IMG/VR virus record: IMGVR_UViG_3300042402_002711 | Span: 1 to 53,405 of that record | Strand: one strand, 5' to 3' | DNA length: 53,405 nucleotides | DNA from: a virus | Shown: positions 1 through 53,405 of the stretch, piece after piece | Position numbering within the stretch: position 1 is the first letter of the stretch | Layout: the number at the start of each line of letters is the position of its first letter | Notes under the pieces: generated by a model | Databases searched by the model: none | The model's input: only the letters and a program-made list of their open reading frames with translations | What the model was told of the DNA's origin: nothing | Position numbers and translations under genes: made by a program

Positions 1-599
1 GCACCTGTTGAACCTTGGATGCCTTGAGATCCTGTAGCACCTGTAGCACCTGTAGCACCAGTGGCTCCTGTTACTCCTTGAATACCTTGAGATCCTGTAG
101 CACCTGTAGCACCAGTGGCTCCTTGAATACCTTGAGATCCTGTAGCACCTGTAGCACCAGTATTTCCTTGGATGCCTTGAATTCCTTGGATGCCTTGTGA
201 ACCAGTTGTACCTGTTGCTCCGACATTACCAGTGGCTCCAATTGAGCCAGTTGCACCTGTTGCACCAACAGCACCAGCAACTCCACTAGTTCCTGTAGCA
301 CCAATAATGTATCCAATGGTAATACCAGAACCCAGCACACCGAGAGAAGAAACAGGAAATACTACAAAATTACCATTAATGAGAGTTGCACCTGTATACC
401 CAATTCCTGTTACACCAGTTGCACCTGTAGGACCTACAGGACCGCCAGCAGGACCTGTTGCTCCCTGTTGTCCAGTGGCTCCTGTTGGTCCCTGTGGACC
501 GGTTGCTCCATTTACTCCATTTATTCCTAGAGGAGTGGCTACAAGAAGAGTTTGTCCTGTTTGTGCTGTTACAACTAAAACTGATGGGTCGTTTGCCAT
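1..599 (-). CDS. Collagen-like repeat (fibre) protein, C-terminus cut by window edge
   Basis: An open frame starts at ATG 599 and stays open to base 1, so about 199 residues are visible and the C-terminus lies outside. A short head ([10 protein letters not shown]) leads to a Gly-X-Y tract at about residues 25-71. A non-collagen break (about 72-99) follows, then a long second tract of GAT, GST, GTT, GNT and GIQ triplets. Gly-X-Y repeats form collagen triple helices and are common in phage fibres, so a trimeric fibre or adhesin stalk is likely. Threonine fills many Y positions, and in bacterial collagen-like proteins such as BclA such threonines can carry O-glycans. The start directly follows the stop of the upstream gene (TAAATG), suggesting coupled translation. 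Frame and repeat type are clear; the exact structural role is inferred. Confidence 0.85.
78..167. repeat. 45-base tandem repeat in the collagen-like gene
   Basis: Two adjacent 45-base units (78-122 and 123-167) are identical for the first 38 bases. A further partial unit begins near 15. Each codes for 15 residues of Gly-X-Y ([13 protein letters not shown] register). This is a minisatellite that could change fibre length by slippage, and it continues to the window edge. Confidence 0.85.
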
Positions 600-1040
600 T
601 TATGTTCTCGTGATTTCGCTTGTGACTTCAAAAAAACCTTCAATAAGGCGTTGAACATCACCGGTTGTGTTAATCAATTCTAAATCATAAAGGTGTCTTC
701 CTTCGGGTACACTGCTCATTGTTATATTATCTATGTCCATATAGATTCCGCCTGTCAGTCCATTTGCACCAGTTTGACCTGTGGTGCTGGCGTTGAGTCT
801 AATACCACCTGTTCCCTGAACTCCCCCTCCAATAGAAAAGTCACCAGTAGTGCCACCTCCTGTGACACCACTGGTGCTCATATAAAGCAGAATTTTAGGA
901 TTTTTAGAGGATCTACGAACTTGCATTCTAGATCCAAACCCGCTCAAATCAATACCATCTCCATCGCCAGTTTTATAGTGTAGATGAAGTCTAAATGTAG
1001 AGCCTTGTTCGGCTTTGATATCGTACTTTGATGCAGGCAT
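600..1040 (-). CDS. Small tail/fibre-associated structural protein
   Basis: 146 residues with a good ribosome site (GAGAGGGAATA before ATG). The layout is a beta-rich N-terminus (YDIKAEQGSTFRLHL), a stretch resembling a dG-L-SGF-R-Q-R element, a Gly/Thr-rich middle, a YDLEL motif near residue 118 and an ending EVTSEITR. This resembles small phage proteins encoded beside tail fibres, in which a YDLEL strand and a terminal V-S/P-E-V-T-R motif recur. No enzyme motif is visible. It is sandwiched between a glycosyltransferase and the collagen-like gene, and its stop abuts the collagen start, so all three probably share one transcript. An adaptor or baseplate-attachment role is inference. Confidence 0.6.
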   Translation of the reverse strand: MPASKYDIKAEQGSTFRLHLHYKTGDGDGIDLSGFGSRMQVRRSSKNPKILLYMSTSGVTGGGTTGDFSIGGGVQGTGGIRLNASTTGQTGANGLTGGIYMDIDNITMSSVPEGRHLYDLELINTTGDVQRLIEGFFEVTSEITRT

Positions 1041-1049
1041 TATTCCCTC

Positions 1050-2366
1050 TCATCCTTTTACTCTTTCCTTGAATTTCTTCTTGTATTTAGGCTGAGAAGT
1101 TCCTAGACTTAGCGTTGTTTGGTTTGGAACAGGTATCTTTGGTTGAGAAACCGCAACAGTGCTGTTCAATACACCAGGAACTGGTTGCTGTGTTCCCTGT
1201 AACATCTTCTTTTGATGTTCCGCCAACTCCTTTTCTGCCTTTTCGGTTTCTTCTATTTTCTTGCGATATTCAACTAGATTATTTTGAATTCTTTGGAATT
1301 CTGATGGAGGCAATTTTCCACTTGCTATCGCCTTAACACAGGCATCATATCCCTCTTGGAAAGAATGAACATAGTAGGCAGTAGAACCGACTTCATCTAA
1401 AAGCATCCAATCGTACACATCTTGAGAAATAAACAGGATGTCGTGCTTCGGAATGGGAATTGTTAATCCCATTTTCGCATACAGGTATCCAATTCGTGGA
1501 TATCCATTCATTCTGTAGATACGGGAAATATGATAAAGAGGCTCGGCTCGGCACGGACGGTAATTATATGCTCCAAGGAACAGATTGATAATCTGCTCTG
1601 TAGGCTTGCCTTGCATCATTGCAATAATTGCCATTCGGAATAGAGAATAGAAAACTTCCTCTTCCCACCCACCCATCTTTGCCCGCTTTTCATAGGCATC
1701 AAAAGACTTGTCCCACTGTTGTGAGTCAAAATAAGACTGTGCAAGATAGAACTGATAGCGTGAATTTAGAGGCTCTTTTTCTAGAGCCTTCTCAAGTACT
1801 ACGGCATCCCGTGCATACTTTTCTGTTGGAGTGATGCCCTTATTACGAGCACCACCTTCCGTGCGAGCCTCAACATGGTAGCCAGGAATATCCAATTTTG
1901 CTAGAGATAGATCAGGCTTGTTTGGGCAATGGGCATACTCATGCAGTACTCCCTCATAGCACCAGCCTATACCCGTCTTGAATATCTGATTTCTCCACCA
2001 CTCAAAGTTTCCACGCTTGATGCGAACAGAATATCCATCAAAATTTAACTGGTGGGGGAAGTTCATCTCTCCAACAAGATAGTCATCGGCATCAATCATC
2101 CAGGCATAGTCGCCCTTACCGTCGCACAGTTTAAGCGCAGCAGAACGATTGGTGGCAAAGTCTTGCCATTCATGTTGGTGGAGTTCACCAGGAATACCCT
2201 TTTCGGCAAAGTACTGCTTGATAAGTTCCTGTGTTCCGTCAGTTGAACCTGTATCACAGATAACCCAGTAATCAATGAATTTATAAAGAGAATCAAAGCA
2301 CTCTTTGATAATATGTGTTTCATTCTTCACAATCATTGACAAGACAATCTTCTTCTTTTCACTCAT
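1050..2366 (-). CDS. Glycosyltransferase family 2 with TPR-like helical region
   Basis: 438 residues from ATG 2366, chosen because AAGGA lies 7 bases upstream; the in-frame ATG 30 bases earlier has no ribosome site. The N-terminus is a GT-A fold: LSMIVKNE, then CDTGSTDGT, and a metal-binding DADD near residue 95. Family-2 enzymes of this type move a sugar from a nucleotide donor. The second half (about 190-330) is helical with TPR-like repeats (SRYQFYLAQSYFDSQQWDKS), the arrangement of SunS-type and related protein glycosyltransferases. A Lys/Glu coiled stretch (about 365-390) and a Pro/Gln-rich tail close the protein. It lies outside the tight island behind its own late-promoter-like motif and leads into two structural genes, which fits a role in modifying virion proteins. 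The substrate is inferred. Confidence 0.85.
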   Translation of the reverse strand: MSEKKKIVLSMIVKNETHIIKECFDSLYKFIDYWVICDTGSTDGTQELIKQYFAEKGIPGELHQHEWQDFATNRSAALKLCDGKGDYAWMIDADDYLVGEMNFPHQLNFDGYSVRIKRGNFEWWRNQIFKTGIGWCYEGVLHEYAHCPNKPDLSLAKLDIPGYHVEARTEGGARNKGITPTEKYARDAVVLEKALEKEPLNSRYQFYLAQSYFDSQQWDKSFDAYEKRAKMGGWEEEVFYSLFRMAIIAMMQGKPTEQIINLFLGAYNYRPCRAEPLYHISRIYRMNGYPRIGYLYAKMGLTIPIPKHDILFISQDVYDWMLLDEVGSTAYYVHSFQEGYDACVKAIASGKLPPSEFQRIQNNLVEYRKKIEETEKAEKELAEHQKKMLQGTQQPVPGVLNSTVAVSQPKIPVPNQTTLSLGTSQPKYKKKFKERVKG

Positions 2367-2403
2367 AGTGTATTCCTTTTTGCTTTTCAGTGTCATTACA
2401 ACT

Positions 2404-2412
2404 TATGTATGG
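2404..2412 (-). promoter_or_regulatory. Late-promoter-like motif CCATACATA
   Basis: CCATACATA lies in the 50-base gap between the epimerase stop and the glycosyltransferase start, ending 37 bases before ATG 2366. It matches the recurring TACATA motif seen before several late genes and would make the glycosyltransferase, tail-associated and collagen-like genes one late unit. Assigned by motif and position only. Confidence 0.4.
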
Positions 2413-2416
2413 TGTA

Positions 2417-3397
2417 TTATTCTATTCCCATAGAACTCATGGAAGAATGTATTTTCTTTGAAGAATCTCCATTACCAAAAGGACAACATTCATCAATTTC
2501 GCAGTTGACTATGGCTACTTTATATATGGATGAAAGAAACTTTGGTTCTTGTACCATTATTTGATTGTTTGCTGGTCTTTCTGTTACCTTCCTGCAAACT
2601 AGAACCTTCTTTTTGAAGAAACTTGCTTCTTCCTGTATTCCACCGCTGTCAGAAATAACACATTTGCACTTCGACATTAGGTTTAGCAGTTCTGCATGGT
2701 TCATCGGTGGGACAACGCTTGTTTTAGACAATACCTTTGCCGCTGCTTCTCTAATAATAGGATTTGGGTGTAAAGGTAGTATAAATTCAGTTTGTGGATA
2801 CTCTTCTGCTAGAGATTCAATTGCAGAAAACCATTTCTCGATATCTGGAAGATTCTCTCTTCTGTGCATAGTTATGAGAACCCTATCTTCATACGAGATA
2901 GGAAGAACAGGAAGAGTGTCTATAACAGTATTTCCAACTATTTCAATATGACCATTCTTTCTCTCTATAAGGAGATTTTTGTAGTCATTTTCTGTTGGGC
3001 AATAGTGATTTGTTGCTAGACAAGATATCATCTGTCTATACGACTCTTCTGGATAAGGATTTTGCTTATCGAATGTTCTCAAACCAGCCTCAACATGAGA
3101 AACAGGTATTCCTCTGTTAAAAGCAGCAAGAGCAACCGCAAATGCAGATGCTGTATCTCCCTGTACAACAACATGAGTGATACCATCAAATACATCTGCT
3201 ATCAATATAGAAGAGACAATATCATTAAGCCTGTTGGCTCCGTCTTTGATTTCGATCCTTCTATCAAAACCAAAATCTCCAATATCTTTCTGCTGTCCGG
3301 TATAGAGAACACAGACTTCTTTGTCTTTTTTAAGACATTGAATAAGAGTTTTTAATTTAATCCACTCTGGTCTTGTTCCATAAGCCACTAAAATCAT
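2417..3397 (-). CDS. wecB: UDP-N-acetylglucosamine 2-epimerase (non-hydrolysing type)
   Basis: 326 residues, close to but shorter than the usual ~370. It interconverts UDP-GlcNAc and UDP-ManNAc, an activated sugar for surface polysaccharides. Family landmarks are all present: GTRPEWIK at the N-terminus, YTGQQ, the VVQGDT loop, SHVEAGLRT, PEE-YRQ, VGNTVIDT, a TMHRREN motif and the C-terminal SDSGGIQEEA. Two short C-terminal deletions and a Cys-containing tail (DECCPFGNG) differ from typical enzymes. The start has GGAAGG upstream and begins 1 base after the nucleotidyltransferase stop, so the enzyme is the last member of the overlapping island operon. The assignment is firm; specificity for GlcNAc over a related sugar is inferred. 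Confidence 0.9.
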   Translation of the reverse strand: MILVAYGTRPEWIKLKTLIQCLKKDKEVCVLYTGQQKDIGDFGFDRRIEIKDGANRLNDIVSSILIADVFDGITHVVVQGDTASAFAVALAAFNRGIPVSHVEAGLRTFDKQNPYPEESYRQMISCLATNHYCPTENDYKNLLIERKNGHIEIVGNTVIDTLPVLPISYEDRVLITMHRRENLPDIEKWFSAIESLAEEYPQTEFILPLHPNPIIREAAAKVLSKTSVVPPMNHAELLNLMSKCKCVISDSGGIQEEASFFKKKVLVCRKVTERPANNQIMVQEPKFLSSIYKVAIVNCEIDECCPFGNGDSSKKIHSSMSSMGIE

Positions 3398-3398
3398 A

Positions 3399-4103
3399 TC
3401 AATTTTCCTTCCACATCATTTTATTGGCTACTTGATAAGAAGGATGTGTTCCCGCATCTGTCCACCAACCATCAACATAACTAAAAGAAACTTTATCTTT
3501 ACTTAAGTAAGAATTGATTACATCGCTGATTTCATACTCTCCTCTTTCTGAAGGAGATATTTCCTCTATTATTGAGAAAACACTATTATCAAATATGTAC
3601 ACTCCAATACAAGCAAATGCAGTCTCAACATCTTTCGGCTTTTCATCCAGGCGATAGAGTTTCCCATTATTGAATCTACCTATTCCATATCTGTGTCCGT
3701 CTGGAACAAACTTAAACAGCAAATGACATCCACTCTTAAAAGACTCAATATAGTTAGAAAGATTAAACTTGAACATATTATCACCAAGTATCACAAGACA
3801 ACTATCGCTTCCTACAAATTCTTTAGCATTAGCCAATGCACCAGCAACTCCATCTGGTTTATCTTGTGTCTTATATGTGATATTGCATTTGAAATCTGCT
3901 CCACTTTTAAGTAGCATAGAAAAATGACCAACATATTCAGGATTTGTCAATATTAATATGTCTTTGATTCCAGATTCAACCATTCTTTCTACACAATGCA
4001 TTACCATCGGCTTGCCGCCGACAGGAAGAAGATGTTTATTAACAGATATAGTCAAAGGATGAAGTCTAGAACCAGATCCGCCAGCGAGTATAACACCTTT
4101 CAT
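3399..4103 (-). CDS. Sugar-1-phosphate nucleotidyltransferase (RfbA-like)
   Basis: 234 residues from ATG 4103, which has GAGG 5 bases upstream; the longer in-frame extension overlaps the preceding gene and lacks a ribosome site. It joins a sugar-1-phosphate to an NTP to form an activated sugar. Motifs: GVILAGGSGSRLHPLT, the nucleotide-binding signature at residues 3-18, then NKHLLPVGGKPM, LVILGDNMF with the metal-binding Asp near residue 105, and EKP near 150. The compact C-terminal part ends with YVDGWWTDAGTHPSYQ. That matches RfbA/glucose-1-phosphate thymidylyltransferase-like enzymes, though it is shorter than RfbA (~290). The exact sugar and NTP cannot be read from sequence. Confidence 0.88.
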   Translation of the reverse strand: MKGVILAGGSGSRLHPLTISVNKHLLPVGGKPMVMHCVERMVESGIKDILILTNPEYVGHFSMLLKSGADFKCNITYKTQDKPDGVAGALANAKEFVGSDSCLVILGDNMFKFNLSNYIESFKSGCHLLFKFVPDGHRYGIGRFNNGKLYRLDEKPKDVETAFACIGVYIFDNSVFSIIEEISPSERGEYEISDVINSYLSKDKVSFSYVDGWWTDAGTHPSYQVANKMMWKEN

Positions 4104-4110
4104 AATTACC

Positions 4111-5124
4111 TCATTTCGAATGCTTATCAACCATATCGAGATCGGCAGTAGAGGTGTTTTGAAGACTATTTTCAACTTGATTCAAAACCCACCGATATGT
4201 TCTATTCATCCCTTCTTCAAGGGTGATTGGAATATAATTGCCTAATTTTGTGTTATAAAGTCTCTGATCTGAATTGCGTCCTCTTACCCCCTCTGGACCT
4301 GCTATATTCTTTACTGAAATATTTTTATTTGAAATACCAATAACCATTTTTGCTAAATCATTAATTGAAATCATCTCTTCAGAACCAATATTTACTGGAC
4401 CTGTCCAGTTACTTCTAGTTAAACGCAATATCATGTTCACACAATCATCAATATACAAAAACGATCTTGTTTGCTTTCCATCTCCCCAAACTTCTATCTC
4501 TCCATTAGTATTTTCTGCTACTTTGCGACACATGGCAGCAGGAGCCTTTTCTTTGCCCCCCCTCCATGTTCCTTCTGGTCCGAAAATGTTGTGGAATCTT
4601 GCTATTCTTACTGGCAGACCATAGTTTCTTTCCCATGATAAATACAGCCTTTCGCTGAATAATTTTTCCCATCCATATTCCGAATCAGGATTTGCAGGAT
4701 ATGCAGACTCTTCGGTGCATATCGGATTATTTGGATCAAGTTGATTGTGTTCTGGGTACATACAAGCAGAAGAAGAATAGAATACTCTTCCCACACCATA
4801 ACGATGACATCTCTCAACAATATTCAGATTTATTAAAGCAGAATTATGCATTACATCTGCATCATGGTCACCAGTAAAAATATATCCAGCACCTCCCATA
4901 TCCGCTGCTAACTGATACACTTCATCAAATTTTCTATCAAATAACTTTTCACAAACTTCTTGATTTCTCAAATCACCAATAACAAAATCATCAGCAGGAG
5001 ATGCCGAAAAATCAGGATATTTAAGATCAACCGCACGGACCCAAAATCCCTCTGACTTCAACTTTTTTACTAAATGACTTCCTATAAATCCACCACCACC
5101 ACATACCAAAGCATACTTGTTCAT
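4111..5124 (-). CDS. NAD-dependent sugar epimerase, GDP-mannose 3,5-epimerase-like
   Basis: 337 residues from ATG 5124 (AAGGA 8 bases upstream); an in-frame start further up lies inside the previous gene. It is an extended short-chain dehydrogenase with the NAD-binding GGGGFIGSHL near residue 8, LAADMGGAGYI, the SSSACMYPE strand and a catalytic Tyr-Lys pair in EYGWEKL. Later come ARFHNIFGPEGTWRGG, EKAPAAMCRK and VWGDGKQTRSF. This string of motifs is the signature of GDP-mannose 3,5-epimerases, which make GDP-L-galactose or GDP-L-gulose, rather than generic UDP-glucose epimerases. It starts 1 base after the dehydrogenase stop. Family placement is strong; the actual product in this phage is inferred. 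Confidence 0.85.
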   Translation of the reverse strand: MNKYALVCGGGGFIGSHLVKKLKSEGFWVRAVDLKYPDFSASPADDFVIGDLRNQEVCEKLFDRKFDEVYQLAADMGGAGYIFTGDHDADVMHNSALINLNIVERCHRYGVGRVFYSSSACMYPEHNQLDPNNPICTEESAYPANPDSEYGWEKLFSERLYLSWERNYGLPVRIARFHNIFGPEGTWRGGKEKAPAAMCRKVAENTNGEIEVWGDGKQTRSFLYIDDCVNMILRLTRSNWTGPVNIGSEEMISINDLAKMVIGISNKNISVKNIAGPEGVRGRNSDQRLYNTKLGNYIPITLEEGMNRTYRWVLNQVENSLQNTSTADLDMVDKHSK

Positions 5125-5125
5125 T

Positions 5126-6241
5126 TTAATTATCCTTTTTCTCGTAGGTAAAAAGATTACCATAATCTTTTTTGACTTTTTCGATTACTTCTTCACAGTC
5201 TTGAATAAGGACTTTGTATCCTAATTTTGCAATCTCTACAGCATATTTTAGTTGTTGGGATTCTTCAAGAATAGTAGAACCTTTTTTATAGGATACTCCA
5301 TCAATCTTGTATACATTGTGCTTATTTGTTTTATTTCGATTATCGAATAGTTTTACTTGTTCGATTAAATGCATACTATTAGCAATATCTGTTGCTTTAC
5401 TTATTTCCGCAGGACTTCCTATATCTAGAGCGTATATTCCCAATGCCCTATTGTCTCTAGGGAAACAAGGACCACCAAAACCAAATCCATACTTCAGATA
5501 TTTTTTATTTACTCTTGTATCACTACCAATAGCATTAAGAATAACATCGGGGTTTCCACCAGAAGCGATTGAAATATCACCAACCATGTTAGCAAATGCT
5601 ATCTTAGTGGTTAGAAAGCAATTCAACGATATTTTTGTAATCTCTGCTTCAATTGGCTTCATTCTACAGATAGTTGGATTACTATCTGTATGCCTCTTGT
5701 AGATAAGTTCTAACATATCACCTGCTTCTTTTGAACCTTCACCAATCAAAACCATATCAGGAGATTTCTGATCTTTGAGAATAGTTCCTTGAGCAATAAA
5801 TTCTGGATTATATGAAACTGTATAATTGTAATCCTTAACTCTTTCATATAGACTATCTGTATATTTTGGCATTACTGTGCAACAAATAACCAAGTGCTTT
5901 TTTGTTGCTTGCTTGCCTAAAGCAATTATCTGTTCACATACAGAATCGACTTGTGAGTGATCGTATCTTCCATTGTCCAAAGATGGAGTTGCTACAACAA
6001 TAAAAATAACATTGCTATAATTTATTCCTTCTGACAACGATGTTGTTGCTTTGAAATTTTTAGATTTACTGAGTTTTTCTATAACACCTGGCTCCGCTGT
6101 TTTGTATCTTTTCTCATTAATAGAATCAACATATTCTTGTTTTATATCTACCCCCAAAACAGAATATCCCGATTCTTCTAAAGTTAAAGAAAAGCAAAGT
6201 CCTAACTTACCTATTCCTAAAACTGTTATTTGTTCATTCAT
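5126..6241 (-). CDS. UDP-glucose/GDP-mannose dehydrogenase family protein
   Basis: 371 residues, shorter than the 430-450 usual for the family, with most of the loss in the C-terminal UDP-binding domain. It oxidises a nucleotide sugar to the uronic acid using two NAD+. The N-terminal Rossmann motif is VLGIGKLGL, followed by VATPS, YNPEFIAQGT and the central helix KPIEAEITKISLNCFL. The catalytic cysteine sits in GFGFGGPCFPRDN near residue 257. The start overlaps the NAD synthetase stop by 8 bases, so production of NAD+ and its use are translationally linked. Whether the shortened C-terminal domain changes the sugar specificity is unknown. Confidence 0.88.
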   Translation of the reverse strand: MNEQITVLGIGKLGLCFSLTLEESGYSVLGVDIKQEYVDSINEKRYKTAEPGVIEKLSKSKNFKATTSLSEGINYSNVIFIVVATPSLDNGRYDHSQVDSVCEQIIALGKQATKKHLVICCTVMPKYTDSLYERVKDYNYTVSYNPEFIAQGTILKDQKSPDMVLIGEGSKEAGDMLELIYKRHTDSNPTICRMKPIEAEITKISLNCFLTTKIAFANMVGDISIASGGNPDVILNAIGSDTRVNKKYLKYGFGFGGPCFPRDNRALGIYALDIGSPAEISKATDIANSMHLIEQVKLFDNRNKTNKHNVYKIDGVSYKKGSTILEESQQLKYAVEIAKLGYKVLIQDCEEVIEKVKKDYGNLFTYEKKDN

Positions 6242-7037
6242 GTTCCACCTTGAATACTGGTATTGGTATCATTTTATGATTGTTTCTTGTATTGTAATCT
6301 CTATAAATCTCTATAACTTTTATTTGTCTCTCCGTCATCTCTTTAAAGCATTTATCATTATCAATAGCCCACATAGCCCACTCCAACTCTTCATATGAAG
6401 CACCTATTTGAGATTCATCTGTCCTGTCATCTTCCCAAAGACCGTCTGTTGGCTTTGCCTCTATGATTTCCTTGCATACCCCCAATGAACGCCCCAATTC
6501 CCTCACTTGTGTCTTAGTTAAATCGGCAATAGGAGAAATATCCACACCACCATCACCATACTTTGTGAAGAAACCAATGCCAAAATCCTCGACTTTATTT
6601 CCCGTGCCTACCACTATTCCCGAGTTCACTCCAGCAATTCTATAAAGTGTAAGCATTCTCATGCGTGACTTCATGTTTGCGTTGGCTAGATCGTGATTAT
6701 GCTTCCGAGCATCTTTGGTTGCTTCCCCGAGTTTATTGGCAAGCATATCGTACTCATCGCTTAGGTCAACAGTTATCACCTTCACATTTTGGTGATTTTC
6801 GGAGAGGTACTTGCAATGCAATGCCGACAAGTTGGTATTGGTCTTGTTAGACTTGATGGGGATATTCACAACAATCGTCTCAATACCCGTCAATGCACAA
6901 AGCGTTGACACTACGGCTGAATCTATCCCGCCAGAAACACCTACAACCAATGTGGTTATGCCCTTGCCGTTAACATATTTTTTTATCCACTGTACAATGA
7001 GTCCGCTCAACAAATCGTATTCCAGAGAGTTCTTCAT
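6234..7037 (-). CDS. nadE: NH3-dependent NAD+ synthetase
   Basis: 267 residues, the usual size for the ammonia-dependent, single-domain form. It amidates nicotinic acid adenine dinucleotide to NAD+ with ATP. The ATP pyrophosphatase loop VVGVSGGIDSAV is at about residues 27-38. GTGNKVED and FFTKYGDGGVDISPI match NadE closely and separate it from asparagine-synthase-like or sugar amidotransferases. DLTKTQVRELGRSLGV completes the signature, and DGLWEDDRTDE follows. No glutaminase domain is present. The AAGGAA site before the start is good. In a sugar island it may supply NAD+ to the adjacent NAD-dependent dehydrogenase and epimerases, or restore NAD in infected cells; either is inference. Confidence 0.92.
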   Translation of the reverse strand: MKNSLEYDLLSGLIVQWIKKYVNGKGITTLVVGVSGGIDSAVVSTLCALTGIETIVVNIPIKSNKTNTNLSALHCKYLSENHQNVKVITVDLSDEYDMLANKLGEATKDARKHNHDLANANMKSRMRMLTLYRIAGVNSGIVVGTGNKVEDFGIGFFTKYGDGGVDISPIADLTKTQVRELGRSLGVCKEIIEAKPTDGLWEDDRTDESQIGASYEELEWAMWAIDNDKCFKEMTERQIKVIEIYRDYNTRNNHKMIPIPVFKVEHE

Positions 7038-7040
7038 AGA

Positions 7041-7835
7041 TTAGTTCCTTCTCAACTTAGCGTTGATAAGCATATGCCAACCGAATCTTTTCTCTAATGC
7101 TCTGAACATTTCCATTGGCATTGATTCAAACCAAGGATGCTTCACATACCGATTTTCCTTGTAGTACTTTATCTGATATGGAAATATATGATCTTGCTCT
7201 TTACTCAAGATCTCAAATCCATCAAATAGATCCTTAACACCATCATCGGTGTATGTTACTGCTATTGGACAACCGTATTGTGCTTCTGGTTGATCCAATC
7301 CATTCTCTATCATACAGTCCTTCCATGAATTTTTGGAGTAAACCATTACCTTCAGAAGGCTATCTTGATTCATGTATCTCTTGGCTTGCTCTAAGATACT
7401 CTTGGGATTTGGACTGTGATGAATAACACCAAATGAGTAGATCAAGTCGTATTCTTCTTGAGGCAAAAACTCAGAAAGTTCCTCAGCATTCCCCAAGTAA
7501 AACTTTCCATTCAGTCCATAGACTTCAAATCGCTTCCGAGTCAAATCCAATGATGCTTCGGACAGTTCTACTCCAGTGTATAGGGCACCATGCTTGGCAA
7601 ACAGAGTAGCCATAGTTCCTATACCACAACCTATCTCCAAAACCTTCTTACCTCTCCAACGATCAAATTCAGAAAAATCAACAATATGAGGCTCTACTCT
7701 CAGTTTCTTCTCTTGCACTTCCTCGAAGTAATCCAAAGTACCGATCTCTTTGTTAGAATGTCTGATATTGCATGGTCTAGATGACCAAAACTTCTCAACA
7801 TCTATGATGGTTGGTTGAGTCTGACTGTATTTCAT
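7041..7835 (-). CDS. SAM-dependent methyltransferase (class I)
   Basis: 264 residues from ATG 7835, which overlaps the fucosyltransferase stop as ATGA; an in-frame ATG 12 bases upstream (7847) is also possible. It carries the class I SAM-binding motif VLEIGCGIGTMATLFAKHG near residue 66, an acidic strand-2 end (GVELSE), and YDLIYSFGVIHHSPNP as motif III, all typical of UbiE/small-molecule methyltransferases. The C-terminal part (YYKENRYVKHPWFESM) does not match a known specificity domain. In this operon it probably methylates a sugar or a lipid-linked glycan, but the target is not visible. Confidence 0.82.
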   Translation of the reverse strand: MKYSQTQPTIIDVEKFWSSRPCNIRHSNKEIGTLDYFEEVQEKKLRVEPHIVDFSEFDRWRGKKVLEIGCGIGTMATLFAKHGALYTGVELSEASLDLTRKRFEVYGLNGKFYLGNAEELSEFLPQEEYDLIYSFGVIHHSPNPKSILEQAKRYMNQDSLLKVMVYSKNSWKDCMIENGLDQPEAQYGCPIAVTYTDDGVKDLFDGFEILSKEQDHIFPYQIKYYKENRYVKHPWFESMPMEMFRALEKRFGWHMLINAKLRRN

Positions 7836-8707
7836 AACTGTATCCATTCTTTGGGGTAGAAACCATCTCTCAACTGTGTACTGTTATCTAGGTGATAGTC
7901 TTGTGGGCACAGGACAATCTTGTTTGGGTTGGGGTTGAGATATGCCGCCCACCAACCGAATGAAGATGCGGGAGACAAGATGTTGTGGTGACAGAGCATT
8001 ATCCTTGTGAAGTCGGCAATTGGATCGTTTGAATCTGACACATGGTAAAGATCCCCGTCTCCGAAGTTCTTCTTCGCCCACCTTATGTCTTCAGAGTCAT
8101 CCCCAGTTCTACTCCCACCCACAAATATCAAGTACTTGTAGTTTCCATGACCGAATATCTGAGAGATCCTTGTCGAGCATTTCTTGAAATAACTACCCCA
8201 ACGATAACGAGTATCTAGGGGATCTTCCCCGAATAGTCCTATCTCACCATTCGTGCCGTCTGTAATATCACCCCTCCTGATGTGAAGGGAAACAACTTGC
8301 TTTCCACCAGATATCGAAGAGATGTAATCAAAGGCTTTGTCTATATGCTCTTCCTTTGGTGTCAACTCCTTACAGATCTGCGACTTGATATGTTCGAAGT
8401 ACTTTGTGTTTTGGAAAAATCCGAATAGATTCGTGTTGTCGCTCACCATTTCCATCTGTGGGTAGAAGAAGCCTGCTGGATTAGGCTCCACAACAGTGTT
8501 GAAATTCAACGCTGCTTCTGGGCTTACCCTGTTACACTCCAATCTAAACTCATCCAATAGACACCTTTGACCGTGCCAACTCTTGTTTGATAGATCGGGA
8601 ATAGTGGGGGATAGACCACGCTTGGCTGCTATCCCCTTCAAAGAAGCATATTGAAAGAGTTGGTTGCCTAAGCGACCATATCCACCTAATTCGGAGAAGT
8701 ATAGCAT
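7832..8707 (-). CDS. Glycosyltransferase family 11, alpha-1,2-fucosyltransferase-like
   Basis: 291 residues, normal for the family. The N-terminal GRLGNQLFQYASLKG (residues 11-25) and the GDP-fucose binding VVSLHIRRGD near residue 140 are the hallmarks of GT11 enzymes, which transfer L-fucose from GDP-fucose to galactose. The C-terminal SPASSFGWWAAYLN is also family-typical. The start has GGAG upstream and lies within the 3' end of the preceding glycosyltransferase gene (22-base overlap). No GDP-fucose synthesis genes (gmd, fcl) lie in the window. The donor may come from the host, or be the related GDP-L-galactose made by the nearby GDP-mannose 3,5-epimerase-like protein. Confidence 0.88.
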   Translation of the reverse strand: MLYFSELGGYGRLGNQLFQYASLKGIAAKRGLSPTIPDLSNKSWHGQRCLLDEFRLECNRVSPEAALNFNTVVEPNPAGFFYPQMEMVSDNTNLFGFFQNTKYFEHIKSQICKELTPKEEHIDKAFDYISSISGGKQVVSLHIRRGDITDGTNGEIGLFGEDPLDTRYRWGSYFKKCSTRISQIFGHGNYKYLIFVGGSRTGDDSEDIRWAKKNFGDGDLYHVSDSNDPIADFTRIMLCHHNILSPASSFGWWAAYLNPNPNKIVLCPQDYHLDNSTQLRDGFYPKEWIQL

Positions 8708-9663
8708 TCTTCACTCTCCATTTGATTTATCGTTGCTAATGTTCCTTCACCGTCCATCTCCAAGCAGTTATCGAACGCTCTATCCAACATTGGTTGATAC
8801 TCGTCGTAGTTGGCTAGGATTTGGTCTATCTTCTTCTTCATGTCGGGAATATCATCGAAGTATACAAATTGGTCTTCACCAAAGAAATCTTCTATGATGT
8901 TCCAGCGATCACGCTGAACCAATATCACACTTCTTCCATATGCTGCCTCTGCTGTACGACACTTGTATTGTGGAATGATTGGAACAGGTAAATCTACACC
9001 TTGGAACGCCTCATTCTTTTCCCAATCCTTGTACCTCTTGATGCTAGAGATATGTGCTTGAGTCAATGGACATTGATTGAAGACTATGCTGATCTTTGTG
9101 TTTGCAACCATCTGCATCTTTTCGTGGTGGGAAAGATTCACATCCGTTGTGTACTCATTTGGGTAGATGTAGGAGATCCTGCTATTGTACTCCTTTAGAA
9201 CCTTAGCCATATCTTGGTGATACTTCCCATGAATTCCGCCAAAATAACACACATCGTACTTCTTTGTGTAGTTCAACGGATATCCACCGTAGTCATTAGG
9301 TGATGCAAATGGATGCCAAATATAGCGATACCGAGTGTCTCCTGCAACATCTCTCAACCATTGAATAGTATATGGACAAATGGAGTAGATGCGATCAAAA
9401 TATCTAGTATAGTTTCCGTCTGGTTGCCAAGGAGTATTTCCGTCTTTCACGGGAGCATCACAGTTAAACTCGGTTGGCATCCATAAATTAAGAAGTATTT
9501 TCTCTTTACAACTAGAGAAATGATGTCTAAGATTTGCATTGAATAACGAGTTGTATCCGTAGAACAAAACCTTATCGGATTGATGCTTCGAAAATCTTGT
9601 TAGATTTATTCTAACTGTTGGACCATCTAAATAATCTCCACTCGGATCATTTACTATCTTCAT
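8686..9663 (-). CDS. Glycosyltransferase (GT-B-like, group 1 type)
   Basis: 325 residues from ATG 9663, selected because AAAGG lies 9 bases upstream; an earlier in-frame TTG/ATG pair has no ribosome site. The protein looks like a two-domain GT-B enzyme. An N-terminal half ends with IWHPFASP, then YDVCYFGGIHGKYHQ begins the second Rossmann-like domain. A late CRTAEAAYGRSVILVQRDR with EDQFVYFDD corresponds to the donor-binding region of group 1 (CgeB-like) transferases. The final helix DNCLEMDGEG also fits. Donor and acceptor cannot be determined. It follows the SDR gene after a 29-base gap. Confidence 0.65.
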   Translation of the reverse strand: MKIVNDPSGDYLDGPTVRINLTRFSKHQSDKVLFYGYNSLFNANLRHHFSSCKEKILLNLWMPTEFNCDAPVKDGNTPWQPDGNYTRYFDRIYSICPYTIQWLRDVAGDTRYRYIWHPFASPNDYGGYPLNYTKKYDVCYFGGIHGKYHQDMAKVLKEYNSRISYIYPNEYTTDVNLSHHEKMQMVANTKISIVFNQCPLTQAHISSIKRYKDWEKNEAFQGVDLPVPIIPQYKCRTAEAAYGRSVILVQRDRWNIIEDFFGEDQFVYFDDIPDMKKKIDQILANYDEYQPMLDRAFDNCLEMDGEGTLATINQMESEECYTSPN

Positions 9664-9692
9664 TGAGTTAAACCTTTCAATATTGCACATTA

Positions 9693-10538
9693 TCAAAATG
9701 ACATCTGTTTACAAATATCCCAAATACCATCTTTCAAACTGAACTCTGGACTCCATATTGCTTTGATATATGGATCAGGCTCATTCCTGATTCCTCTCTG
9801 AACAGAATCTTTATTTTCTGAACCTCTAATATTACTAACTTGGAAATATTCTCCAACAATTTTAGCAATATCTGCAATTTTTGTCCATTCAAAACTGGTA
9901 ATATGATATGGCTTTGACTTGTTCAAAGAATTGAAATTTTTTACAATAGCCATATGAGCCTTAGCACAGTCAAGAGCATGGAGAAATTGTCTCTCTTCAC
10001 TACCATCAGTCATCATCCTGATATTGCCATGTTCTTGTGCTTGCTTGATAAAGTCTGTAAGAACATGAGTTCTAATAGAATCGTGGTTGATCTCATTTCC
10101 ATAGACATTCCAATACTTTACACTCACCCCATTCATACCCTTAGATTCGGTATAGAATTCACCTAACCTTTTAAGAACTCCATAAGAAGAATGGTTCATG
10201 TTAGACATCTGTGATGAAGAAAATATGAAAGGTTTACCTGTTCTCTCAAGACCGTCGAAGACATTTTTCATTATCATTAAGTTGTTGTCAATAACATTCT
10301 TGTTCTCAAAATTACCAAGAAATTTAGATCCCCCAACATCAAAAGCCAAAAAGTGAACGAAGTCTGTCTCATTTAGACATTCATCAAACAAGGAATTAGA
10401 TGCTGGTGTCGGTTGACGAAGATCCTCTATTGGATTTCTTGCAATATCAAATTCCTGAACTTCTTCGCCAATAGAGCGCAAATAACCCACTAAATGCGTG
10501 CCGATCTGTCCACTAGAACCAAGAACCAAATGCTTCAT
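9693..10538 (-). CDS. NAD-dependent epimerase/dehydratase (extended SDR)
   Basis: 281 residues with AAGGAG upstream of the start. The dinucleotide-binding GSSGQIGTHL motif sits at residues 7-16, an active-site strand gives FIFSSSQMSNMN, and the catalytic Tyr-Lys pair is in SSYGVLKRLGE near residue 118. VKYWNVYGNE and RQFLHALDCAKAHMAI are standard for sugar-nucleotide epimerases and reductases. It starts 1 base after the FkbM-like gene and belongs to the aminosugar end of the island. Whether it is an epimerase, a dehydratase or a 4-ketoreductase cannot be resolved by eye. Confidence 0.82.
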   Translation of the reverse strand: MKHLVLGSSGQIGTHLVGYLRSIGEEVQEFDIARNPIEDLRQPTPASNSLFDECLNETDFVHFLAFDVGGSKFLGNFENKNVIDNNLMIMKNVFDGLERTGKPFIFSSSQMSNMNHSSYGVLKRLGEFYTESKGMNGVSVKYWNVYGNEINHDSIRTHVLTDFIKQAQEHGNIRMMTDGSEERQFLHALDCAKAHMAIVKNFNSLNKSKPYHITSFEWTKIADIAKIVGEYFQVSNIRGSENKDSVQRGIRNEPDPYIKAIWSPEFSLKDGIWDICKQMSF

Positions 10539-10539
10539 G

Positions 10540-11190
10540 TTATTGTCTCCTTGTATAATAATGATCTGGCGAGTTTAAGTCCATGCTTCGCAAATCATAT
10601 CCCTTGCTTGTTAAATAAGAAAATAGTTCTGTTGGATTGTCTGATTCTTTTTGATATTGCCCAAAGCAATGTGACTCACATTGGATTCTAGGAATTTTAT
10701 GAAAATACCTCTCAAGACTCTTGATGATATTCAAATCATTCCCTTGAGTATCTGTCTTCAAAAAAGAAACTTCTTTAAATATGTTCCAATTGATTCTATC
10801 CAATAAATCAGACAAATTAACACACAAAACGGGAACCACTTCGTCTACCCACATAGATTCCTTAAGTTCATGTTTGAGTTTATAGAGACTAGACTGACCA
10901 TGATCGTCCTTCACTTCAGAATTTCTAGTAATATAGAAATCTTTAATCATTTCCCCGTCAACATTATCTACGGCACAATGAAATAATTTAAAGCGATTTT
11001 CGAATCCTCTTGCTAAAATCTTTTCCATTACTCTATCGCAATTAGATTTTACTGGCTCGAATCCAAATACAAATACACCTGGATTATACTCCAACCATTG
11101 TAGGGCGTGTGGTGCATCAGCAGCAAGACCAACATCTATTGATATTTCGCTAATTCCATCTGGAATATTGATATTATCAAATATACTCAT
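10540..11190 (-). CDS. FkbM-like methyltransferase
   Basis: 216 residues from ATG 11190, which has GAGATGG upstream; a long in-frame extension overlaps the aminotransferase gene and is rejected. The order of motifs fits FkbM-type SAM methyltransferases: ISIDVGLAADAPHALQ with the first acidic/Gly region, VFGFEPVKSNCD for strand 2, KLFHCAVDN, and VSFLKTDTQGNDLNIIKSL, the conserved D-x-Q/E-G-x-D/E loop. The first motif lacks the usual G-x-G spacing. FkbM proteins O-methylate sugars and natural products. Here a glycan target is likely from context. Confidence 0.7.
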   Translation of the reverse strand: MSIFDNINIPDGISEISIDVGLAADAPHALQWLEYNPGVFVFGFEPVKSNCDRVMEKILARGFENRFKLFHCAVDNVDGEMIKDFYITRNSEVKDDHGQSSLYKLKHELKESMWVDEVVPVLCVNLSDLLDRINWNIFKEVSFLKTDTQGNDLNIIKSLERYFHKIPRIQCESHCFGQYQKESDNPTELFSYLTSKGYDLRSMDLNSPDHYYTRRQ

Positions 11191-11191
11191 T

Positions 11192-11803
11192 TTATACCAT
11201 CTCAGTGTTTTTAAAGATTTCAAACTCACGAAGATCACGATAACCGCCAGGTTCGGGTTGATCTTCCATGTGCTCTGGATAATTTTGCATAAGAGCAAGT
11301 CCCATTGCAGCCTCCACTGGAGTCATGTACATATTCCATCCCATAACCTTTATATCATCTTTCTTGTAAGGAACTTCGTTTCTTCCTTCATAACGGGCTT
11401 GCTTGAACCACTTTACAGCATCTGCATTGTCTGTAAGGATCATACCACCCTTGCCTATCTTTAGATGCTTCTTTATGTGAAACGAAAGACACATAAATGC
11501 ACCAGATTTATACATCCCAGATGTAAGCCTTTTTGCAGAATCCCAAATTGGATAAGGTTCTAACTGATAGATTCCATTCCAATCACAATCACGGAACTTA
11601 ACTGTTCCTCCTGCGTGAATTATAGATTGTGGAACAGAAAGATATGTCTTGGCAGGAATGACTACCTCTTTGACTTGAAAATACTTACAGCAGAGAAATA
11701 GAGCATTTGTACAAGAGTCAATAGCAACCGCATATGGTGCACCAGTGTAGTCTGCAATATGCTCTTCAAACATTTCAACAATTTTAAAGGGATTATGTCT
11801 CAT
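11192..11803 (-). CDS. Short DegT/DnrJ/EryC1-type sugar aminotransferase
   Basis: 203 residues from ATG 11803 (GGAG 7 bases upstream). Full-length family members have about 370, so this one lacks roughly the C-terminal third and part of the middle. Landmarks remain: GAPYAVAIDSCTNAL at the PLP phosphate region, EVVIPAKTYLSVPQ, DCDWNGIY, IWDSA, then CLSFHIKKHLKIGKGGM, where the lysine after SFHI would bind PLP. WNMYMTPVEAAMGLA follows, the usual substrate-loop position. The family transfers an amino group from glutamate to a keto-sugar nucleotide. Activity of such a short form is uncertain; it may pair with a second polypeptide or keep a minimal fold. The gene overlaps the acetyltransferase by 11 bases. 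Confidence 0.78.
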   Translation of the reverse strand: MRHNPFKIVEMFEEHIADYTGAPYAVAIDSCTNALFLCCKYFQVKEVVIPAKTYLSVPQSIIHAGGTVKFRDCDWNGIYQLEPYPIWDSAKRLTSGMYKSGAFMCLSFHIKKHLKIGKGGMILTDNADAVKWFKQARYEGRNEVPYKKDDIKVMGWNMYMTPVEAAMGLALMQNYPEHMEDQPEPGGYRDLREFEIFKNTEMV

Positions 11804-12191
11804 TTTCACGCTCCATTATAATATATTTGGTTTTGAAACCACACTTATTAAACATTCTTATACTCGCATCATTGTCTATTTTTATCTTCGCATAGGACTC
11901 TGGAAATTTTCCCATGAGACTGTTTATCAACACACAGCCTATTCCTTTTCCTTGATAATCAGGATGAATACAAACCCTGATGTCTCTATCTATAGAGCCA
12001 GCATAGCCAGCGGGATTTCCGTCTACTAAAACTATAATGTAGTTTTTCCCGTGCTTTTCCATGTAAGCACTCTGCTCTTCTCTTGATATTTCTCTTGTCT
12101 GTATAAATCCAGACTTAACCCTATCGTCGTTTCTTAAACAACGAATAAACTCATAATATTTTGAATTATTGTCTACTACTTCTATTACCAT
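11793..12191 (-). CDS. GNAT-family N-acetyltransferase
   Basis: 132 residues from ATG 12191 with GAGAAGAAAC before it. The acetyl-CoA pyrophosphate loop appears as VCIHPDYQGKGIGCVLINSL (residues ~83-102), with the Q-x-x-G-x-G core, followed by the NDASIRMFNKCGF motif that typifies GNAT C-termini. It would move an acetyl group from acetyl-CoA to an amine. Its 11-base overlap with the aminotransferase gene makes N-acetylation of a newly made amino sugar the simplest reading, by analogy to aminotransferase/acetyltransferase pairs in other glycan pathways. Confidence 0.85.
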   Translation of the reverse strand: MVIEVVDNNSKYYEFIRCLRNDDRVKSGFIQTREISREEQSAYMEKHGKNYIIVLVDGNPAGYAGSIDRDIRVCIHPDYQGKGIGCVLINSLMGKFPESYAKIKIDNDASIRMFNKCGFKTKYIIMERENET

Positions 12192-12964
12192 GTTTCTTCT
12201 CTCGTAAGATACGATGATGTGTCCCACATTCCTCTCTGCTTCATACCAGCCCATGCAGAGAGATAACCACGATCAAGTCCCAATCCAAAATCAGGATTCA
12301 ACGCTGAACCAACATCAATATAGGTGTTGTTTGGTGCAATCTGATGAAGACGATGTATGCACAGATTTCCAAGACTGCTTGCAGCAAACAAGAACAACCA
12401 TCCCTCTGGCTTTTGTTCTTCAACCCATTTTGCCATAAGATCCACCTTATCATCATCATTGATAATGCAGTTAGATCCTATCCTAAAGTCTTTTTCAATT
12501 TTGAATGGACAATTCCTAAAAGTTGATCTTTGATTGCACATGGCTACAGTCTTATATTCAGAAAAGAGAGGAATAACTTCTTCTCGAAATCTCCTGTAGT
12601 TTGAATTGATAAAGAGATTGGCAAAAGTGGTGTGGTCAATATCAGAACCGCTATTTTCTATCATCCAATCTCTAGGAGAATAACCAACTATTCTTGCATC
12701 AGAATTGGTTGTTATTCCGATATAGTAATTTGGAGCCGCATACTGAAATGCATCCCACAATTTTTCTCTATGGAACTGGTGCTTGCTTGCATCAAATTCC
12801 TTTTGGTCTTCTGGATACAAATACCCGTATGAAGATGGACTCAAAGAATACGATTTATTCTCAAGTATCCACAGTTCTCCGTCAGCCCATCTACTAAATG
12901 CAAATGGCTCATGTCTTTTCAGTTTGTCTAAAAAGTTATCAAATTCTGCTGTAAAATTTTTCAT
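12185..12964 (-). CDS. GT-D-fold (DUF1792-like) putative glycosyltransferase
   Basis: 259 residues. An early FAFSRWADGELWIL (residues ~21-34) resembles the R-x-G-D-G-E motif of GT-D glycosyltransferases. The late stretch GWLFLFAASSLGNLCIHRL then YIDVGSALNPDFG matches the Rossmann-like nucleotide-sugar region seen in that family. The central part contains YIGITTNSDAR and a NQRSTF segment with no family I recognise. The gene overlaps the GT2 gene by 4 bases (ATGA) and the acetyltransferase by 7, so it is tightly coupled. The function as a glycan-adding enzyme is inferred from two short motifs plus context. Confidence 0.6.
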   Translation of the reverse strand: MKNFTAEFDNFLDKLKRHEPFAFSRWADGELWILENKSYSLSPSSYGYLYPEDQKEFDASKHQFHREKLWDAFQYAAPNYYIGITTNSDARIVGYSPRDWMIENSGSDIDHTTFANLFINSNYRRFREEVIPLFSEYKTVAMCNQRSTFRNCPFKIEKDFRIGSNCIINDDDKVDLMAKWVEEQKPEGWLFLFAASSLGNLCIHRLHQIAPNNTYIDVGSALNPDFGLGLDRGYLSAWAGMKQRGMWDTSSYLTREETW

Positions 12965-13722
12965 CTATTGCCTTCTAGTAGTTTGAATCCATCATCGACT
13001 GCCACTGACAGATAGTGACCCATGATCTGACCAGCACTCATCGGTGTTCCATTGACCATATACCTGTTCATAGAAATACCTTCTCTGCTAGTTCCATATG
13101 GTTCTCCTTTTGTGCTCCCCCAAAGAGATTTGTCATCCTTTGGATGAGGAGGAACATACACTCCACATTCTGTGTATTTTTGAATCATATGAGCAAAATG
13201 AATATCCTCCCCAACAATGGGTATCTGATCGACTGTTGGTATCTCTCTCCACATTACGGAGAGCATATCTCTGTGAAAGAACCAAGAGTGACCAACAATA
13301 TCAACTTGTTTGGTTTCTTCGTTTGGAGTACACCAACCAACACGCTTTACTTTTTCCCAAGTGTAATACTTGTCTCCAAATATTACACCAACTGTTCCTA
13401 GAAGTCCTGGATGTGTCTTATATGTTTTAATACAATTTTCGATCCATCTCTCACCAGGAATTGTGTCATCATCAAACACGCAGATATACTCTGACTTTGA
13501 ATTCAAAGCGAGTGCAAATCTAGCCCACACTCCTAGATTTCTATTACAATCGGCAAACACCACCCGATCCTTTATATCCTGTGGTATTGGATCTGTTTCT
13601 GCTTGATTTTTCCACACCAATATTTCTGATACTGGATGTGTTTGTTTTGTTATTGCATCAAATTGTTCACGAAGCCAACGGGTTCTCTTATAGCAATTGA
13701 GAACTACTGTTACTGTTTCCAT
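12961..13722 (-). CDS. Glycosyltransferase family 2-like
   Basis: 253 residues with AAAAGGATA upstream. It has a GT-A fold order: VTVVLNCYKRTRWLREQFDA, EILVWKNQ, CNRNLGVWARFALAL, then YICVFDDDTIPGERW, whose DDD near residue 98 would bind the metal and nucleotide sugar. A later VGEDIHFAHMIQK provides the acidic catalytic region of many GT2 enzymes. The C-terminus (KDDKSLWGSTKGEPYG) is found in several cell-surface glycan transferases. It begins 11 bases after the GT32 gene. The sugar transferred is unknown. Confidence 0.83.
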   Translation of the reverse strand: METVTVVLNCYKRTRWLREQFDAITKQTHPVSEILVWKNQAETDPIPQDIKDRVVFADCNRNLGVWARFALALNSKSEYICVFDDDTIPGERWIENCIKTYKTHPGLLGTVGVIFGDKYYTWEKVKRVGWCTPNEETKQVDIVGHSWFFHRDMLSVMWREIPTVDQIPIVGEDIHFAHMIQKYTECGVYVPPHPKDDKSLWGSTKGEPYGTSREGISMNRYMVNGTPMSAGQIMGHYLSVAVDDGFKLLEGNR

Positions 13723-13733
13723 TGTTTATCCTT

Positions 13734-14351
13734 TTAATAATCAAATCCACTATTTGGAGTTGTTCCCCAATACTGCATAGCATATATCTTTCCCTTTCCG
13801 CTATATTGTAATCCAGAATAGTGTCTTGGAATAAAGTAATGGCTAGGGTAAATAGTCATCTTGTTATAGCGCATCTTGCAAACTGTAGAAGTGAGCAGAG
13901 CAGGACCAGTTATCTCCCATGTTTGGAGCGGATGGTAATTCATGTCCTGTCGTTGATCTATTTGATTTAGCATTTCCCAAAGAAACTGATTCTTTGGTAT
14001 TGAGGAAAGATATCCATTCGACATCAATCCAGGTCGAACATATTCATTCTCAAAGCAACAGAAAGCCTCGTTATCTACGAGGTCATCATCAAGAGGTTTA
14101 ATGCACTCGGCATCAGCATCAATAAAAAAGCCTCCCTCTTGATGGAGAAGTTGGTATCGGAGGATATCTGCTTTTCCTGCCAATGAGGGGCATTGGTCGA
14201 AATGACGCTTGATCCAAGATTGCGGCATATTCTCTTCAGTCCACAATTTGTGTTCCCAAGTTGGGTTCAAGTCACGCCATGTATTGATAAAGCGATCAGG
14301 TCGCTTGGACTGATCGCCTAACCAGATTTGATGGATAATCTTCGGTATCAT
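13734..14351 (-). CDS. Glycosyltransferase family 32-like (DXD sugar-binding)
   Basis: 205 residues. The N-terminal IPKIIHQIWLGD is the classic GT32/OCH1-type opening, followed by NPTWEHKLWTEEN, LAGKADILRYQLLHQEGGFFIDADAEC and PLDD. The DAD near residue 96 is the metal-binding DXD motif. Similar enzymes add mannose or galactose to capsular and other surface glycans. The ribosome site is GAGG 8 bases before the start. It is the first gene of the 15-gene island and follows regA by 24 bases, the position held by DNA polymerase gene 43 in T4. No clear promoter of its own is seen. Confidence 0.85.
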   Translation of the reverse strand: MIPKIIHQIWLGDQSKRPDRFINTWRDLNPTWEHKLWTEENMPQSWIKRHFDQCPSLAGKADILRYQLLHQEGGFFIDADAECIKPLDDDLVDNEAFCCFENEYVRPGLMSNGYLSSIPKNQFLWEMLNQIDQRQDMNYHPLQTWEITGPALLTSTVCKMRYNKMTIYPSHYFIPRHYSGLQYSGKGKIYAMQYWGTTPNSGFDY

Positions 14352-14375
14352 AATATAGACCTCAATGTAGGGAGT

Positions 14376-14804
14376 TTATCTCTTACCTTTATCCTTACCT
14401 ATATGGTATTTAGGCTCCAATGTCCACTCTTTCTTCTCGGAGTGGGAAAGTATTTTTATCTGATTGATTTCACAAGCAGAGGCGGCTTTGGCTGCATCCA
14501 CAACCTTTACCAAGCCCCACTCCTCCAAGAGCAGGGCAATCTTGTTTCTGCGCTGTAGGTCTTCCTCTCCCAAGTTTGTAGGCAAACCATCCAAAGCAAA
14601 CAATTCCTTGAAATGGGTAATATAGTACTTGCCACGCTTATGGAGTATATGGCACGATTGCCAGAGTTTCTTGTCTTTGTTTGAGCAGACCCCTATGCGA
14701 GTCAGAGTCTCTTTTACCTTTAGAAAGTTGTCGGGTGTCGGCAACTGTACTTCAAGCAAATCAGACACTTCAATATCAATGTATTTCTCTTCCCGTTCAC
14801 TCAT
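14376..14804 (-). CDS. regA: RegA translational repressor
   Basis: 142 residues from ATG 14804, with GAGG 9 bases upstream; an in-frame GTG 9 bases earlier overlaps the ribosome site. The core is unmistakable: FLKVKETLTRIGVCSNKDKK, LWQSCHILHKRGKYYITHFK, LLEEWGLV and a C-terminal EWTLEPKYHIGK, as in T4 RegA. RegA binds start regions of early mRNAs and blocks translation. T4 RegA has 122 residues; this one has about 15 extra at the N-terminus (MSEREEKYIDIEVSD) and a short basic tail. It follows gene 62 as in T4, behind a hairpin and a late-promoter-like motif in the 72-base gap. Confidence 0.95.
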   Translation of the reverse strand: MSEREEKYIDIEVSDLLEVQLPTPDNFLKVKETLTRIGVCSNKDKKLWQSCHILHKRGKYYITHFKELFALDGLPTNLGEEDLQRRNKIALLLEEWGLVKVVDAAKAASACEINQIKILSHSEKKEWTLEPKYHIGKDKGKR

Positions 14805-14818
14805 AATTTTCACCCTCT

Positions 14819-14854
14819 AAAAGAAAATAACCGTCTCCATATGTAGGAAAACGG
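14819..14854 (-). terminator. Hairpin with T-rich tail between genes 62 and regA
   Basis: On the minus strand CCGTTTTCC pairs with GGAGACGG (one unpaired T) around a 7-base loop, followed by TTATTTTCTTTT. This has the form of a factor-independent terminator or attenuator 3' of gene 62, just before the regA ribosome site. The loop carries the CCTACATA motif, so a promoter reading competes. No function is proven. Confidence 0.4.
14840..14847 (-). promoter_or_regulatory. Late-promoter-like motif CCTACATA before regA
   Basis: CCTACATA ends 35 bases before the regA ATG, the same spacing seen before the capsid gene. It lies inside the loop region of a hairpin, so it could instead simply be part of a terminator. 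Assigned from motif recurrence only. Confidence 0.3.
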
Positions 14855-14876
14855 GTATTTCTCTAAATGTGAAGAA

Positions 14877-15248
14877 TTACTTGTGGGCTTCCTCGTACTG
14901 TTTGCGAATAGCCTCCCTATCGCTCTCCTTCAGAAGACCCAAGCATTCCTCGGCTTTGGTCTGTGAAAGCCCGTAGAACCAAGCCACAGCCTCTCTATGG
15001 GGGTTCTCGGCGGCTTTCTGCCACGGAGAGAACCGCTTACGCTTCCGTAGAGAGTGGAAGAGATAGTCGTAGTGCATCTTCCTGTCTGTCACCACACGGC
15101 TATTCAATTCGTTTGCATGGAATATGGTATCAGGAAAATTAGAAAAACACCGTGCCACAATGAATGGAAGGTAGGCTTTCTCGTTTTCCCGTGTAATAAC
15201 GGGTTCCTTCCCTGTGTTTATAGAATTGAGAATATCTCCTAATTTCAT
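14877..15248 (-). CDS. 62: Clamp loader small subunit gp62
   Basis: 123 residues, shorter than T4 gp62 (187). The sequence GDILNSINTGKEPV, YLPFIVARCFSNFPDTIFHANELN and MHYDYLFHSLRKRKRFSPW matches gp62. The subunit joins the gp44 ATPase to form the complex that loads the gp45 sliding clamp onto DNA. Its ATG overlaps the gp44 stop (ATGA), the same translational coupling that sets the 44/62 ratio in T4. The missing C-terminal part relative to T4 may be normal in distant relatives. Confidence 0.9.
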   Translation of the reverse strand: MKLGDILNSINTGKEPVITRENEKAYLPFIVARCFSNFPDTIFHANELNSRVVTDRKMHYDYLFHSLRKRKRFSPWQKAAENPHREAVAWFYGLSQTKAEECLGLLKESDREAIRKQYEEAHK

Positions 15249-16195
15249 TCGAATTCACACTCCATCATCAGATGGACAAGACAAGCCGTAAGGTTGATTT
15301 CAGAGTCTGCGACAAATGCTGCCTTGTACTGGTAATCAGAAAGGATAAGGACAGCCTGTGGGATAGACTGTGGCTTGAAATAGGTATAGAGGTTGTCGTA
15401 AACCTGGCGGAAGATTCGGCTCTGATCGTTGTCTAGATTCTGCACAACCCACTTTCTGACCTCGTTGAAGTTCTTCTCCCGCATGAATCCAACAAGTTCC
15501 TTTACCCGTATCTCGCCAACAGACTGTAGAATCCCAACATCAATCTCTCCACCAACAGAGTATCGCTGCAATTCATTCAAGACCTTACGAAAGTCTGGAA
15601 AGTACCGCATGATGAGTTCGGCAACAATCTTCTCATCGTACTTTACCCCTTCATCATGGAGAATACTCTTCACACGATCCATGAATTCTTTTGCCAGACG
15701 GGGCTTCTCCTTTTGTGGAATGGAGAATTCAACCGTTGTGCAACGAGAGTGCAGAGGTTCGATAATGCGGTTCTTGAAGTTGCAAGTAAGGATAAATCGA
15801 CAGTTTGCAGCAAACTCTTCAATAAATCCACGAAGTGCTGGCTGTGTTGACTGTGCATTAGAATAGTCAAACTCGTCTAGGATAACCACCTTCTTGCCAC
15901 CACCCAACGAAACAGTCGAGGCAAAGTTGCGAATCTTTGTTCGCAGAGTGTCGATATTCCCGTCTTCAGAGCAGTTGATTAGAAGAAAGTCGCAGCCCAA
16001 TTCATCACAGAGAGCCTTGGCAATTGTTGTCTTGCCTGTTCCTGCTGAACCAGACAAGAGGAGGTTATGAACCTCCCCCGTGTCTACCATCTGCTGAAAT
16101 GTCTTCTTGATGCCCGAAGGCAATACACAATCCTGAACACGCTTTGGTCGATACTTCTCAACCCAAAGCAAGTCCTGTAGATACGAAGCAGTCAT
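15245..16195 (-). CDS. 44: Clamp loader ATPase subunit gp44
   Basis: 316 residues, matching T4 gp44 (319). It is an AAA+ clamp-loader ATPase: WVEKYRPKRVQDCVLP at the N-terminus, Walker A LLSGSAGTGKTTIAKAL near residue 45, Walker B KVVILDEFDY near 108, and an arginine-finger SRC motif (LHSRCTTVEF) near 150. Together with gp62 it opens and loads the gp45 ring at primer ends. A GGAG sits 6 bases before the start and the gene begins 3 bases after the gp45 stop. Confidence 0.97.
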   Translation of the reverse strand: MTASYLQDLLWVEKYRPKRVQDCVLPSGIKKTFQQMVDTGEVHNLLLSGSAGTGKTTIAKALCDELGCDFLLINCSEDGNIDTLRTKIRNFASTVSLGGGKKVVILDEFDYSNAQSTQPALRGFIEEFAANCRFILTCNFKNRIIEPLHSRCTTVEFSIPQKEKPRLAKEFMDRVKSILHDEGVKYDEKIVAELIMRYFPDFRKVLNELQRYSVGGEIDVGILQSVGEIRVKELVGFMREKNFNEVRKWVVQNLDNDQSRIFRQVYDNLYTYFKPQSIPQAVLILSDYQYKAAFVADSEINLTACLVHLMMECEFE

Positions 16196-16198
16196 CTA

Positions 16199-16894
16199 TT
16201 ACTCCTGGTCTTCGGCCTTGTAATCCATTGCAATGTAGTACTTTAGAGGCTCTGTCTTGTGAGTGAACAGAGAAACGATATTCTTGGAGATCTCAACAGT
16301 ATAGTCTCCAGGAATCAACTTGAGGGTTTCAACCTTGAAAGAAACAGAGAAAGCATCGTCTCCGTCACAAGACATTTCTACCGTATATTCGTTTGTAGAC
16401 GGATCGCTCTTATCAAAGAGAACAGCCTGTGCAGTTCCATTTCCCTTTGACTTGATCTTCAGATTGGGCAACTGCATAACTGCCGATGCCTTCAGCAATT
16501 CAGCCAAACGCTGACTTGTGAGATCCAGAGTTGCAACAATACCAGGCATCGACAACTTCTTTGTCACTGGCTGAACAATTGCAGGATCAGAGTACCAATA
16601 CTTGGCCTTTGCTCCACTTCCACCACTGATAACAAGGTGGTCTTTAGCAAAATCCAATTCAGGATTAGCAAGCAGAGACACAGTTGATAAGAATCGGTTG
16701 AGATCAAAAATTCGAACATCATGCTCAAAAGTCTCGGAGACTTCTGCTTCAGCCATAATGTTCTTTGTTGGGGAGAGCGTTACAATCTTACTACCTGCTG
16801 TAATGCAGATATTTGGATTGATTCCTGCAAAGTTCTTCAAAATTTCATGTGTTTTCTTTGAGAGTATCATCGTATTAGTTTCCACAGTTGGCAT
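16199..16894 (-). CDS. 45: DNA polymerase sliding clamp gp45
   Basis: 231 residues, as in T4 (228). MILSKKTHEILKNFAGINPN, ITAGSKIVTL, FDLNRFLSTVSL and LVISGGSGAKAKYWYSDP follow the gp45 pattern. The protein forms the trimeric clamp that holds DNA polymerase and also activates late transcription together with gp55. The start is ATG 16894 with a strong AGGAG 7 bases upstream, although a later in-frame Met (16870) gives a length closer to T4. Its place before 44 and 62 is conserved. Confidence 0.96.
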   Translation of the reverse strand: MPTVETNTMILSKKTHEILKNFAGINPNICITAGSKIVTLSPTKNIMAEAEVSETFEHDVRIFDLNRFLSTVSLLANPELDFAKDHLVISGGSGAKAKYWYSDPAIVQPVTKKLSMPGIVATLDLTSQRLAELLKASAVMQLPNLKIKSKGNGTAQAVLFDKSDPSTNEYTVEMSCDGDDAFSVSFKVETLKLIPGDYTVEISKNIVSLFTHKTEPLKYYIAMDYKAEDQE

Positions 16895-16896
16895 TT

Positions 16897-17091
16897 TTAT
16901 CTCCTATAGTGCCTTTCGTCTTCATCATCAAACATCTCTTCTATTTCTTCTATGTTACCAGATGCAATAACATCTCGGATATTCTGTTTAAAATCAGATC
17001 TCCCGTGCTTTTTATCAGCGTGTTTTGCTGCTCTACGGGCTGCTTGGCGGTCGTCATCCCAATCACGGTTGCTGCGTCTATCTCTACTCAT
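16897..17091 (-). CDS. Small highly charged protein of unknown function
   Basis: 64 residues. The first half is strongly basic (MSRDRRSNRDWDDDRQAARR, then KHADKKHGR) and the second half acidic (NIEEIEEMFDDEDE). No known domain is seen. It starts 20 bases after the RNase H stop and ends 2 bases before the gp45 start, the spot where T4 carries rpbA, but it is half the size of RpbA (129) and shows no clear match. The mixed charge and position in the replication operon suggest a nucleic-acid or RNA polymerase binding accessory protein; this is a guess. The frame is supported by packing into the operon. Confidence 0.6.
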   Translation of the reverse strand: MSRDRRSNRDWDDDRQAARRAAKHADKKHGRSDFKQNIRDVIASGNIEEIEEMFDDEDERHYRR

Positions 17092-17111
17092 TTCACATCT
17101 CTATCCTTTCA

Positions 17112-17960
17112 TTAGAACTCGTCTATGCATTCCATAAGATTCCTCAACCGATGCTCAATGAAATAGTTGAGCAACTTTGACCGTGAAGAGTCTTGTGGTT
17201 CCTCCCACTTATTTAGGATGGACTGCTCCACATCTTGAGGAATTTGCGAAAGATCTATGAGAGTCTTGTTTCTCTCCCAATTCTTCTTGATGCTATCATC
17301 AAAGAAAAGATTGTCAGAACCCAAAGATTCTCTCAATTCACCAAACTTCTTCTTTGTGATAGGCTTTTGTCGCTTCCCTTCTGACACAAAAACATCGTCT
17401 TCTGACAAGACATTAGGGACTCCATCACCAGAATCTCCTCGAATAATCTGCTCTTCAAGAGTCTCCAATGGATTCTTACACACAACCATTGACTTTAGTG
17501 TCGGAGAATACTGACTCACACCAGAGTATTGCTGCAACTGTGCAAAGTCTTTGTCGGAGGAAATAATAAGTATAGGTTCCTGCTTGTGAAAGTGCTTGCA
17601 CAAAACAGCAATCACATCGTCTGCTTCGCAGCGATGGATACGCATATTCTTATAGGGAAAGTTCTCCTTTACCTCTTCCCTGATCTTGGACATTATTTCG
17701 AATGCACGATCCCACTTCGCTTCGCTACCTTCACGATCCTTTTTGCGATTGGCTTTGTAATGAGAGAAGACCTCTTTGCGCCAAGAGTTTGCATCTTGAC
17801 AGAGTACAATCTCTCCATACTTATCCTTGAATTTAGTTCGGTACATACGATAGGTATTGAGAGCAATATGGCGAACCATATCTTCATCAATAGTAGAGAT
17901 ATCCCGAACCTGTGTGAAGATTGTTGAAAGAAGTAGTTGTGTATTGTCGATAAGAATCAT
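17112..17960 (-). CDS. rnh: RNase H / 5'-3' flap exonuclease
   Basis: 282 residues from ATG 17960, which overlaps the previous stop as ATGA; a GTG 21 bases upstream is less likely. It belongs to the FEN-1/5'-nuclease family like T4 RNase H (305), which removes RNA primers from lagging-strand fragments. Acidic metal sites are visible in LIDNTQ at the N-terminus, HRCEADDVIAVL near residue 110, ISSDKDFAQL near 135 and RGDSGDGVPNVL near 167. SHYKANRKKDREG is the arch-region basic stretch. In T4 rnh lies elsewhere, next to genes 33 and 59, so its place between 45 and 46 is a rearrangement. No strong Shine-Dalgarno site precedes it. Confidence 0.92.
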   Translation of the reverse strand: MILIDNTQLLLSTIFTQVRDISTIDEDMVRHIALNTYRMYRTKFKDKYGEIVLCQDANSWRKEVFSHYKANRKKDREGSEAKWDRAFEIMSKIREEVKENFPYKNMRIHRCEADDVIAVLCKHFHKQEPILIISSDKDFAQLQQYSGVSQYSPTLKSMVVCKNPLETLEEQIIRGDSGDGVPNVLSEDDVFVSEGKRQKPITKKKFGELRESLGSDNLFFDDSIKKNWERNKTLIDLSQIPQDVEQSILNKWEEPQDSSRSKLLNYFIEHRLRNLMECIDEF

Positions 17961-18679
17961 TGTGAGGTTTTCTTTGCCCACAGAAGAACCATATTGGTAT
18001 TGATCCTACCATTAGGCTTTGTGGGCTTTGTCTTTACAGAGAGAAATCTTGGTTGTACTACATTATATCCAACTGATACAAAAGTCGGAATAACTTCTTC
18101 AGGCTTTCGCAACTTCTTCGAAAGAGACTTGTCTTCGTCCCAATTCAAGAGAGTCGAACCCTTGATACCAAACCCTTCAGGCTTTGCGATATACAAGGTA
18201 AGAACACGATTCTTTGTGTTGTATACCGTAAGCATTGATGCTCCAAGTATATCCTTTGGAGACACCGATTGCAAATTCAAAGTTTCATCTTTGAGAAGAT
18301 ACTTGAGATTCTTTACAACCTTTTCTGAATCCTGTGGCTTCTTCTTTCGGATCTTCTTTGGATAGATTTTATCCAAGAATCCCTGAACTCCTTCACAGGA
18401 GTCACAGACAAATTTATGATACCGTGTCAACTTGGTTTTCCCAAGATACGAGTATCCTTCTCTCTGTTCAGAACTGGAGTCCACAACTGCAATGTCCAAA
18501 TCAGACTTGCTACGAAGAAGAGTTTGCAAGATTTCCTCTGCAACTCCTTTTGCTGCTCTAGTCGATGTGAGCCATTTTCCTATGTTTACACTGGTCTTGT
18601 TATCCTGTACGATTTCTACCAGTGCTCGATCTTGCAAACTATTGAAATAACAAAGGGATTCAAAATCTTGAGTTTTCAC
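17957..18679 (-). CDS. Unknown protein between 46 and RNase H (A)
   Basis: 240 residues if translation starts at GTG 18679, which has GGAG 6 bases upstream and follows the neighbouring stop by 2 bases; an earlier GTG (18691) overlaps that stop. I do not recognise a family. Visible features are an N-terminal ESLCYFNSLQDRALVEIVQ, a C-x-x-C pair in FVCDSCEGVQGF near residue 95, a basic linker (YPKKIRKKKPQD), and a C-terminal SVGYNVVQPRFLSVKTKP. It overlaps the RNase H start by 4 bases. Co-transcription with DNA repair genes suggests a nucleic-acid role, without direct support. Confidence 0.65.
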   Translation of the reverse strand: MKTQDFESLCYFNSLQDRALVEIVQDNKTSVNIGKWLTSTRAAKGVAEEILQTLLRSKSDLDIAVVDSSSEQREGYSYLGKTKLTRYHKFVCDSCEGVQGFLDKIYPKKIRKKKPQDSEKVVKNLKYLLKDETLNLQSVSPKDILGASMLTVYNTKNRVLTLYIAKPEGFGIKGSTLLNWDEDKSLSKKLRKPEEVIPTFVSVGYNVVQPRFLSVKTKPTKPNGRINTNMVLLWAKKTSQ

Positions 18680-18681
18680 AT

Positions 18682-19452
18682 TTATCTCCACTCGGAAAAG
18701 ACCTTCTCCATTACTCCTGATTTTGGAGAATAAGCATAGTATGCTGTTTGCTTTTTGATGTTTCCAGACTTTAGATATACAAGTCTTTCTTCTTGATTTT
18801 GCACATCATCAAGACAGATGCCTGTAGGCATAATATAGTCTTCAATACGGCTGATGATAATCCGCTCGTCGTTTTCCCAACCTATAACCTTATCATAGGC
18901 GAAACCTATTCTCTTGTCAACTTCCTTATATGGAAGTTTAGTTATTTCATTTATCAAAAAGAAATGAACCTCGTCTGTTTCTACTATATCGCTTGGTTTG
19001 CCCTTTGCATGACCTTCGATTGCAAGAGACATTTTATTTGGAGAAAGATGAAAATCCGTTATACGAAGAGCCAAGTCTCTTTTTGATTTCTCTGCAACAT
19101 AATCCCACTTTTTACCGTCTGTAATACAGATTATTGTAAATCCTTGGTAATCCTCTGCACACATAAGGTAATCCTTACCGTCTATGTGGTTTTCTACGAA
19201 AAGAAAAGGGAAATCTGCTTCATTTCTGATGACTTTTCCCATCTTTTCTCCATCTGAATTTCTAATGATTTCAACAACAGAGTAGAAAGGACATCGCCTG
19301 TCCTTAACAACATATGGAGTAAGCGTGAGTGAGTATTTCCCCAACGGAGATTGCCTTTTCTCTCTTTTGCCATTGATCGGCTTTCCTAGAGAAACTGCTT
19401 GAATGACTTTGGTGCGACGATCCTCATACCAAGGGTCAGTTGCGTAGTTCAT
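18682..19452 (-). CDS. Unknown protein between 46 and RNase H (B)
   Basis: 256 residues with a very strong ribosome site (GGAGG 4 bases before ATG). I do not recognise a family. It is beta-rich with recurring short strands: FPFLFVENHIDGKDYLMCAE, GFTIICITDGKKWDYV, HFFLINEITKLPYKEV and RLVYLKSGNIKKQTAYYA. These look like about 40-residue beta-sheet blocks, as in a propeller or repeated sandwich, but no repeat signature is certain. No signal peptide or membrane segment is present. It follows gene 46 by 20 bases and precedes unknown protein A by 2 bases. Confidence 0.65.
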   Translation of the reverse strand: MNYATDPWYEDRRTKVIQAVSLGKPINGKREKRQSPLGKYSLTLTPYVVKDRRCPFYSVVEIIRNSDGEKMGKVIRNEADFPFLFVENHIDGKDYLMCAEDYQGFTIICITDGKKWDYVAEKSKRDLALRITDFHLSPNKMSLAIEGHAKGKPSDIVETDEVHFFLINEITKLPYKEVDKRIGFAYDKVIGWENDERIIISRIEDYIMPTGICLDDVQNQEERLVYLKSGNIKKQTAYYAYSPKSGVMEKVFSEWR

Positions 19453-19472
19453 CCTACCTCCGTTCCGAGAGG

Positions 19473-21203
19473 CTAGTTCGTGTATTCGACTAGAGCAGAG
19501 AAGTTGTTTCGCTTCTTGAACACTATTCGATTCTTGAACTTATCTCCCATTGATTCAGGGTTCTTGTGAGAAATAACAAAAACTCTCACATTACTATCTA
19601 TTGTCTTCAGAATGTCTAGGAAGGCATCTGTTGCCGAATCATCCAGAGAGCCATCTAAAATCTCATCTAAAATCAATAGATTGCAGTTCACGGAGTTCTT
19701 CTGTGAGGCAATGGCTCTCCATGCAAAGAGAAGAGCAAGATCAATTCTTCGTTTTTCTCCTTCTGAAAAACTCTCATAGGTAAACTCGTCTCGGTGACGG
19801 GATCGTATCTTCTCTTCAAAATTGTCATTCAGTTCAAAACTAACAAAGAAGTTCATCCGTGTAAGATAAGCATTGATGGTCTTGTTAATAACAGGAAGAT
19901 AGTGTGAGATAATACGCTTCTTGATTCCTGTATCTTTCAAAAGAATCGCTGCTGCATTATAAACAGCCGCAGTTTCTCCAGCATCACTCTTATTCTTATC
20001 AATATCTGTTTCCATAGCCTTAAACTTCTGGAGTTTCTCCTGTTCCGATACTTCGTCAGATCGGTCTTCGGAGATACGCTTGATTTCTGCTTGGAGTTGG
20101 CGGATATGTCTTTCTCCTGCCTCTCTGGATGAGAGGAGAGTATTGATTCTCCGCTGCTTCTCTTGAATCTCATCAAGGCTCTCCTTTGTTTTAGAGAGAG
20201 CATCCTGTGTCTCTGTGATTTTTTGTCCAATGTCATCCATGCCTCTTTTCATCTCGTCCATGCGAGATTTCTTTGCCTGAACTTGCGTTTCCTTGTGTTC
20301 AGCACAGATTCCTTGAAGGCAAGTAGGGCAAACATCGTTCTTTTCATAGAACGAAATTTCATTGGACAACGACTTCATATTTCCACGAATCTGAGTGCTT
20401 AGACTATTTAGTTTTGATAGCACAGATTCTTGTGTTTCTTTAGAGTTTCCAACAGAATTGAGAAGAGCATCTGCCTCTCCTTGAAGAGCCGTGATCCTCC
20501 CTGTGAGATCCTTCATCTCTGCTTCTGATGCTGCAATAGCCTGTTCCTTCTCCTCTATAAGACTATTGCTTCTATTCTTGAGCGAAAGTATAAACTTTGT
20601 CTGTATCTCTATCTTCTCACGAATCATAGCCAATCCATTCTCAAGATCACGCTGTTTTTCCTTGAGAGCAGATTGTCTTTCCTTCAGAAGAACATTCATC
20701 GTTGAAAAGATAGAGATATCCAAAAGATGTTCAACAATTGTACGACGATCTGCTGCCGTTAACTTCATAAACGGAACATAGTTCGTAGAACCCAATATGA
20801 CTACTTGGCAAAAGGACTTCTGATTGAATTTAAGAATCTGCTCTTCAAGAGTCTTCTGATAATCCTTGGCATTGGCACAGATATCTAGCAACTTTCCATC
20901 TTTGTGAATCTCAAAGACCTTTGGTGCTATACCACGACGAATATGGTACTGATGCCCACCAACAGAAAACTCAATCTCCACAAGGCAATCTTTTTCATTG
21001 ATAGAGTTTACCAACTGTGGGATATTGATATTTCGATAAGGCTTTCCAAAAAGCACAAAGGTGAGTGCGTCGAGAAGAGTGGTCTTCCCTGCGCCGTTCT
21101 CACCTGTGATTAGGGTTGTGTTGTGCCTCAACAGGTCAACCTCTGTAAAGGTATTCCCTGTGGATAGAAAATTACGCCAACGAATCTTTTCGAATGTAAT
21201 CAT
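19473..21203 (-). CDS. 46: Recombination endonuclease subunit gp46 (SbcC/Rad50-like)
   Basis: 576 residues (T4: 560). Walker A is TGENGAGKTTLLDALTFVLF near residue 34, a long coiled coil flanks a zinc-hook motif VCPTCLQGIC near residue 290, and Walker B is LLILDEILDG near 505 preceded by the signature FSEGEKRRIDLAL. With gp47 it forms the Mre11/Rad50-like complex that processes DNA ends for recombination-dependent replication. The start has no Shine-Dalgarno; TTTTTATACC sits directly before it. Unlike in T4, two other genes separate it from 47. Confidence 0.96.
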   Translation of the reverse strand: MITFEKIRWRNFLSTGNTFTEVDLLRHNTTLITGENGAGKTTLLDALTFVLFGKPYRNINIPQLVNSINEKDCLVEIEFSVGGHQYHIRRGIAPKVFEIHKDGKLLDICANAKDYQKTLEEQILKFNQKSFCQVVILGSTNYVPFMKLTAADRRTIVEHLLDISIFSTMNVLLKERQSALKEKQRDLENGLAMIREKIEIQTKFILSLKNRSNSLIEEKEQAIAASEAEMKDLTGRITALQGEADALLNSVGNSKETQESVLSKLNSLSTQIRGNMKSLSNEISFYEKNDVCPTCLQGICAEHKETQVQAKKSRMDEMKRGMDDIGQKITETQDALSKTKESLDEIQEKQRRINTLLSSREAGERHIRQLQAEIKRISEDRSDEVSEQEKLQKFKAMETDIDKNKSDAGETAAVYNAAAILLKDTGIKKRIISHYLPVINKTINAYLTRMNFFVSFELNDNFEEKIRSRHRDEFTYESFSEGEKRRIDLALLFAWRAIASQKNSVNCNLLILDEILDGSLDDSATDAFLDILKTIDSNVRVFVISHKNPESMGDKFKNRIVFKKRNNFSALVEYTN

Positions 21204-21240
21204 GGTATAAAAATCACAAAACTAACTTACTTGAATGACT

Positions 21241-21774
21241 TTACATATCGCCGTCATTAGTAGCAGGATTCTCTCCCTTATAGTTATCTTCAACATATGT
21301 GAAGAACTTCTTCTTCTCTTCAGGAGTCATTTCAGCAATGCTAGACTTTCCAAATTTCTTTAGTGCTGCTTGAAAAAATTTCTTGTATCCATCTGACTCC
21401 TCGGTCATTTCCTCTGCCCCTTTGTCAGCCTCTTTTGAGAGATTTTTTGCTCCTTTTTTGACTGTGGCAAAAACAGCAGGATTGCTTGTGATGATGTTGA
21501 TAAGAGACATCAGCATATTGATAAGATCAGATCTAACAGAGACATTCTTCATTGCCTTTTCTGGATCTTTTAGTGCTGTGCGAACTCGGGCAACTCTACC
21601 AGAATCAACAAGACCTGAACGCATAAGCATCGTTACACGATTGGGGTCTTCTAGTGCTTCTACGAGTTCTTGTGCAGCAAACTCCATGTCCTCTGCAAGA
21701 GTAGACGATACTTCCTTCTTCAGAATTCGGTTTACTTGCTCATTAAGATTACGATACTTTTCGATCTTATCCAT
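21241..21774 (-). CDS. Unknown helical protein, paralogue of the ParB-like neighbour's N-terminus
   Basis: 177 residues from ATG 21774 with AAGGAG upstream. It is mainly helical. Residues about 45-120 (MLMRSGLVDSG, ALKDPEKAM, LINMLMSLINIITSNPAVFA) align by eye with residues ~48-115 of the protein encoded upstream, so the two share a domain. The C-terminal FGKSSIAEMTPEEKKKFFTYV resembles the ending of small conserved proteins of marine T4-like phages whose function is unknown to me. It could be an internal virion or regulatory protein. It stands between genes 47 and 46, 33 bases after its larger partner. Confidence 0.65.
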   Translation of the reverse strand: MDKIEKYRNLNEQVNRILKKEVSSTLAEDMEFAAQELVEALEDPNRVTMLMRSGLVDSGRVARVRTALKDPEKAMKNVSVRSDLINMLMSLINIITSNPAVFATVKKGAKNLSKEADKGAEEMTEESDGYKKFFQAALKKFGKSSIAEMTPEEKKKFFTYVEDNYKGENPATNDGDM

Positions 21775-21807
21775 TTTCTTCTCCTTGTGGTGTGTTTTCA
21801 ATGTGTA

Positions 21808-23550
21808 TTATGCATACATTGAATATTTTGCTAATTCTTCTTTGAGAATTTTCTCTATTGTTTTTGTAAGAGACTCATGCAGTTGTTCTCCTGCTGTTGG
21901 TTCTCTTTCTTCTTTCTTTGTTTCTTGTGGATTTTCTGCTGCCTTTCCGCTCTTTCTCTCTAAACCGTACTCATTTCCCCACTTGTTTGATTCACCAACC
22001 AGTTCTTCCATTTCCATGTCAACCACAGTGGTATTGACAGTGAATGGCTCTTTGCGGCCATCCATAAGGTCAAGAGTTGTAATAGCAGCCCAACGGTGGT
22101 GTCCGTCAAGCACATAACCATCTTTAGAAACAATCAAAGGTTCAAGCAAGCCCTCATCTCCACAGTTTCCATTTCCACAGTTACCAGAGGTATCCTTGCA
22201 TTGCTTTTGCTTTGTAAGAGGATCAAGACCACCACAAGAGTCTAGTAAACGCTTTGTTCTACCTGCTTTTAATCCATTAACCATTCCCATGACTTTCTCA
22301 CCAACCAAATCCATTTGGGTAGCCTTCATTTCAGATGCAGCCATAGACTTACCCTCATCAACCTTCACACCCTTGTTCTTCAGATGCTCAAGGAATTTCT
22401 TTTCAGCATTTGCCTCTCCATCCTTCACCGGAAGATGATTTGGATCTGAAGGAGGCAACTGGCTATCTTTTTCTGCTTGTGTGCCTGGTAATATTGCAGT
22501 CTTTAGTTGTGGCATTTTCTTTCTTGGTATTCCAAGGTTATCACCACAGTAGAGATTTGTTCCAGGCACTGTTACCTTACAAAGATCGAAATCTGGAGCA
22601 TTGCCTTGTTCTTTATTTACTCTATCTTCTGCTGCTTTCTTTGCAGCACTTTTTTCCATACCCCCTGCTTCAAATTCTTTCTGATATTTCTTTGCTGCCT
22701 TGAATCTATCTTGCATTACTTGTGCGACCTTATCCAATCTTGTTGCTATTTTCTTCTCCTGTTTGGGATCAGAACCCATAGCACCTTCGGTAGAATCAGG
22801 ACCATCAAACTCGGTGCTTGCTTTCTTTGAAACAATAGGTTTTGCTGCACCAGTCTGCACATTCTTCTTTACTGCTTGTTTGACTGCTTCTTTTCCTGCT
22901 TGTGCCTTTTCTGCCTTTGCCTGTGCTGCGCTTATTTCGCCTTTAGCATAAGCAGTTGCCTTTTCTTTTGCAGTTTCTCCATATTCAGCCTTTGACCAAT
23001 AGACAGATTCTCCTGCGCTATTCTTTCCAGCCCAAGAGTTTTCTGTTTCCCATACAGATCCTGGTTCATGTTTTGCCCCTTCTCCAAGAACACGGCTTAT
23101 TCTTGCGATTCTACGAGCATCATCTGTAGCACCAAGAGTATTTCTGTACTCTCTGATGGTACTTACAAACTCTTCATAAACTTCAGACTTATTTCTTTTC
23201 ATATCCGATTCCTCTTTGCTCTCATCTAGCAGAAAATTTCTGAACCTTGCCCATGCAGCAGGATCAGATACCACTATGTAGTTTAGTGTTTTTATCATTA
23301 GGTCATAGAGTTGATTTCTTATCTTTGGAGAGACACCAAACCGTTTAGGGTCTTTCAAAACATTTGTCATCTGATACACTACTTCATCTGGAACTAGCCC
23401 TGCCCGAGCCAATTGCAAGAGCCTTGGATAATTCTTGATTTCATACTCTGGATTTGTCTCTGGTGCTGGAGTCTGCGCCTCAACCAATGTCATATCCTGC
23501 CTCAAATGAGACAGAATACTTCTAATTTCTTTACTAATTTCTTTATCCAT
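21808..23550 (-). CDS. Large protein with ParB-like (DGHHR) domain
   Basis: 580 residues from ATG 23550 with AGGAG upstream. The N-terminal ~130 residues are helical (LLQLARAGLVPDEV, LNYIVVSDPAAWA) and shared with the next gene. An Ala/Lys-rich, probably coiled, middle (about 195-330) follows. Then comes a Cys-containing region (DLCKVTVPGTNLYCGDNLG), then IPRKKMPQL and EMKATQMDLVGEKVMGMV. The C-terminal PLIVSKDGYVLDGHHRWAAI is a ParB/sulfiredoxin-like motif. This string of elements recurs in large phage polyvalent proteins. Eight Cys lie between about residues 450 and 485 (SCGG, QCKD, NCGNGNCGD). A DNA-binding, nuclease or phosphate-transfer role is possible; none is shown. A CCTACATA motif precedes the gene. 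Confidence 0.75.
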   Translation of the reverse strand: MDKEISKEIRSILSHLRQDMTLVEAQTPAPETNPEYEIKNYPRLLQLARAGLVPDEVVYQMTNVLKDPKRFGVSPKIRNQLYDLMIKTLNYIVVSDPAAWARFRNFLLDESKEESDMKRNKSEVYEEFVSTIREYRNTLGATDDARRIARISRVLGEGAKHEPGSVWETENSWAGKNSAGESVYWSKAEYGETAKEKATAYAKGEISAAQAKAEKAQAGKEAVKQAVKKNVQTGAAKPIVSKKASTEFDGPDSTEGAMGSDPKQEKKIATRLDKVAQVMQDRFKAAKKYQKEFEAGGMEKSAAKKAAEDRVNKEQGNAPDFDLCKVTVPGTNLYCGDNLGIPRKKMPQLKTAILPGTQAEKDSQLPPSDPNHLPVKDGEANAEKKFLEHLKNKGVKVDEGKSMAASEMKATQMDLVGEKVMGMVNGLKAGRTKRLLDSCGGLDPLTKQKQCKDTSGNCGNGNCGDEGLLEPLIVSKDGYVLDGHHRWAAITTLDLMDGRKEPFTVNTTVVDMEMEELVGESNKWGNEYGLERKSGKAAENPQETKKEEREPTAGEQLHESLTKTIEKILKEELAKYSMYA

Positions 23551-23576
23551 CAGTTCTCCTAGCCATATTCTCACTA

Positions 23577-23584
23577 TATGTAGG
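23577..23584 (-). promoter_or_regulatory. Late-promoter-like motif CCTACATA before ParB-like gene
   Basis: CCTACATA lies in the 37-base gap between the gp47 stop and the ParB-like gene, ending 26 bases before its ATG. It would let this gene and its paralogue be expressed late, separately from the surrounding early genes. Motif evidence only. Confidence 0.35.
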
Positions 23585-23587
23585 ATT

Positions 23588-24625
23588 TCATAGGCTTAGG
23601 CTGTCTGTATACAGATCACGGATCACTGTTTTTAGTTTTTCTTTGTCTATGGTAATTTCCATACCATCTATTGTCTCATTTATAAGTTCAACCGTTCCCT
23701 TTGACATATCAATCCGTTCTTCCCCGAACTCCTCCTCTGCGTGTTCCTCTACTATCGAAAGGTTTGCCACTCCAGCGGCTATCAGCCCCTCACAGAGGCT
23801 TCCAAAGGCGATCTCGTCCCGTTTCCCTGTCACGACGATACGCAGATAAGAGTCCTTGTATCGGGCAAGATCAAGCCCACTATAATTGCTCTCCGTATCG
23901 TTGTAGAACAACTTATGGTACATCTTATGTGGATTTTCTACAAATTCCAACCCGAGAGTCTTCGTGTCAAAGACATGAAATCCCTTTCTCTCGTTTACAT
24001 CCGAAAAATTGAGGTCATACTGTGTACCAAGATAGTGCACATTTCCCCTGTACTGTCGGCAATGGAAGTGACCAGACATTACAAGATCAAACTTATGGAG
24101 AATATTGTCAGACATTCCTCCATTATGGTTGATGCCTCGCATAACCTCATAGCCGTCCAGTTCTAGATGCCCTACAAGCACTGGTGCAACAGAGGAGTCC
24201 AATGCCTCTTCACACTCTTCACTATTCTCACGATTCACCCAAGGAAGAAAAAGAACAGAACAACCATCAAAATCTACGGTTGTTGGAGTTTCGTAAAGGT
24301 GAATATGGTTGTGAAATAGTTCACGAAGAGAATTGAGATTGTTTGTATTCTTCCAATAGGTGTCGTGGTTTCCTGTAATGCAGTGTACCTCTACACCCAT
24401 CTCCTCTAGAGGAGTAAAGAATCTCTTCTTTACGAGTGAAAGAGTATTGAAATTGACATACTTTCTGCGGTCAAGCAGATCACCCATGTGAATAACTGTG
24501 GTTATGCCATGTTCCTTTAGGTAAGGAAAGAATATCTCCTCAAAAAACTTGAAAGAGTATTCCAAGAATAAAGGAGAATCATTACGGACACCAAAATGGG
24601 TATCAGAGATTACTGCGATCTTCAT
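23588..24625 (-). CDS. 47: Recombination endonuclease subunit gp47 (SbcD/Mre11-like)
   Basis: 345 residues (T4: 339). It is a calcineurin-type phosphoesterase: AVISDTHFGVRND at the N-terminus, IHMGDLLDRRKY near residue 45, CITGNHDTYW near 82, and histidines in VLVGHLELDGYE and VMSGHFHCRQYRG. These supply the two-metal nuclease site. With gp46 it resects DNA ends. The start (AGGAAACCG before ATG) lies inside the end of gene 55 (23-base overlap), giving the operon order 55-47. T4 has the same neighbourhood. Confidence 0.96.
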   Translation of the reverse strand: MKIAVISDTHFGVRNDSPLFLEYSFKFFEEIFFPYLKEHGITTVIHMGDLLDRRKYVNFNTLSLVKKRFFTPLEEMGVEVHCITGNHDTYWKNTNNLNSLRELFHNHIHLYETPTTVDFDGCSVLFLPWVNRENSEECEEALDSSVAPVLVGHLELDGYEVMRGINHNGGMSDNILHKFDLVMSGHFHCRQYRGNVHYLGTQYDLNFSDVNERKGFHVFDTKTLGLEFVENPHKMYHKLFYNDTESNYSGLDLARYKDSYLRIVVTGKRDEIAFGSLCEGLIAAGVANLSIVEEHAEEEFGEERIDMSKGTVELINETIDGMEITIDKEKLKTVIRDLYTDSLSL

Positions 24626-25226
24626 CGGTTTCCTCGAAAAGATTCTCTAGACCTTTAGGCTTCTTTGCCTTCTTCTTTTTCTTGCCTCTTTTGTCTTCTT
24701 TTTCTAGTTCCCGTGTAAAATTGTCGATATCGTTTTCAGAAAGGTCAAATTTCTTTGCAGCAAAATCACGGTATTCAAAAGAAGAATCATTCTCTTCCAA
24801 ACCTTTCATTCTGTTTGCAAACTTACCAAGACTTCCCTCTGCAATCTTGTCTTTTACCATCTTGTATTTGATAAACGACTGCTTCTTTTCCCTTTGAATA
24901 CGGCGAAGAAAGGCATAGTAGATGATTTGTGTAAAATAAGAGAAAGGATTAGAACTCTTGTCTGGATCAAAATTTGCAGCATAGACAACACAGTTTTCGA
25001 CTGCATCGCATATCATCTCATCACGATATGCATAATGTGCAAAATTTGGCTTTGAAGATAGTTGTTCTGCAATCTTTAGAAAACACTCTCCAATATAAGG
25101 AGTAACGGGAGGTTCTTTCTCTCCTGTTTGCTCGGCTTCATGTACTGTTTTCTTCCATTCTTGCATTTCACGGAAGAAACGCTCGTTGTCGATATAGTGG
25201 TCACGCTTTTGTCGTTTGCTGCTCAA
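24603..25226 (-). CDS. 55: Late-transcription sigma factor gp55
   Basis: 207 residues from a TTG start at 25226. AAAGGAG lies 6 bases upstream and the resulting N-terminus MSSKRQKRDHYIDN resembles T4 gp55. A longer GTG start (25259) is rejected because it sits at the -10 of a good promoter. The key sigma region is clear: AYRDEMICDAVENCVVYAANF, SNPFSYFTQIIYYAFLRRIQ and REKKQSFIKYKM. gp55 replaces the host sigma factor and directs RNA polymerase to phage late promoters, aided by gp45. A Lys-rich linker (KEDKRGKKKKKAKK) precedes the C-terminal clamp-binding tail (GLENLFEET). T4 gp55 has 185 residues. Confidence 0.94.
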   Translation of the reverse strand: MSSKRQKRDHYIDNERFFREMQEWKKTVHEAEQTGEKEPPVTPYIGECFLKIAEQLSSKPNFAHYAYRDEMICDAVENCVVYAANFDPDKSSNPFSYFTQIIYYAFLRRIQREKKQSFIKYKMVKDKIAEGSLGKFANRMKGLEENDSSFEYRDFAAKKFDLSENDIDNFTRELEKEDKRGKKKKKAKKPKGLENLFEETDEDRSNL

Positions 25227-25250
25227 CAGAGTCTCCTTTGGTAGTGCAGT

Positions 25251-25279
25251 AGTATGCACCAGAGCGAACAGAAAGTCAA
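25251..25279 (-). promoter_or_regulatory. Sigma70-like promoter of gene 55
   Basis: TTGACT (25279-25274) and CATACT (25256-25251) are separated by exactly 17 bases, a near-consensus host sigma70 promoter. The predicted transcript would begin near 25245, leaving about 20 bases of leader with AAAGGAG before the TTG start of gene 55. This is the best host-type promoter in the window and fits early or middle production of the late sigma factor and the genes behind it. Confidence 0.65.
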
Positions 25280-25393
25280 ATACAATGTTTACCTTTTTAT
25301 TCTAATTCAGCACTTTGTCTATGGCTGGTGGTTCTTTGCACACATAAGTAGTGTGTCAGGATTCAATAATGAACTCTATACTCAGTACAGGGT

Positions 25394-26104
25394 TCATTTA
25401 GGAAACCCAAAACGACCATTCCAACCTGGAGGATGGTCGTCATCTTTTTTAGGCTTCTTGGGAGACTTTCCTTCAGGAGGGTTAGGCTTTGAAGGCGGTT
25501 CTCCTTCTTCATCGTCATCACCAAAATCTTCATCATCGGGCATCTCCTGCCCCCATCCATCAAACATGGGCATATTGAGAATAATATTCAAGAATACATC
25601 AGGTGGCATAGAAAAAGATGCTGTAACCATTGGTGACATTCCACCAGACCCCAGCATTTTTGCTAACATATCATCCAAATTTGGATTTGACTTGCCTGTG
25701 TCTCCACTCTTTTGGATCAAATCCTGAATCATATCATTCATGGTTGTATCTGCGGCTTTCTTTTCCGCAGCCTTCTTGCCTTTTGCTAGTTGAGGCTTTG
25801 GGGTATCCATGATTTTCAATTCTTGTTCATACTTTGCAATAAGATCCGGTGATGGAGTAGCCTCCATCACGATATAGTCATTGGGAATCTCACACTCTAT
25901 TTGAGTTGTGAATTCAAGCCAATCACGAAACACACAAATGGTCTTTCTCACCTGACCTGTAAGAGGATCAAGAAGAGTAGATCTTTGCAGTTGGAGAGGT
26001 CTACTCAAAGGTAGACATCCTTTCTTTGATCCATTTCTCTTTGCTACGATTTCATCGCCACTACGGAGTTTTAGTATGACGAATTCCGATTTCTCTGCTG
26101 TCAT
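25394..26104 (-). CDS. Unknown protein with Sm-like N-terminus and acidic, proline-rich tail
   Basis: 236 residues, AAGGAG upstream. The first ~80 residues (FVILKLRSGDEIVAKRNG, TICVFRDWLEFTTQIECEIP) resemble a small Sm/Hfq-like barrel, in which a strand-rich start and G-D/E-E turn recur. The middle holds a helical stretch (MNDMIQDLIQK). The C-terminus is strongly acidic then basic and proline-rich (MPDDEDFGDDDEEGEPPS). The Sm-like assignment is tentative. It follows uvsW by 10 bases and ends the unit before the gene 55 promoter. An RNA-binding role would suit the acid/base layout but is not shown. Confidence 0.6.
   Translation of the reverse strand: MTAEKSEFVILKLRSGDEIVAKRNGSKKGCLPLSRPLQLQRSTLLDPLTGQVRKTICVFRDWLEFTTQIECEIPNDYIVMEATPSPDLIAKYEQELKIMDTPKPQLAKGKKAAEKKAADTTMNDMIQDLIQKSGDTGKSNPNLDDMLAKMLGSGGMSPMVTASFSMPPDVFLNIILNMPMFDGWGQEMPDDEDFGDDDEEGEPPSKPNPPEGKSPKKPKKDDDHPPGWNGRFGFPK
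25412..25440 (-). terminator. Hairpin at the 3' end of the Sm-like gene
   Basis: ACGACCAT and ATGGTCGT form a perfect 8-base stem with a 13-base loop, followed on the minus strand by TTTTGGG. It lies within the last codons of the gene and before the gene 55 promoter. The short T-run makes it a weak terminator candidate, and some of the symmetry may be coding chance. Confidence 0.3.
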
Positions 26105-26114
26105 TTGTACTCCT

Positions 26115-27680
26115 TCATATATCTAGACGAACTAGACGGTAGTTGAACTTCTCTTGTATGTATAGGTTCACCCTCTCGGTGAGATGCTTGAGGGTATGGT
26201 TACGGTGGGACTTGATTGACAGGTCATCACCAATATCAAACAATTTTGCACACTCTTTGTGTTCGGATTTACGGAGTTGCCGACCAATAGATTGCAGAAC
26301 ACGAATCCTTGACTTTGATGGTGAGGCAAAGATAACATTGTGTAGTCTTCGGATTGAGACTCCAGTCGAGAATGTTCCATATGATGCAACAATGATTGCA
26401 TTTTCGTTTGCCTCTGCCAACTGCCGCACCTCTTCTCTTGCATCCGCTTCTGTGGCTCCATACACCAGGAAAACCTGATGCTTTCCCGCAGAAAGTTTTT
26501 CAATCTGTTCGTGTAGAGCCTTTCCGTGTTCTATGAATTGGAAGAGAACAAGAGTATTTCCCTTTAGATTTACAGCCATCTCGGAAATGAATCGGTTACG
26601 CTTGGGGTTCTCTGTGAGCCATTTGATCTCTTCGGCGTACTTCATTCCCTTTACATCACGCCTCTGATCTTCAGGATATTTGAGAGTAATACACTCAATG
26701 GAAAGATCAGACAGGAGATTCTTGTCCATGAGGTCTTTGGTGCTTGTAACCTTTACAACCTTTCCAAACAGTCCCTCAATGACCAATTTATGTGTCTGTG
26801 AACCGTCAAGTGTTCCTGTTGTTCCTATTCTGTAGTAGGCGTTCTTCGACTTTTCCATGATTGAGGTAAGACTCTTTGCCTTGAATAGATGACACTCGTC
26901 CCCAAATATCGCAAAGAATCCTTCAAAGTAGTCTGCCTTCATGCGGAAGAGCGACTGCCATGTAGAGATAATCACACGGGCTTTGGTTGTCTTCTCTTGT
27001 CCGGAGAAAATAGTCTGGCAGTTTCGCTTTACATCCCATCCGTTTGCCTGTGAATAGTCCAAGAAATCCGAATACATCTGATTGACAAGACCCACTGTGG
27101 GAACAATAAGAAGTATGCGCTTGCTTGGATCTGTTTCAACATGGTCAAGCAAATAACGAATTGTAGAATAGATGACAAGAGACTTTCCGCTTGCAGTCGG
27201 AGAAAGTAGCAAGCACCGTTGATCGTTGATTGCTGTTTCTATTGCATCAATCTGATGGCTGTGTGGAGTGATAGGCTTTCCTGCCGCTGTTAACTGAAGA
27301 CCTGTGAGATATTCTTGTAGTTCTTCTCTTGCTACAGCAGATTGCGGGTAGTCACACTTCTTTAGAAAGTCAAAGGGGTATCCACGGTCTTGTGCAAATT
27401 TCGCAAGGTAGTCGGCAAGTCCTGCATAGAGCCGCTTGTCGTGGGTATTGAAAAGACGAATATTGCCATCCCACATCTTGTTTCGATATGCTGGCATGAA
27501 CTGATATCCAGGAACCTTGAATGTAAAGAAGTCCGAGATCTCTTGCGACACAGATCGTTCGCATTCGACCTTGAGAAATACTGCATCCTGTTGGGTGGCT
27601 ATAATATCATTCATCTCATCCATATTTATGGATTGAGAATCGTCTGAAATATTACAGTCTTCCCACGGATATAGGTTCAT
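26115..27680 (-). CDS. uvsW: UvsW recombination helicase
   Basis: 521 residues (T4: 503). It is a superfamily 2 helicase: Walker A LLLSPTASGKSLVIYSTI near residue 155, a DECH box in AIFGDECHLFKAKS near 255, TGTLDGSQTHKL as motif III, VLFQFIEHG as motif IV, and the motif VI-like ASYGTFSTGVSIRRL and QSIGRQLRKS. The N-terminal region (VPGYQFMPAYRNKMWDGNIRLF) matches the UvsW DNA-binding start. It unwinds R-loops and recombination intermediates, shifting T4-type phages to recombination-driven replication. The ATG overlaps the uvsY stop (ATGA). Confidence 0.95.
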   Translation of the reverse strand: MNLYPWEDCNISDDSQSINMDEMNDIIATQQDAVFLKVECERSVSQEISDFFTFKVPGYQFMPAYRNKMWDGNIRLFNTHDKRLYAGLADYLAKFAQDRGYPFDFLKKCDYPQSAVAREELQEYLTGLQLTAAGKPITPHSHQIDAIETAINDQRCLLLSPTASGKSLVIYSTIRYLLDHVETDPSKRILLIVPTVGLVNQMYSDFLDYSQANGWDVKRNCQTIFSGQEKTTKARVIISTWQSLFRMKADYFEGFFAIFGDECHLFKAKSLTSIMEKSKNAYYRIGTTGTLDGSQTHKLVIEGLFGKVVKVTSTKDLMDKNLLSDLSIECITLKYPEDQRRDVKGMKYAEEIKWLTENPKRNRFISEMAVNLKGNTLVLFQFIEHGKALHEQIEKLSAGKHQVFLVYGATEADAREEVRQLAEANENAIIVASYGTFSTGVSIRRLHNVIFASPSKSRIRVLQSIGRQLRKSEHKECAKLFDIGDDLSIKSHRNHTLKHLTERVNLYIQEKFNYRLVRLDI

Positions 27681-28111
27681 ACTCCACCCAGGAACTTCTT
27701 CCAGTCAATAGCATTGCGAATAAGCCACCCACGATTGGCAATAGCCTTTACGGTTGACTCAATGTAGTCTACACGCTCTTCTTGTAACTGAATTCTTCCC
27801 TTGAGACGGTTCATGTCTTTATCGCCTTCAAGGTACATATCGACATCGTTCTTCAGAACACGGAGTTGGAATGGCTCCCACCCACGCTCTTTGAGAGTAG
27901 TCTCGTCTAGTTTTCCTGTGTAGTATTCATATTTGATACGAGTCAATTCTCCCATGTCATTGCGGAGTTTCTTTAGCATCAGTTTCTCTGAATAGAGGTG
28001 CTTTAGATACTTGTTATGCAACTGTGGGATGCGTAGAGACTCGGTATCAAGTTGAGTTTCGTCAAAGGACAGGTCTTTTTCGATTTGTTCTTGTAGTTCT
28101 TCAAAAGTCAT
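27677..28111 (-). CDS. uvsY: UvsY recombination mediator
   Basis: 144 residues (T4: 137). The N-terminus MTFEELQEQIEKD parallels T4 UvsY, and the helical body with KYEYYTGKLDE and the C-terminal IANRGWLIRNAIDWKKFLGG fits the family. UvsY loads the UvsX recombinase onto single-stranded DNA coated with gp32. The start lacks a clear ribosome site. Upstream bases TGATACAAT look like a -10 but lie too close to the ATG for a normal leader. The adjacency to uvsW is the T4 arrangement. Confidence 0.9.
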   Translation of the reverse strand: MTFEELQEQIEKDLSFDETQLDTESLRIPQLHNKYLKHLYSEKLMLKKLRNDMGELTRIKYEYYTGKLDETTLKERGWEPFQLRVLKNDVDMYLEGDKDMNRLKGRIQLQEERVDYIESTVKAIANRGWLIRNAIDWKKFLGGV

Positions 28112-28144
28112 AGTGTAAGGATTGTATCACGGATTCAGTTGTAA

Positions 28145-28693
28145 TCAATCGAGAGATTCAATATTTACGGTTTTATATGCAAAATTACAGGACACCATCA
28201 TTGGATCTATCTCGGTCATACCGGAATTAAATTCAAAAGACATGAGACTTGTAGGGTAACATCGGCTAAATGTAAACTTTTTCTTTAATTTCTTTGCGTT
28301 GCTGTATATTAGCACAATTATTTCTGAATAAAGATCGGCTGCTGTAACTCCTCCTTCGTTTTCGGAATTTGGTGTTATTGTAGTCATCCAATCGTAAATT
28401 TCTTTCCAGTTATCCATGTTTTCGTCTATGGTGAAATTTACGACAATTTGATCGGATATATCAAGGGCGGATGGTATTGATGTTCTTGGAAATCCAGCAA
28501 AGCCAACATCCATAGAGTTGATGTTTATCGAAGGTATGCTTACAGTTTGTATGAAATGTGTAATCTTTGGTAGTCTGGGAATTACCACTCTAAAAGAAGT
28601 AGGACTAAGGTAGTTTGGTGTTGAAAAATATTTATTCGGTCCTCTTGTTAGAGGAGCATAGTCAGAAAAATCAGTGTATGTTGGTTCAGCCAT
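28145..28693 (-). CDS. 3: Tail completion and sheath stabilizer gp3
   Basis: 182 residues (T4 gp3: 176). SPTSFRVVIPRL, FIQTVSIPSINI, NFTIDENMDNWKEIYDWM and the later TFSRCYPTSLMSFEF share the pattern of gp3 and of the tail-tube fold. gp3 caps the tail tube and last sheath ring. Its place between gene 23 and uvsY is the cyanophage-type order. A tail-tube (gp19) reading is the alternative because the folds are related, but real gp19 genes lie near 34-35 kb. GGGAG precedes the start. Confidence 0.75.
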   Translation of the reverse strand: MAEPTYTDFSDYAPLTRGPNKYFSTPNYLSPTSFRVVIPRLPKITHFIQTVSIPSININSMDVGFAGFPRTSIPSALDISDQIVVNFTIDENMDNWKEIYDWMTTITPNSENEGGVTAADLYSEIIVLIYSNAKKLKKKFTFSRCYPTSLMSFEFNSGMTEIDPMMVSCNFAYKTVNIESLD

Positions 28694-28708
28694 AGGATTC
28701 TCCCATTG

Positions 28709-28716
28709 TATGTATC
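28709..28716 (-). promoter_or_regulatory. Late-promoter-like motif GATACATA before gene 3
   Basis: GATACATA follows the terminator of gene 23 by one base and ends 15 bases before the gp3 start. It could restart transcription for gene 3, with a very short leader. Motif evidence only. Confidence 0.3.
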
Positions 28717-28749
28717 CAAAAGAAAGCAGGGGAGGTTTCCCTCCCCTGC
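28717..28749 (-). terminator. Strong factor-independent terminator of capsid gene 23
   Basis: On the minus strand GCAGGGGAGG, loop GAAA and CCTCCCCTGC make a perfect 10-base GC-rich stem with a stable tetraloop, followed by TTTCTTTT. It lies 38 bases past the gp23 stop. It is the clearest terminator in the window and would isolate the highly expressed capsid transcript from gene 3 and uvsY. No T-run follows it on the other strand. Confidence 0.85.
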
Positions 28750-28787
28750 CTCTACAAGACCTTAGAATCTACTCTTCTCTACCTAGA

Positions 28788-30206
28788 TCAGTTGGTGAAA
28801 CCGTGTAGGTTTGTTACTTGGAAGATGCGGTAGTAGGAGTTTGTACGAGCCTCTACACCGTTTGTATAGTTTAGAACAGATGTGGAGGTTGTAGCAAACG
28901 GATTTGCTGCAATACCGTAACGAGTCTTGAAGCCGATCTTTGGCTGGAAGGTCGTTGGGTCGATTGCACGAACCATTTGTAGTGGAACATATGGGCAGTA
29001 GAAGAAGCCTGCATCATATTGTGAGGTTCCCTTATAACCTACTACACAGAAGTCGGTTCCTGCTGGTGCATATGGGTCGATATAGACCTTAAAGCGACCG
29101 ATTGTTCCGATGAATGTGGTTCCTGTATCGTCTACATCCTTGCCGAATGCGCCTGACTGATTGGACTCAAGGAGTCCTGTCATAGAGAGGGCAGCAGCAA
29201 CATCGGAAGAGCAGATAAGAACATTGCCCTTGCCACGACGAGTTTCCTTTGCGATAACATTGGCTTCACGCTCAATCTGGAAGAACAGACCACGGAAGCG
29301 TTCTGCACTCCAACGACCGTCTGATTCGGTCTGAATATCGAATGCACCACTTGTTGCCATGCCCTGATTAGTAAGAGCACCAAGTTTGGCAATCTGATAG
29401 ATTGTACGAACAACTTCACGATTGATTTCAGAAAGAACTTCGTTCGTGAGGATGTTTGCCAACTCTGTTTCAACATCAAGTCCGTGAACAGCCTTGAGGT
29501 CTTGGGCGATTTCAGAAGAGTACGATGCCTGTAGTGCACGGGAACGAGCAACAACAGATGTACGCTCAATTGAGAAGCCCATCTCTGCAAAGCCATTTCC
29601 ACTTCTAGCATCTTCCATATACTGCGTAGTGGAAGCGATACCAGAGTATGCACTTATGCCCGTTACACCGTCTGTATCATTTACAAGTAAATTGAGTGCA
29701 ATCTGTGCACTGGTGAAGTTTTGAGGGACTCCTGTACCGGATGTCCAACCGAATCCGTAAGTACCACCGAAGCCAGGACCTGTACCTGAGTAGTGGGTCA
29801 GAGGTTCATCCAAGCCCATTGCTTCTGTTTGTGAAGTGCTTGGGTTGCTTCCTGTGTTGTTGTAACGGCTCTTCATGCAGAAGATAAGGCCAGTTGGGGC
29901 TGTCATTGGCTGAACGCCGCAGACATCATATGCAATGAGATTTGGCATTGCACGACGAACGAGTGAGATCATCACTGGATCGAATGCTGCAAGTGCTCCG
30001 TTGCCGCTTGGATTTGCAAGGTTGTTTACGCCACCAAGTACTGCATTGTATGGTGCAGCCTCGTTGAGTGCGTTTTGCTGATTCTCAAGCATGAGGGCAG
30101 TAACGCTCTTGCGGTAGGGATCTTTGATTGCACCAAGTTCGGAATGCTCAAGAATTGGCTTCCACTTCTTTAGTGCTTGTTCTGTTAAGAATGCTGTCGT
30201 GTCCAT
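28788..30206 (-). CDS. 23: Major capsid protein gp23
   Basis: 472 residues. The start resembles T4 (LKKWKPILEHSELGAI), and FDPVMISLVRRAMPNLIAYD with VCGVQPMTAPTGLIF is the gp23 signature. SRALQASYSSEIAQDLKAVH and NREVVRTIYQIAKLG continue it. The precursor is likely trimmed near residue 45-55 by gp21 during maturation; LENQQNALNE is the kind of E-rich site used, but the exact cut is not readable. The protein forms the hexamers of the head. An AAAGGAG site, a TACATA motif and a strong terminator frame the gene. Confidence 0.97.
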   Translation of the reverse strand: MDTTAFLTEQALKKWKPILEHSELGAIKDPYRKSVTALMLENQQNALNEAAPYNAVLGGVNNLANPSGNGALAAFDPVMISLVRRAMPNLIAYDVCGVQPMTAPTGLIFCMKSRYNNTGSNPSTSQTEAMGLDEPLTHYSGTGPGFGGTYGFGWTSGTGVPQNFTSAQIALNLLVNDTDGVTGISAYSGIASTTQYMEDARSGNGFAEMGFSIERTSVVARSRALQASYSSEIAQDLKAVHGLDVETELANILTNEVLSEINREVVRTIYQIAKLGALTNQGMATSGAFDIQTESDGRWSAERFRGLFFQIEREANVIAKETRRGKGNVLICSSDVAAALSMTGLLESNQSGAFGKDVDDTGTTFIGTIGRFKVYIDPYAPAGTDFCVVGYKGTSQYDAGFFYCPYVPLQMVRAIDPTTFQPKIGFKTRYGIAANPFATTSTSVLNYTNGVEARTNSYYRIFQVTNLHGFTN

Positions 30207-30242
30207 TTTCTCTTTCTCCTTTGAAGATTGTAGATTCTTTGG

Positions 30243-30250
30243 TATGTAGT
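30243..30250 (-). promoter_or_regulatory. Late-promoter-like motif ACTACATA before gene 23
   Basis: ACTACATA ends 36 bases before the gp23 ATG. A second AT-rich element, TATAAAAA (30259-30252), closer to the T4 consensus, lies just upstream. One of the two should serve the capsid gene, which must be strongly expressed late. Confidence 0.45.
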
Positions 30251-30267
30251 TTTTTTATATCTTTGAC

Positions 30268-31257
30268 TTACTTGTTGCGGCGAACCATTGCTTTTAGATA
30301 AGCAGCAACATCCGATGTGCTCTCTGTGAGAACTTCTGCTTCTGTTGTCTCTTCAACCTGTACTGTTGATACAGGAGAAGATGTCTTGCTCAAGTAGTTT
30401 TCACGGAGAATTCCTATTTTTGTCTGGAACTCATCGTTTGATGAGTATTCCATATTCTCTGCAAGATTACGAAGACGCTCTACTTGTGTATCCGAGAGTC
30501 CTTCTGTGGTTGTTGCAAAGATTTCTGCTCTCTTGTACTTGTTGAGTTCTTCTGAAAGATTCATTGTCTTTTGAATCTGACGGTTCAACTGCTCTGTGAC
30601 CTTTTGAAGATTTGACGCAGTTTCGTCTAGAAGATCAGTTTGACCTTCTGGAACTTCAATGTTGTGTTCTACGAAAAGATTCTTTAGACCAGAGATAAAT
30701 GACTCTGCGATATCTGTACGAATACCACGCTCAACTGCAAGTTTATTCTCTTCCATCCATTCAGAGATAACATAGTTGAGATAGGAGTCAACCTTTTCTG
30801 TAAGGTCGTTGGTAATAGATTCAACTTCAGACTCTAGAAGTTCTGTGAACTTTGCGGCAAGTTTTTCTTCCACAAGAGAAACACGAGAATTTACTGCTGC
30901 TTCAAAGAGAGTACTAGCCTTCAATTTGAAATCTTCTGATAGTTCTTGTCCAGAGAAAAGAGCGTCCATAGACTCTTTCATCGAGTCCTCTTCATCTTCC
31001 ATTTCCTCTTCGTCTTCCATTTCCTCTTCGTCTTCCATTTCCTCTTCGGTCATTTTAGACTTGGAATAGCCCTCTTCCATTTCCTCTGTGTCGTCTTCAG
31101 ACTCGTCAGATTCCATGTCGTATTCATCTTGCATTTGTCCACGCTGTGCCTTGGAAAGAGACTTCATGGTTTTTGTTTCTTCCATCTTGTGCTTTCCACA
31201 AGTTTCGCACATCTCTTCTTCTTCCATTTCTTCATACTTTTTTGGATTCTTTGCCAT
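30268..31257 (-). CDS. 22: Prohead core scaffold protein gp22
   Basis: 329 residues (T4: 269). It is a very acidic, helical protein in the T4 gp22 position between protease 21 and capsid 23. Residues ~75-95 contain three tandem copies of a six-residue acidic unit (EEEMED), encoded by perfect 18-base DNA repeats. The remainder is coiled (LLDETASNLQKVTEQLNRQI) and the C-terminus is DVAAYLKAMVRRNK. An early C-x-x-C (CETCGKHKMEE) is unusual. gp22 assembles the internal core and is digested by gp21. GGGAG precedes the start. Confidence 0.85.
   Translation of the reverse strand: MAKNPKKYEEMEEEEMCETCGKHKMEETKTMKSLSKAQRGQMQDEYDMESDESEDDTEEMEEGYSKSKMTEEEMEDEEEMEDEEEMEDEEDSMKESMDALFSGQELSEDFKLKASTLFEAAVNSRVSLVEEKLAAKFTELLESEVESITNDLTEKVDSYLNYVISEWMEENKLAVERGIRTDIAESFISGLKNLFVEHNIEVPEGQTDLLDETASNLQKVTEQLNRQIQKTMNLSEELNKYKRAEIFATTTEGLSDTQVERLRNLAENMEYSSNDEFQTKIGILRENYLSKTSSPVSTVQVEETTEAEVLTESTSDVAAYLKAMVRRNK
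30995..31048. repeat. Three perfect 18-base repeats in gene 22
   Basis: The unit tcttccatttcctcttcg occurs three times in a row with no differences (30995-31012, 31013-31030, 31031-31048). It keeps the frame and encodes an acidic EEEMED-type motif in the scaffold protein. Copy number could vary by slippage. Confidence 0.9.
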
Positions 31258-31297
31258 TGGTAATGCTCCCGTGCTTTCTAAGGTTTCATTGCTTTCA

Positions 31298-31305
31298 TAT
31301 ATATA
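31298..31305 (-). promoter_or_regulatory. Late-promoter-like motif TATATATA before gene 22
   Basis: TATATATA in the context GATTATATATATG lies 40 bases before the gp22 start, next to a hairpin at the end of gene 21. It is close to the T4 late consensus TATAAATA (one difference). A late promoter for 22-23 is plausible. Confidence 0.4.
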
Positions 31306-31307
31306 AT

Positions 31308-31344
31308 CTCACAGTTTTGACAGAAAATCTCTGAAAACTGTGAG
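31308..31344 (-). terminator. 11-base inverted repeat at the 3' end of gene 21
   Basis: CTCACAGTTTT and AAAACTGTGAG pair perfectly across a 15-base loop that itself can form a 4-base stem (CAGA/TCTG). The structure spans the last codons and stop of gp21 and is followed by ATTATATATATG, so it lacks a true T-run. A terminator, mRNA-stability or processing hairpin are all possible. Confidence 0.45.
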
Positions 31345-31959
31345 AGCGTTCTCTTCAAGTTTACGGGAAGATGACGCTTTTATTACTTTTTTGTACTCTG
31401 CTATGATTTGTTCTTTAATGATGCCGTTTTCCCATACCCACTGCTTGCCTTCCATGATGCCGTTTACAAAAGCATTTGGTGCAGAAGGATCTGCAACAAT
31501 ATCAACAGTTGAGAGCATAAAATCATCTTGAACATAGTTTACGCCGTTCTTTTCTTGCAAAGAACCCATGCCTCTGCTTGATACTCCAAGACGGCATCCT
31601 TCATCCAATAGCGATTTGGCGATTTTACCCATCTCTGTATTTGTAAGAATTTTAGCCTTACCGTATACCTCTTTACCCTCCACACGCAAATCTTTGATAA
31701 GATGTGATACTCTTTCAAGATTTACTGTTGGTCCTTCTGGATGTCCCAATTCTCCCATCGCTCTATTCTTTTTGACAAATTCTTCATTATAACGCTTCAC
31801 TTCATTTGAAAGAATCTCTTGAGGGTATACTCTACCGTTTCTATTTTTTACTTCAGACTGCATGAATATGCCTTCAATGAAGTACTGCTTTTCTCCTTTT
31901 TCGGATGCCTCCGTTAAGAAGTTGATTGTATCGTGGTTCGTTTCGATAATAAGAAACAT
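31309..31959 (-). CDS. 21: Prohead protease gp21
   Basis: 216 residues (T4: 212). It is a serine protease of the herpesvirus-assemblin type: YFIEGIFMQSEVKNRNGRVY at the start, the catalytic histidine in MGELGHPEGP near residue 72 and the catalytic serine in LGVSSRGMGSL near 128. DIVADPSAPNAFV matches the family. It cuts the core and capsid precursors during head maturation. The gene starts on the stop of the small core gene (TAATG), with AAAAAGG before it. Confidence 0.95.
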   Translation of the reverse strand: MFLIIETNHDTINFLTEASEKGEKQYFIEGIFMQSEVKNRNGRVYPQEILSNEVKRYNEEFVKKNRAMGELGHPEGPTVNLERVSHLIKDLRVEGKEVYGKAKILTNTEMGKIAKSLLDEGCRLGVSSRGMGSLQEKNGVNYVQDDFMLSTVDIVADPSAPNAFVNGIMEGKQWVWENGIIKEQIIAEYKKVIKASSSRKLEENALTVFRDFLSKL

Positions 31960-32126
31960 TATTCTTCCTTTTTGTCTTTATTGTAAAGAGAATCTCTTAT
32001 CTCTGACTCTCTTTGTGATATAGCATCTGATACTTTTTGAGCCAAAATCACATGAAGATTCTCTTTAGCCTGAACTGCGTTATCTTCGGAAGCATTCTTT
32101 AAAAAATCAACAATATGAGTATTCAT
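31959..32126 (-). CDS. Small prohead core protein, gp67-like
   Basis: A 55-residue gene from ATG 32126 (AAGGAG 6 bases upstream) to a TAA that shares its last base with the gp21 start (TAATG). The protein (MNTHIVDFLKNASEDNAVQA ... DSLYNKDKKEE) is a short helical, charged polypeptide. It sits exactly between portal 20 and protease 21, the place of core gene 67 in T4 (80 residues). Sequence identity is too low to prove homology by eye, but position, size and charge fit a core protein that is cut up by gp21. Confidence 0.7.
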   Translation of the reverse strand: MNTHIVDFLKNASEDNAVQAKENLHVILAQKVSDAISQRESEIRDSLYNKDKKEE

Positions 32127-32142
32127 TTATTTCTCCTTGAAT

Positions 32143-32150
32143 TATGTATA
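32143..32150 (-). promoter_or_regulatory. Late-promoter-like motif TATACATA before the gp67-like gene
   Basis: TATACATA differs from the T4 late consensus at one position and lies in the 29-base gap after gene 20, ending 16 bases before ATG 32126. It would drive the small core gene and protease 21. Confidence 0.5.
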
Positions 32151-32155
32151 AAAGG

Positions 32156-34087
32156 TTAACTTTCTCTATTCTTTTCTAATACTGATTTGAGAACTGCTTT
32201 TGCCACAGGAGAAACCCTGTTTTTATTTGAATTTACAGCAGACTCCGTTATTAGAACTGGATTTTCTGCCTTGACACCAAACGCTTCATTGTAGTAATCA
32301 ATCATGTCTTCTATATCTTCTTTAGAAGGAACAGATTTCTCTGTTGTTTCTTCCTCTTCTGTTTCTTCTTCTGTTCCACCAGATATTGTCGAATCCAGGT
32401 CTGCCATAAGAGCGTCTATATCTTCCATCGACTCACCTTCAGGTGCTTCTTCTGATTCTAGTCCTTCTAGAGGACTTGGTTGTTCAGGTGGAATCGGGCT
32501 TGGAGCACCCTCCAGAGGCTGTCCATCGGGTCCAATAGGCATTCCTGCCTGTTCTGGTGATATCTGTTGTTCTGACGCTTCACGGTCGATTTCTTTCTTC
32601 ATATCTTCAATTGCATCTTCAGACATTTGGAGAATATTCTTCTTCACCCAGTGTTGAGAGAAGAATCTACCAATATAAGGTTCAACTTCTCTGAGAGTTC
32701 CTAGACGAGCAAGTTTCATTTCGTTTTCTTTCAACTCTGCGAAATACTGGTCTGTGGCATAATCAAAAGAGAAATCATATGAAAATTCTTCCCATTCTTC
32801 TTTATTGATAATATTTTTCGATATCAATTGAACACGCAAAATCTGTAGAAATAGTTCAGAGAACTTCGCCTGTAATCTGCTGATAAATTTCGCAAACCGA
32901 ACTTCATCACGGGAAATTTCAGAAGCCTTACCCATATTGAAGCCTGTGTCTTCTTTAAATCTTGATGGAGGAACATGAAGAGATGAGTAGAGTTTCTTCT
33001 GGAAGAATTCTACATCTTGCATCTCTCCAAGATTCTGACCGCCAGGTAGAGTTTGTATTTCTGTTCCTTTACCGCCTTCACGACGAGGCATCCAGAAGTC
33101 TTCAAGCATTGACATATGTCGTTTTTCGTCACGCAATTCTCCTGTTGTTGTGTCGTATACAAGTTTATTCTTGTATCTCTGCATGATCTCACGGAGATAT
33201 TGCTCTGACTTGTTCTTGGGCAAAGAACCAACATCAATATAGAATATACGACGCTCTGGTGCACGGGATATTCTGTAGATTACTACGGCATCTTCAAGCA
33301 TTCTTAATTGGTTTAAAGGCTTGATTGCCTTGTGGAGATAGCCTAATACCTTTTTAGTACTAGGATCTATGAATCCTGAATTGATATAGGCAATAGAGTC
33401 AGGAGAAAGGATTATACCTTCAGTGCTATAGCGATAATTGATTGTGTCTTTGCCATTTCCTATGTAATCTTCGGCAGTATACAGATAGTATTCCTGAATC
33501 TTTTTGATAAACTTGATTCCATTTTCGTTTATTTCACGCTCAAGATTTCTTATTTTCTGTATCTTTGTAGAATCGACAATTCGCAATTCGGCTATTCCTT
33601 CTTTTTGATTCTTCTCGTTCATAAGAATCTGTAGATATAGCCTTCCGTCAATGTACCATCTTCGGAACAGTTCATTTCCTCTAGTATTAAACTTGAGAAG
33701 ACGCATTACTTTTTCAAATTCTGCGTGTATCTTTTTCTTTACAGGAGCAGGAATTTTAACCTTGTCTAGATTTAAACTGACTGGTTCTATTCTTTCGTTC
33801 AGTACTATTGCTTGATTTATGATATCGTCTATAGCATTCTGTACTTCTGCGTGTTCCGCCATTTGCCTATATCGCATAATGAGTTCTGCATCAGAACGAT
33901 AGGCAATATCATAGTTTATTAGTTGAACACCGAATCCATATCCACCAACAAAATCAACAACAGAAGCACCGTCTTCGAGATCTGGAGGAATAAACGATTT
34001 GACAGGTTGTAGAGTTCCCTGCATTTGCGGTAACTCTTTTGGTGTAGTTTTCTTTCCTAGTTCAAATCCAAATATATTGATAGCCAT
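32156..34087 (-). CDS. 20: Portal vertex protein gp20
   Basis: 643 residues, well above T4 gp20 (524). The core is typical: SDAELIMRYRQMAEHAEVQNAIDDIINQAI, RRWYIDGRLYLQILM, VIYRISRAPERRIFYIDVGSLPK and EDFWMPRREGGKGTEIQTLPGGQNLGE. Twelve copies form the ring through which DNA enters the head. Beyond about residue 520 is an added region: Pro/Gly/Glu-rich (QAGMPIGPDG, EAPEGESM), then an acidic stretch ending in DMIDYYNEAFGVKAENP and a basic tail. A very strong AGGAGG site precedes the start. Confidence 0.95.
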   Translation of the reverse strand: MAINIFGFELGKKTTPKELPQMQGTLQPVKSFIPPDLEDGASVVDFVGGYGFGVQLINYDIAYRSDAELIMRYRQMAEHAEVQNAIDDIINQAIVLNERIEPVSLNLDKVKIPAPVKKKIHAEFEKVMRLLKFNTRGNELFRRWYIDGRLYLQILMNEKNQKEGIAELRIVDSTKIQKIRNLEREINENGIKFIKKIQEYYLYTAEDYIGNGKDTINYRYSTEGIILSPDSIAYINSGFIDPSTKKVLGYLHKAIKPLNQLRMLEDAVVIYRISRAPERRIFYIDVGSLPKNKSEQYLREIMQRYKNKLVYDTTTGELRDEKRHMSMLEDFWMPRREGGKGTEIQTLPGGQNLGEMQDVEFFQKKLYSSLHVPPSRFKEDTGFNMGKASEISRDEVRFAKFISRLQAKFSELFLQILRVQLISKNIINKEEWEEFSYDFSFDYATDQYFAELKENEMKLARLGTLREVEPYIGRFFSQHWVKKNILQMSEDAIEDMKKEIDREASEQQISPEQAGMPIGPDGQPLEGAPSPIPPEQPSPLEGLESEEAPEGESMEDIDALMADLDSTISGGTEEETEEEETTEKSVPSKEDIEDMIDYYNEAFGVKAENPVLITESAVNSNKNRVSPVAKAVLKSVLEKNRES

Positions 34088-34117
34088 TATTTATGACCTC
34101 CTGTTCACTTATCTAGG

Positions 34118-34687
34118 TTATGAATTGAACTGTCCAGGAATTGTAGGAAATAAACCTAGACCACCTCCACCGCCACCTCCAGCACCCCCGCCGCCTCCAC
34201 CTTGTACGGTATGATATGAATAATTAAATGTTACTTGATACTCAAGAGGTGCAGTCTGTTCATCGAAGGATAGATCAACAGATGCAATACTTGTAGGAAA
34301 AGCACCAAAAAGAATGTAAGTCATGGATGGAGAGTTGTTATTCTTTAGTAGTTTAACAGTTATATCGACCATTTGGTCTGGTTTTCTCAATCCGCTTTCT
34401 GCATTGTCTAGTTCGTTCATCCAAGCCTCAAGCCTATTACGAACACCCATTTCCTCTGTTTCCATAATAGTCACAGTCCATTCAGAGAAGGTTCTCTGTC
34501 CTGGTACTTTGATTTTTCTTCCCCTGTATGGAACTTCAATCATTCCCAATTCTGATGCAGGAAGTTGGGTTCCTTTTCCGTTAAATTCTATGTCTGGCAA
34601 CTTGTTTGGAATAGAAATAGAGTACAGATTAGTTTTGGCTATACCCCTTTTGACAGTGCTTAATATTTCTGATATGGGTTTAGGCAT
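34118..34687 (-). CDS. Tail tube gp19 paralogue with poly-glycine tail
   Basis: 189 residues. It follows the tail-tube pattern (IEVPYRGRKIKVPGQRTFSE, WTVTIMETEEMGVRNRLEAW, FGAFPTSIASVDLSFDEQTA) and is clearly related to the next gene upstream, sharing a 54-base identical DNA block. After the common end (YHTV) it adds a glycine run (QGGGGGGAGGGGGGGLG) and LFPTIPGQFNS. It may be a second tail-tube subunit, a tube-end protein or an accessory that decorates the tube. It follows its partner after 72 bases with a hairpin between. Confidence 0.85.
   Translation of the reverse strand: MPKPISEILSTVKRGIAKTNLYSISIPNKLPDIEFNGKGTQLPASELGMIEVPYRGRKIKVPGQRTFSEWTVTIMETEEMGVRNRLEAWMNELDNAESGLRKPDQMVDITVKLLKNNNSPSMTYILFGAFPTSIASVDLSFDEQTAPLEYQVTFNYSYHTVQGGGGGGAGGGGGGGLGLFPTIPGQFNS
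34160..34201. repeat. Glycine-codon tract in the gp19 paralogue
   Basis: A CCNCCN-rich run on the plus strand encodes an almost pure glycine stretch (GGGGGGAGGGGGGG) on the minus strand. It ends the common tail-tube domain and is absent from the neighbouring gp19. Confidence 0.85.
34238..34291. repeat. 54-base identical block shared by the two gp19-like genes (copy A)
   Basis: Bases 34238-34291 are identical to 34799-34852. They encode the SIASVDLSFDEQTAPLEY segment in both proteins. The rest of the genes is much more different, so the block has been homogenised or is under unusual constraint. Confidence 0.9.
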
Positions 34688-34703
34688 GGGTTCTCCAATA
34701 CAA

Positions 34704-34730
34704 AGATACTGGTGTTTTGCACCAGTATCT
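34704..34730 (-). terminator. 11-base perfect hairpin between the two gp19-like genes
   Basis: AGATACTGGTG and CACCAGTATCT pair perfectly around CAAAA, 29 bases past the stop of the first tail-tube gene. The tail after it, TTGTATTGG, is poor in T, so this is a weak terminator but a good candidate RNA-processing or stability hairpin that would set the ratio of the two tube proteins. Confidence 0.5.
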
Positions 34731-34759
34731 ATGCTTTAGTCTAACTCTTTTTCTATAAA

Positions 34760-35263
34760 TCAAGAAACCTTATGGTATGTGTATTGGAATGTAACGGAAT
34801 ACTCAAGAGGTGCAGTCTGTTCATCGAAGGATAGATCAACAGATGCAATACTGCTTGGGAATGCTCCGTAAAGAGTATAGACGATTGAAGGGGTCGAATT
34901 GTCAGGCTTCAGAAGAGTGACTACTATTGTTGATAGAGCAGCAGTGTTTCTCTTTATTTGATCTTCCGAATCCATTACAGATATCCAGCGTTCAAATTGC
35001 TTACGCACAGCCATATCTGCGGTTTCCATGACAGTGACTGTCCACTCTGCAAATGTACGCTCCCCAGGAATCTTTACTTTTCTTCCTTTGTATGGTATTT
35101 CCATCATATTGATATCTGCGCTGGGAAGTTGTGTTCCCTTTGCACGAATATCAAGTCCTGGTACATTTACTGCTCCACCCTCTGGTCTGATTTCCAGTTT
35201 GTAGAGGTTTGTTTTTGCAGGATTTTTAAATCCCGAAATGAATCTATCTAGTGATTCTGCCAT
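34760..35263 (-). CDS. 19: Tail tube protein gp19
   Basis: 167 residues (T4: 163). FKNPAKTNLYKLEI, MEIPYKGRKVKIPGERTFAE, WTVTVMETADMAVRKQFERW and LYGAFPSSIASVDLSFDE match the family. Rings of it form the inner tube through which DNA passes. It directly follows sheath gene 18 as in T4 (19-base gap) and is the more standard of the two neighbouring copies, without the glycine tail. Ribosome site AGAGAGG. Confidence 0.92.
   Translation of the reverse strand: MAESLDRFISGFKNPAKTNLYKLEIRPEGGAVNVPGLDIRAKGTQLPSADINMMEIPYKGRKVKIPGERTFAEWTVTVMETADMAVRKQFERWISVMDSEDQIKRNTAALSTIVVTLLKPDNSTPSIVYTLYGAFPSSIASVDLSFDEQTAPLEYSVTFQYTYHKVS
34799..34852. repeat. 54-base identical block shared by the two gp19-like genes (copy B)
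   Basis: Second copy of the identical block, in the standard gp19 gene. Direct repeats of this length could also recombine and delete the intervening 560 bases, which include the hairpin. Confidence 0.9.
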
Positions 35264-35282
35264 TTGATTTTACCTCTCTAAG

Positions 35283-37289
35283 TTAGACTGTGATGCTTGC
35301 GCCAACTTCAGAGAACTGAACATTGGAACGAGTTGCAATGAAGTTGAGTTGGATGAAATTGATCGAACGGTTTGGCTTGATGTAGATATCCGCTACAAAC
35401 TGATTCTTATCAATAACTTCTGCGGTGTTGTTTGTTTCATCGCATACAACTTTGAATTCGGTGATACCACGACGAGCCTGTACATCTCTTAGGAATGGTT
35501 CTACTATTCCAAGGAAGTTTGCACGGGTGAATTCATCGTTGAATTCGAAGAGTTGGAATTTTGCAGCAGTTGCTACTGCTTTTTCAAGAATGATAAACAG
35601 ACGACGGACATTGATACGGTCAAATGCGGAAGGTTTCGACAATAGAGTCTTGTCTCCAAAGAGCAGTGTTCCTTGTCCTGGTTGAGAGATAACGGGATTG
35701 ATGCTGTTTGCATACAGACCGTCACGGAGAGCCTTTGTTGGGTTGAACGCAAGTTTGACTACATTGCGGATTTGACCACGATTGTATCCCGCAGGAGAGA
35801 ACCAAGGATCGTCCGAAACATCTGTGCGGGCACAAAGACCAGCAATATCTGGATTTAGAGGCATCCAACGGAATGTATCGTAATACTTGTCATATTGGTA
35901 CTTCCAACCGCTATCAAGAACAGCATAAGAAGAGTTCTTGTTCAATTGATTCTTCTTAAAGTCAACAACATTGTCAAATGCTTCTGCTGGTGTTTTATCC
36001 TTTACATCGGTGATTTCGGGAGAAACAAATGCAACACAGTCTTTTCTCAATTCTGCAAGATCTATGATATATTTTCCTACTTCTTTGGAATGACTTCCTT
36101 GAAGGAGCAGAGAGACATCAACATTGTCGGTGTCTTTGAATAGATCATAACCTGTATAGATGTTTCCATCGGTAACAACAGGATCTGTGCCTCCTGTTAG
36201 GGAGACATACTTGTTTGTCTTTAGACTCTTGAAAGTTCCTGAACCTCCAATTTGGGCAAAAGTTGCACCCCAATTGGTGTTTTCGTTGTTGAGATCCGCA
36301 GATGCTGCATGAGAAATCCAACGGGTGTACTGTGAATCTTGAAGTTTTGTTGCATAGTAGTTATTGCTTCCATCTCCAAGAATTGCATTGGAAGCCTTGG
36401 AACCAATAAACGATTCAAGAACTGTTCCTGGTGCTCCTGTGAAAAGGCCGTCTTCGTCTATAACAACGAATGCTACTTCATCTCCTGTATATCCCTTGGA
36501 GGATGCAAGAGAACTTGTTCCGACTGTGTATGGAACAAAATTTGCGTATTTCCACACAAGAGATGCACTCTGTAGTCCTGTTAGTGCTGATTGGATTGCT
36601 GCGGTGTTTCCTCCAGCAGAAACCGTTATTGTGTATGGTTCGCTCAGAGTGTTGACAGAAGTAACTTCAAACTCTAGAGAAACATTTGGTGTTGCTGTTG
36701 GGGTAAACTTTAGGGTATCTCCAACGGCAGGAAGATCTATTTGGTTGTCTCTGTCTGCTCCAGTGATACCGATTTGTAGTGTTCCGTTGCCCCATGTTAA
36801 ACCGTTAGATCCAGCACCAGGAGCAAGGGCAGTAAAGGTAATTCCACGGTCAAAGTTATCTGAATATGATATCTTTAGACTGTTTCCGAGAATACCTGGA
36901 TACTTTGCACACAATACTCCAGGAAGAGAGGATACCTCTGTTCCATAATTTGTCAATTGATCGTATTCTGTGTCGTTCCAGAAGGAGTTTGCTGTTAATC
37001 CTCCCGTTGCTCCAGCGGCAAGAACGCCTGTGTTTGATGCACGAACAACCTGTAGTGCTGCTCCATATCCCAAGAAATTGGCAGCAGAGTAGAAAGACAA
37101 AACATTGCCTTCTGTTGGTTTGCCGAATTCAGAGACTAGTGCGTTTTCGGAATCAACGGTCACAATTTGTTCAACTGGACCCCATTTAAAATCACCGACA
37201 AACCCCGCAGTTGTGGTTGAAATTTGAGTCACCACCCCTGTACGGTCGATTTCTGTTATGTTTACTCCTGGACTGACTTGGAATGCCAT
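35283..37289 (-). CDS. 18: Tail sheath protein gp18
   Basis: 668 residues (T4: 659) from ATG 37289, preceded by AAGGAG. The start MAFQVSPGVNITEIDRTGVV and the WGPVEQIVTVDSE stretch are the sheath hallmark, the C-terminal RRLFIILEKAVATAAKFQLF and FKVVCDETNNTAEVIDKNQF complete it, and FIQLNFIATRSNVQFSEVG ends it. It forms the contractile sheath around the gp19 tube. A long in-frame extension at the 5' end has no ribosome site. TATACATA lies upstream. Confidence 0.96.
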   Translation of the reverse strand: MAFQVSPGVNITEIDRTGVVTQISTTTAGFVGDFKWGPVEQIVTVDSENALVSEFGKPTEGNVLSFYSAANFLGYGAALQVVRASNTGVLAAGATGGLTANSFWNDTEYDQLTNYGTEVSSLPGVLCAKYPGILGNSLKISYSDNFDRGITFTALAPGAGSNGLTWGNGTLQIGITGADRDNQIDLPAVGDTLKFTPTATPNVSLEFEVTSVNTLSEPYTITVSAGGNTAAIQSALTGLQSASLVWKYANFVPYTVGTSSLASSKGYTGDEVAFVVIDEDGLFTGAPGTVLESFIGSKASNAILGDGSNNYYATKLQDSQYTRWISHAASADLNNENTNWGATFAQIGGSGTFKSLKTNKYVSLTGGTDPVVTDGNIYTGYDLFKDTDNVDVSLLLQGSHSKEVGKYIIDLAELRKDCVAFVSPEITDVKDKTPAEAFDNVVDFKKNQLNKNSSYAVLDSGWKYQYDKYYDTFRWMPLNPDIAGLCARTDVSDDPWFSPAGYNRGQIRNVVKLAFNPTKALRDGLYANSINPVISQPGQGTLLFGDKTLLSKPSAFDRINVRRLFIILEKAVATAAKFQLFEFNDEFTRANFLGIVEPFLRDVQARRGITEFKVVCDETNNTAEVIDKNQFVADIYIKPNRSINFIQLNFIATRSNVQFSEVGASITV

Positions 37290-37338
37290 GTGCGCTCTCC
37301 TTCTAGGCAAAATCAAAGATTGTTTTTAGTTCTCCCTG

Positions 37339-37346
37339 TATGTATA
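37339..37346 (-). promoter_or_regulatory. Late-promoter-like motif TATACATA before gene 18
   Basis: TATACATA in the gap between gene 17 and gene 18, ending 49 bases before the sheath start. A late promoter at this point fits the high demand for sheath and tube protein. Confidence 0.5.
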
Positions 37347-37370
37347 AAACAAGAAACTTAGATTTTATCC

Positions 37371-38987
37371 TTAAAACCAGTCTCCTGTTTCCCTGTCAAC
37401 CCCATCTGGATCATTTACGCCATCATCTACAAATCCAAAAAACATATCCTCTTCCAATTGTTTCATTTTGTCAGCATACATTTCAAAAGAAATATTGCCC
37501 CCAACAACATCTTTGAAATATAATTGAGTGGTTAGCCAAGCAAAAAGCACCAGAGTCATTACCAGATCGTCGTTGTGACCTACTTCTGCCTCAAATGAGT
37601 TTTTCTTTGAAACAAAAGAAAATAACTCCTTTACAAGATCATAGTCTTCGATTACGAGTTTTTCTTGCTCAATTAGTCCTTTGAGGGTTGTACAGCCTAC
37701 ACGCTTTACAACTTCGGTGGTCTTTACCCCACGCTGTTGGTTTTGTGCATTGAAACCACCGTCAAGTACTTGTCCTTTTCTTCCCTTTACAGAAGTACTC
37801 ATCAAACCATCGTACTCAAATTCTTCGTGTATAATATCAGCAACCTGTCCTCCGATATCATTTAGTTCAACCAAAACCATAGCACTGTTGAATTGCTTGG
37901 CTGCGGATATGATAGCCATAGGATACATTGAAGGAGGCATAAGGTTGTTTCTAAAGGTTGCAACGACACGATACGGTGCTTCTGTGAGGTCTATAACCGT
38001 GAAAGCATGGTAGTCGTTTCCTGTACCACGGGATGTGTCTGCTATCAGTATATACTGATGATTGGGCTTTGCTTTTTCGTAGACCTTGAATCCCTCTTCG
38101 TTCTTGTAAAGCGGATTAACGAATGTAAGGGTCTTAAGTTTTTTGGAAGATATTAGTGTATGTACCGAGCCAACGAAATCGCACTCGAATTCTGTTCGAA
38201 ACTGTTCTTCCGATGTGTTCTTGATCGTTTGAGCCTTCCATTCCTCATCACGACCAGGCACTTCGTCCCAAAACACCTCAACGGGAACATAGTCGTTTCT
38301 CTTGTTTACCGAATCCGTCCACAACTTGTAGTACATATTCATACCCTTTGGAGTGGATACAATTATGACTTTAGTGTTTTTTCCTGAAGAAATCGTCGGA
38401 TATACAGAGGAGAAGAACTCGTCTGCTATGTTGAATGGAACATAGGCAAACTCGTCAAGCAGAATGAGATTGAAAGAATTACCACGGACAGCAGAAGATG
38501 ATGTTGCAGAAGCCAGAATCTTTGACCCGTTTTCGAGTTCAATTGAACCTTTGTTCCAACTCAATACACCCTGTTGTAGCCATCTTGGTAGATGTTCGTA
38601 GGCAAGTTTCAACCTGTGCAACAGTTCACGGGCTGTAGCCAATTTGTTTGCAAGAATGGCTACATTTTGATTAGGATTGAAAAGAACTGTATGGAGAATA
38701 TAGGCAATAACTGTTGTTGACTTGCCACTCTGACGGGGAAACTTTGAAATAGTGAATCGGTTGTTATGGATGGTTTTGACAAATCTCTCCTGAAACTCAT
38801 ACAGTTCAAAAGGAACCAAACCCTCATTAAGATTGACAATCTTAACATAATTCTTTATGAAGTAAACAGGATCTTCCGAGCAACGAAGATATTCCCCAAT
38901 CTGTTCTTCTGTAAATTCAACAGGAACGTTTGCTGCTTTGAGGTTTGGATTACCAAGATATGCTCCCTTGTCAAGCCTGTCCGTCAT
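37371..38987 (-). CDS. 17: Terminase large subunit gp17
   Basis: 538 residues (T4: 610). Walker A is SKFPRQSGKST near residue 81, Walker B NLILLDEFAYV near 175, and the coupling motif IVSTPKG near 205. The C-terminal RNase H-fold nuclease shows ADTSRGTGNDYHAFTVID near 310, a second acidic site in VELNDIGGQVAD and a third in VGHNDDLVMTL. It cuts concatemer DNA and drives it into the head through gp20. The start lies 17 bases inside the end of gene 16, with AAGGA upstream. Confidence 0.97.
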   Translation of the reverse strand: MTDRLDKGAYLGNPNLKAANVPVEFTEEQIGEYLRCSEDPVYFIKNYVKIVNLNEGLVPFELYEFQERFVKTIHNNRFTISKFPRQSGKSTTVIAYILHTVLFNPNQNVAILANKLATARELLHRLKLAYEHLPRWLQQGVLSWNKGSIELENGSKILASATSSSAVRGNSFNLILLDEFAYVPFNIADEFFSSVYPTISSGKNTKVIIVSTPKGMNMYYKLWTDSVNKRNDYVPVEVFWDEVPGRDEEWKAQTIKNTSEEQFRTEFECDFVGSVHTLISSKKLKTLTFVNPLYKNEEGFKVYEKAKPNHQYILIADTSRGTGNDYHAFTVIDLTEAPYRVVATFRNNLMPPSMYPMAIISAAKQFNSAMVLVELNDIGGQVADIIHEEFEYDGLMSTSVKGRKGQVLDGGFNAQNQQRGVKTTEVVKRVGCTTLKGLIEQEKLVIEDYDLVKELFSFVSKKNSFEAEVGHNDDLVMTLVLFAWLTTQLYFKDVVGGNISFEMYADKMKQLEEDMFFGFVDDGVNDPDGVDRETGDWF

Positions 38988-39489
38988 CTGTTATTTCCTT
39001 TTCACGATTTGCTTCATTCTCTACGACTTTTGTCGCCATGAGTTCTTTGTACCGTTCTTTGAGTACAGCCTGTAGATCTTTGGTGCTTCCAACAAATATA
39101 GAGTTGTTTGTGATAGATGTTGCCTTTTGTCCACCACCTTCTCCGCTCTCTATTGTTTTTACCTTGTGGTGTATTTCCAACAGATCTTTGTTTACATCTG
39201 CAACTGCTTTTATGAGTTGAGCCGCTACTTCGTATGCACGGGGAGAATCGCTCTCTTTAGCAACAGTAAGAACAGAATCTATTGCATCTGCACCAGACAT
39301 GAGTATTTCACGAAGGTTCTTTCTGACAGTAAGATAGTCCTTCTTGAGATCTATGTCATCAATCTGTTTTCCTGCTTCGATTGCACTGATGTCGGGTGCT
39401 ACAACCTTTATCTGTCCCTGCTGTGGGACAAATGGTATGTCTAACTTTTTAGAGATTTTCTCTTCTTGCGGTATGTCATTTTCTTCCAT
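38971..39489 (-). CDS. 16: Terminase small subunit gp16
   Basis: 172 residues (T4: 164) from ATG 39489 with GAGG 5 bases upstream. The central helical pair (REILMSGADAIDSVLTVAKE, SPRAYEVAAQLIKAVADVNK, DLLEIHHKVKTI) is the gp16 pattern, and the C-terminal region (FVGSTKDLQAVLKERYK) is typical. gp16 recognises DNA and stimulates gp17. It overlaps gene 17 and is separated by 14 bases from gene 15. Confidence 0.92.
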   Translation of the reverse strand: MEENDIPQEEKISKKLDIPFVPQQGQIKVVAPDISAIEAGKQIDDIDLKKDYLTVRKNLREILMSGADAIDSVLTVAKESDSPRAYEVAAQLIKAVADVNKDLLEIHHKVKTIESGEGGGQKATSITNNSIFVGSTKDLQAVLKERYKELMATKVVENEANREKEITDDGQA

Positions 39490-39503
39490 AATAACCTCAT
39501 TTC

Positions 39504-40319
39504 TCAACCAAAGATATCAGCGTCAGTTGCGGTTCCTCCGAATATTTCAAACTGGAATCCGTAGTAGCGTGGATCAAGTGTAGCACCTGTTCCTGTGCCG
39601 CTGCTTCCTGTTCCTCCTGTTGCTGTAACACGGAGAGCCTCTATTCTGTACTCATTGTCTTTATCGAAGAACTGTGCTATAGCCTGTTTGATTACAGAAC
39701 TGCTCTTTGTTGGACCATAGAGGTATGCTCTCATATTGAATCGCAATTCCCATGTGCATATTCTCACATCTGCTCCATCTAAATCGCCTTCATGTTCTAT
39801 TGTTTGGGTAAAAGAACTCAAAGTTATTGGTATATCAATACCCTTGGCAAAGTCTCCAAGATCAAGAGAAACTGTAAATTCAGGAGAAAAATATGGCAGT
39901 ATCTGTTCGATTATCTGCAAGCCATCTTCCATTTTTCGAGTCAAGATACTCAAAGTGAATTCTATGTTATATGGAACTTCAGCATAAGAATATGAAAGAG
40001 AATCGGATGTTGGTTCAAATATTTTTGTCTTTGAAAGTGTGTTTCTTTTTCTTGTTGTGTCGTATGTCATATTGTCAATCTGAAAAGACATACGAGGAAG
40101 AAAAGTGTAAATTTTCAAATCGTTATTTTCATCGGCTATAATTGTTGGATTTGCCGACAACTGACTGATATAGTGATCTTTTGTTCCATATGCAAGAGGA
40201 ATTCTGTATTTCCTTACCTCTCCATTCTCTTGAGTTCTGGCAATAGAGATGTTGTTGAATATGCTTCCAAAAGCAACAACATATTTTCTTATTGTTCCGT
40301 GATAGAAATATCCAAACAT
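39504..40319 (-). CDS. 15: Tail sheath stabilizer/terminator gp15
   Basis: 271 residues (T4: 272). MFGYFYHGTIRKYVVAFGSI closely tracks T4 gp15 (MFGYFYN), followed by RIPLAYGTKDHY, ILTRKMEDGLQIIEQILPYF and WELRFNMRAYLYGP. It forms the ring that ends the tail and joins it to the neck. The ATG overlaps the stop of gene 14 (TAATG). Confidence 0.95.
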   Translation of the reverse strand: MFGYFYHGTIRKYVVAFGSIFNNISIARTQENGEVRKYRIPLAYGTKDHYISQLSANPTIIADENNDLKIYTFLPRMSFQIDNMTYDTTRKRNTLSKTKIFEPTSDSLSYSYAEVPYNIEFTLSILTRKMEDGLQIIEQILPYFSPEFTVSLDLGDFAKGIDIPITLSSFTQTIEHEGDLDGADVRICTWELRFNMRAYLYGPTKSSSVIKQAIAQFFDKDNEYRIEALRVTATGGTGSSGTGTGATLDPRYYGFQFEIFGGTATDADIFG

Positions 40320-41200
40320 TAGTAGTTACCTTCCGAGAATGGATCTACTTCAGAGAAATCAATAATAGTTCTAGACTCTCTTCGTATGACATCGTTTGAG
40401 CCAAAAGGATCTGTGGTTATGTAATTTGCTGTATTTCCAAGATTTGCATCAACATTAGCCGTCGCACCAGACTCTGTGCCTTTGATAACTGACGCTATTA
40501 TTCCTGTTACGCTGCCAGAAACATCTTTGAGATATAGTGTGTTTGGTGACTGGCTTGACCAGTTTGTGACTGTTGCTGTAAATGATGCATCGGAGAGAGT
40601 TGCTCCAACATAAACAGTTTCGTTTGCCAAGAAAGATCCATAAACTCCACTGATGTCGATATAGGTGAGTTTTTCTTCTGCTTCGTCTTGAATTGTGTCT
40701 ATCTCTGTTATGCCTGTTTCGATGCTTTCCATTTCAAATTTGAATGTTTGAGCAGTTATTTCATAGCAAGCAAGTTGATTTCCTTGAAAGTAAGGAACCT
40801 GTTCTTCAACAAATATAATCTCCATAAGAAATCTTCCAAACTTTGGAGCGTATATAAGATCTCCTTCTCTTGGACGCTTTACATCGTTATACAAAGAAGA
40901 GACAACATCTTCAAACCTTCTTTTAGATACCGTTAATATCATTCTATCTTTGAGTTCAATTCCAAATCTAGAGTAGACATTGCTACCCTCTCTTCCTTCG
41001 TAATTCTTTACAAACATTTCAACTGTTGCAGAGTCTTTGAACTTGGAATTTTTGTCTTCTCCGAGAATATCATCTCTAGAGATAGATTCTCTAACGATAT
41101 ATGTGAAATCTTCTCCATATATCTTTATAGCCTCTATTGCGAGGTCTTCCATTAGACGCCGTTCAGAGTCTCTGTAGTTGAAATAAGAATTCTTTGCCAT
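40319..41200 (-). CDS. 14: Neck protein gp14
   Basis: 293 residues. SERRLMEDLAIEAIKIYGEDFTYIVRE, VEMFVKNYEGREG, FGIELKDRMILTVSKRRFED and RPREGDLIYAPKFGRFLMEI follow cyanophage-type gp14. It joins the head completion ring to the tail. The last third contains a beta-rich insert (YGSFLANETVYVGATLSDAS) that is not in T4 gp14 (256). Translationally coupled with gene 13 (TAATG). Confidence 0.9.
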   Translation of the reverse strand: MAKNSYFNYRDSERRLMEDLAIEAIKIYGEDFTYIVRESISRDDILGEDKNSKFKDSATVEMFVKNYEGREGSNVYSRFGIELKDRMILTVSKRRFEDVVSSLYNDVKRPREGDLIYAPKFGRFLMEIIFVEEQVPYFQGNQLACYEITAQTFKFEMESIETGITEIDTIQDEAEEKLTYIDISGVYGSFLANETVYVGATLSDASFTATVTNWSSQSPNTLYLKDVSGSVTGIIASVIKGTESGATANVDANLGNTANYITTDPFGSNDVIRRESRTIIDFSEVDPFSEGNY

Positions 41201-41961
41201 TATCCCACCATAAAGTCAGGAGGCAATTCATATTTTGCCTGAACCTGCTCTTCTATTTTATCAATAGCGGTTTGTGCCTCTTCTGCGACTTTCATACCAT
41301 CAAACTGCACACCGCCTGGAAGAAACACACCAGAGAATTTTGATAAGTTTTGTCCCCATTGTCTTTTGATAAGAGATGTTGTGTATTCTTTGAGCAATCT
41401 ATCGTTGTATATTTCAGTGTATTGCTCTGGATCTAGCACAACATAGGCTTCTATCATAAGATATTGCCCCGATGAAAGAACTTCGCTCCAATTTGTATCA
41501 AGTCTCAATTTATTTGTAACTCTACTAAAAGTGAATGCCTTTTCTGGTTCTAAATACTGTTGAACAAGAGAAACATATTGCTGTGCAATATCATAGTAGG
41601 CAAGATTAAAAGAACCATTTCTCAAACCAAAATAATCTTGAAGATGCATTTGGTATCTTGCATTAAACATATTTGATGCAGCAGATCCACTTTCACTAAA
41701 GGGAAATACTCTTAATATACTAATAATGCTATTATTGATATTTGCTGTAGAAATATACTGATTGTTTATGTCTGTTTGAGTTACCTGATATGGGAAAAAC
41801 ATTCTCTCAACACCATCAAAATGGTATTCGGCAAAGAATTGAAGGGCATCGTCAAGTCTGTCTTCTAGTTGTTCGTCATCAACATTTATCTGAATAACAG
41901 GATATCCCAGCCTTCTCAGGCAGTAGTCTTTTAGTGATTGTCTGGAATTTGGCTGTCCCAT
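41200..41961 (-). CDS. 13: Neck protein gp13
   Basis: 253 residues. RQSLKDYCLRRLGYPVIQIN, DDEQLEDRLDDALQFFAEYH and FDGVERMFFPYQV are the gp13 N-terminal signature, followed by FNLAYYDIAQQYVSLVQQYL. gp13 completes the filled head and binds gp14. AGGAGG lies just before the ATG and a TATACATA motif heads the unit 13-14-15-16-17. Confidence 0.92.
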   Translation of the reverse strand: MGQPNSRQSLKDYCLRRLGYPVIQINVDDEQLEDRLDDALQFFAEYHFDGVERMFFPYQVTQTDINNQYISTANINNSIISILRVFPFSESGSAASNMFNARYQMHLQDYFGLRNGSFNLAYYDIAQQYVSLVQQYLEPEKAFTFSRVTNKLRLDTNWSEVLSSGQYLMIEAYVVLDPEQYTEIYNDRLLKEYTTSLIKRQWGQNLSKFSGVFLPGGVQFDGMKVAEEAQTAIDKIEEQVQAKYELPPDFMVG

Positions 41962-41985
41962 GAACCCTCCTATTTCTCTTTATCT

Positions 41986-41993
41986 TATGTATA
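41986..41993 (-). promoter_or_regulatory. Late-promoter-like motif TATACATA before gene 13
   Basis: TATACATA in the 50-base gap upstream of gene 13, ending 24 bases before its ATG. It would begin the 13-14-15-16-17 transcript, whose genes otherwise overlap with no gaps. Confidence 0.5.
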
Positions 41994-42011
41994 AGAGGGT
42001 ATTTGTGAAAA

Positions 42012-42395
42012 TCAGCCCTCGGTTGCCTCTTCTATTGAATCAACAAAAAGGAAATCAAGCAACTTGTAAGCAGACAAAGGAAGACGAACGGTCATTCCTA
42101 GTTCTTTTACAGATATTTTGTTCCAATTTATTTCCACTTCTTTGTCCAAAAAATCAGAGAGTTCTTTCTCATAGAAAGGCTTCTTTTCATCTTCAACTTC
42201 GTATGCACCGTCTTCTTTCTTTTCCCCATAAAAGAGCAACAGTTCCTCTTGTTTTTTGGCAATCACTTCGTAGTGTTTGTTTACTTCGTCTATAAGCCGA
42301 GCCATTTCTGCTATATGTGAAACAAAATAAAATTGTTTTGCTAGAAATTCGAATGCGGGATGTGCTTGGAATATTCTTTCTAATTTCACTTTCAT
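42012..42395 (-). CDS. Small protein of unknown function in the neck/whisker region
   Basis: 127 residues from ATG 42395 (GTGAG upstream); the in-frame extension lies inside the preceding gene. It is helical at the N-terminus (VKLERIFQAHPAFEFLAKQF, IDEVNKHYEVIAKKQEELLL) and has an acidic linker. No family is recognised. It overlaps nothing and ends before the gene 13 promoter-like motif, the position that T4 gives to whisker or short fibre genes. Confidence 0.6.
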   Translation of the reverse strand: MKVKLERIFQAHPAFEFLAKQFYFVSHIAEMARLIDEVNKHYEVIAKKQEELLLFYGEKKEDGAYEVEDEKKPFYEKELSDFLDKEVEINWNKISVKELGMTVRLPLSAYKLLDFLFVDSIEEATEG

Positions 42396-42402
42396 ATTAA
42401 AC

Positions 42403-44055
42403 TCACAATCTGTAAAGGGTTTTATCTTGCGGTGATTCTGAAAAATTTTCACTGAAAACTATATCTTCAATTGAGCCTGTTTCTCCGTAAGCATCGTAGT
42501 TTGATAATCCATCGTTTTGACTTATGGTTGTTAGTCCTATGTGGAATTTTCTAAATCCAGCACCATAATCACCATATGTTATACCAAGAAATGCAAATTC
42601 ATAGTCTTGAGACTCATAAGGCAAAACGGATTCTGGTAGTCTTCCACGATATATAAGTGTTCCTTCAAGGCTACCTCTGTAACCAAAATTCGCATCAACA
42701 AAATCGCCTCCACCAAGACTCTTGGGATTTACTGTGACATATTCAATAGGAGGAATACCTATTCTTTGTCCCCATTCAAGCCATTGATTTCCAAAAGAAT
42801 AAGGTTCGCCGTTTGGAGTTCCTGATATTCTGATTTTGCCTGAATCACGGGCTTCCCAATTCTTGAATTCTGGAACCGATATCGCAATGACATTTTCACT
42901 ACCATATCCCACTCCATAAGCCCAATTTGGACCATATTTATAGGGTTTAGCACCTGTTACTCCTAGATTTTTAAGGTACTGCCCATCTATGGTAAGAAAA
43001 GCGGCTAGATCTGTTGGCTTTGGTATACCATCAAAATCAAAATACTGTTCAAATTTATCTAGACCACCTATTCCGTCAACATCTGTTAGTTGGTCTATGA
43101 CTATTTGATTGTCGGCAAAAGGCATGGTGTCTAATCCGTGCATTCCGCCATCGACACACATACACCTCTGTCTGATATCTTCAACACCAGGAACTACTTG
43201 ATAAATTTCTGATGCTGTGAATCCGGGTATGCTTGCTTTTCTTGCATAGTTGTTGATAATGTCTCTAGAAAGTTCAGCAAATTCACCTTCACCATACTGA
43301 AACTCATCCCCATAGTCTCGAACTGTTATCTCAAGGGTTTCTTGTGCAAATGCCAGTGTAGAGACAATATTATTTTTTAGTGCTACTCCTGCGGTAACAG
43401 ATCCAGCAAATTTTATGAGTGCATAAGTCAATAGAGCAGACTCTTTGCTTCCCTGTATTACATCGTCTAGATCTGCAATAGCATCTTTATAGTCTTCATA
43501 TTCTTGCTCGGATACAACACCGTTGAATGTCCAGTTTGGGGGATCACCAGAAGTCGATAGTGTTATACTATTTGGAACTCCAATTTCAAGGAGTCTTTGT
43601 CTTGCTGTTAGAATTGATTCGGCTCCCGTAGTGATGGTTCCGATAGCATTTCTTAAACCAAATATTCCTGGTTCTCCTGTCCAAAGAGTGTATAGATCAA
43701 GAGAATACTGTATTCCTTGAAAATCTCGGTCACAAAGATGATACGAGCAATCACACTCTTGGAAAGATGTTCTTGAATAGTTGTCTGGTCTAGCAACAAG
43801 CGAACCGTCTGCTTTTCTTGCTTTTACAAAATTGAAATCCCAAGGATTAACACATATACCAAGAGTTTTTCCTCCAATATCTCTTGTTATGAAATTGGAA
43901 GCAAAGGTTCCAATAAAGTTCTGACTCAAAGAGCCAGCACCAACAGCAAAAGAAGAGTACTGTGTTGCCCATGTTATACCATTTTCGAAACTTGGTGCGT
44001 ATTCGATATCAGGTATGTCTATTGGCTGCGGGTTGAAGTCTCCACCTAGTCCCAT
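42403..44055 (-). CDS. Unknown structural protein in the baseplate/whisker region
   Basis: 550 residues starting on the stop of the neighbouring giant gene (TAATG) with GAGGAG upstream. It looks like a soluble structural protein: short N-terminus (GLGGDFNPQPIDIPDIEYAP), a Cys-rich patch (QECDCSYHLCDRD) near residue 100, a helical middle, then MCVDGGMHGLDTMPF and a Gly/Tyr-rich C-terminal half. No enzyme motif or repeat is obvious. Translational coupling to the beta-helix protein suggests they assemble together. Function is unknown. Confidence 0.65.
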   Translation of the reverse strand: MGLGGDFNPQPIDIPDIEYAPSFENGITWATQYSSFAVGAGSLSQNFIGTFASNFITRDIGGKTLGICVNPWDFNFVKARKADGSLVARPDNYSRTSFQECDCSYHLCDRDFQGIQYSLDLYTLWTGEPGIFGLRNAIGTITTGAESILTARQRLLEIGVPNSITLSTSGDPPNWTFNGVVSEQEYEDYKDAIADLDDVIQGSKESALLTYALIKFAGSVTAGVALKNNIVSTLAFAQETLEITVRDYGDEFQYGEGEFAELSRDIINNYARKASIPGFTASEIYQVVPGVEDIRQRCMCVDGGMHGLDTMPFADNQIVIDQLTDVDGIGGLDKFEQYFDFDGIPKPTDLAAFLTIDGQYLKNLGVTGAKPYKYGPNWAYGVGYGSENVIAISVPEFKNWEARDSGKIRISGTPNGEPYSFGNQWLEWGQRIGIPPIEYVTVNPKSLGGGDFVDANFGYRGSLEGTLIYRGRLPESVLPYESQDYEFAFLGITYGDYGAGFRKFHIGLTTISQNDGLSNYDAYGETGSIEDIVFSENFSESPQDKTLYRL

Positions 44056-47000
44056 TAGAACTCCTCTGTTGGTACAAAACTATCTGTTGGGAAAGAGCCT
44101 CTAGTTCCAGACCAGCCGTAAATAAAGAACTCTCCGTATTTCTTGCTATTGTATCTAGAAATAGTGTTGTCTGCGACAATTGTTGAGTCTGTTTCTGCTG
44201 CAAATCCAGATCCTGCATTCAATTCTGCTATTGTGCTATTGCATTCGTGGTAGAACAAGTGAAGCCCATGTGTTGGGTTGTTGTTTACCGTTGCGGAGGC
44301 TCTAGGAAGGTGTCCTGTTCCTTCTGGACCAAATACTGTAACTTGAAATAGATTTGGTGGAAGAGCAGAGTAAATACCATAATAGTCTCCGATAAGATTA
44401 GATCCTAATCCTTCAGATGCCTTTATCAGTTCGTTTCTCCAATTTGCCCATCGGGATGAATTTGCTCCTGCAAATATAACAGACTTCTGTTGAGCAAGGA
44501 AACCCTCACCATCGTTTGATCGAGATATAAACTCATAAGCCTTTATTGTTGCTCTACTCTTCGCCAGAACACCATGTCCTCCATTCCATATAGAACGACT
44601 TCTGTGGCAAACAAGAATACCATTGTTTGCACAACAATAACCAATTCCACCATTGAAAAGAGAGAAAGTGTTTGTTGCTTTCATATAGGAATTGAACTCA
44701 CAGACATATCCATGAGAAAACCCACTACATGATAAAGAATTAGAACAGTCCATAGATGAATTTGCTATGGTTAGATAATTTGCTTTTTTGCTACCACTGC
44801 TGACAGTTCTTCTTGCATTGATATGCGATTTTATTGTACTTTCTATTCCTATGCCACAAGCGGTAACAACGGCACCAGGATCTATAGGTGAGAAGAAATC
44901 TCCATTGTAAGGATCGGTTGAAGCACCAAGATCCGCCAAGAGATTGATTAGTGATTGATTTCTTGCAGATATACCACAACCAAAAGAAGACACGGCAATA
45001 TTTGATGCATTTACAACAGATTCTCCATCGGCTAAAAGACCGTAGAATCTTTCTTGTGGTGTTTCGTTTATCGACACCAAGCAAATATCTTTTAGTATGG
45101 CGAGTTTTGTTTTGCTCTTTACGCAGATTCCGTTCTTATTGAATCTCAACACCGACTTATAGCACTTTGCACGAAGATTTATTGTTTGATCTCCATACAT
45201 GAAATCTACATTTTTTGCAAGATTTTCTGAAGACAGTAAAGAGTCATTTTTTGTTGTTGCAGAATCACTTGGTGGTATTTCTGTATCTCGTTCATAACCA
45301 AAAGAGTACCTATCAAATATAAAAGACCCCATAGCAGATGGATCGACTCCTGAACCTGGTGGGTTGATTGTTCCATCTTCCGAAGGTCCTGCTCCATTGA
45401 TAATGTCACCCGAGGCAAAGGAATTTACTGATCCTGTGTACCAAACACTACCCATAGATCCACGATTGCTTAATGTATATCCAGAGGGAACTTGTTCTCC
45501 TACAGCAAGACCTGATGTTATCTCGTAAGACTGAACATCAAGCCATACAAGATTCTTAGAGGCTGTTCTTTCATTAGAAAAAGCACCAGATGCTCCATCA
45601 AGCACAGAGTTAAATTTGGTTTCAGAGTTTCCAACATACTTTGGAGCAGCCTGTCCGAAGAGACGGTGGTATCCGCCTAGATCAGAAAGATCAACAAGGG
45701 AAGGGATGTACGAGCCATTTTTACCTTCTGGTGTGCTTGCAAACTTATGCTTGTACCAACCTTGGGGAGTGATATATCCACAGAAGAAAGGGCTTTGGTT
45801 TCCTTTCTTCGCCCAACGATCTAGTTGTGCTCCATTTGCTGCACCATTGTCGTTGTACCAACTGCGTATTCTTTTGAGAAGTGTTGGTTGGTATAATTGA
45901 CCATTTACTGGTGGATACAGATTGTAGTATCTAAGCAGAACAGAGAATCTATTAGGATCTGCATAATCGGAAGGATAAGAAGAGGTATCTGTTGGTGCTC
46001 CTCCCCTAATAGGATCACGGACTGCACCACTCTCGAATGGACCAAATCCATACCCTGGATGGTTATCTTCATCCCAAGAGGGAACGCCTTCAATTGTGCT
46101 CGCTCCACTTAACAAATAGTCTCTTACTTTTTTAGCAGCATTAGTTATTGCATCAACAGTAATAAACGGATCTGAAGAATTGCCAAAGTAAAAGGGAAGA
46201 TCATTTTCTATTCCTAGATCATCTATCATCTTCTTATAGAAGTAAGTTGCAATTCTGTTTGCCACTATTACACGATTGTACCCTGTTAGAGTTTTATCGT
46301 TCCAAAGAACAGTTGCGCTTCGTGCTTCTACTCTTGTTCTTGGATCAATTACTTTTCCATCCAATGGAGTAAGGCTGAACCGAAAACCACGAACCATGAT
46401 ATCGACTATTTCTATTTGCTGAACAGCACTAGCATAATAGAATTGCTCGTATCCATTACTTTCAAGTGTATCGGGATTAGAAAGCATATCTGCCCCATAG
46501 AAAATTGGAGGTATGATATTGTTTCCTCTTGCTTGATTCGGTGAATTTCCTGCACCAGCAGCATAAGTAAACAGAGGCTTTCCATTCTGTGTGCCTAGTG
46601 TGTTGAAGAATGGGACTTGCTCTAGTCTTTTGTATGTGTGGTTGTCACTCTTTATGTGAAGAGTTACTGCTCCGACCTTTAGTCCTTCAGGGTAAAATAT
46701 CTCTGTTTTTGTTGTGGAGTGGTTTTCGATGTGTTCTATAGTTGGACTCACATCAACTACTTCGTGAACACCAACAATCATCTTTCCACGAATAGATTCA
46801 ACATAACAACTTCCAGGATTTATAGAGCGTGTTGCCGATGCTCTTATGTTATTTCTTATCCAATAATAAGAAGGATTTTGCTTCTTTAAAATAAGATGAT
46901 CGTATACAGATAAATAATCACCGATATTGATTTTATCTTGATTTGTTACTAGTATCTGACAGTAGTATCCGTCACGGTCTTGTGCTTTGTCGAAGTAACT

Positions 47001-47339
47001 TATGGCGACCACTTCATGGTCTGTCGGTTTTGTTCCTTTGATTTTGAGTCTTTTAGCAACATCAAAATCAATATCTATTTGCTCTTCTTCAAAATACTTT
47101 TTAGATATGAAGCCTTTTCTGTCTGTTTTACTTGAACCTAATTGTATTGTTACTTTATTATTTTTACCGATTTGTTTATTGCGAACAACATCAACTGCTT
47201 TTCCTAAAGATCTAAAAGGACTATCGGAGGAGCCACTATTGGTTTCGTCATTTCCTTCAACAGAAACCCAAAGAGTCAGATCTTCGTTTATGAACGGTAC
47301 ATCATCTGGATCATCTAAAAACTGTAGATTTTTTGACAT
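44055..47339 (-). CDS. Giant beta-helix structural protein 1
   Basis: 1094 residues. The N-terminal ~200 residues (WVSVEGNDETNSGSSDSPFR, IKGTKPTDHEVVAISYFD, KINIGDYLSVYDH, KMIVGVHEVVDV) are shared with the next gene upstream. Residues ~700-950 show short Ser/Asn/Gly-rich beta repeats (GISARNQSLINLLADLG, GHGVLAKSRATIKAYEFISR) typical of right-handed parallel beta-helices found in phage fibres and tail spikes. It probably is a baseplate wedge or fibre protein. No catalytic residues are evident. Confidence 0.75.
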   Translation of the reverse strand: MSKNLQFLDDPDDVPFINEDLTLWVSVEGNDETNSGSSDSPFRSLGKAVDVVRNKQIGKNNKVTIQLGSSKTDRKGFISKKYFEEEQIDIDFDVAKRLKIKGTKPTDHEVVAISYFDKAQDRDGYYCQILVTNQDKINIGDYLSVYDHLILKKQNPSYYWIRNNIRASATRSINPGSCYVESIRGKMIVGVHEVVDVSPTIEHIENHSTTKTEIFYPEGLKVGAVTLHIKSDNHTYKRLEQVPFFNTLGTQNGKPLFTYAAGAGNSPNQARGNNIIPPIFYGADMLSNPDTLESNGYEQFYYASAVQQIEIVDIMVRGFRFSLTPLDGKVIDPRTRVEARSATVLWNDKTLTGYNRVIVANRIATYFYKKMIDDLGIENDLPFYFGNSSDPFITVDAITNAAKKVRDYLLSGASTIEGVPSWDEDNHPGYGFGPFESGAVRDPIRGGAPTDTSSYPSDYADPNRFSVLLRYYNLYPPVNGQLYQPTLLKRIRSWYNDNGAANGAQLDRWAKKGNQSPFFCGYITPQGWYKHKFASTPEGKNGSYIPSLVDLSDLGGYHRLFGQAAPKYVGNSETKFNSVLDGASGAFSNERTASKNLVWLDVQSYEITSGLAVGEQVPSGYTLSNRGSMGSVWYTGSVNSFASGDIINGAGPSEDGTINPPGSGVDPSAMGSFIFDRYSFGYERDTEIPPSDSATTKNDSLLSSENLAKNVDFMYGDQTINLRAKCYKSVLRFNKNGICVKSKTKLAILKDICLVSINETPQERFYGLLADGESVVNASNIAVSSFGCGISARNQSLINLLADLGASTDPYNGDFFSPIDPGAVVTACGIGIESTIKSHINARRTVSSGSKKANYLTIANSSMDCSNSLSCSGFSHGYVCEFNSYMKATNTFSLFNGGIGYCCANNGILVCHRSRSIWNGGHGVLAKSRATIKAYEFISRSNDGEGFLAQQKSVIFAGANSSRWANWRNELIKASEGLGSNLIGDYYGIYSALPPNLFQVTVFGPEGTGHLPRASATVNNNPTHGLHLFYHECNSTIAELNAGSGFAAETDSTIVADNTISRYNSKKYGEFFIYGWSGTRGSFPTDSFVPTEEF

Positions 47340-47352
47340 TATTTACTCCCGT

Positions 47353-50300
47353 TCAATATGTAGGATATCCGTTTTCAGATGTTAGATCGTTTGTTCCGCT
47401 AGACTGCTGCGGAGTGCTTGATGTATTATTAATGATTATTTGAGATACAGTGACTCCTACAGAACTTGTCAATGCTCCAGTTTCTGGATCAACATTTCCA
47501 AGATTCAAGACATATCGGCTATTGTTGACAAAACCTGTTTGTGCAACAGGATCGAAAAGTTCTGCTGCACTGAGGAAATCATCAGATGAATATCGAACAG
47601 CGAATTTTGCATCTCTTGGGTCTAGAGATCCTGCTCCTTGATTACCAAATACACCACTCTCTAGAGCAACTTGATCTGTTATGACAAGTTCGCTTCCGTT
47701 TTTGTTTCCTGCGTATCCTATCAGAGTTGCTGGTTTTATAAGACCAGAACCTAAAACAGATCCACGGTATAGAGGCTGTATTCTTACTCCTGTTCTAATA
47801 TCGTAATAACCAAAATTGGCAATTCTTCCTGCAAAGGCAATCTTTGCAGAATCTCTTATCTCAACATCGTAGTTTGGAAGAATAAGATTCAGTGGTCTTT
47901 GTGGGGTTGTATAAGCAGTATTACTAGAAACACAAATGGTGTTCAGAACAAGAGAAGATGTGTCAGCAGTGCAAGCCAGAACCTCTTGATTTATTCCAAA
48001 AGTTTCTTGAGCATTTCCTGTTGCACCCTCTACTATTTGTGCAGCGGTGTTTGTGCTTTTACAGACATTATAGCCTGTTGGAACTGACCCACCGAAACTT
48101 CCTGGAACAGATTCTCCAGCAGAAAAACCTAAACCAAAAACAAGGCAAGCGGGCAGATATCCCTTGCAGGCTAATATCTTTCCTATGGTCAAACCGCTTT
48201 CAGCACCGTAAGCAGTTGAAAGAAGTCCAGTTATTTTTTGATAACGGCTCTTTGATGCTGGTATTTGTCCAGTTAGCCCAACAGAATCTGCATAGGGTAT
48301 GCATAATGATGCAACAGGTGTATCTTTTACAAGAATATCATCCATAACATCGTCAATATCTGTTCCATTTTCGATGTAGGCTGCATCGTCGCAATACCGA
48401 TATCCAGAGTCACAGGTAGATCCTGCTGACGCTCCACCGTAGCAATAACCAACTGTAGGTGAGTAAACACAATTGACACTCTTTAGTTTGCCCAACTCCC
48501 CGCCAAGTCTAGAATTGTTATATGTTTCAAAGAAAGATGCATTAATAAAAGAGTCTGTTGAAGAGGCAAGACCAGATATTCCATTGAACTTTGATTGGGA
48601 TATATTTGTTGGATTTTCAAAATTATAGTAAGGTTCTGTATATCCAAAGTACAAATCCCATTCTATTGGTTCTTTTGCAGAATCGCCACAAACAATCGTT
48701 GACATATCGTTTGCTACTATTCCATCTTTTCTGTTTGAAGACGCTATGATATCGAATGCTCTTATTTCTCCCGAAGAAAACGCATGAACACCATTTCCAT
48801 AGTTATAACAAGCCCTTCCAGAGTTTATTGTAAGAAGACTTCCATTAGAGCAGAAATAACCATCAGAACCATTAAAGCAAGAGAACGAAGAGTCTCCGTT
48901 AATAAAACTCTTTGAAACAGCAACTATTCCATATTTAGAAGAGCAAGTGGAAATAGAAGCATAGGCATTGATGTATGAATTCTCTGAAGAATAGTAGTTT
49001 GCAAACTGATTTCCAGCCGCAACTGTTCTCGGAGCATTTATATTTGAATGGTTTCTTGACTCGAATCCAGTATAGTTGCAGCAAGAGAATGCTCCAACCT
49101 CTCTAAACACTTCTGGATCGGAAAACTTGTCAGCCAAAACATTTATGCTAGACTTGTTATTTGCAAAGAATCCGGCTCCTTTGAGGAAGCCTATTGCACC
49201 AACTTGATGTAGATTTACAGATGAACTGTTCTCAACACGAACTCCATGTCCACGACTTCCGGACTTGGACACTAATAGAATGTTCTTCAGTTCTGGTGGT
49301 TTATTTGCATTTGCTATAACAAATCCATCAGATGTGCACTCAATTATAGTCTTAAATCCCTTTGCTCTGAAATCATTAGTATCTCTGTAATTTCTTATAG
49401 ATGTGTTTAGACCTGTTGTCTGTGCAAGCCGTGAGTACTGCTCCCAAGAATCTCCAAGAGGCTCTTCGTTGTTTGTCGAGTCAAGATACATTCCTGTCAA
49501 ACCAACTCTATTTGGAATTATAGTGTTTATTCCTAAATTATTGAGAACAGGAATATACAGGGTATTGTCGTGATTGCTTATATCTGTGAAAAATGTTGTT
49601 GGTTCTTTATCAAGATCATATGTTGCACCATATCCAAATTCTACTGCAACTCTATAGCCAGGAAGAGAAGCAGAATCCCCTGACACTCCTGATGTTAATC
49701 CAGAGAAGAAAAGAGGATCTTGAAGAACAGTCGAAGAACCGTATCCTTGTTCATATCTTCCTACAATTCCTTGTGGAGTCAAGTATGCTCTTCTTGCAAA
49801 TGTGGCAACATATTCAACCAATCCCATTGTATATGTGGGATTTGGATTTTTGATTTGAACAGTAACATAATCAACTTTATTACTAGGATTTGCGTTAACA
49901 TTCAAGTCAGAAACAGTTCTTGAATCCAAATCAATTTTGTCTACTATCTTATGGACTCCAATAATAAGAGATGCTCTTAATTTTTCGGCTGTTACTGGAT
50001 ATGGTGTTGCGAATTGTCTTCCATTAGTAGTATCTCTGAACTGAAAGAAAGACGGATTAAGATACTTTTGATATCTGTTATCATAAACAGCAAGATACTC
50101 TCCTATTTTGAGACTATTTCCATTACTTACTATCAACTGTGCATAGAATCCATTTTCAGCAGCAAGAGTTGTTCCTGTGTAGTATTCTCCCTCTATCTTT
50201 ATTTTTCCGTGATCGACGGCATCATAGTAAGAGACACCCAATACAGAGTGATCCGTTGGTGCTTCACCCTCAATAACTAGTCTGTCTGAAACAGGGTGGT

Positions 50301-50580
50301 CAACAACAACAGGATTCAAGAAACGATGATATCCTGGTTGCACTCTTGCGTCTATTTTAGAACCTGTTATACCAGATAATTTGATTGTTATTTTTACTTC
50401 ATCATCTATAAATTGGTCATTTAGAGAGTTAAGAGTTTCTTGTATGAGGATATTTGAAGCGGTTTCTCCAACTTCAATTGTCTCATATGGAGAAGAAATA
50501 GGCGTGCCGACAGACAGTTTCTTATAAAAACTGCTGTCTAGATTTGATACATCGAAGTTGAAACCAGAAGAATTTGCCAT
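47353..50580 (-). CDS. Giant beta-helix structural protein 2
   Basis: 1075 residues from ATG 50580 (GGAG upstream; an earlier ATG overlaps the previous stop). It shares its N-terminal domain with the downstream giant (EGEAPTDHSVLGVSYYDAVD, LKIGEYLAVYDN, ASLIIGVHKIVDK) and contains the same kind of beta-helix repeats near residues 440-680 (GIVAVSKSFINGDSSFSCFN, GNGVHAFSSGEIRAFDI). The C-terminal third is different, with Cys-containing loops (AGSTCDSGYRYCDDA). It is a paralogue that probably arose by duplication. A baseplate or fibre role is inferred from size and place. Confidence 0.75.
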   Translation of the reverse strand: MANSSGFNFDVSNLDSSFYKKLSVGTPISSPYETIEVGETASNILIQETLNSLNDQFIDDEVKITIKLSGITGSKIDARVQPGYHRFLNPVVVDHPVSDRLVIEGEAPTDHSVLGVSYYDAVDHGKIKIEGEYYTGTTLAAENGFYAQLIVSNGNSLKIGEYLAVYDNRYQKYLNPSFFQFRDTTNGRQFATPYPVTAEKLRASLIIGVHKIVDKIDLDSRTVSDLNVNANPSNKVDYVTVQIKNPNPTYTMGLVEYVATFARRAYLTPQGIVGRYEQGYGSSTVLQDPLFFSGLTSGVSGDSASLPGYRVAVEFGYGATYDLDKEPTTFFTDISNHDNTLYIPVLNNLGINTIIPNRVGLTGMYLDSTNNEEPLGDSWEQYSRLAQTTGLNTSIRNYRDTNDFRAKGFKTIIECTSDGFVIANANKPPELKNILLVSKSGSRGHGVRVENSSSVNLHQVGAIGFLKGAGFFANNKSSINVLADKFSDPEVFREVGAFSCCNYTGFESRNHSNINAPRTVAAGNQFANYYSSENSYINAYASISTCSSKYGIVAVSKSFINGDSSFSCFNGSDGYFCSNGSLLTINSGRACYNYGNGVHAFSSGEIRAFDIIASSNRKDGIVANDMSTIVCGDSAKEPIEWDLYFGYTEPYYNFENPTNISQSKFNGISGLASSTDSFINASFFETYNNSRLGGELGKLKSVNCVYSPTVGYCYGGASAGSTCDSGYRYCDDAAYIENGTDIDDVMDDILVKDTPVASLCIPYADSVGLTGQIPASKSRYQKITGLLSTAYGAESGLTIGKILACKGYLPACLVFGLGFSAGESVPGSFGGSVPTGYNVCKSTNTAAQIVEGATGNAQETFGINQEVLACTADTSSLVLNTICVSSNTAYTTPQRPLNLILPNYDVEIRDSAKIAFAGRIANFGYYDIRTGVRIQPLYRGSVLGSGLIKPATLIGYAGNKNGSELVITDQVALESGVFGNQGAGSLDPRDAKFAVRYSSDDFLSAAELFDPVAQTGFVNNSRYVLNLGNVDPETGALTSSVGVTVSQIIINNTSSTPQQSSGTNDLTSENGYPTY
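47357..47364 (-). promoter_or_regulatory. CCTACATA motif before giant beta-helix gene 1
   Basis: CCTACATA ends 17 bases before ATG 47339 but overlaps the last codons of the upstream gene (Pro-Thr-Tyr), so it may be coding coincidence. Listed because it matches the recurring motif. Confidence 0.2.
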
Positions 50581-50595
50581 ATTTTCTCCATCCAA

Positions 50596-52236
50596 TCAGT
50601 ACACAAACTTTATGTTATTTATTGTCAAAATATTTGGTTTGAATTGTGAACCTGTTGCCGTTGAAAGATAGTAAGAGAACTTGAAAGCAGGAGTTGATGT
50701 TCCGTTTACAGTTGCCTGATATATCTGTGCAGCAATTGTTGCATGGAATGGTATTTTGATTTTATTGGAACCATTTGCATAATGCGGAAGAGTTATCGTG
50801 TCTATAGTATCAAGACCCGTTGTTCCACCAAAACCTATCAAATTGATATTGACTGTTCCATCTGTGCTTCCTGGATTTGGCTCAATCTCAATAGAGCCAT
50901 GAAGATGTACAATTCCTTTTCTTCCCAGAGGAGCACTTGTTCCTGTTAAAGGAGTGACCAGTGCAGAAGGTCTTGGAGAACCATTTTTGTGTATAAGATT
51001 TGCAGTGGTATTGGTGTAAATATTTGAACCAGAAGGAGATATGGTCTTAAAAGTTATGCTATCTCCGTCGATTTCATCAACTACAACAATGTCATCGGCA
51101 CTCACTGTGTCTGTGTCTATTGTCAGATCAACAAGATTTGATAGTTTGTTGCTTACAAATTTCCACTCTGCGCCATCAAATCTAATTAGATCTCCGCTTT
51201 CTGGAATATCAGTCTTATCCACATTTGTTAGGCTCTCAACATTCACATCAAGAAGTGCAAATTCTGATTCAGCCTTTGCCCGTATTATCCAGTTTGCAAC
51301 AGAGTAAGGAGGCATATTATTGTGTGGAGAGTTTCCACCGACTGCATCTGTTTTATAGGAAGGAGCAATAAACCCATCTGCTGGTTTTGTAGCAGAGGTT
51401 CCATCATAGTCAAAATTGGGAGATCCAACACGATCATCGCTTCCCCACCAATGGTCTACTCCTCCTGTATCTGTTACTGCTGGCTTATGACTGTGTGCTG
51501 GCATTTCTGCGACAGACAGTGTGTGTTTTTCCTCTCCACCAAATTCTCCTATAAATCTTGTTGTCAGATTTTGAGCCGCACCAGCACCAACAAGAGTTCT
51601 TCCACGAAAATCAGGTAATTTGAATCTTCCGTCGATTACTTCTCCATATACAGAGCCAATAAGCCTGTAGAGTTCTGGATACGAATCAATGCTTACATAA
51701 GATCCATCACACAATAGCCAGTTTTTTGGTATAAGAGTCGTATTTCCTATAAAAGGAGAAACAGTTCCAACAGGTTGGATTGCAGAAATATTGACATATC
51801 CACGATAAGATATACCATTGACTATCCCGGGCATTCCTAGAATATGATATCCACCATCAACTACTTGCACTATTGGTATTCTTGTTGTACCCAATGCAAC
51901 TGGTGGGGTTGATTTTACAGATCCTGCTGTTGTTTCGCTTAAGTAGAAGACAGAACCTAATTCTTGTGTTCCATTTATACCTTTGATTGTTGCATTTGCT
52001 ATAAATCCTTGAGTGACCACTGTATAGTTTCCGTTGCTAAGAGCAGTAACCACACCAACAACAGAAGATTTAGTTCTGTCTGCTGCGTTAGCAAGTACCA
52101 ACTTTCCTCCGCTATATGCAACAACAGAACCTATGGTTATGTTGCTATCTGCAAGAGAGGTTTTTATCTCTATCTTATTTGTTGGTTGAAGATATACTTC
52201 AAACGGACTGTTTCCAAATATTCTTGTAGTTGACAT
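50596..52236 (-). CDS. Tail collar domain protein (short fibre type)
   Basis: 546 residues with AGGAG upstream. The middle carries the phage collar domain: VGTVSPFIGNTTLIPKNWLL, CDGSYVSIDSYPELYRLIGS and DGRFKLPDFRGRTLVGAG, then HTLSVAEMPAHSHKP and NMPPYSVANWIIRAK. This domain is found in T4 gp12-type short fibres and related proteins. The N-terminus (IEIKTSLADSNITIGSV) and C-terminus (beta-rich, KFSYYLSTATGSQFKP) are unrelated to T4 gp12. It is likely a fibre or baseplate attachment protein. Stands between the partial fibre gene and the giant pair. Confidence 0.85.
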   Translation of the reverse strand: MSTTRIFGNSPFEVYLQPTNKIEIKTSLADSNITIGSVVAYSGGKLVLANAADRTKSSVVGVVTALSNGNYTVVTQGFIANATIKGINGTQELGSVFYLSETTAGSVKSTPPVALGTTRIPIVQVVDGGYHILGMPGIVNGISYRGYVNISAIQPVGTVSPFIGNTTLIPKNWLLCDGSYVSIDSYPELYRLIGSVYGEVIDGRFKLPDFRGRTLVGAGAAQNLTTRFIGEFGGEEKHTLSVAEMPAHSHKPAVTDTGGVDHWWGSDDRVGSPNFDYDGTSATKPADGFIAPSYKTDAVGGNSPHNNMPPYSVANWIIRAKAESEFALLDVNVESLTNVDKTDIPESGDLIRFDGAEWKFVSNKLSNLVDLTIDTDTVSADDIVVVDEIDGDSITFKTISPSGSNIYTNTTANLIHKNGSPRPSALVTPLTGTSAPLGRKGIVHLHGSIEIEPNPGSTDGTVNINLIGFGGTTGLDTIDTITLPHYANGSNKIKIPFHATIAAQIYQATVNGTSTPAFKFSYYLSTATGSQFKPNILTINNIKFVY

Positions 52237-52248
52237 CTATCTCTCCTA

Positions 52249-53405
52249 TTAGGCCAGTCCTGTGAGTTTATTGTTTATAGTTCCAGAGAAACCAGAAGCG
52301 TCAAGCGTATAGACGGTTTCAAAATATCTATGATAGGTAATGGAAGTTGGATCTGTTTCACGGAAAACAGAAATGTGATTCTTTTTCAGAGAATACGGAT
52401 CAGTTGATCCACAGGCTCCCTCTATTCCCTGTTTGGTTATGTCTATTGCTGTTTTTATTGCTGGCAATTGAGCCATAGTTGTGTTTATATTTGTTCCTGT
52501 AAATAGTTTTGGTCCACTTGAACCTGTGCTGATTGGATAATATCCACCATGAGCAAGAACTATGTTTTGGAAATAACGATCACACTCTATCTTTTCTTCG
52601 GCATATGATTTCTTTGAGTAAGGTTTTACTTTCATTCCCTTTGATAGTTGTAGTGCTGTCACTATGAAGGATTCACCCTCATTAAGAGATCCAAACTCTA
52701 TGAATGGTGCTACGAATGAATCGCCCACTCCTGTTGCCCCCGTGTATGAAAGGGATTCGGATGAGAATGCAAACTGATACCTATCATAAGTTGAGCCAAC
52801 ATTCAAAGAGTAGAAATTACCACCACTTGTTCCAACTCCATCCGATATGAACACATTAGAAGACTCTGTTACTGCATATGTTGATCCACTAGGCCAAACG
52901 AACGCAACACCTGTTGTGATTCCCATCGTTCCTATTGTATCCGATTTAGCATAGAAAGAGAAATTCATGTCATGGTCTGATAGAGTTCTGTGATCTGGAA
53001 TGACTGCATAAAGACGGCACTTTCCAGATCCGCTACTCTGCGTGAATTTTAATTCATAATTTGGTCTTTGTGGTAGAGAATCTAATTGACTTCCTGTTAG
53101 TTGCTGTCTCTCCACACACATGACTCTTGTTCTGTTTATTGTATCAAAGAAGTATCCGTCTGCAACATAACCTGATAGCAGATAAAATGGACTATCTGTA
53201 GAATAAGATGCACCATGTGGATATTCGACAACGGATGTTCCACCAAATGTCACACCATTGGCAGTAGAACCTTCCGCACCGTTGTAGGTTCCCCCGAATG
53301 TATCAAGACGAGTCCAAAGATCTATTCCAGAATTGAGAATCTTATTTCTGTTACCACCAATTTCTCCTAATAGTTCTGGATTGTCTATTTCTCCTGTATC
53401 AGTAT
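52249..53405 (-). CDS. Tail fibre/receptor-binding type protein, 5' end cut by window edge
   Basis: The frame is open to the right edge, so the true start is outside; a GTG at 53253 is only an internal codon. The visible part (about 385 residues) begins with IGGNRNKILNSGIDLWTRLD, the opening of phage fibre domains of the kind 'leave-N-G-x-W-x-R'. It continues with sandwich-like strands (MNFSFYAKSDTIGTMGITTG) and ends the domain with KVKPYSKKSYAEEKIECDRY, another fibre signature (P-x-S-x-E-x-C-x-R-Y). It is likely a carbohydrate-binding tail protein of the 9-12 gene region. Ends 13 bases before the collar gene. Confidence 0.8.
   Translation of the reverse strand, partial: TDTGEIDNPELLGEIGGNRNKILNSGIDLWTRLDTFGGTYNGAEGSTANGVTFGGTSVVEYPHGASYSTDSPFYLLSGYVADGYFFDTINRTRVMCVERQQLTGSQLDSLPQRPNYELKFTQSSGSGKCRLYAVIPDHRTLSDHDMNFSFYAKSDTIGTMGITTGVAFVWPSGSTYAVTESSNVFISDGVGTSGGNFYSLNVGSTYDRYQFAFSSESLSYTGATGVGDSFVAPFIEFGSLNEGESFIVTALQLSKGMKVKPYSKKSYAEEKIECDRYFQNIVLAHGGYYPISTGSSGPKLFTGTNINTTMAQLPAIKTAIDITKQGIEGACGSTDPYSLKKNHISVFRETDPTSITYHRYFETVYTLDASGFSGTINNKLTGLA

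What the first reader, a model, noticed from the sequence alone, without database searches (positions are those of the whole stretch)
21808..23550. Cys-rich ParB-like polyvalent protein between the 46 and 47 nuclease genes
The SbcCD-like pair 46/47 is normally adjacent or close; here it is split by a 580-residue protein with a DGHHR ParB-like motif, an MPQL/KATQ element, and eight cysteines just before the motif. ParB-like domains in phage proteins can act as CTP-binding switches or nucleases. It has its own late-type motif although its neighbours are early genes.
Basis: partly seen in the sequence, partly recalled or inferred. Interest (0 to 1): 0.55.

Follow-up and report, generated by a model that had tools for sequence, protein, structure and literature searches.

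The report
Capsid-delivered ParB-fold protein of T4-like phage
A gene wedged between two DNA-repair genes of a T4-like virus of bacteria looks like a protein packed inside the virus head, trimmed at both ends and probably injected with the DNA, carrying an optional enzyme-like module of the ParB/sulfiredoxin fold whose chemistry is unknown.

Summary
The gene is real: P580, 21808-23550(-), 580 aa, sits with a sister gene (P177) between gp47 and gp46. It has six cysteines, not eight. Residues 309-545 are a widespread phage module with a predicted ParB/sulfiredoxin-type fold (AlphaFold2 pLDDT 81; 29 of 30 listed structural matches with Z of 5 or more are ParB/Srx proteins, one is uncharacterised). 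Its motif DGHHRWA is that of the serine kinase SerK, not of ParB CTPases or DdrB. New here: P580 looks like a T4-type internal head protein. Among 50 window ORFs, [LI]xEA within the first 65 residues occurs only in capsid protein gp23, prohead protease gp21, P580 and P177. In window plus eight relatives [LI]xE is kept 9 of 9 with a varying middle residue. A second such site, LxE|S, precedes the C-terminal tail (5 of 5), as in T4 Alt. The ParB module is missing from the same carrier in five contigs. A promoter-like TACATAY, shared with gp23 and gp18, precedes P580 in all nine. Best reading: capsid-packaged, gp21-trimmed, injected effector with optional nucleotide-binding cargo. Packaging, injection and catalysis are inferred, not shown.

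The parts
21808..23550 (-). P580: 580-aa carrier protein with ParB/Srx-fold module
   Evidence: ORF; 99% identical copy L003; orthologues L127, L129
23479..23550 (-). predicted N-terminal propeptide, residues 1-24, ending LVE|A
   Evidence: [LI]xE in 9 of 9 N-termini, shuffles at most 7 of 9; [LI]xEA in first 65 aa only in gp23, gp21, P580, P177 of 50 ORFs
23221..23445 (-). conserved N-domain (residues 36-110), paralogous to P177
   Evidence: BLASTP E 4e-8; alignment A8; fold unknown
21946..22626 (-). ParB/Srx-fold module, residues 309-535
   Evidence: 79-sequence alignment, AF2, fold searches
22507..22581 (-). conserved Cys pair and MPQ segment, residues 324-348
   Evidence: C324 and C335 each in 78 of 79, MPQ in 79 of 79
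22153..22254 (-). four-Cys insertion, residues 433-466 (C439, C451, C458, C463)
   Evidence: present in window, L003, L004; absent in L127, L129; low confidence in the model
22093..22107 (-). DGHHR motif, residues 482-486
   Evidence: 79 of 79, but the collection was selected by this motif
21811..21873 (-). predicted C-terminal propeptide after LHE|S, residues 560-580
   Evidence: LxE|S in 5 of 5 proteins that keep this tail
23575..23582 (-). promoter-like element TACATATA, 32 nt upstream of P580
21241..21774 (-). P177: sister gene with a related N-domain and a C-terminal KKFF motif
23588..24625 (-). gp47 (SbcD-like)
19473..21203 (-). gp46 (SbcC-like)
28788..30206 (-). gp23 major head protein, carries LNE-49|A
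31309..31959 (-). gp21 prohead protease, carries LTE-17|A

Best explanation
P580 is an internal head protein of a T4-like phage. It is made from its own promoter, drawn into the prohead core, and cut by the phage's gp21 protease after LVE-24 and probably after LHE-559. That leaves a mature protein of about 535 residues packed with the DNA and injected at infection. The conserved N-domain and tail are the carrier; the middle part is cargo. The cargo is a ParB/Srx-fold module with a SerK-type DGHHRWA nucleotide pocket and an almost invariant Cys pair, most likely a nucleotide-binding enzyme acting on host or competing nucleic acids or nucleotides early in infection. Shown by sequence: protein, paralogy, fold prediction, cleavage-type motifs, shared promoter-like element, absence of the cargo in relatives. 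Inferred: packaging, cleavage, injection, catalysis, target.
For: [LI]xEA within the first 65 residues occurs in 4 of 50 window ORFs: gp23, gp21, P580, P177; beyond residue 65 it occurs 7 times in 13,601 positions. [LI]xE just before PAxET in 9 of 9 N-termini (window and 8 relatives) with x = V,T,H,S,K,Q,L,H,Q and A next in 8; 20,000 shuffles gave a mean of 1.9 and a maximum of 7. gp23 and gp21 of relative L127 keep INE|A and ITE|E. T4 Alt is cut at ITE-6 and LTE-619 (PMC5694885, passages); P580 has LHE|S 21 residues from its end, L149 has LNE|S. ParB module present in window, L003 (near-identical), L004, L127, L129; absent in L128, L148, L149, L151, L153. N-domain 83% and tail 80% identical to L127, module 53%. 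TACATAY 25-37 nt upstream of P580 in window and 8 of 8 relatives (L149 from a TTG start), also before gp23, gp18 and a gp19-like gene in the window, and gp22 and gp23 in L144. ParB/Srx fold. Module gene next to gp21 in L125, two genes from it in L013 and L058, between gp17 and gp20 in L029 and L123.
Against: No proteomics: presence in virions is untested. The gene sits among recombination genes, not in the head operon. TACATAY also precedes regA, is missing before gp20, gp21, gp22 and two gp19-like genes of the window, and was chosen after seeing it. The shuffle test ignores that the nine sequences are related. P177's site in the aligned position is followed by D or E, not A. No similarity to T4 IPI-III or Alt was found in Pfam or PHROGs. 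Across 51 module proteins of other phages LxEA near the start is only 7, against 8 of 209 neighbours (p 0.014). Own T4-type head markers were found near the module gene in only 6 of 75 loci, all of them pieces of at most about 15 kb. Catalysis of the module is unknown.
Confidence: 0.62

Rival explanations
1. P580 is an intracellular DNA-metabolism partner of gp46/gp47, for example an NTP-gated clamp or nuclease loaded at DNA ends, and the LxE motifs are incidental.
For: Position between gp47 and gp46; some ParB/Srx domains are NTPases or nucleases (PMC5512222 passages).
Against: The ParB module is missing in 5 relatives that keep gp46 and gp47; cleavage-type sites are conserved at both ends; own promoter-like element; module genes of some other phages lie near head genes.
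Confidence: 0.13
2. P580 is a structural or scaffold-associated head protein whose ParB-fold part is inactive and serves only assembly.
For: Prohead-type sites; proteins with weak similarity to P177's end stand next to gp21 elsewhere.
Against: DGHHRWA (by selection) and the upstream Gln are in 79 of 79; the module is absent in 5 relatives; among 60 module proteins one each is fused to ADP-ribosyltransferase, zeta toxin and 2H-type domains.
Confidence: 0.13
3. The module is a SerK/SbnI-like small-molecule kinase, delivered or not, changing host serine or nucleotide pools.
For: Best PDB sequence matches are 1vk1 and SerK over DGHHRWAG (E about 0.05); the SerK profile hits P580 at 0.017 and L113 at 0.0058; hhalign 93.8% over 20 columns.
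Against: Bit score 14.3 against a cut-off of 380. By spacing, SerK's Glu30 is replaced by an invariant Gln (equivalence inferred, alignment weak there). The matches do not reach SerK's C-terminal half.
Confidence: 0.12

Closest known systems
T4 Alt and internal proteins IPI-III
   Same: short N-terminal propeptide removed by gp21; Alt is cut after ITE and, at its C-terminus, after LTE (PMC5694885); accessory genes that vary between phages (PMC12373910)
   Different: no sequence similarity found; cargo is a ParB/Srx module, not an ADP-ribosyltransferase; gene lies between gp47 and gp46
P1 DdrB and DdrB-like ParB polyvalent proteins
   Same: ParB/Srx fold in a protein reported as processed and packaged in a phage head (PMC5512222)
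   Different: DdrB has ESGNGRTMG where DGHHRWA would be, profile comparison 0.7%; no metallopeptidase found here
SerK free serine kinase (5x0b; 1vk1)
   Same: ParB/Srx fold (Z 7.2, rmsd 3.6, 85-92 aligned) and the identical DGHHRWA motif
   Different: Gln in place of Glu30 by spacing; no match to the SerK C-terminal half
ParB/Noc CTPases
   Same: fold (Z 7.0-7.3)
   Different: GHHR instead of GERR; no HTH and no Pfam ParB match
DGHHR ParB toxin domains of polymorphic toxins
   Same: same motif, predicted metal-binding active site (PMC3482391)
   Different: no direct comparison made; here inside a phage carrier

Membership tests
T4-type internal (ejection) head proteins | N-terminal propeptide ending at a gp21-type [IL]xE site | tested here: met
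   sequence only, cleavage not shown
T4-type internal (ejection) head proteins | present in the virion and injected | not testable with these tools
   needs proteomics of a cultured relative
T4-type internal (ejection) head proteins | late expression with head genes | tested here: inconclusive
   TACATAY shared with gp23, gp18, a gp19-like gene and (L144) gp22, but also regA, and not before every head gene
T4 Alt family | ADP-ribosyltransferase sequence | tested here: not met
   no Pfam or PHROG match
ParB/sulfiredoxin superfamily | fold | tested here: met
   AF2 pLDDT 81, pTM 0.78; 29 of 30 VIA rows with Z of 5 or more are ParB/Srx proteins (1vk1 counted by sequence), one is Atu1540; Foldseek top PDB E 0.012, none under 0.001
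ParB/sulfiredoxin superfamily | conserved arginine in the pocket motif | tested here: met
   R486 of DGHHR in 79 of 79, collection chosen by the motif
canonical ParB CTPase | catalytic Glu of GERR (E78 of B. subtilis) | tested here: not met
   His by motif position; residue role from PMC8494293
canonical ParB CTPase | HTH and ParB_N Pfam profile | tested here: not met
   PHROG ParB-like families only at E 0.02 and 0.14
DdrB-like ParB | sequence profile of the family | tested here: not met
   hhalign with P1 DdrB residues 56-200: probability 0.7; a single DdrB sequence, no family profile
SerK free serine kinase | DGHHRWA motif | tested here: met
SerK free serine kinase | NCBIfam equivalog cut-off | tested here: not met
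   14.3 bits against 380
SerK free serine kinase | Glu30 at the active site | tested here: inconclusive
   Gln412 invariant at nearly equal spacing; alignment there is weak
sulfiredoxin | catalytic Cys in the GCHR motif (recalled) | tested here: not met
   GHHR in 79 of 79, collection chosen by the motif
polyvalent proteins | several effector domains in one delivered protein | tested here: inconclusive
   one recognised domain here; homologues carry S78 protease (5), cytidylyltransferase (3), ART (1), zeta toxin (1) of 60

The most novel reading that the evidence does not exclude
The gp47-gp46 gap of this phage clade is a cargo bay. A two-ended carrier (conserved N-domain and C-tail, each bordered by a prohead-protease site) holds exchangeable injected effectors. 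One effector is a new ParB/Srx enzyme class that combines a SerK-like DGHHRWA pocket, Gln in place of SerK's Glu, His in place of ParB's catalytic Glu, and an almost invariant Cys pair.
Probability: 0.3. Interest if true: 0.75.

Novelty: new variant of a known kind. Interest (0 to 1): 0.52.

Why it matters
It would place a widespread phage module with no known function (PHROG 2859) among capsid-delivered effectors in at least one clade, and give a simple marker, paired LxE sites around an optional cassette, for finding injected proteins in uncultured T4-like phages. T4's internal proteins turned out to be inhibitors of GmrSD restriction enzymes (PMC12373910, passages), so such cargo is a likely place to find new anti-defence or takeover functions.

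Tried and rejected
Eight cysteines: six. VbhA antitoxin Pfam match at E 0.01, 16.3 bits against a cut-off of 25.9, over 22 residues of the Lys/Ala-rich linker: taken as chance. PADLOC: no match for P580; weak matches for P177 (HNH 0.00084, LmuB, PDC-S11), not pursued. Rfam: none in 21000-24000. Fold of the N-domain: model too poor (pLDDT 52), no claim and no fold search. Equating Q412 with SerK E30 rests on spacing and a weak profile match; the thought that Q412 matches a Gln of ParB's QPR motif rests on recall and on the title of PDB 7bnr only. A wish to show that module proteins in general start with a capsid signal gave weak support: LxEA in 7 of 51 against 8 of 209 neighbours (p 0.014), LxE in 31 of 51 against 78 of 209 (p 0.003). 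Plasmids: one weak match (E 0.4). ParB proteins in virion proteomes: only the listings of two searches were seen, no paper opened.

A clean count of how many module genes lie in head operons was not made. Of 287 neighbour ORFs listed, 102 were scanned as one set, and that answer shows 25 of 53 families; it also holds families unrelated to heads (nuclease 13, methyltransferase 4, RNA ligase 3, groEL 2). Own T4-type head markers (gp17, gp20, gp21, gp23) ring in 6 of 75 loci by phmmer and in 11 loci by tblastn, where only loci with two or more matching queries were printed.

Full report
What was checked. The window is a 53,405-base virus record from IMG/VR. It carries a T4-type head and tail module, with gp17, gp18, gp20, gp21, gp22 and gp23 at 28.8-39.0 kb, and gp55, gp47, gp46, uvsW and uvsY at 19.5-28.1 kb. 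All of these are on the minus strand. The reported gene is P580, 21808-23550, 580 residues from the ATG at 23550. A near-identical contig (L003, 99%) has the same intact gene. Between the window and L004 the last 184 codons show dN 0.080 and dS 1.29, a ratio of about 0.06, so the protein is under selection (dS is near saturation). The cysteines number six, at 324, 335, 439, 451, 458 and 463.

The gene pair. In seven other phages looked at, gp47 and gp46 overlap in one (YB07), are separated by one small gene of 76-91 residues in five (S-CAM1; S-RIM2, Lw1, S-WAM1, QD01), and by four genes including a homing endonuclease in T2. Here the gap is 2,384 bp and holds P580 and P177. The two share an N-terminal domain (BLASTP E 4e-8; also found by the genome search). 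The domain's fold could not be modelled (pLDDT 52).

The C-terminal module. Residues 309-545 match a very common phage module. Because they were chosen by the motif, its conservation is built in. Outside the motif, MPQ and R343 are in 79 of 79, C324 and C335 in 78 of 79 each, Q412 in 79 of 79 and G529 in 79 of 79. The four cysteines C439-C463 sit in an insertion of about 34 residues found in the window, L003 and L004 but not in the orthologues L127 and L129; one further sequence of the 79 (L119) has residues in that stretch. PHROG 2859, function unknown, is the named relative (E 1.7e-12); two ParB-like partition PHROGs match weakly (E 0.02 and 0.14).

Fold. AlphaFold2 on 41 sequences gave pLDDT 81 and pTM 0.78. 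Foldseek against the PDB has no match under E 0.001, but its first 13 rows are ParB, Noc, sulfiredoxin or Atu1540 chains. In the second look by VIA-align 2, 30 listed rows have Z of 5 or more: 28 are named ParB, Noc, KorB, PadC, sulfiredoxin, SerK or SbnI, one is 1vk1 (an archaeal protein with SerK's DGHHRWAG stretch) and one is the uncharacterised Atu1540. Plant sulfiredoxin has Z 7.6 (rmsd 3.5, 83 aligned), Noc 7.3, SerK 7.2, ParB 7.0, SbnI 6.3. These values are middling, and rows within 1 are tied, so the fold class is supported but not a closer kinship. Against predicted viral structures 21 matches pass E 0.001, several named ParB/Sulfiredoxin (best E 4e-18). By sequence the best solved relatives are 1vk1 and SerK, only over DGHHRWAG (E 0.05; hhalign 93.8% over 20 columns; NCBIfam SerK E 0.017 with 14.3 bits against a cut-off of 380). 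Pfam's ParB_N profile finds nothing in three records holding relatives even at E 10, and Pfam finds no ParB family in the 41 aligned members. P1 DdrB, the type member of the polyvalent ParB family, does not match (probability 0.7; its stretch reads ESGNGRTMG).

Catalytic residues. ParB's CTP hydrolysis needs E78 and E111 (PMC8494293, passages). The module has GHHR where ParB has GERR. SerK's Glu30 lies 39 residues before its DGHHR; the module's invariant Gln lies 38 residues before in 34 of the 70 sequences counted and 32 to 42 before in the others, apart from the window, where the insertion makes it 70. So neither known catalytic Glu seems kept, and the reaction, if any, is open.

Prohead-protease signatures. 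T4 gp21 cuts after Glu; the published sites seen here are ITE-6 and LTE-619 of Alt (PMC5694885, passages), and it removes 65 residues from gp23 (PMC9958956, passages). I therefore listed [LI]xEA within the first 65 residues of 50 minus-strand ORFs of the window taken as genes. Four have it: gp23 (LNE-49|A), gp21 (LTE-17|A), P580 (LVE-24|A) and P177 (LVEA at 37). Allowing G or S at the next position adds a UDP-glucose dehydrogenase and gp17. Beyond residue 65 LxEA occurs 7 times in 13,601 positions. In relative L127 gp23 has INE|A and gp21 ITE|E. Nine P580-type N-termini (window, L127, L129, L128, L148, L149, L151, L152, L153; L003 left out as near-identical, L004 lacks this end) all carry [LI]xE within six residues of the PAxET block, with x being V, T, H, S, K, Q, L, H, Q, and A next in eight (R in L149). 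Shuffling gave a mean of 1.9 and never more than 7 of 9 in 20,000 trials; the shuffles ignore relatedness. For L149 the shorter of two possible starts was used there; a TTG start does not change the site. At the other end LHE|S stands 21 residues before the end in window, L004, L127 and L129, and LNE|S 28 before the end in L149. This two-ended pattern is that of T4 Alt. For P177-type proteins the aligned candidate is LAE, INE, LQE, LME or IQE, followed by D or E, which is weaker.

Cargo and carrier. Searches with P580, P177 and the N-domain gave ten contigs of this clade. The ParB module is present in the window, L003, L004, L127 and L129. It is absent in L128, L148, L151 and L153, where the N-domain runs into a P177-type domain in one protein, and in L149, where a protein of 237-245 residues keeps the N-domain and the tail ending KKELAKYSMYA but has no module. 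L152 is cut by the contig end. Between window and L127 the N-domain (25-110) is 83% and the tail 80% identical, the module 53% and the linker 42%. So the ends are the constant part and the module is optional.

Promoter-like element. TACATA[CT] occurs 9 times on the coding strand, 7 of them 21-58 nt upstream of a gene start: gp18 (start taken at 37289), gp23, a gp19-like gene, P580, regA, the 1,094-aa gene and the 236-aa gene; the other strand has 6, where no genes are read (binomial 6e-8, but the motif was picked after seeing it). It is missing before gp20, gp21, gp22 and two other gp19-like genes of the window. In relatives it precedes P580 in 8 of 8, at 25-37 nt from the starts used (L149 from its TTG), and gp22 and gp23 in L144 and a gp19-like gene in L148 and L152. 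The copy before the 236-aa gene lies inside uvsW coding sequence and may be codon constraint. I read it as a candidate late promoter; regA is an exception.

Elsewhere. Of 60 module-bearing proteins scanned against Pfam (of 75 listed), 5 carry an XkdF-type S78 protease, 3 a cytidylyltransferase, and one each an ADP-ribosyltransferase, zeta toxin or 2H-type phosphoesterase domain. Among 102 ORFs next to module genes PHROGs finds minor head protein (5), head maturation proteases (4, 3, 1, overlapping models), portal (1, 1), but also a 'nuclease' (13) and other families. The module gene stands next to gp21 in L125, two genes from it in L013 and L058, between gp17 and gp20 in L029 and L123, and a few genes from gp17 in L044 and L046.

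Literature. Internal proteins of T4 are packaged with an N-terminal signal and injected, and Ip1-3 inhibit different GmrSD enzymes (PMC12373910, passages). ParB-fold proteins bind CTP, ATP or GTP and occur as fusions in phages (PMC12704722, passages). DGHHR marks ParB toxin domains predicted to be nucleases (PMC3482391, passage). A search for DGHHR together with phage found only that paper. The listings of eight searches show no paper on this carrier; most listed papers were not opened.

Verdict. The protein is best read as a T4-type internal head protein with an optional ParB/Srx-fold cargo. That it is packaged and cut is well supported by sequence but not shown. What the module does is open: a nucleotide-binding enzyme is likely, with nuclease, kinase or transferase all possible.

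Noticed in passing
window 23575-23582, 30248, 37344, 28714, 14845 (-): TACATA[CT] stands 21-58 nt before several genes, including gp23 and gp18, and may be this clade's late promoter in place of TATAAATA.
   Followed up: partly
window 21241-21774(-), L148, L153: P177 ends in a motif FF....KKFG...EM..EEKKKFF.YV; weaker relatives of it by phmmer sit beside gp21 in L013, L058, L125, and by tblastn in a gene after the portal of Pseudomonas phage Voja-6.
   Followed up: partly
L127 8001-8531, L129 3197-3778, L149 6731-7486, L151 6001-7179: P177-type domains of relatives end in EF-hand or dockerin-like repeats (GGQKKLDVNKNGKVDGADLAALRAGKKK; likeness judged by eye) instead of the KKFF motif.
   Followed up: no
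L153 7110-7964: The gp47-gp46 gap of this relative also holds a 284-aa gene that looks like an exported trypsin-like serine protease (ITASHC, GDSGGP); not run against any library.
   Followed up: no
window 28145-28693, 34118-34687, 34760-35263 (-): Three genes match the tail tube PHROG 45, so gp19-like genes are in three copies.
   Followed up: no
L024, L035, L046: Large DGHHR module proteins begin with a cytidylyltransferase-like stretch (GRFQPFHKGH; Pfam CTP_transf_like in 3 of 60, members not named there).
   Followed up: no
L012, L017, L043, L057, L107: Many module proteins of other phages begin with a short helix-like stretch and a block like VVKNKKTGNVYVV...DP.KHDKPT, a possible second carrier domain.
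   Followed up: no
window 1050-10538(-): A run of genes matching glycosyltransferase, nucleotide-sugar epimerase and UDP-glucose dehydrogenase PHROGs.
   Followed up: no
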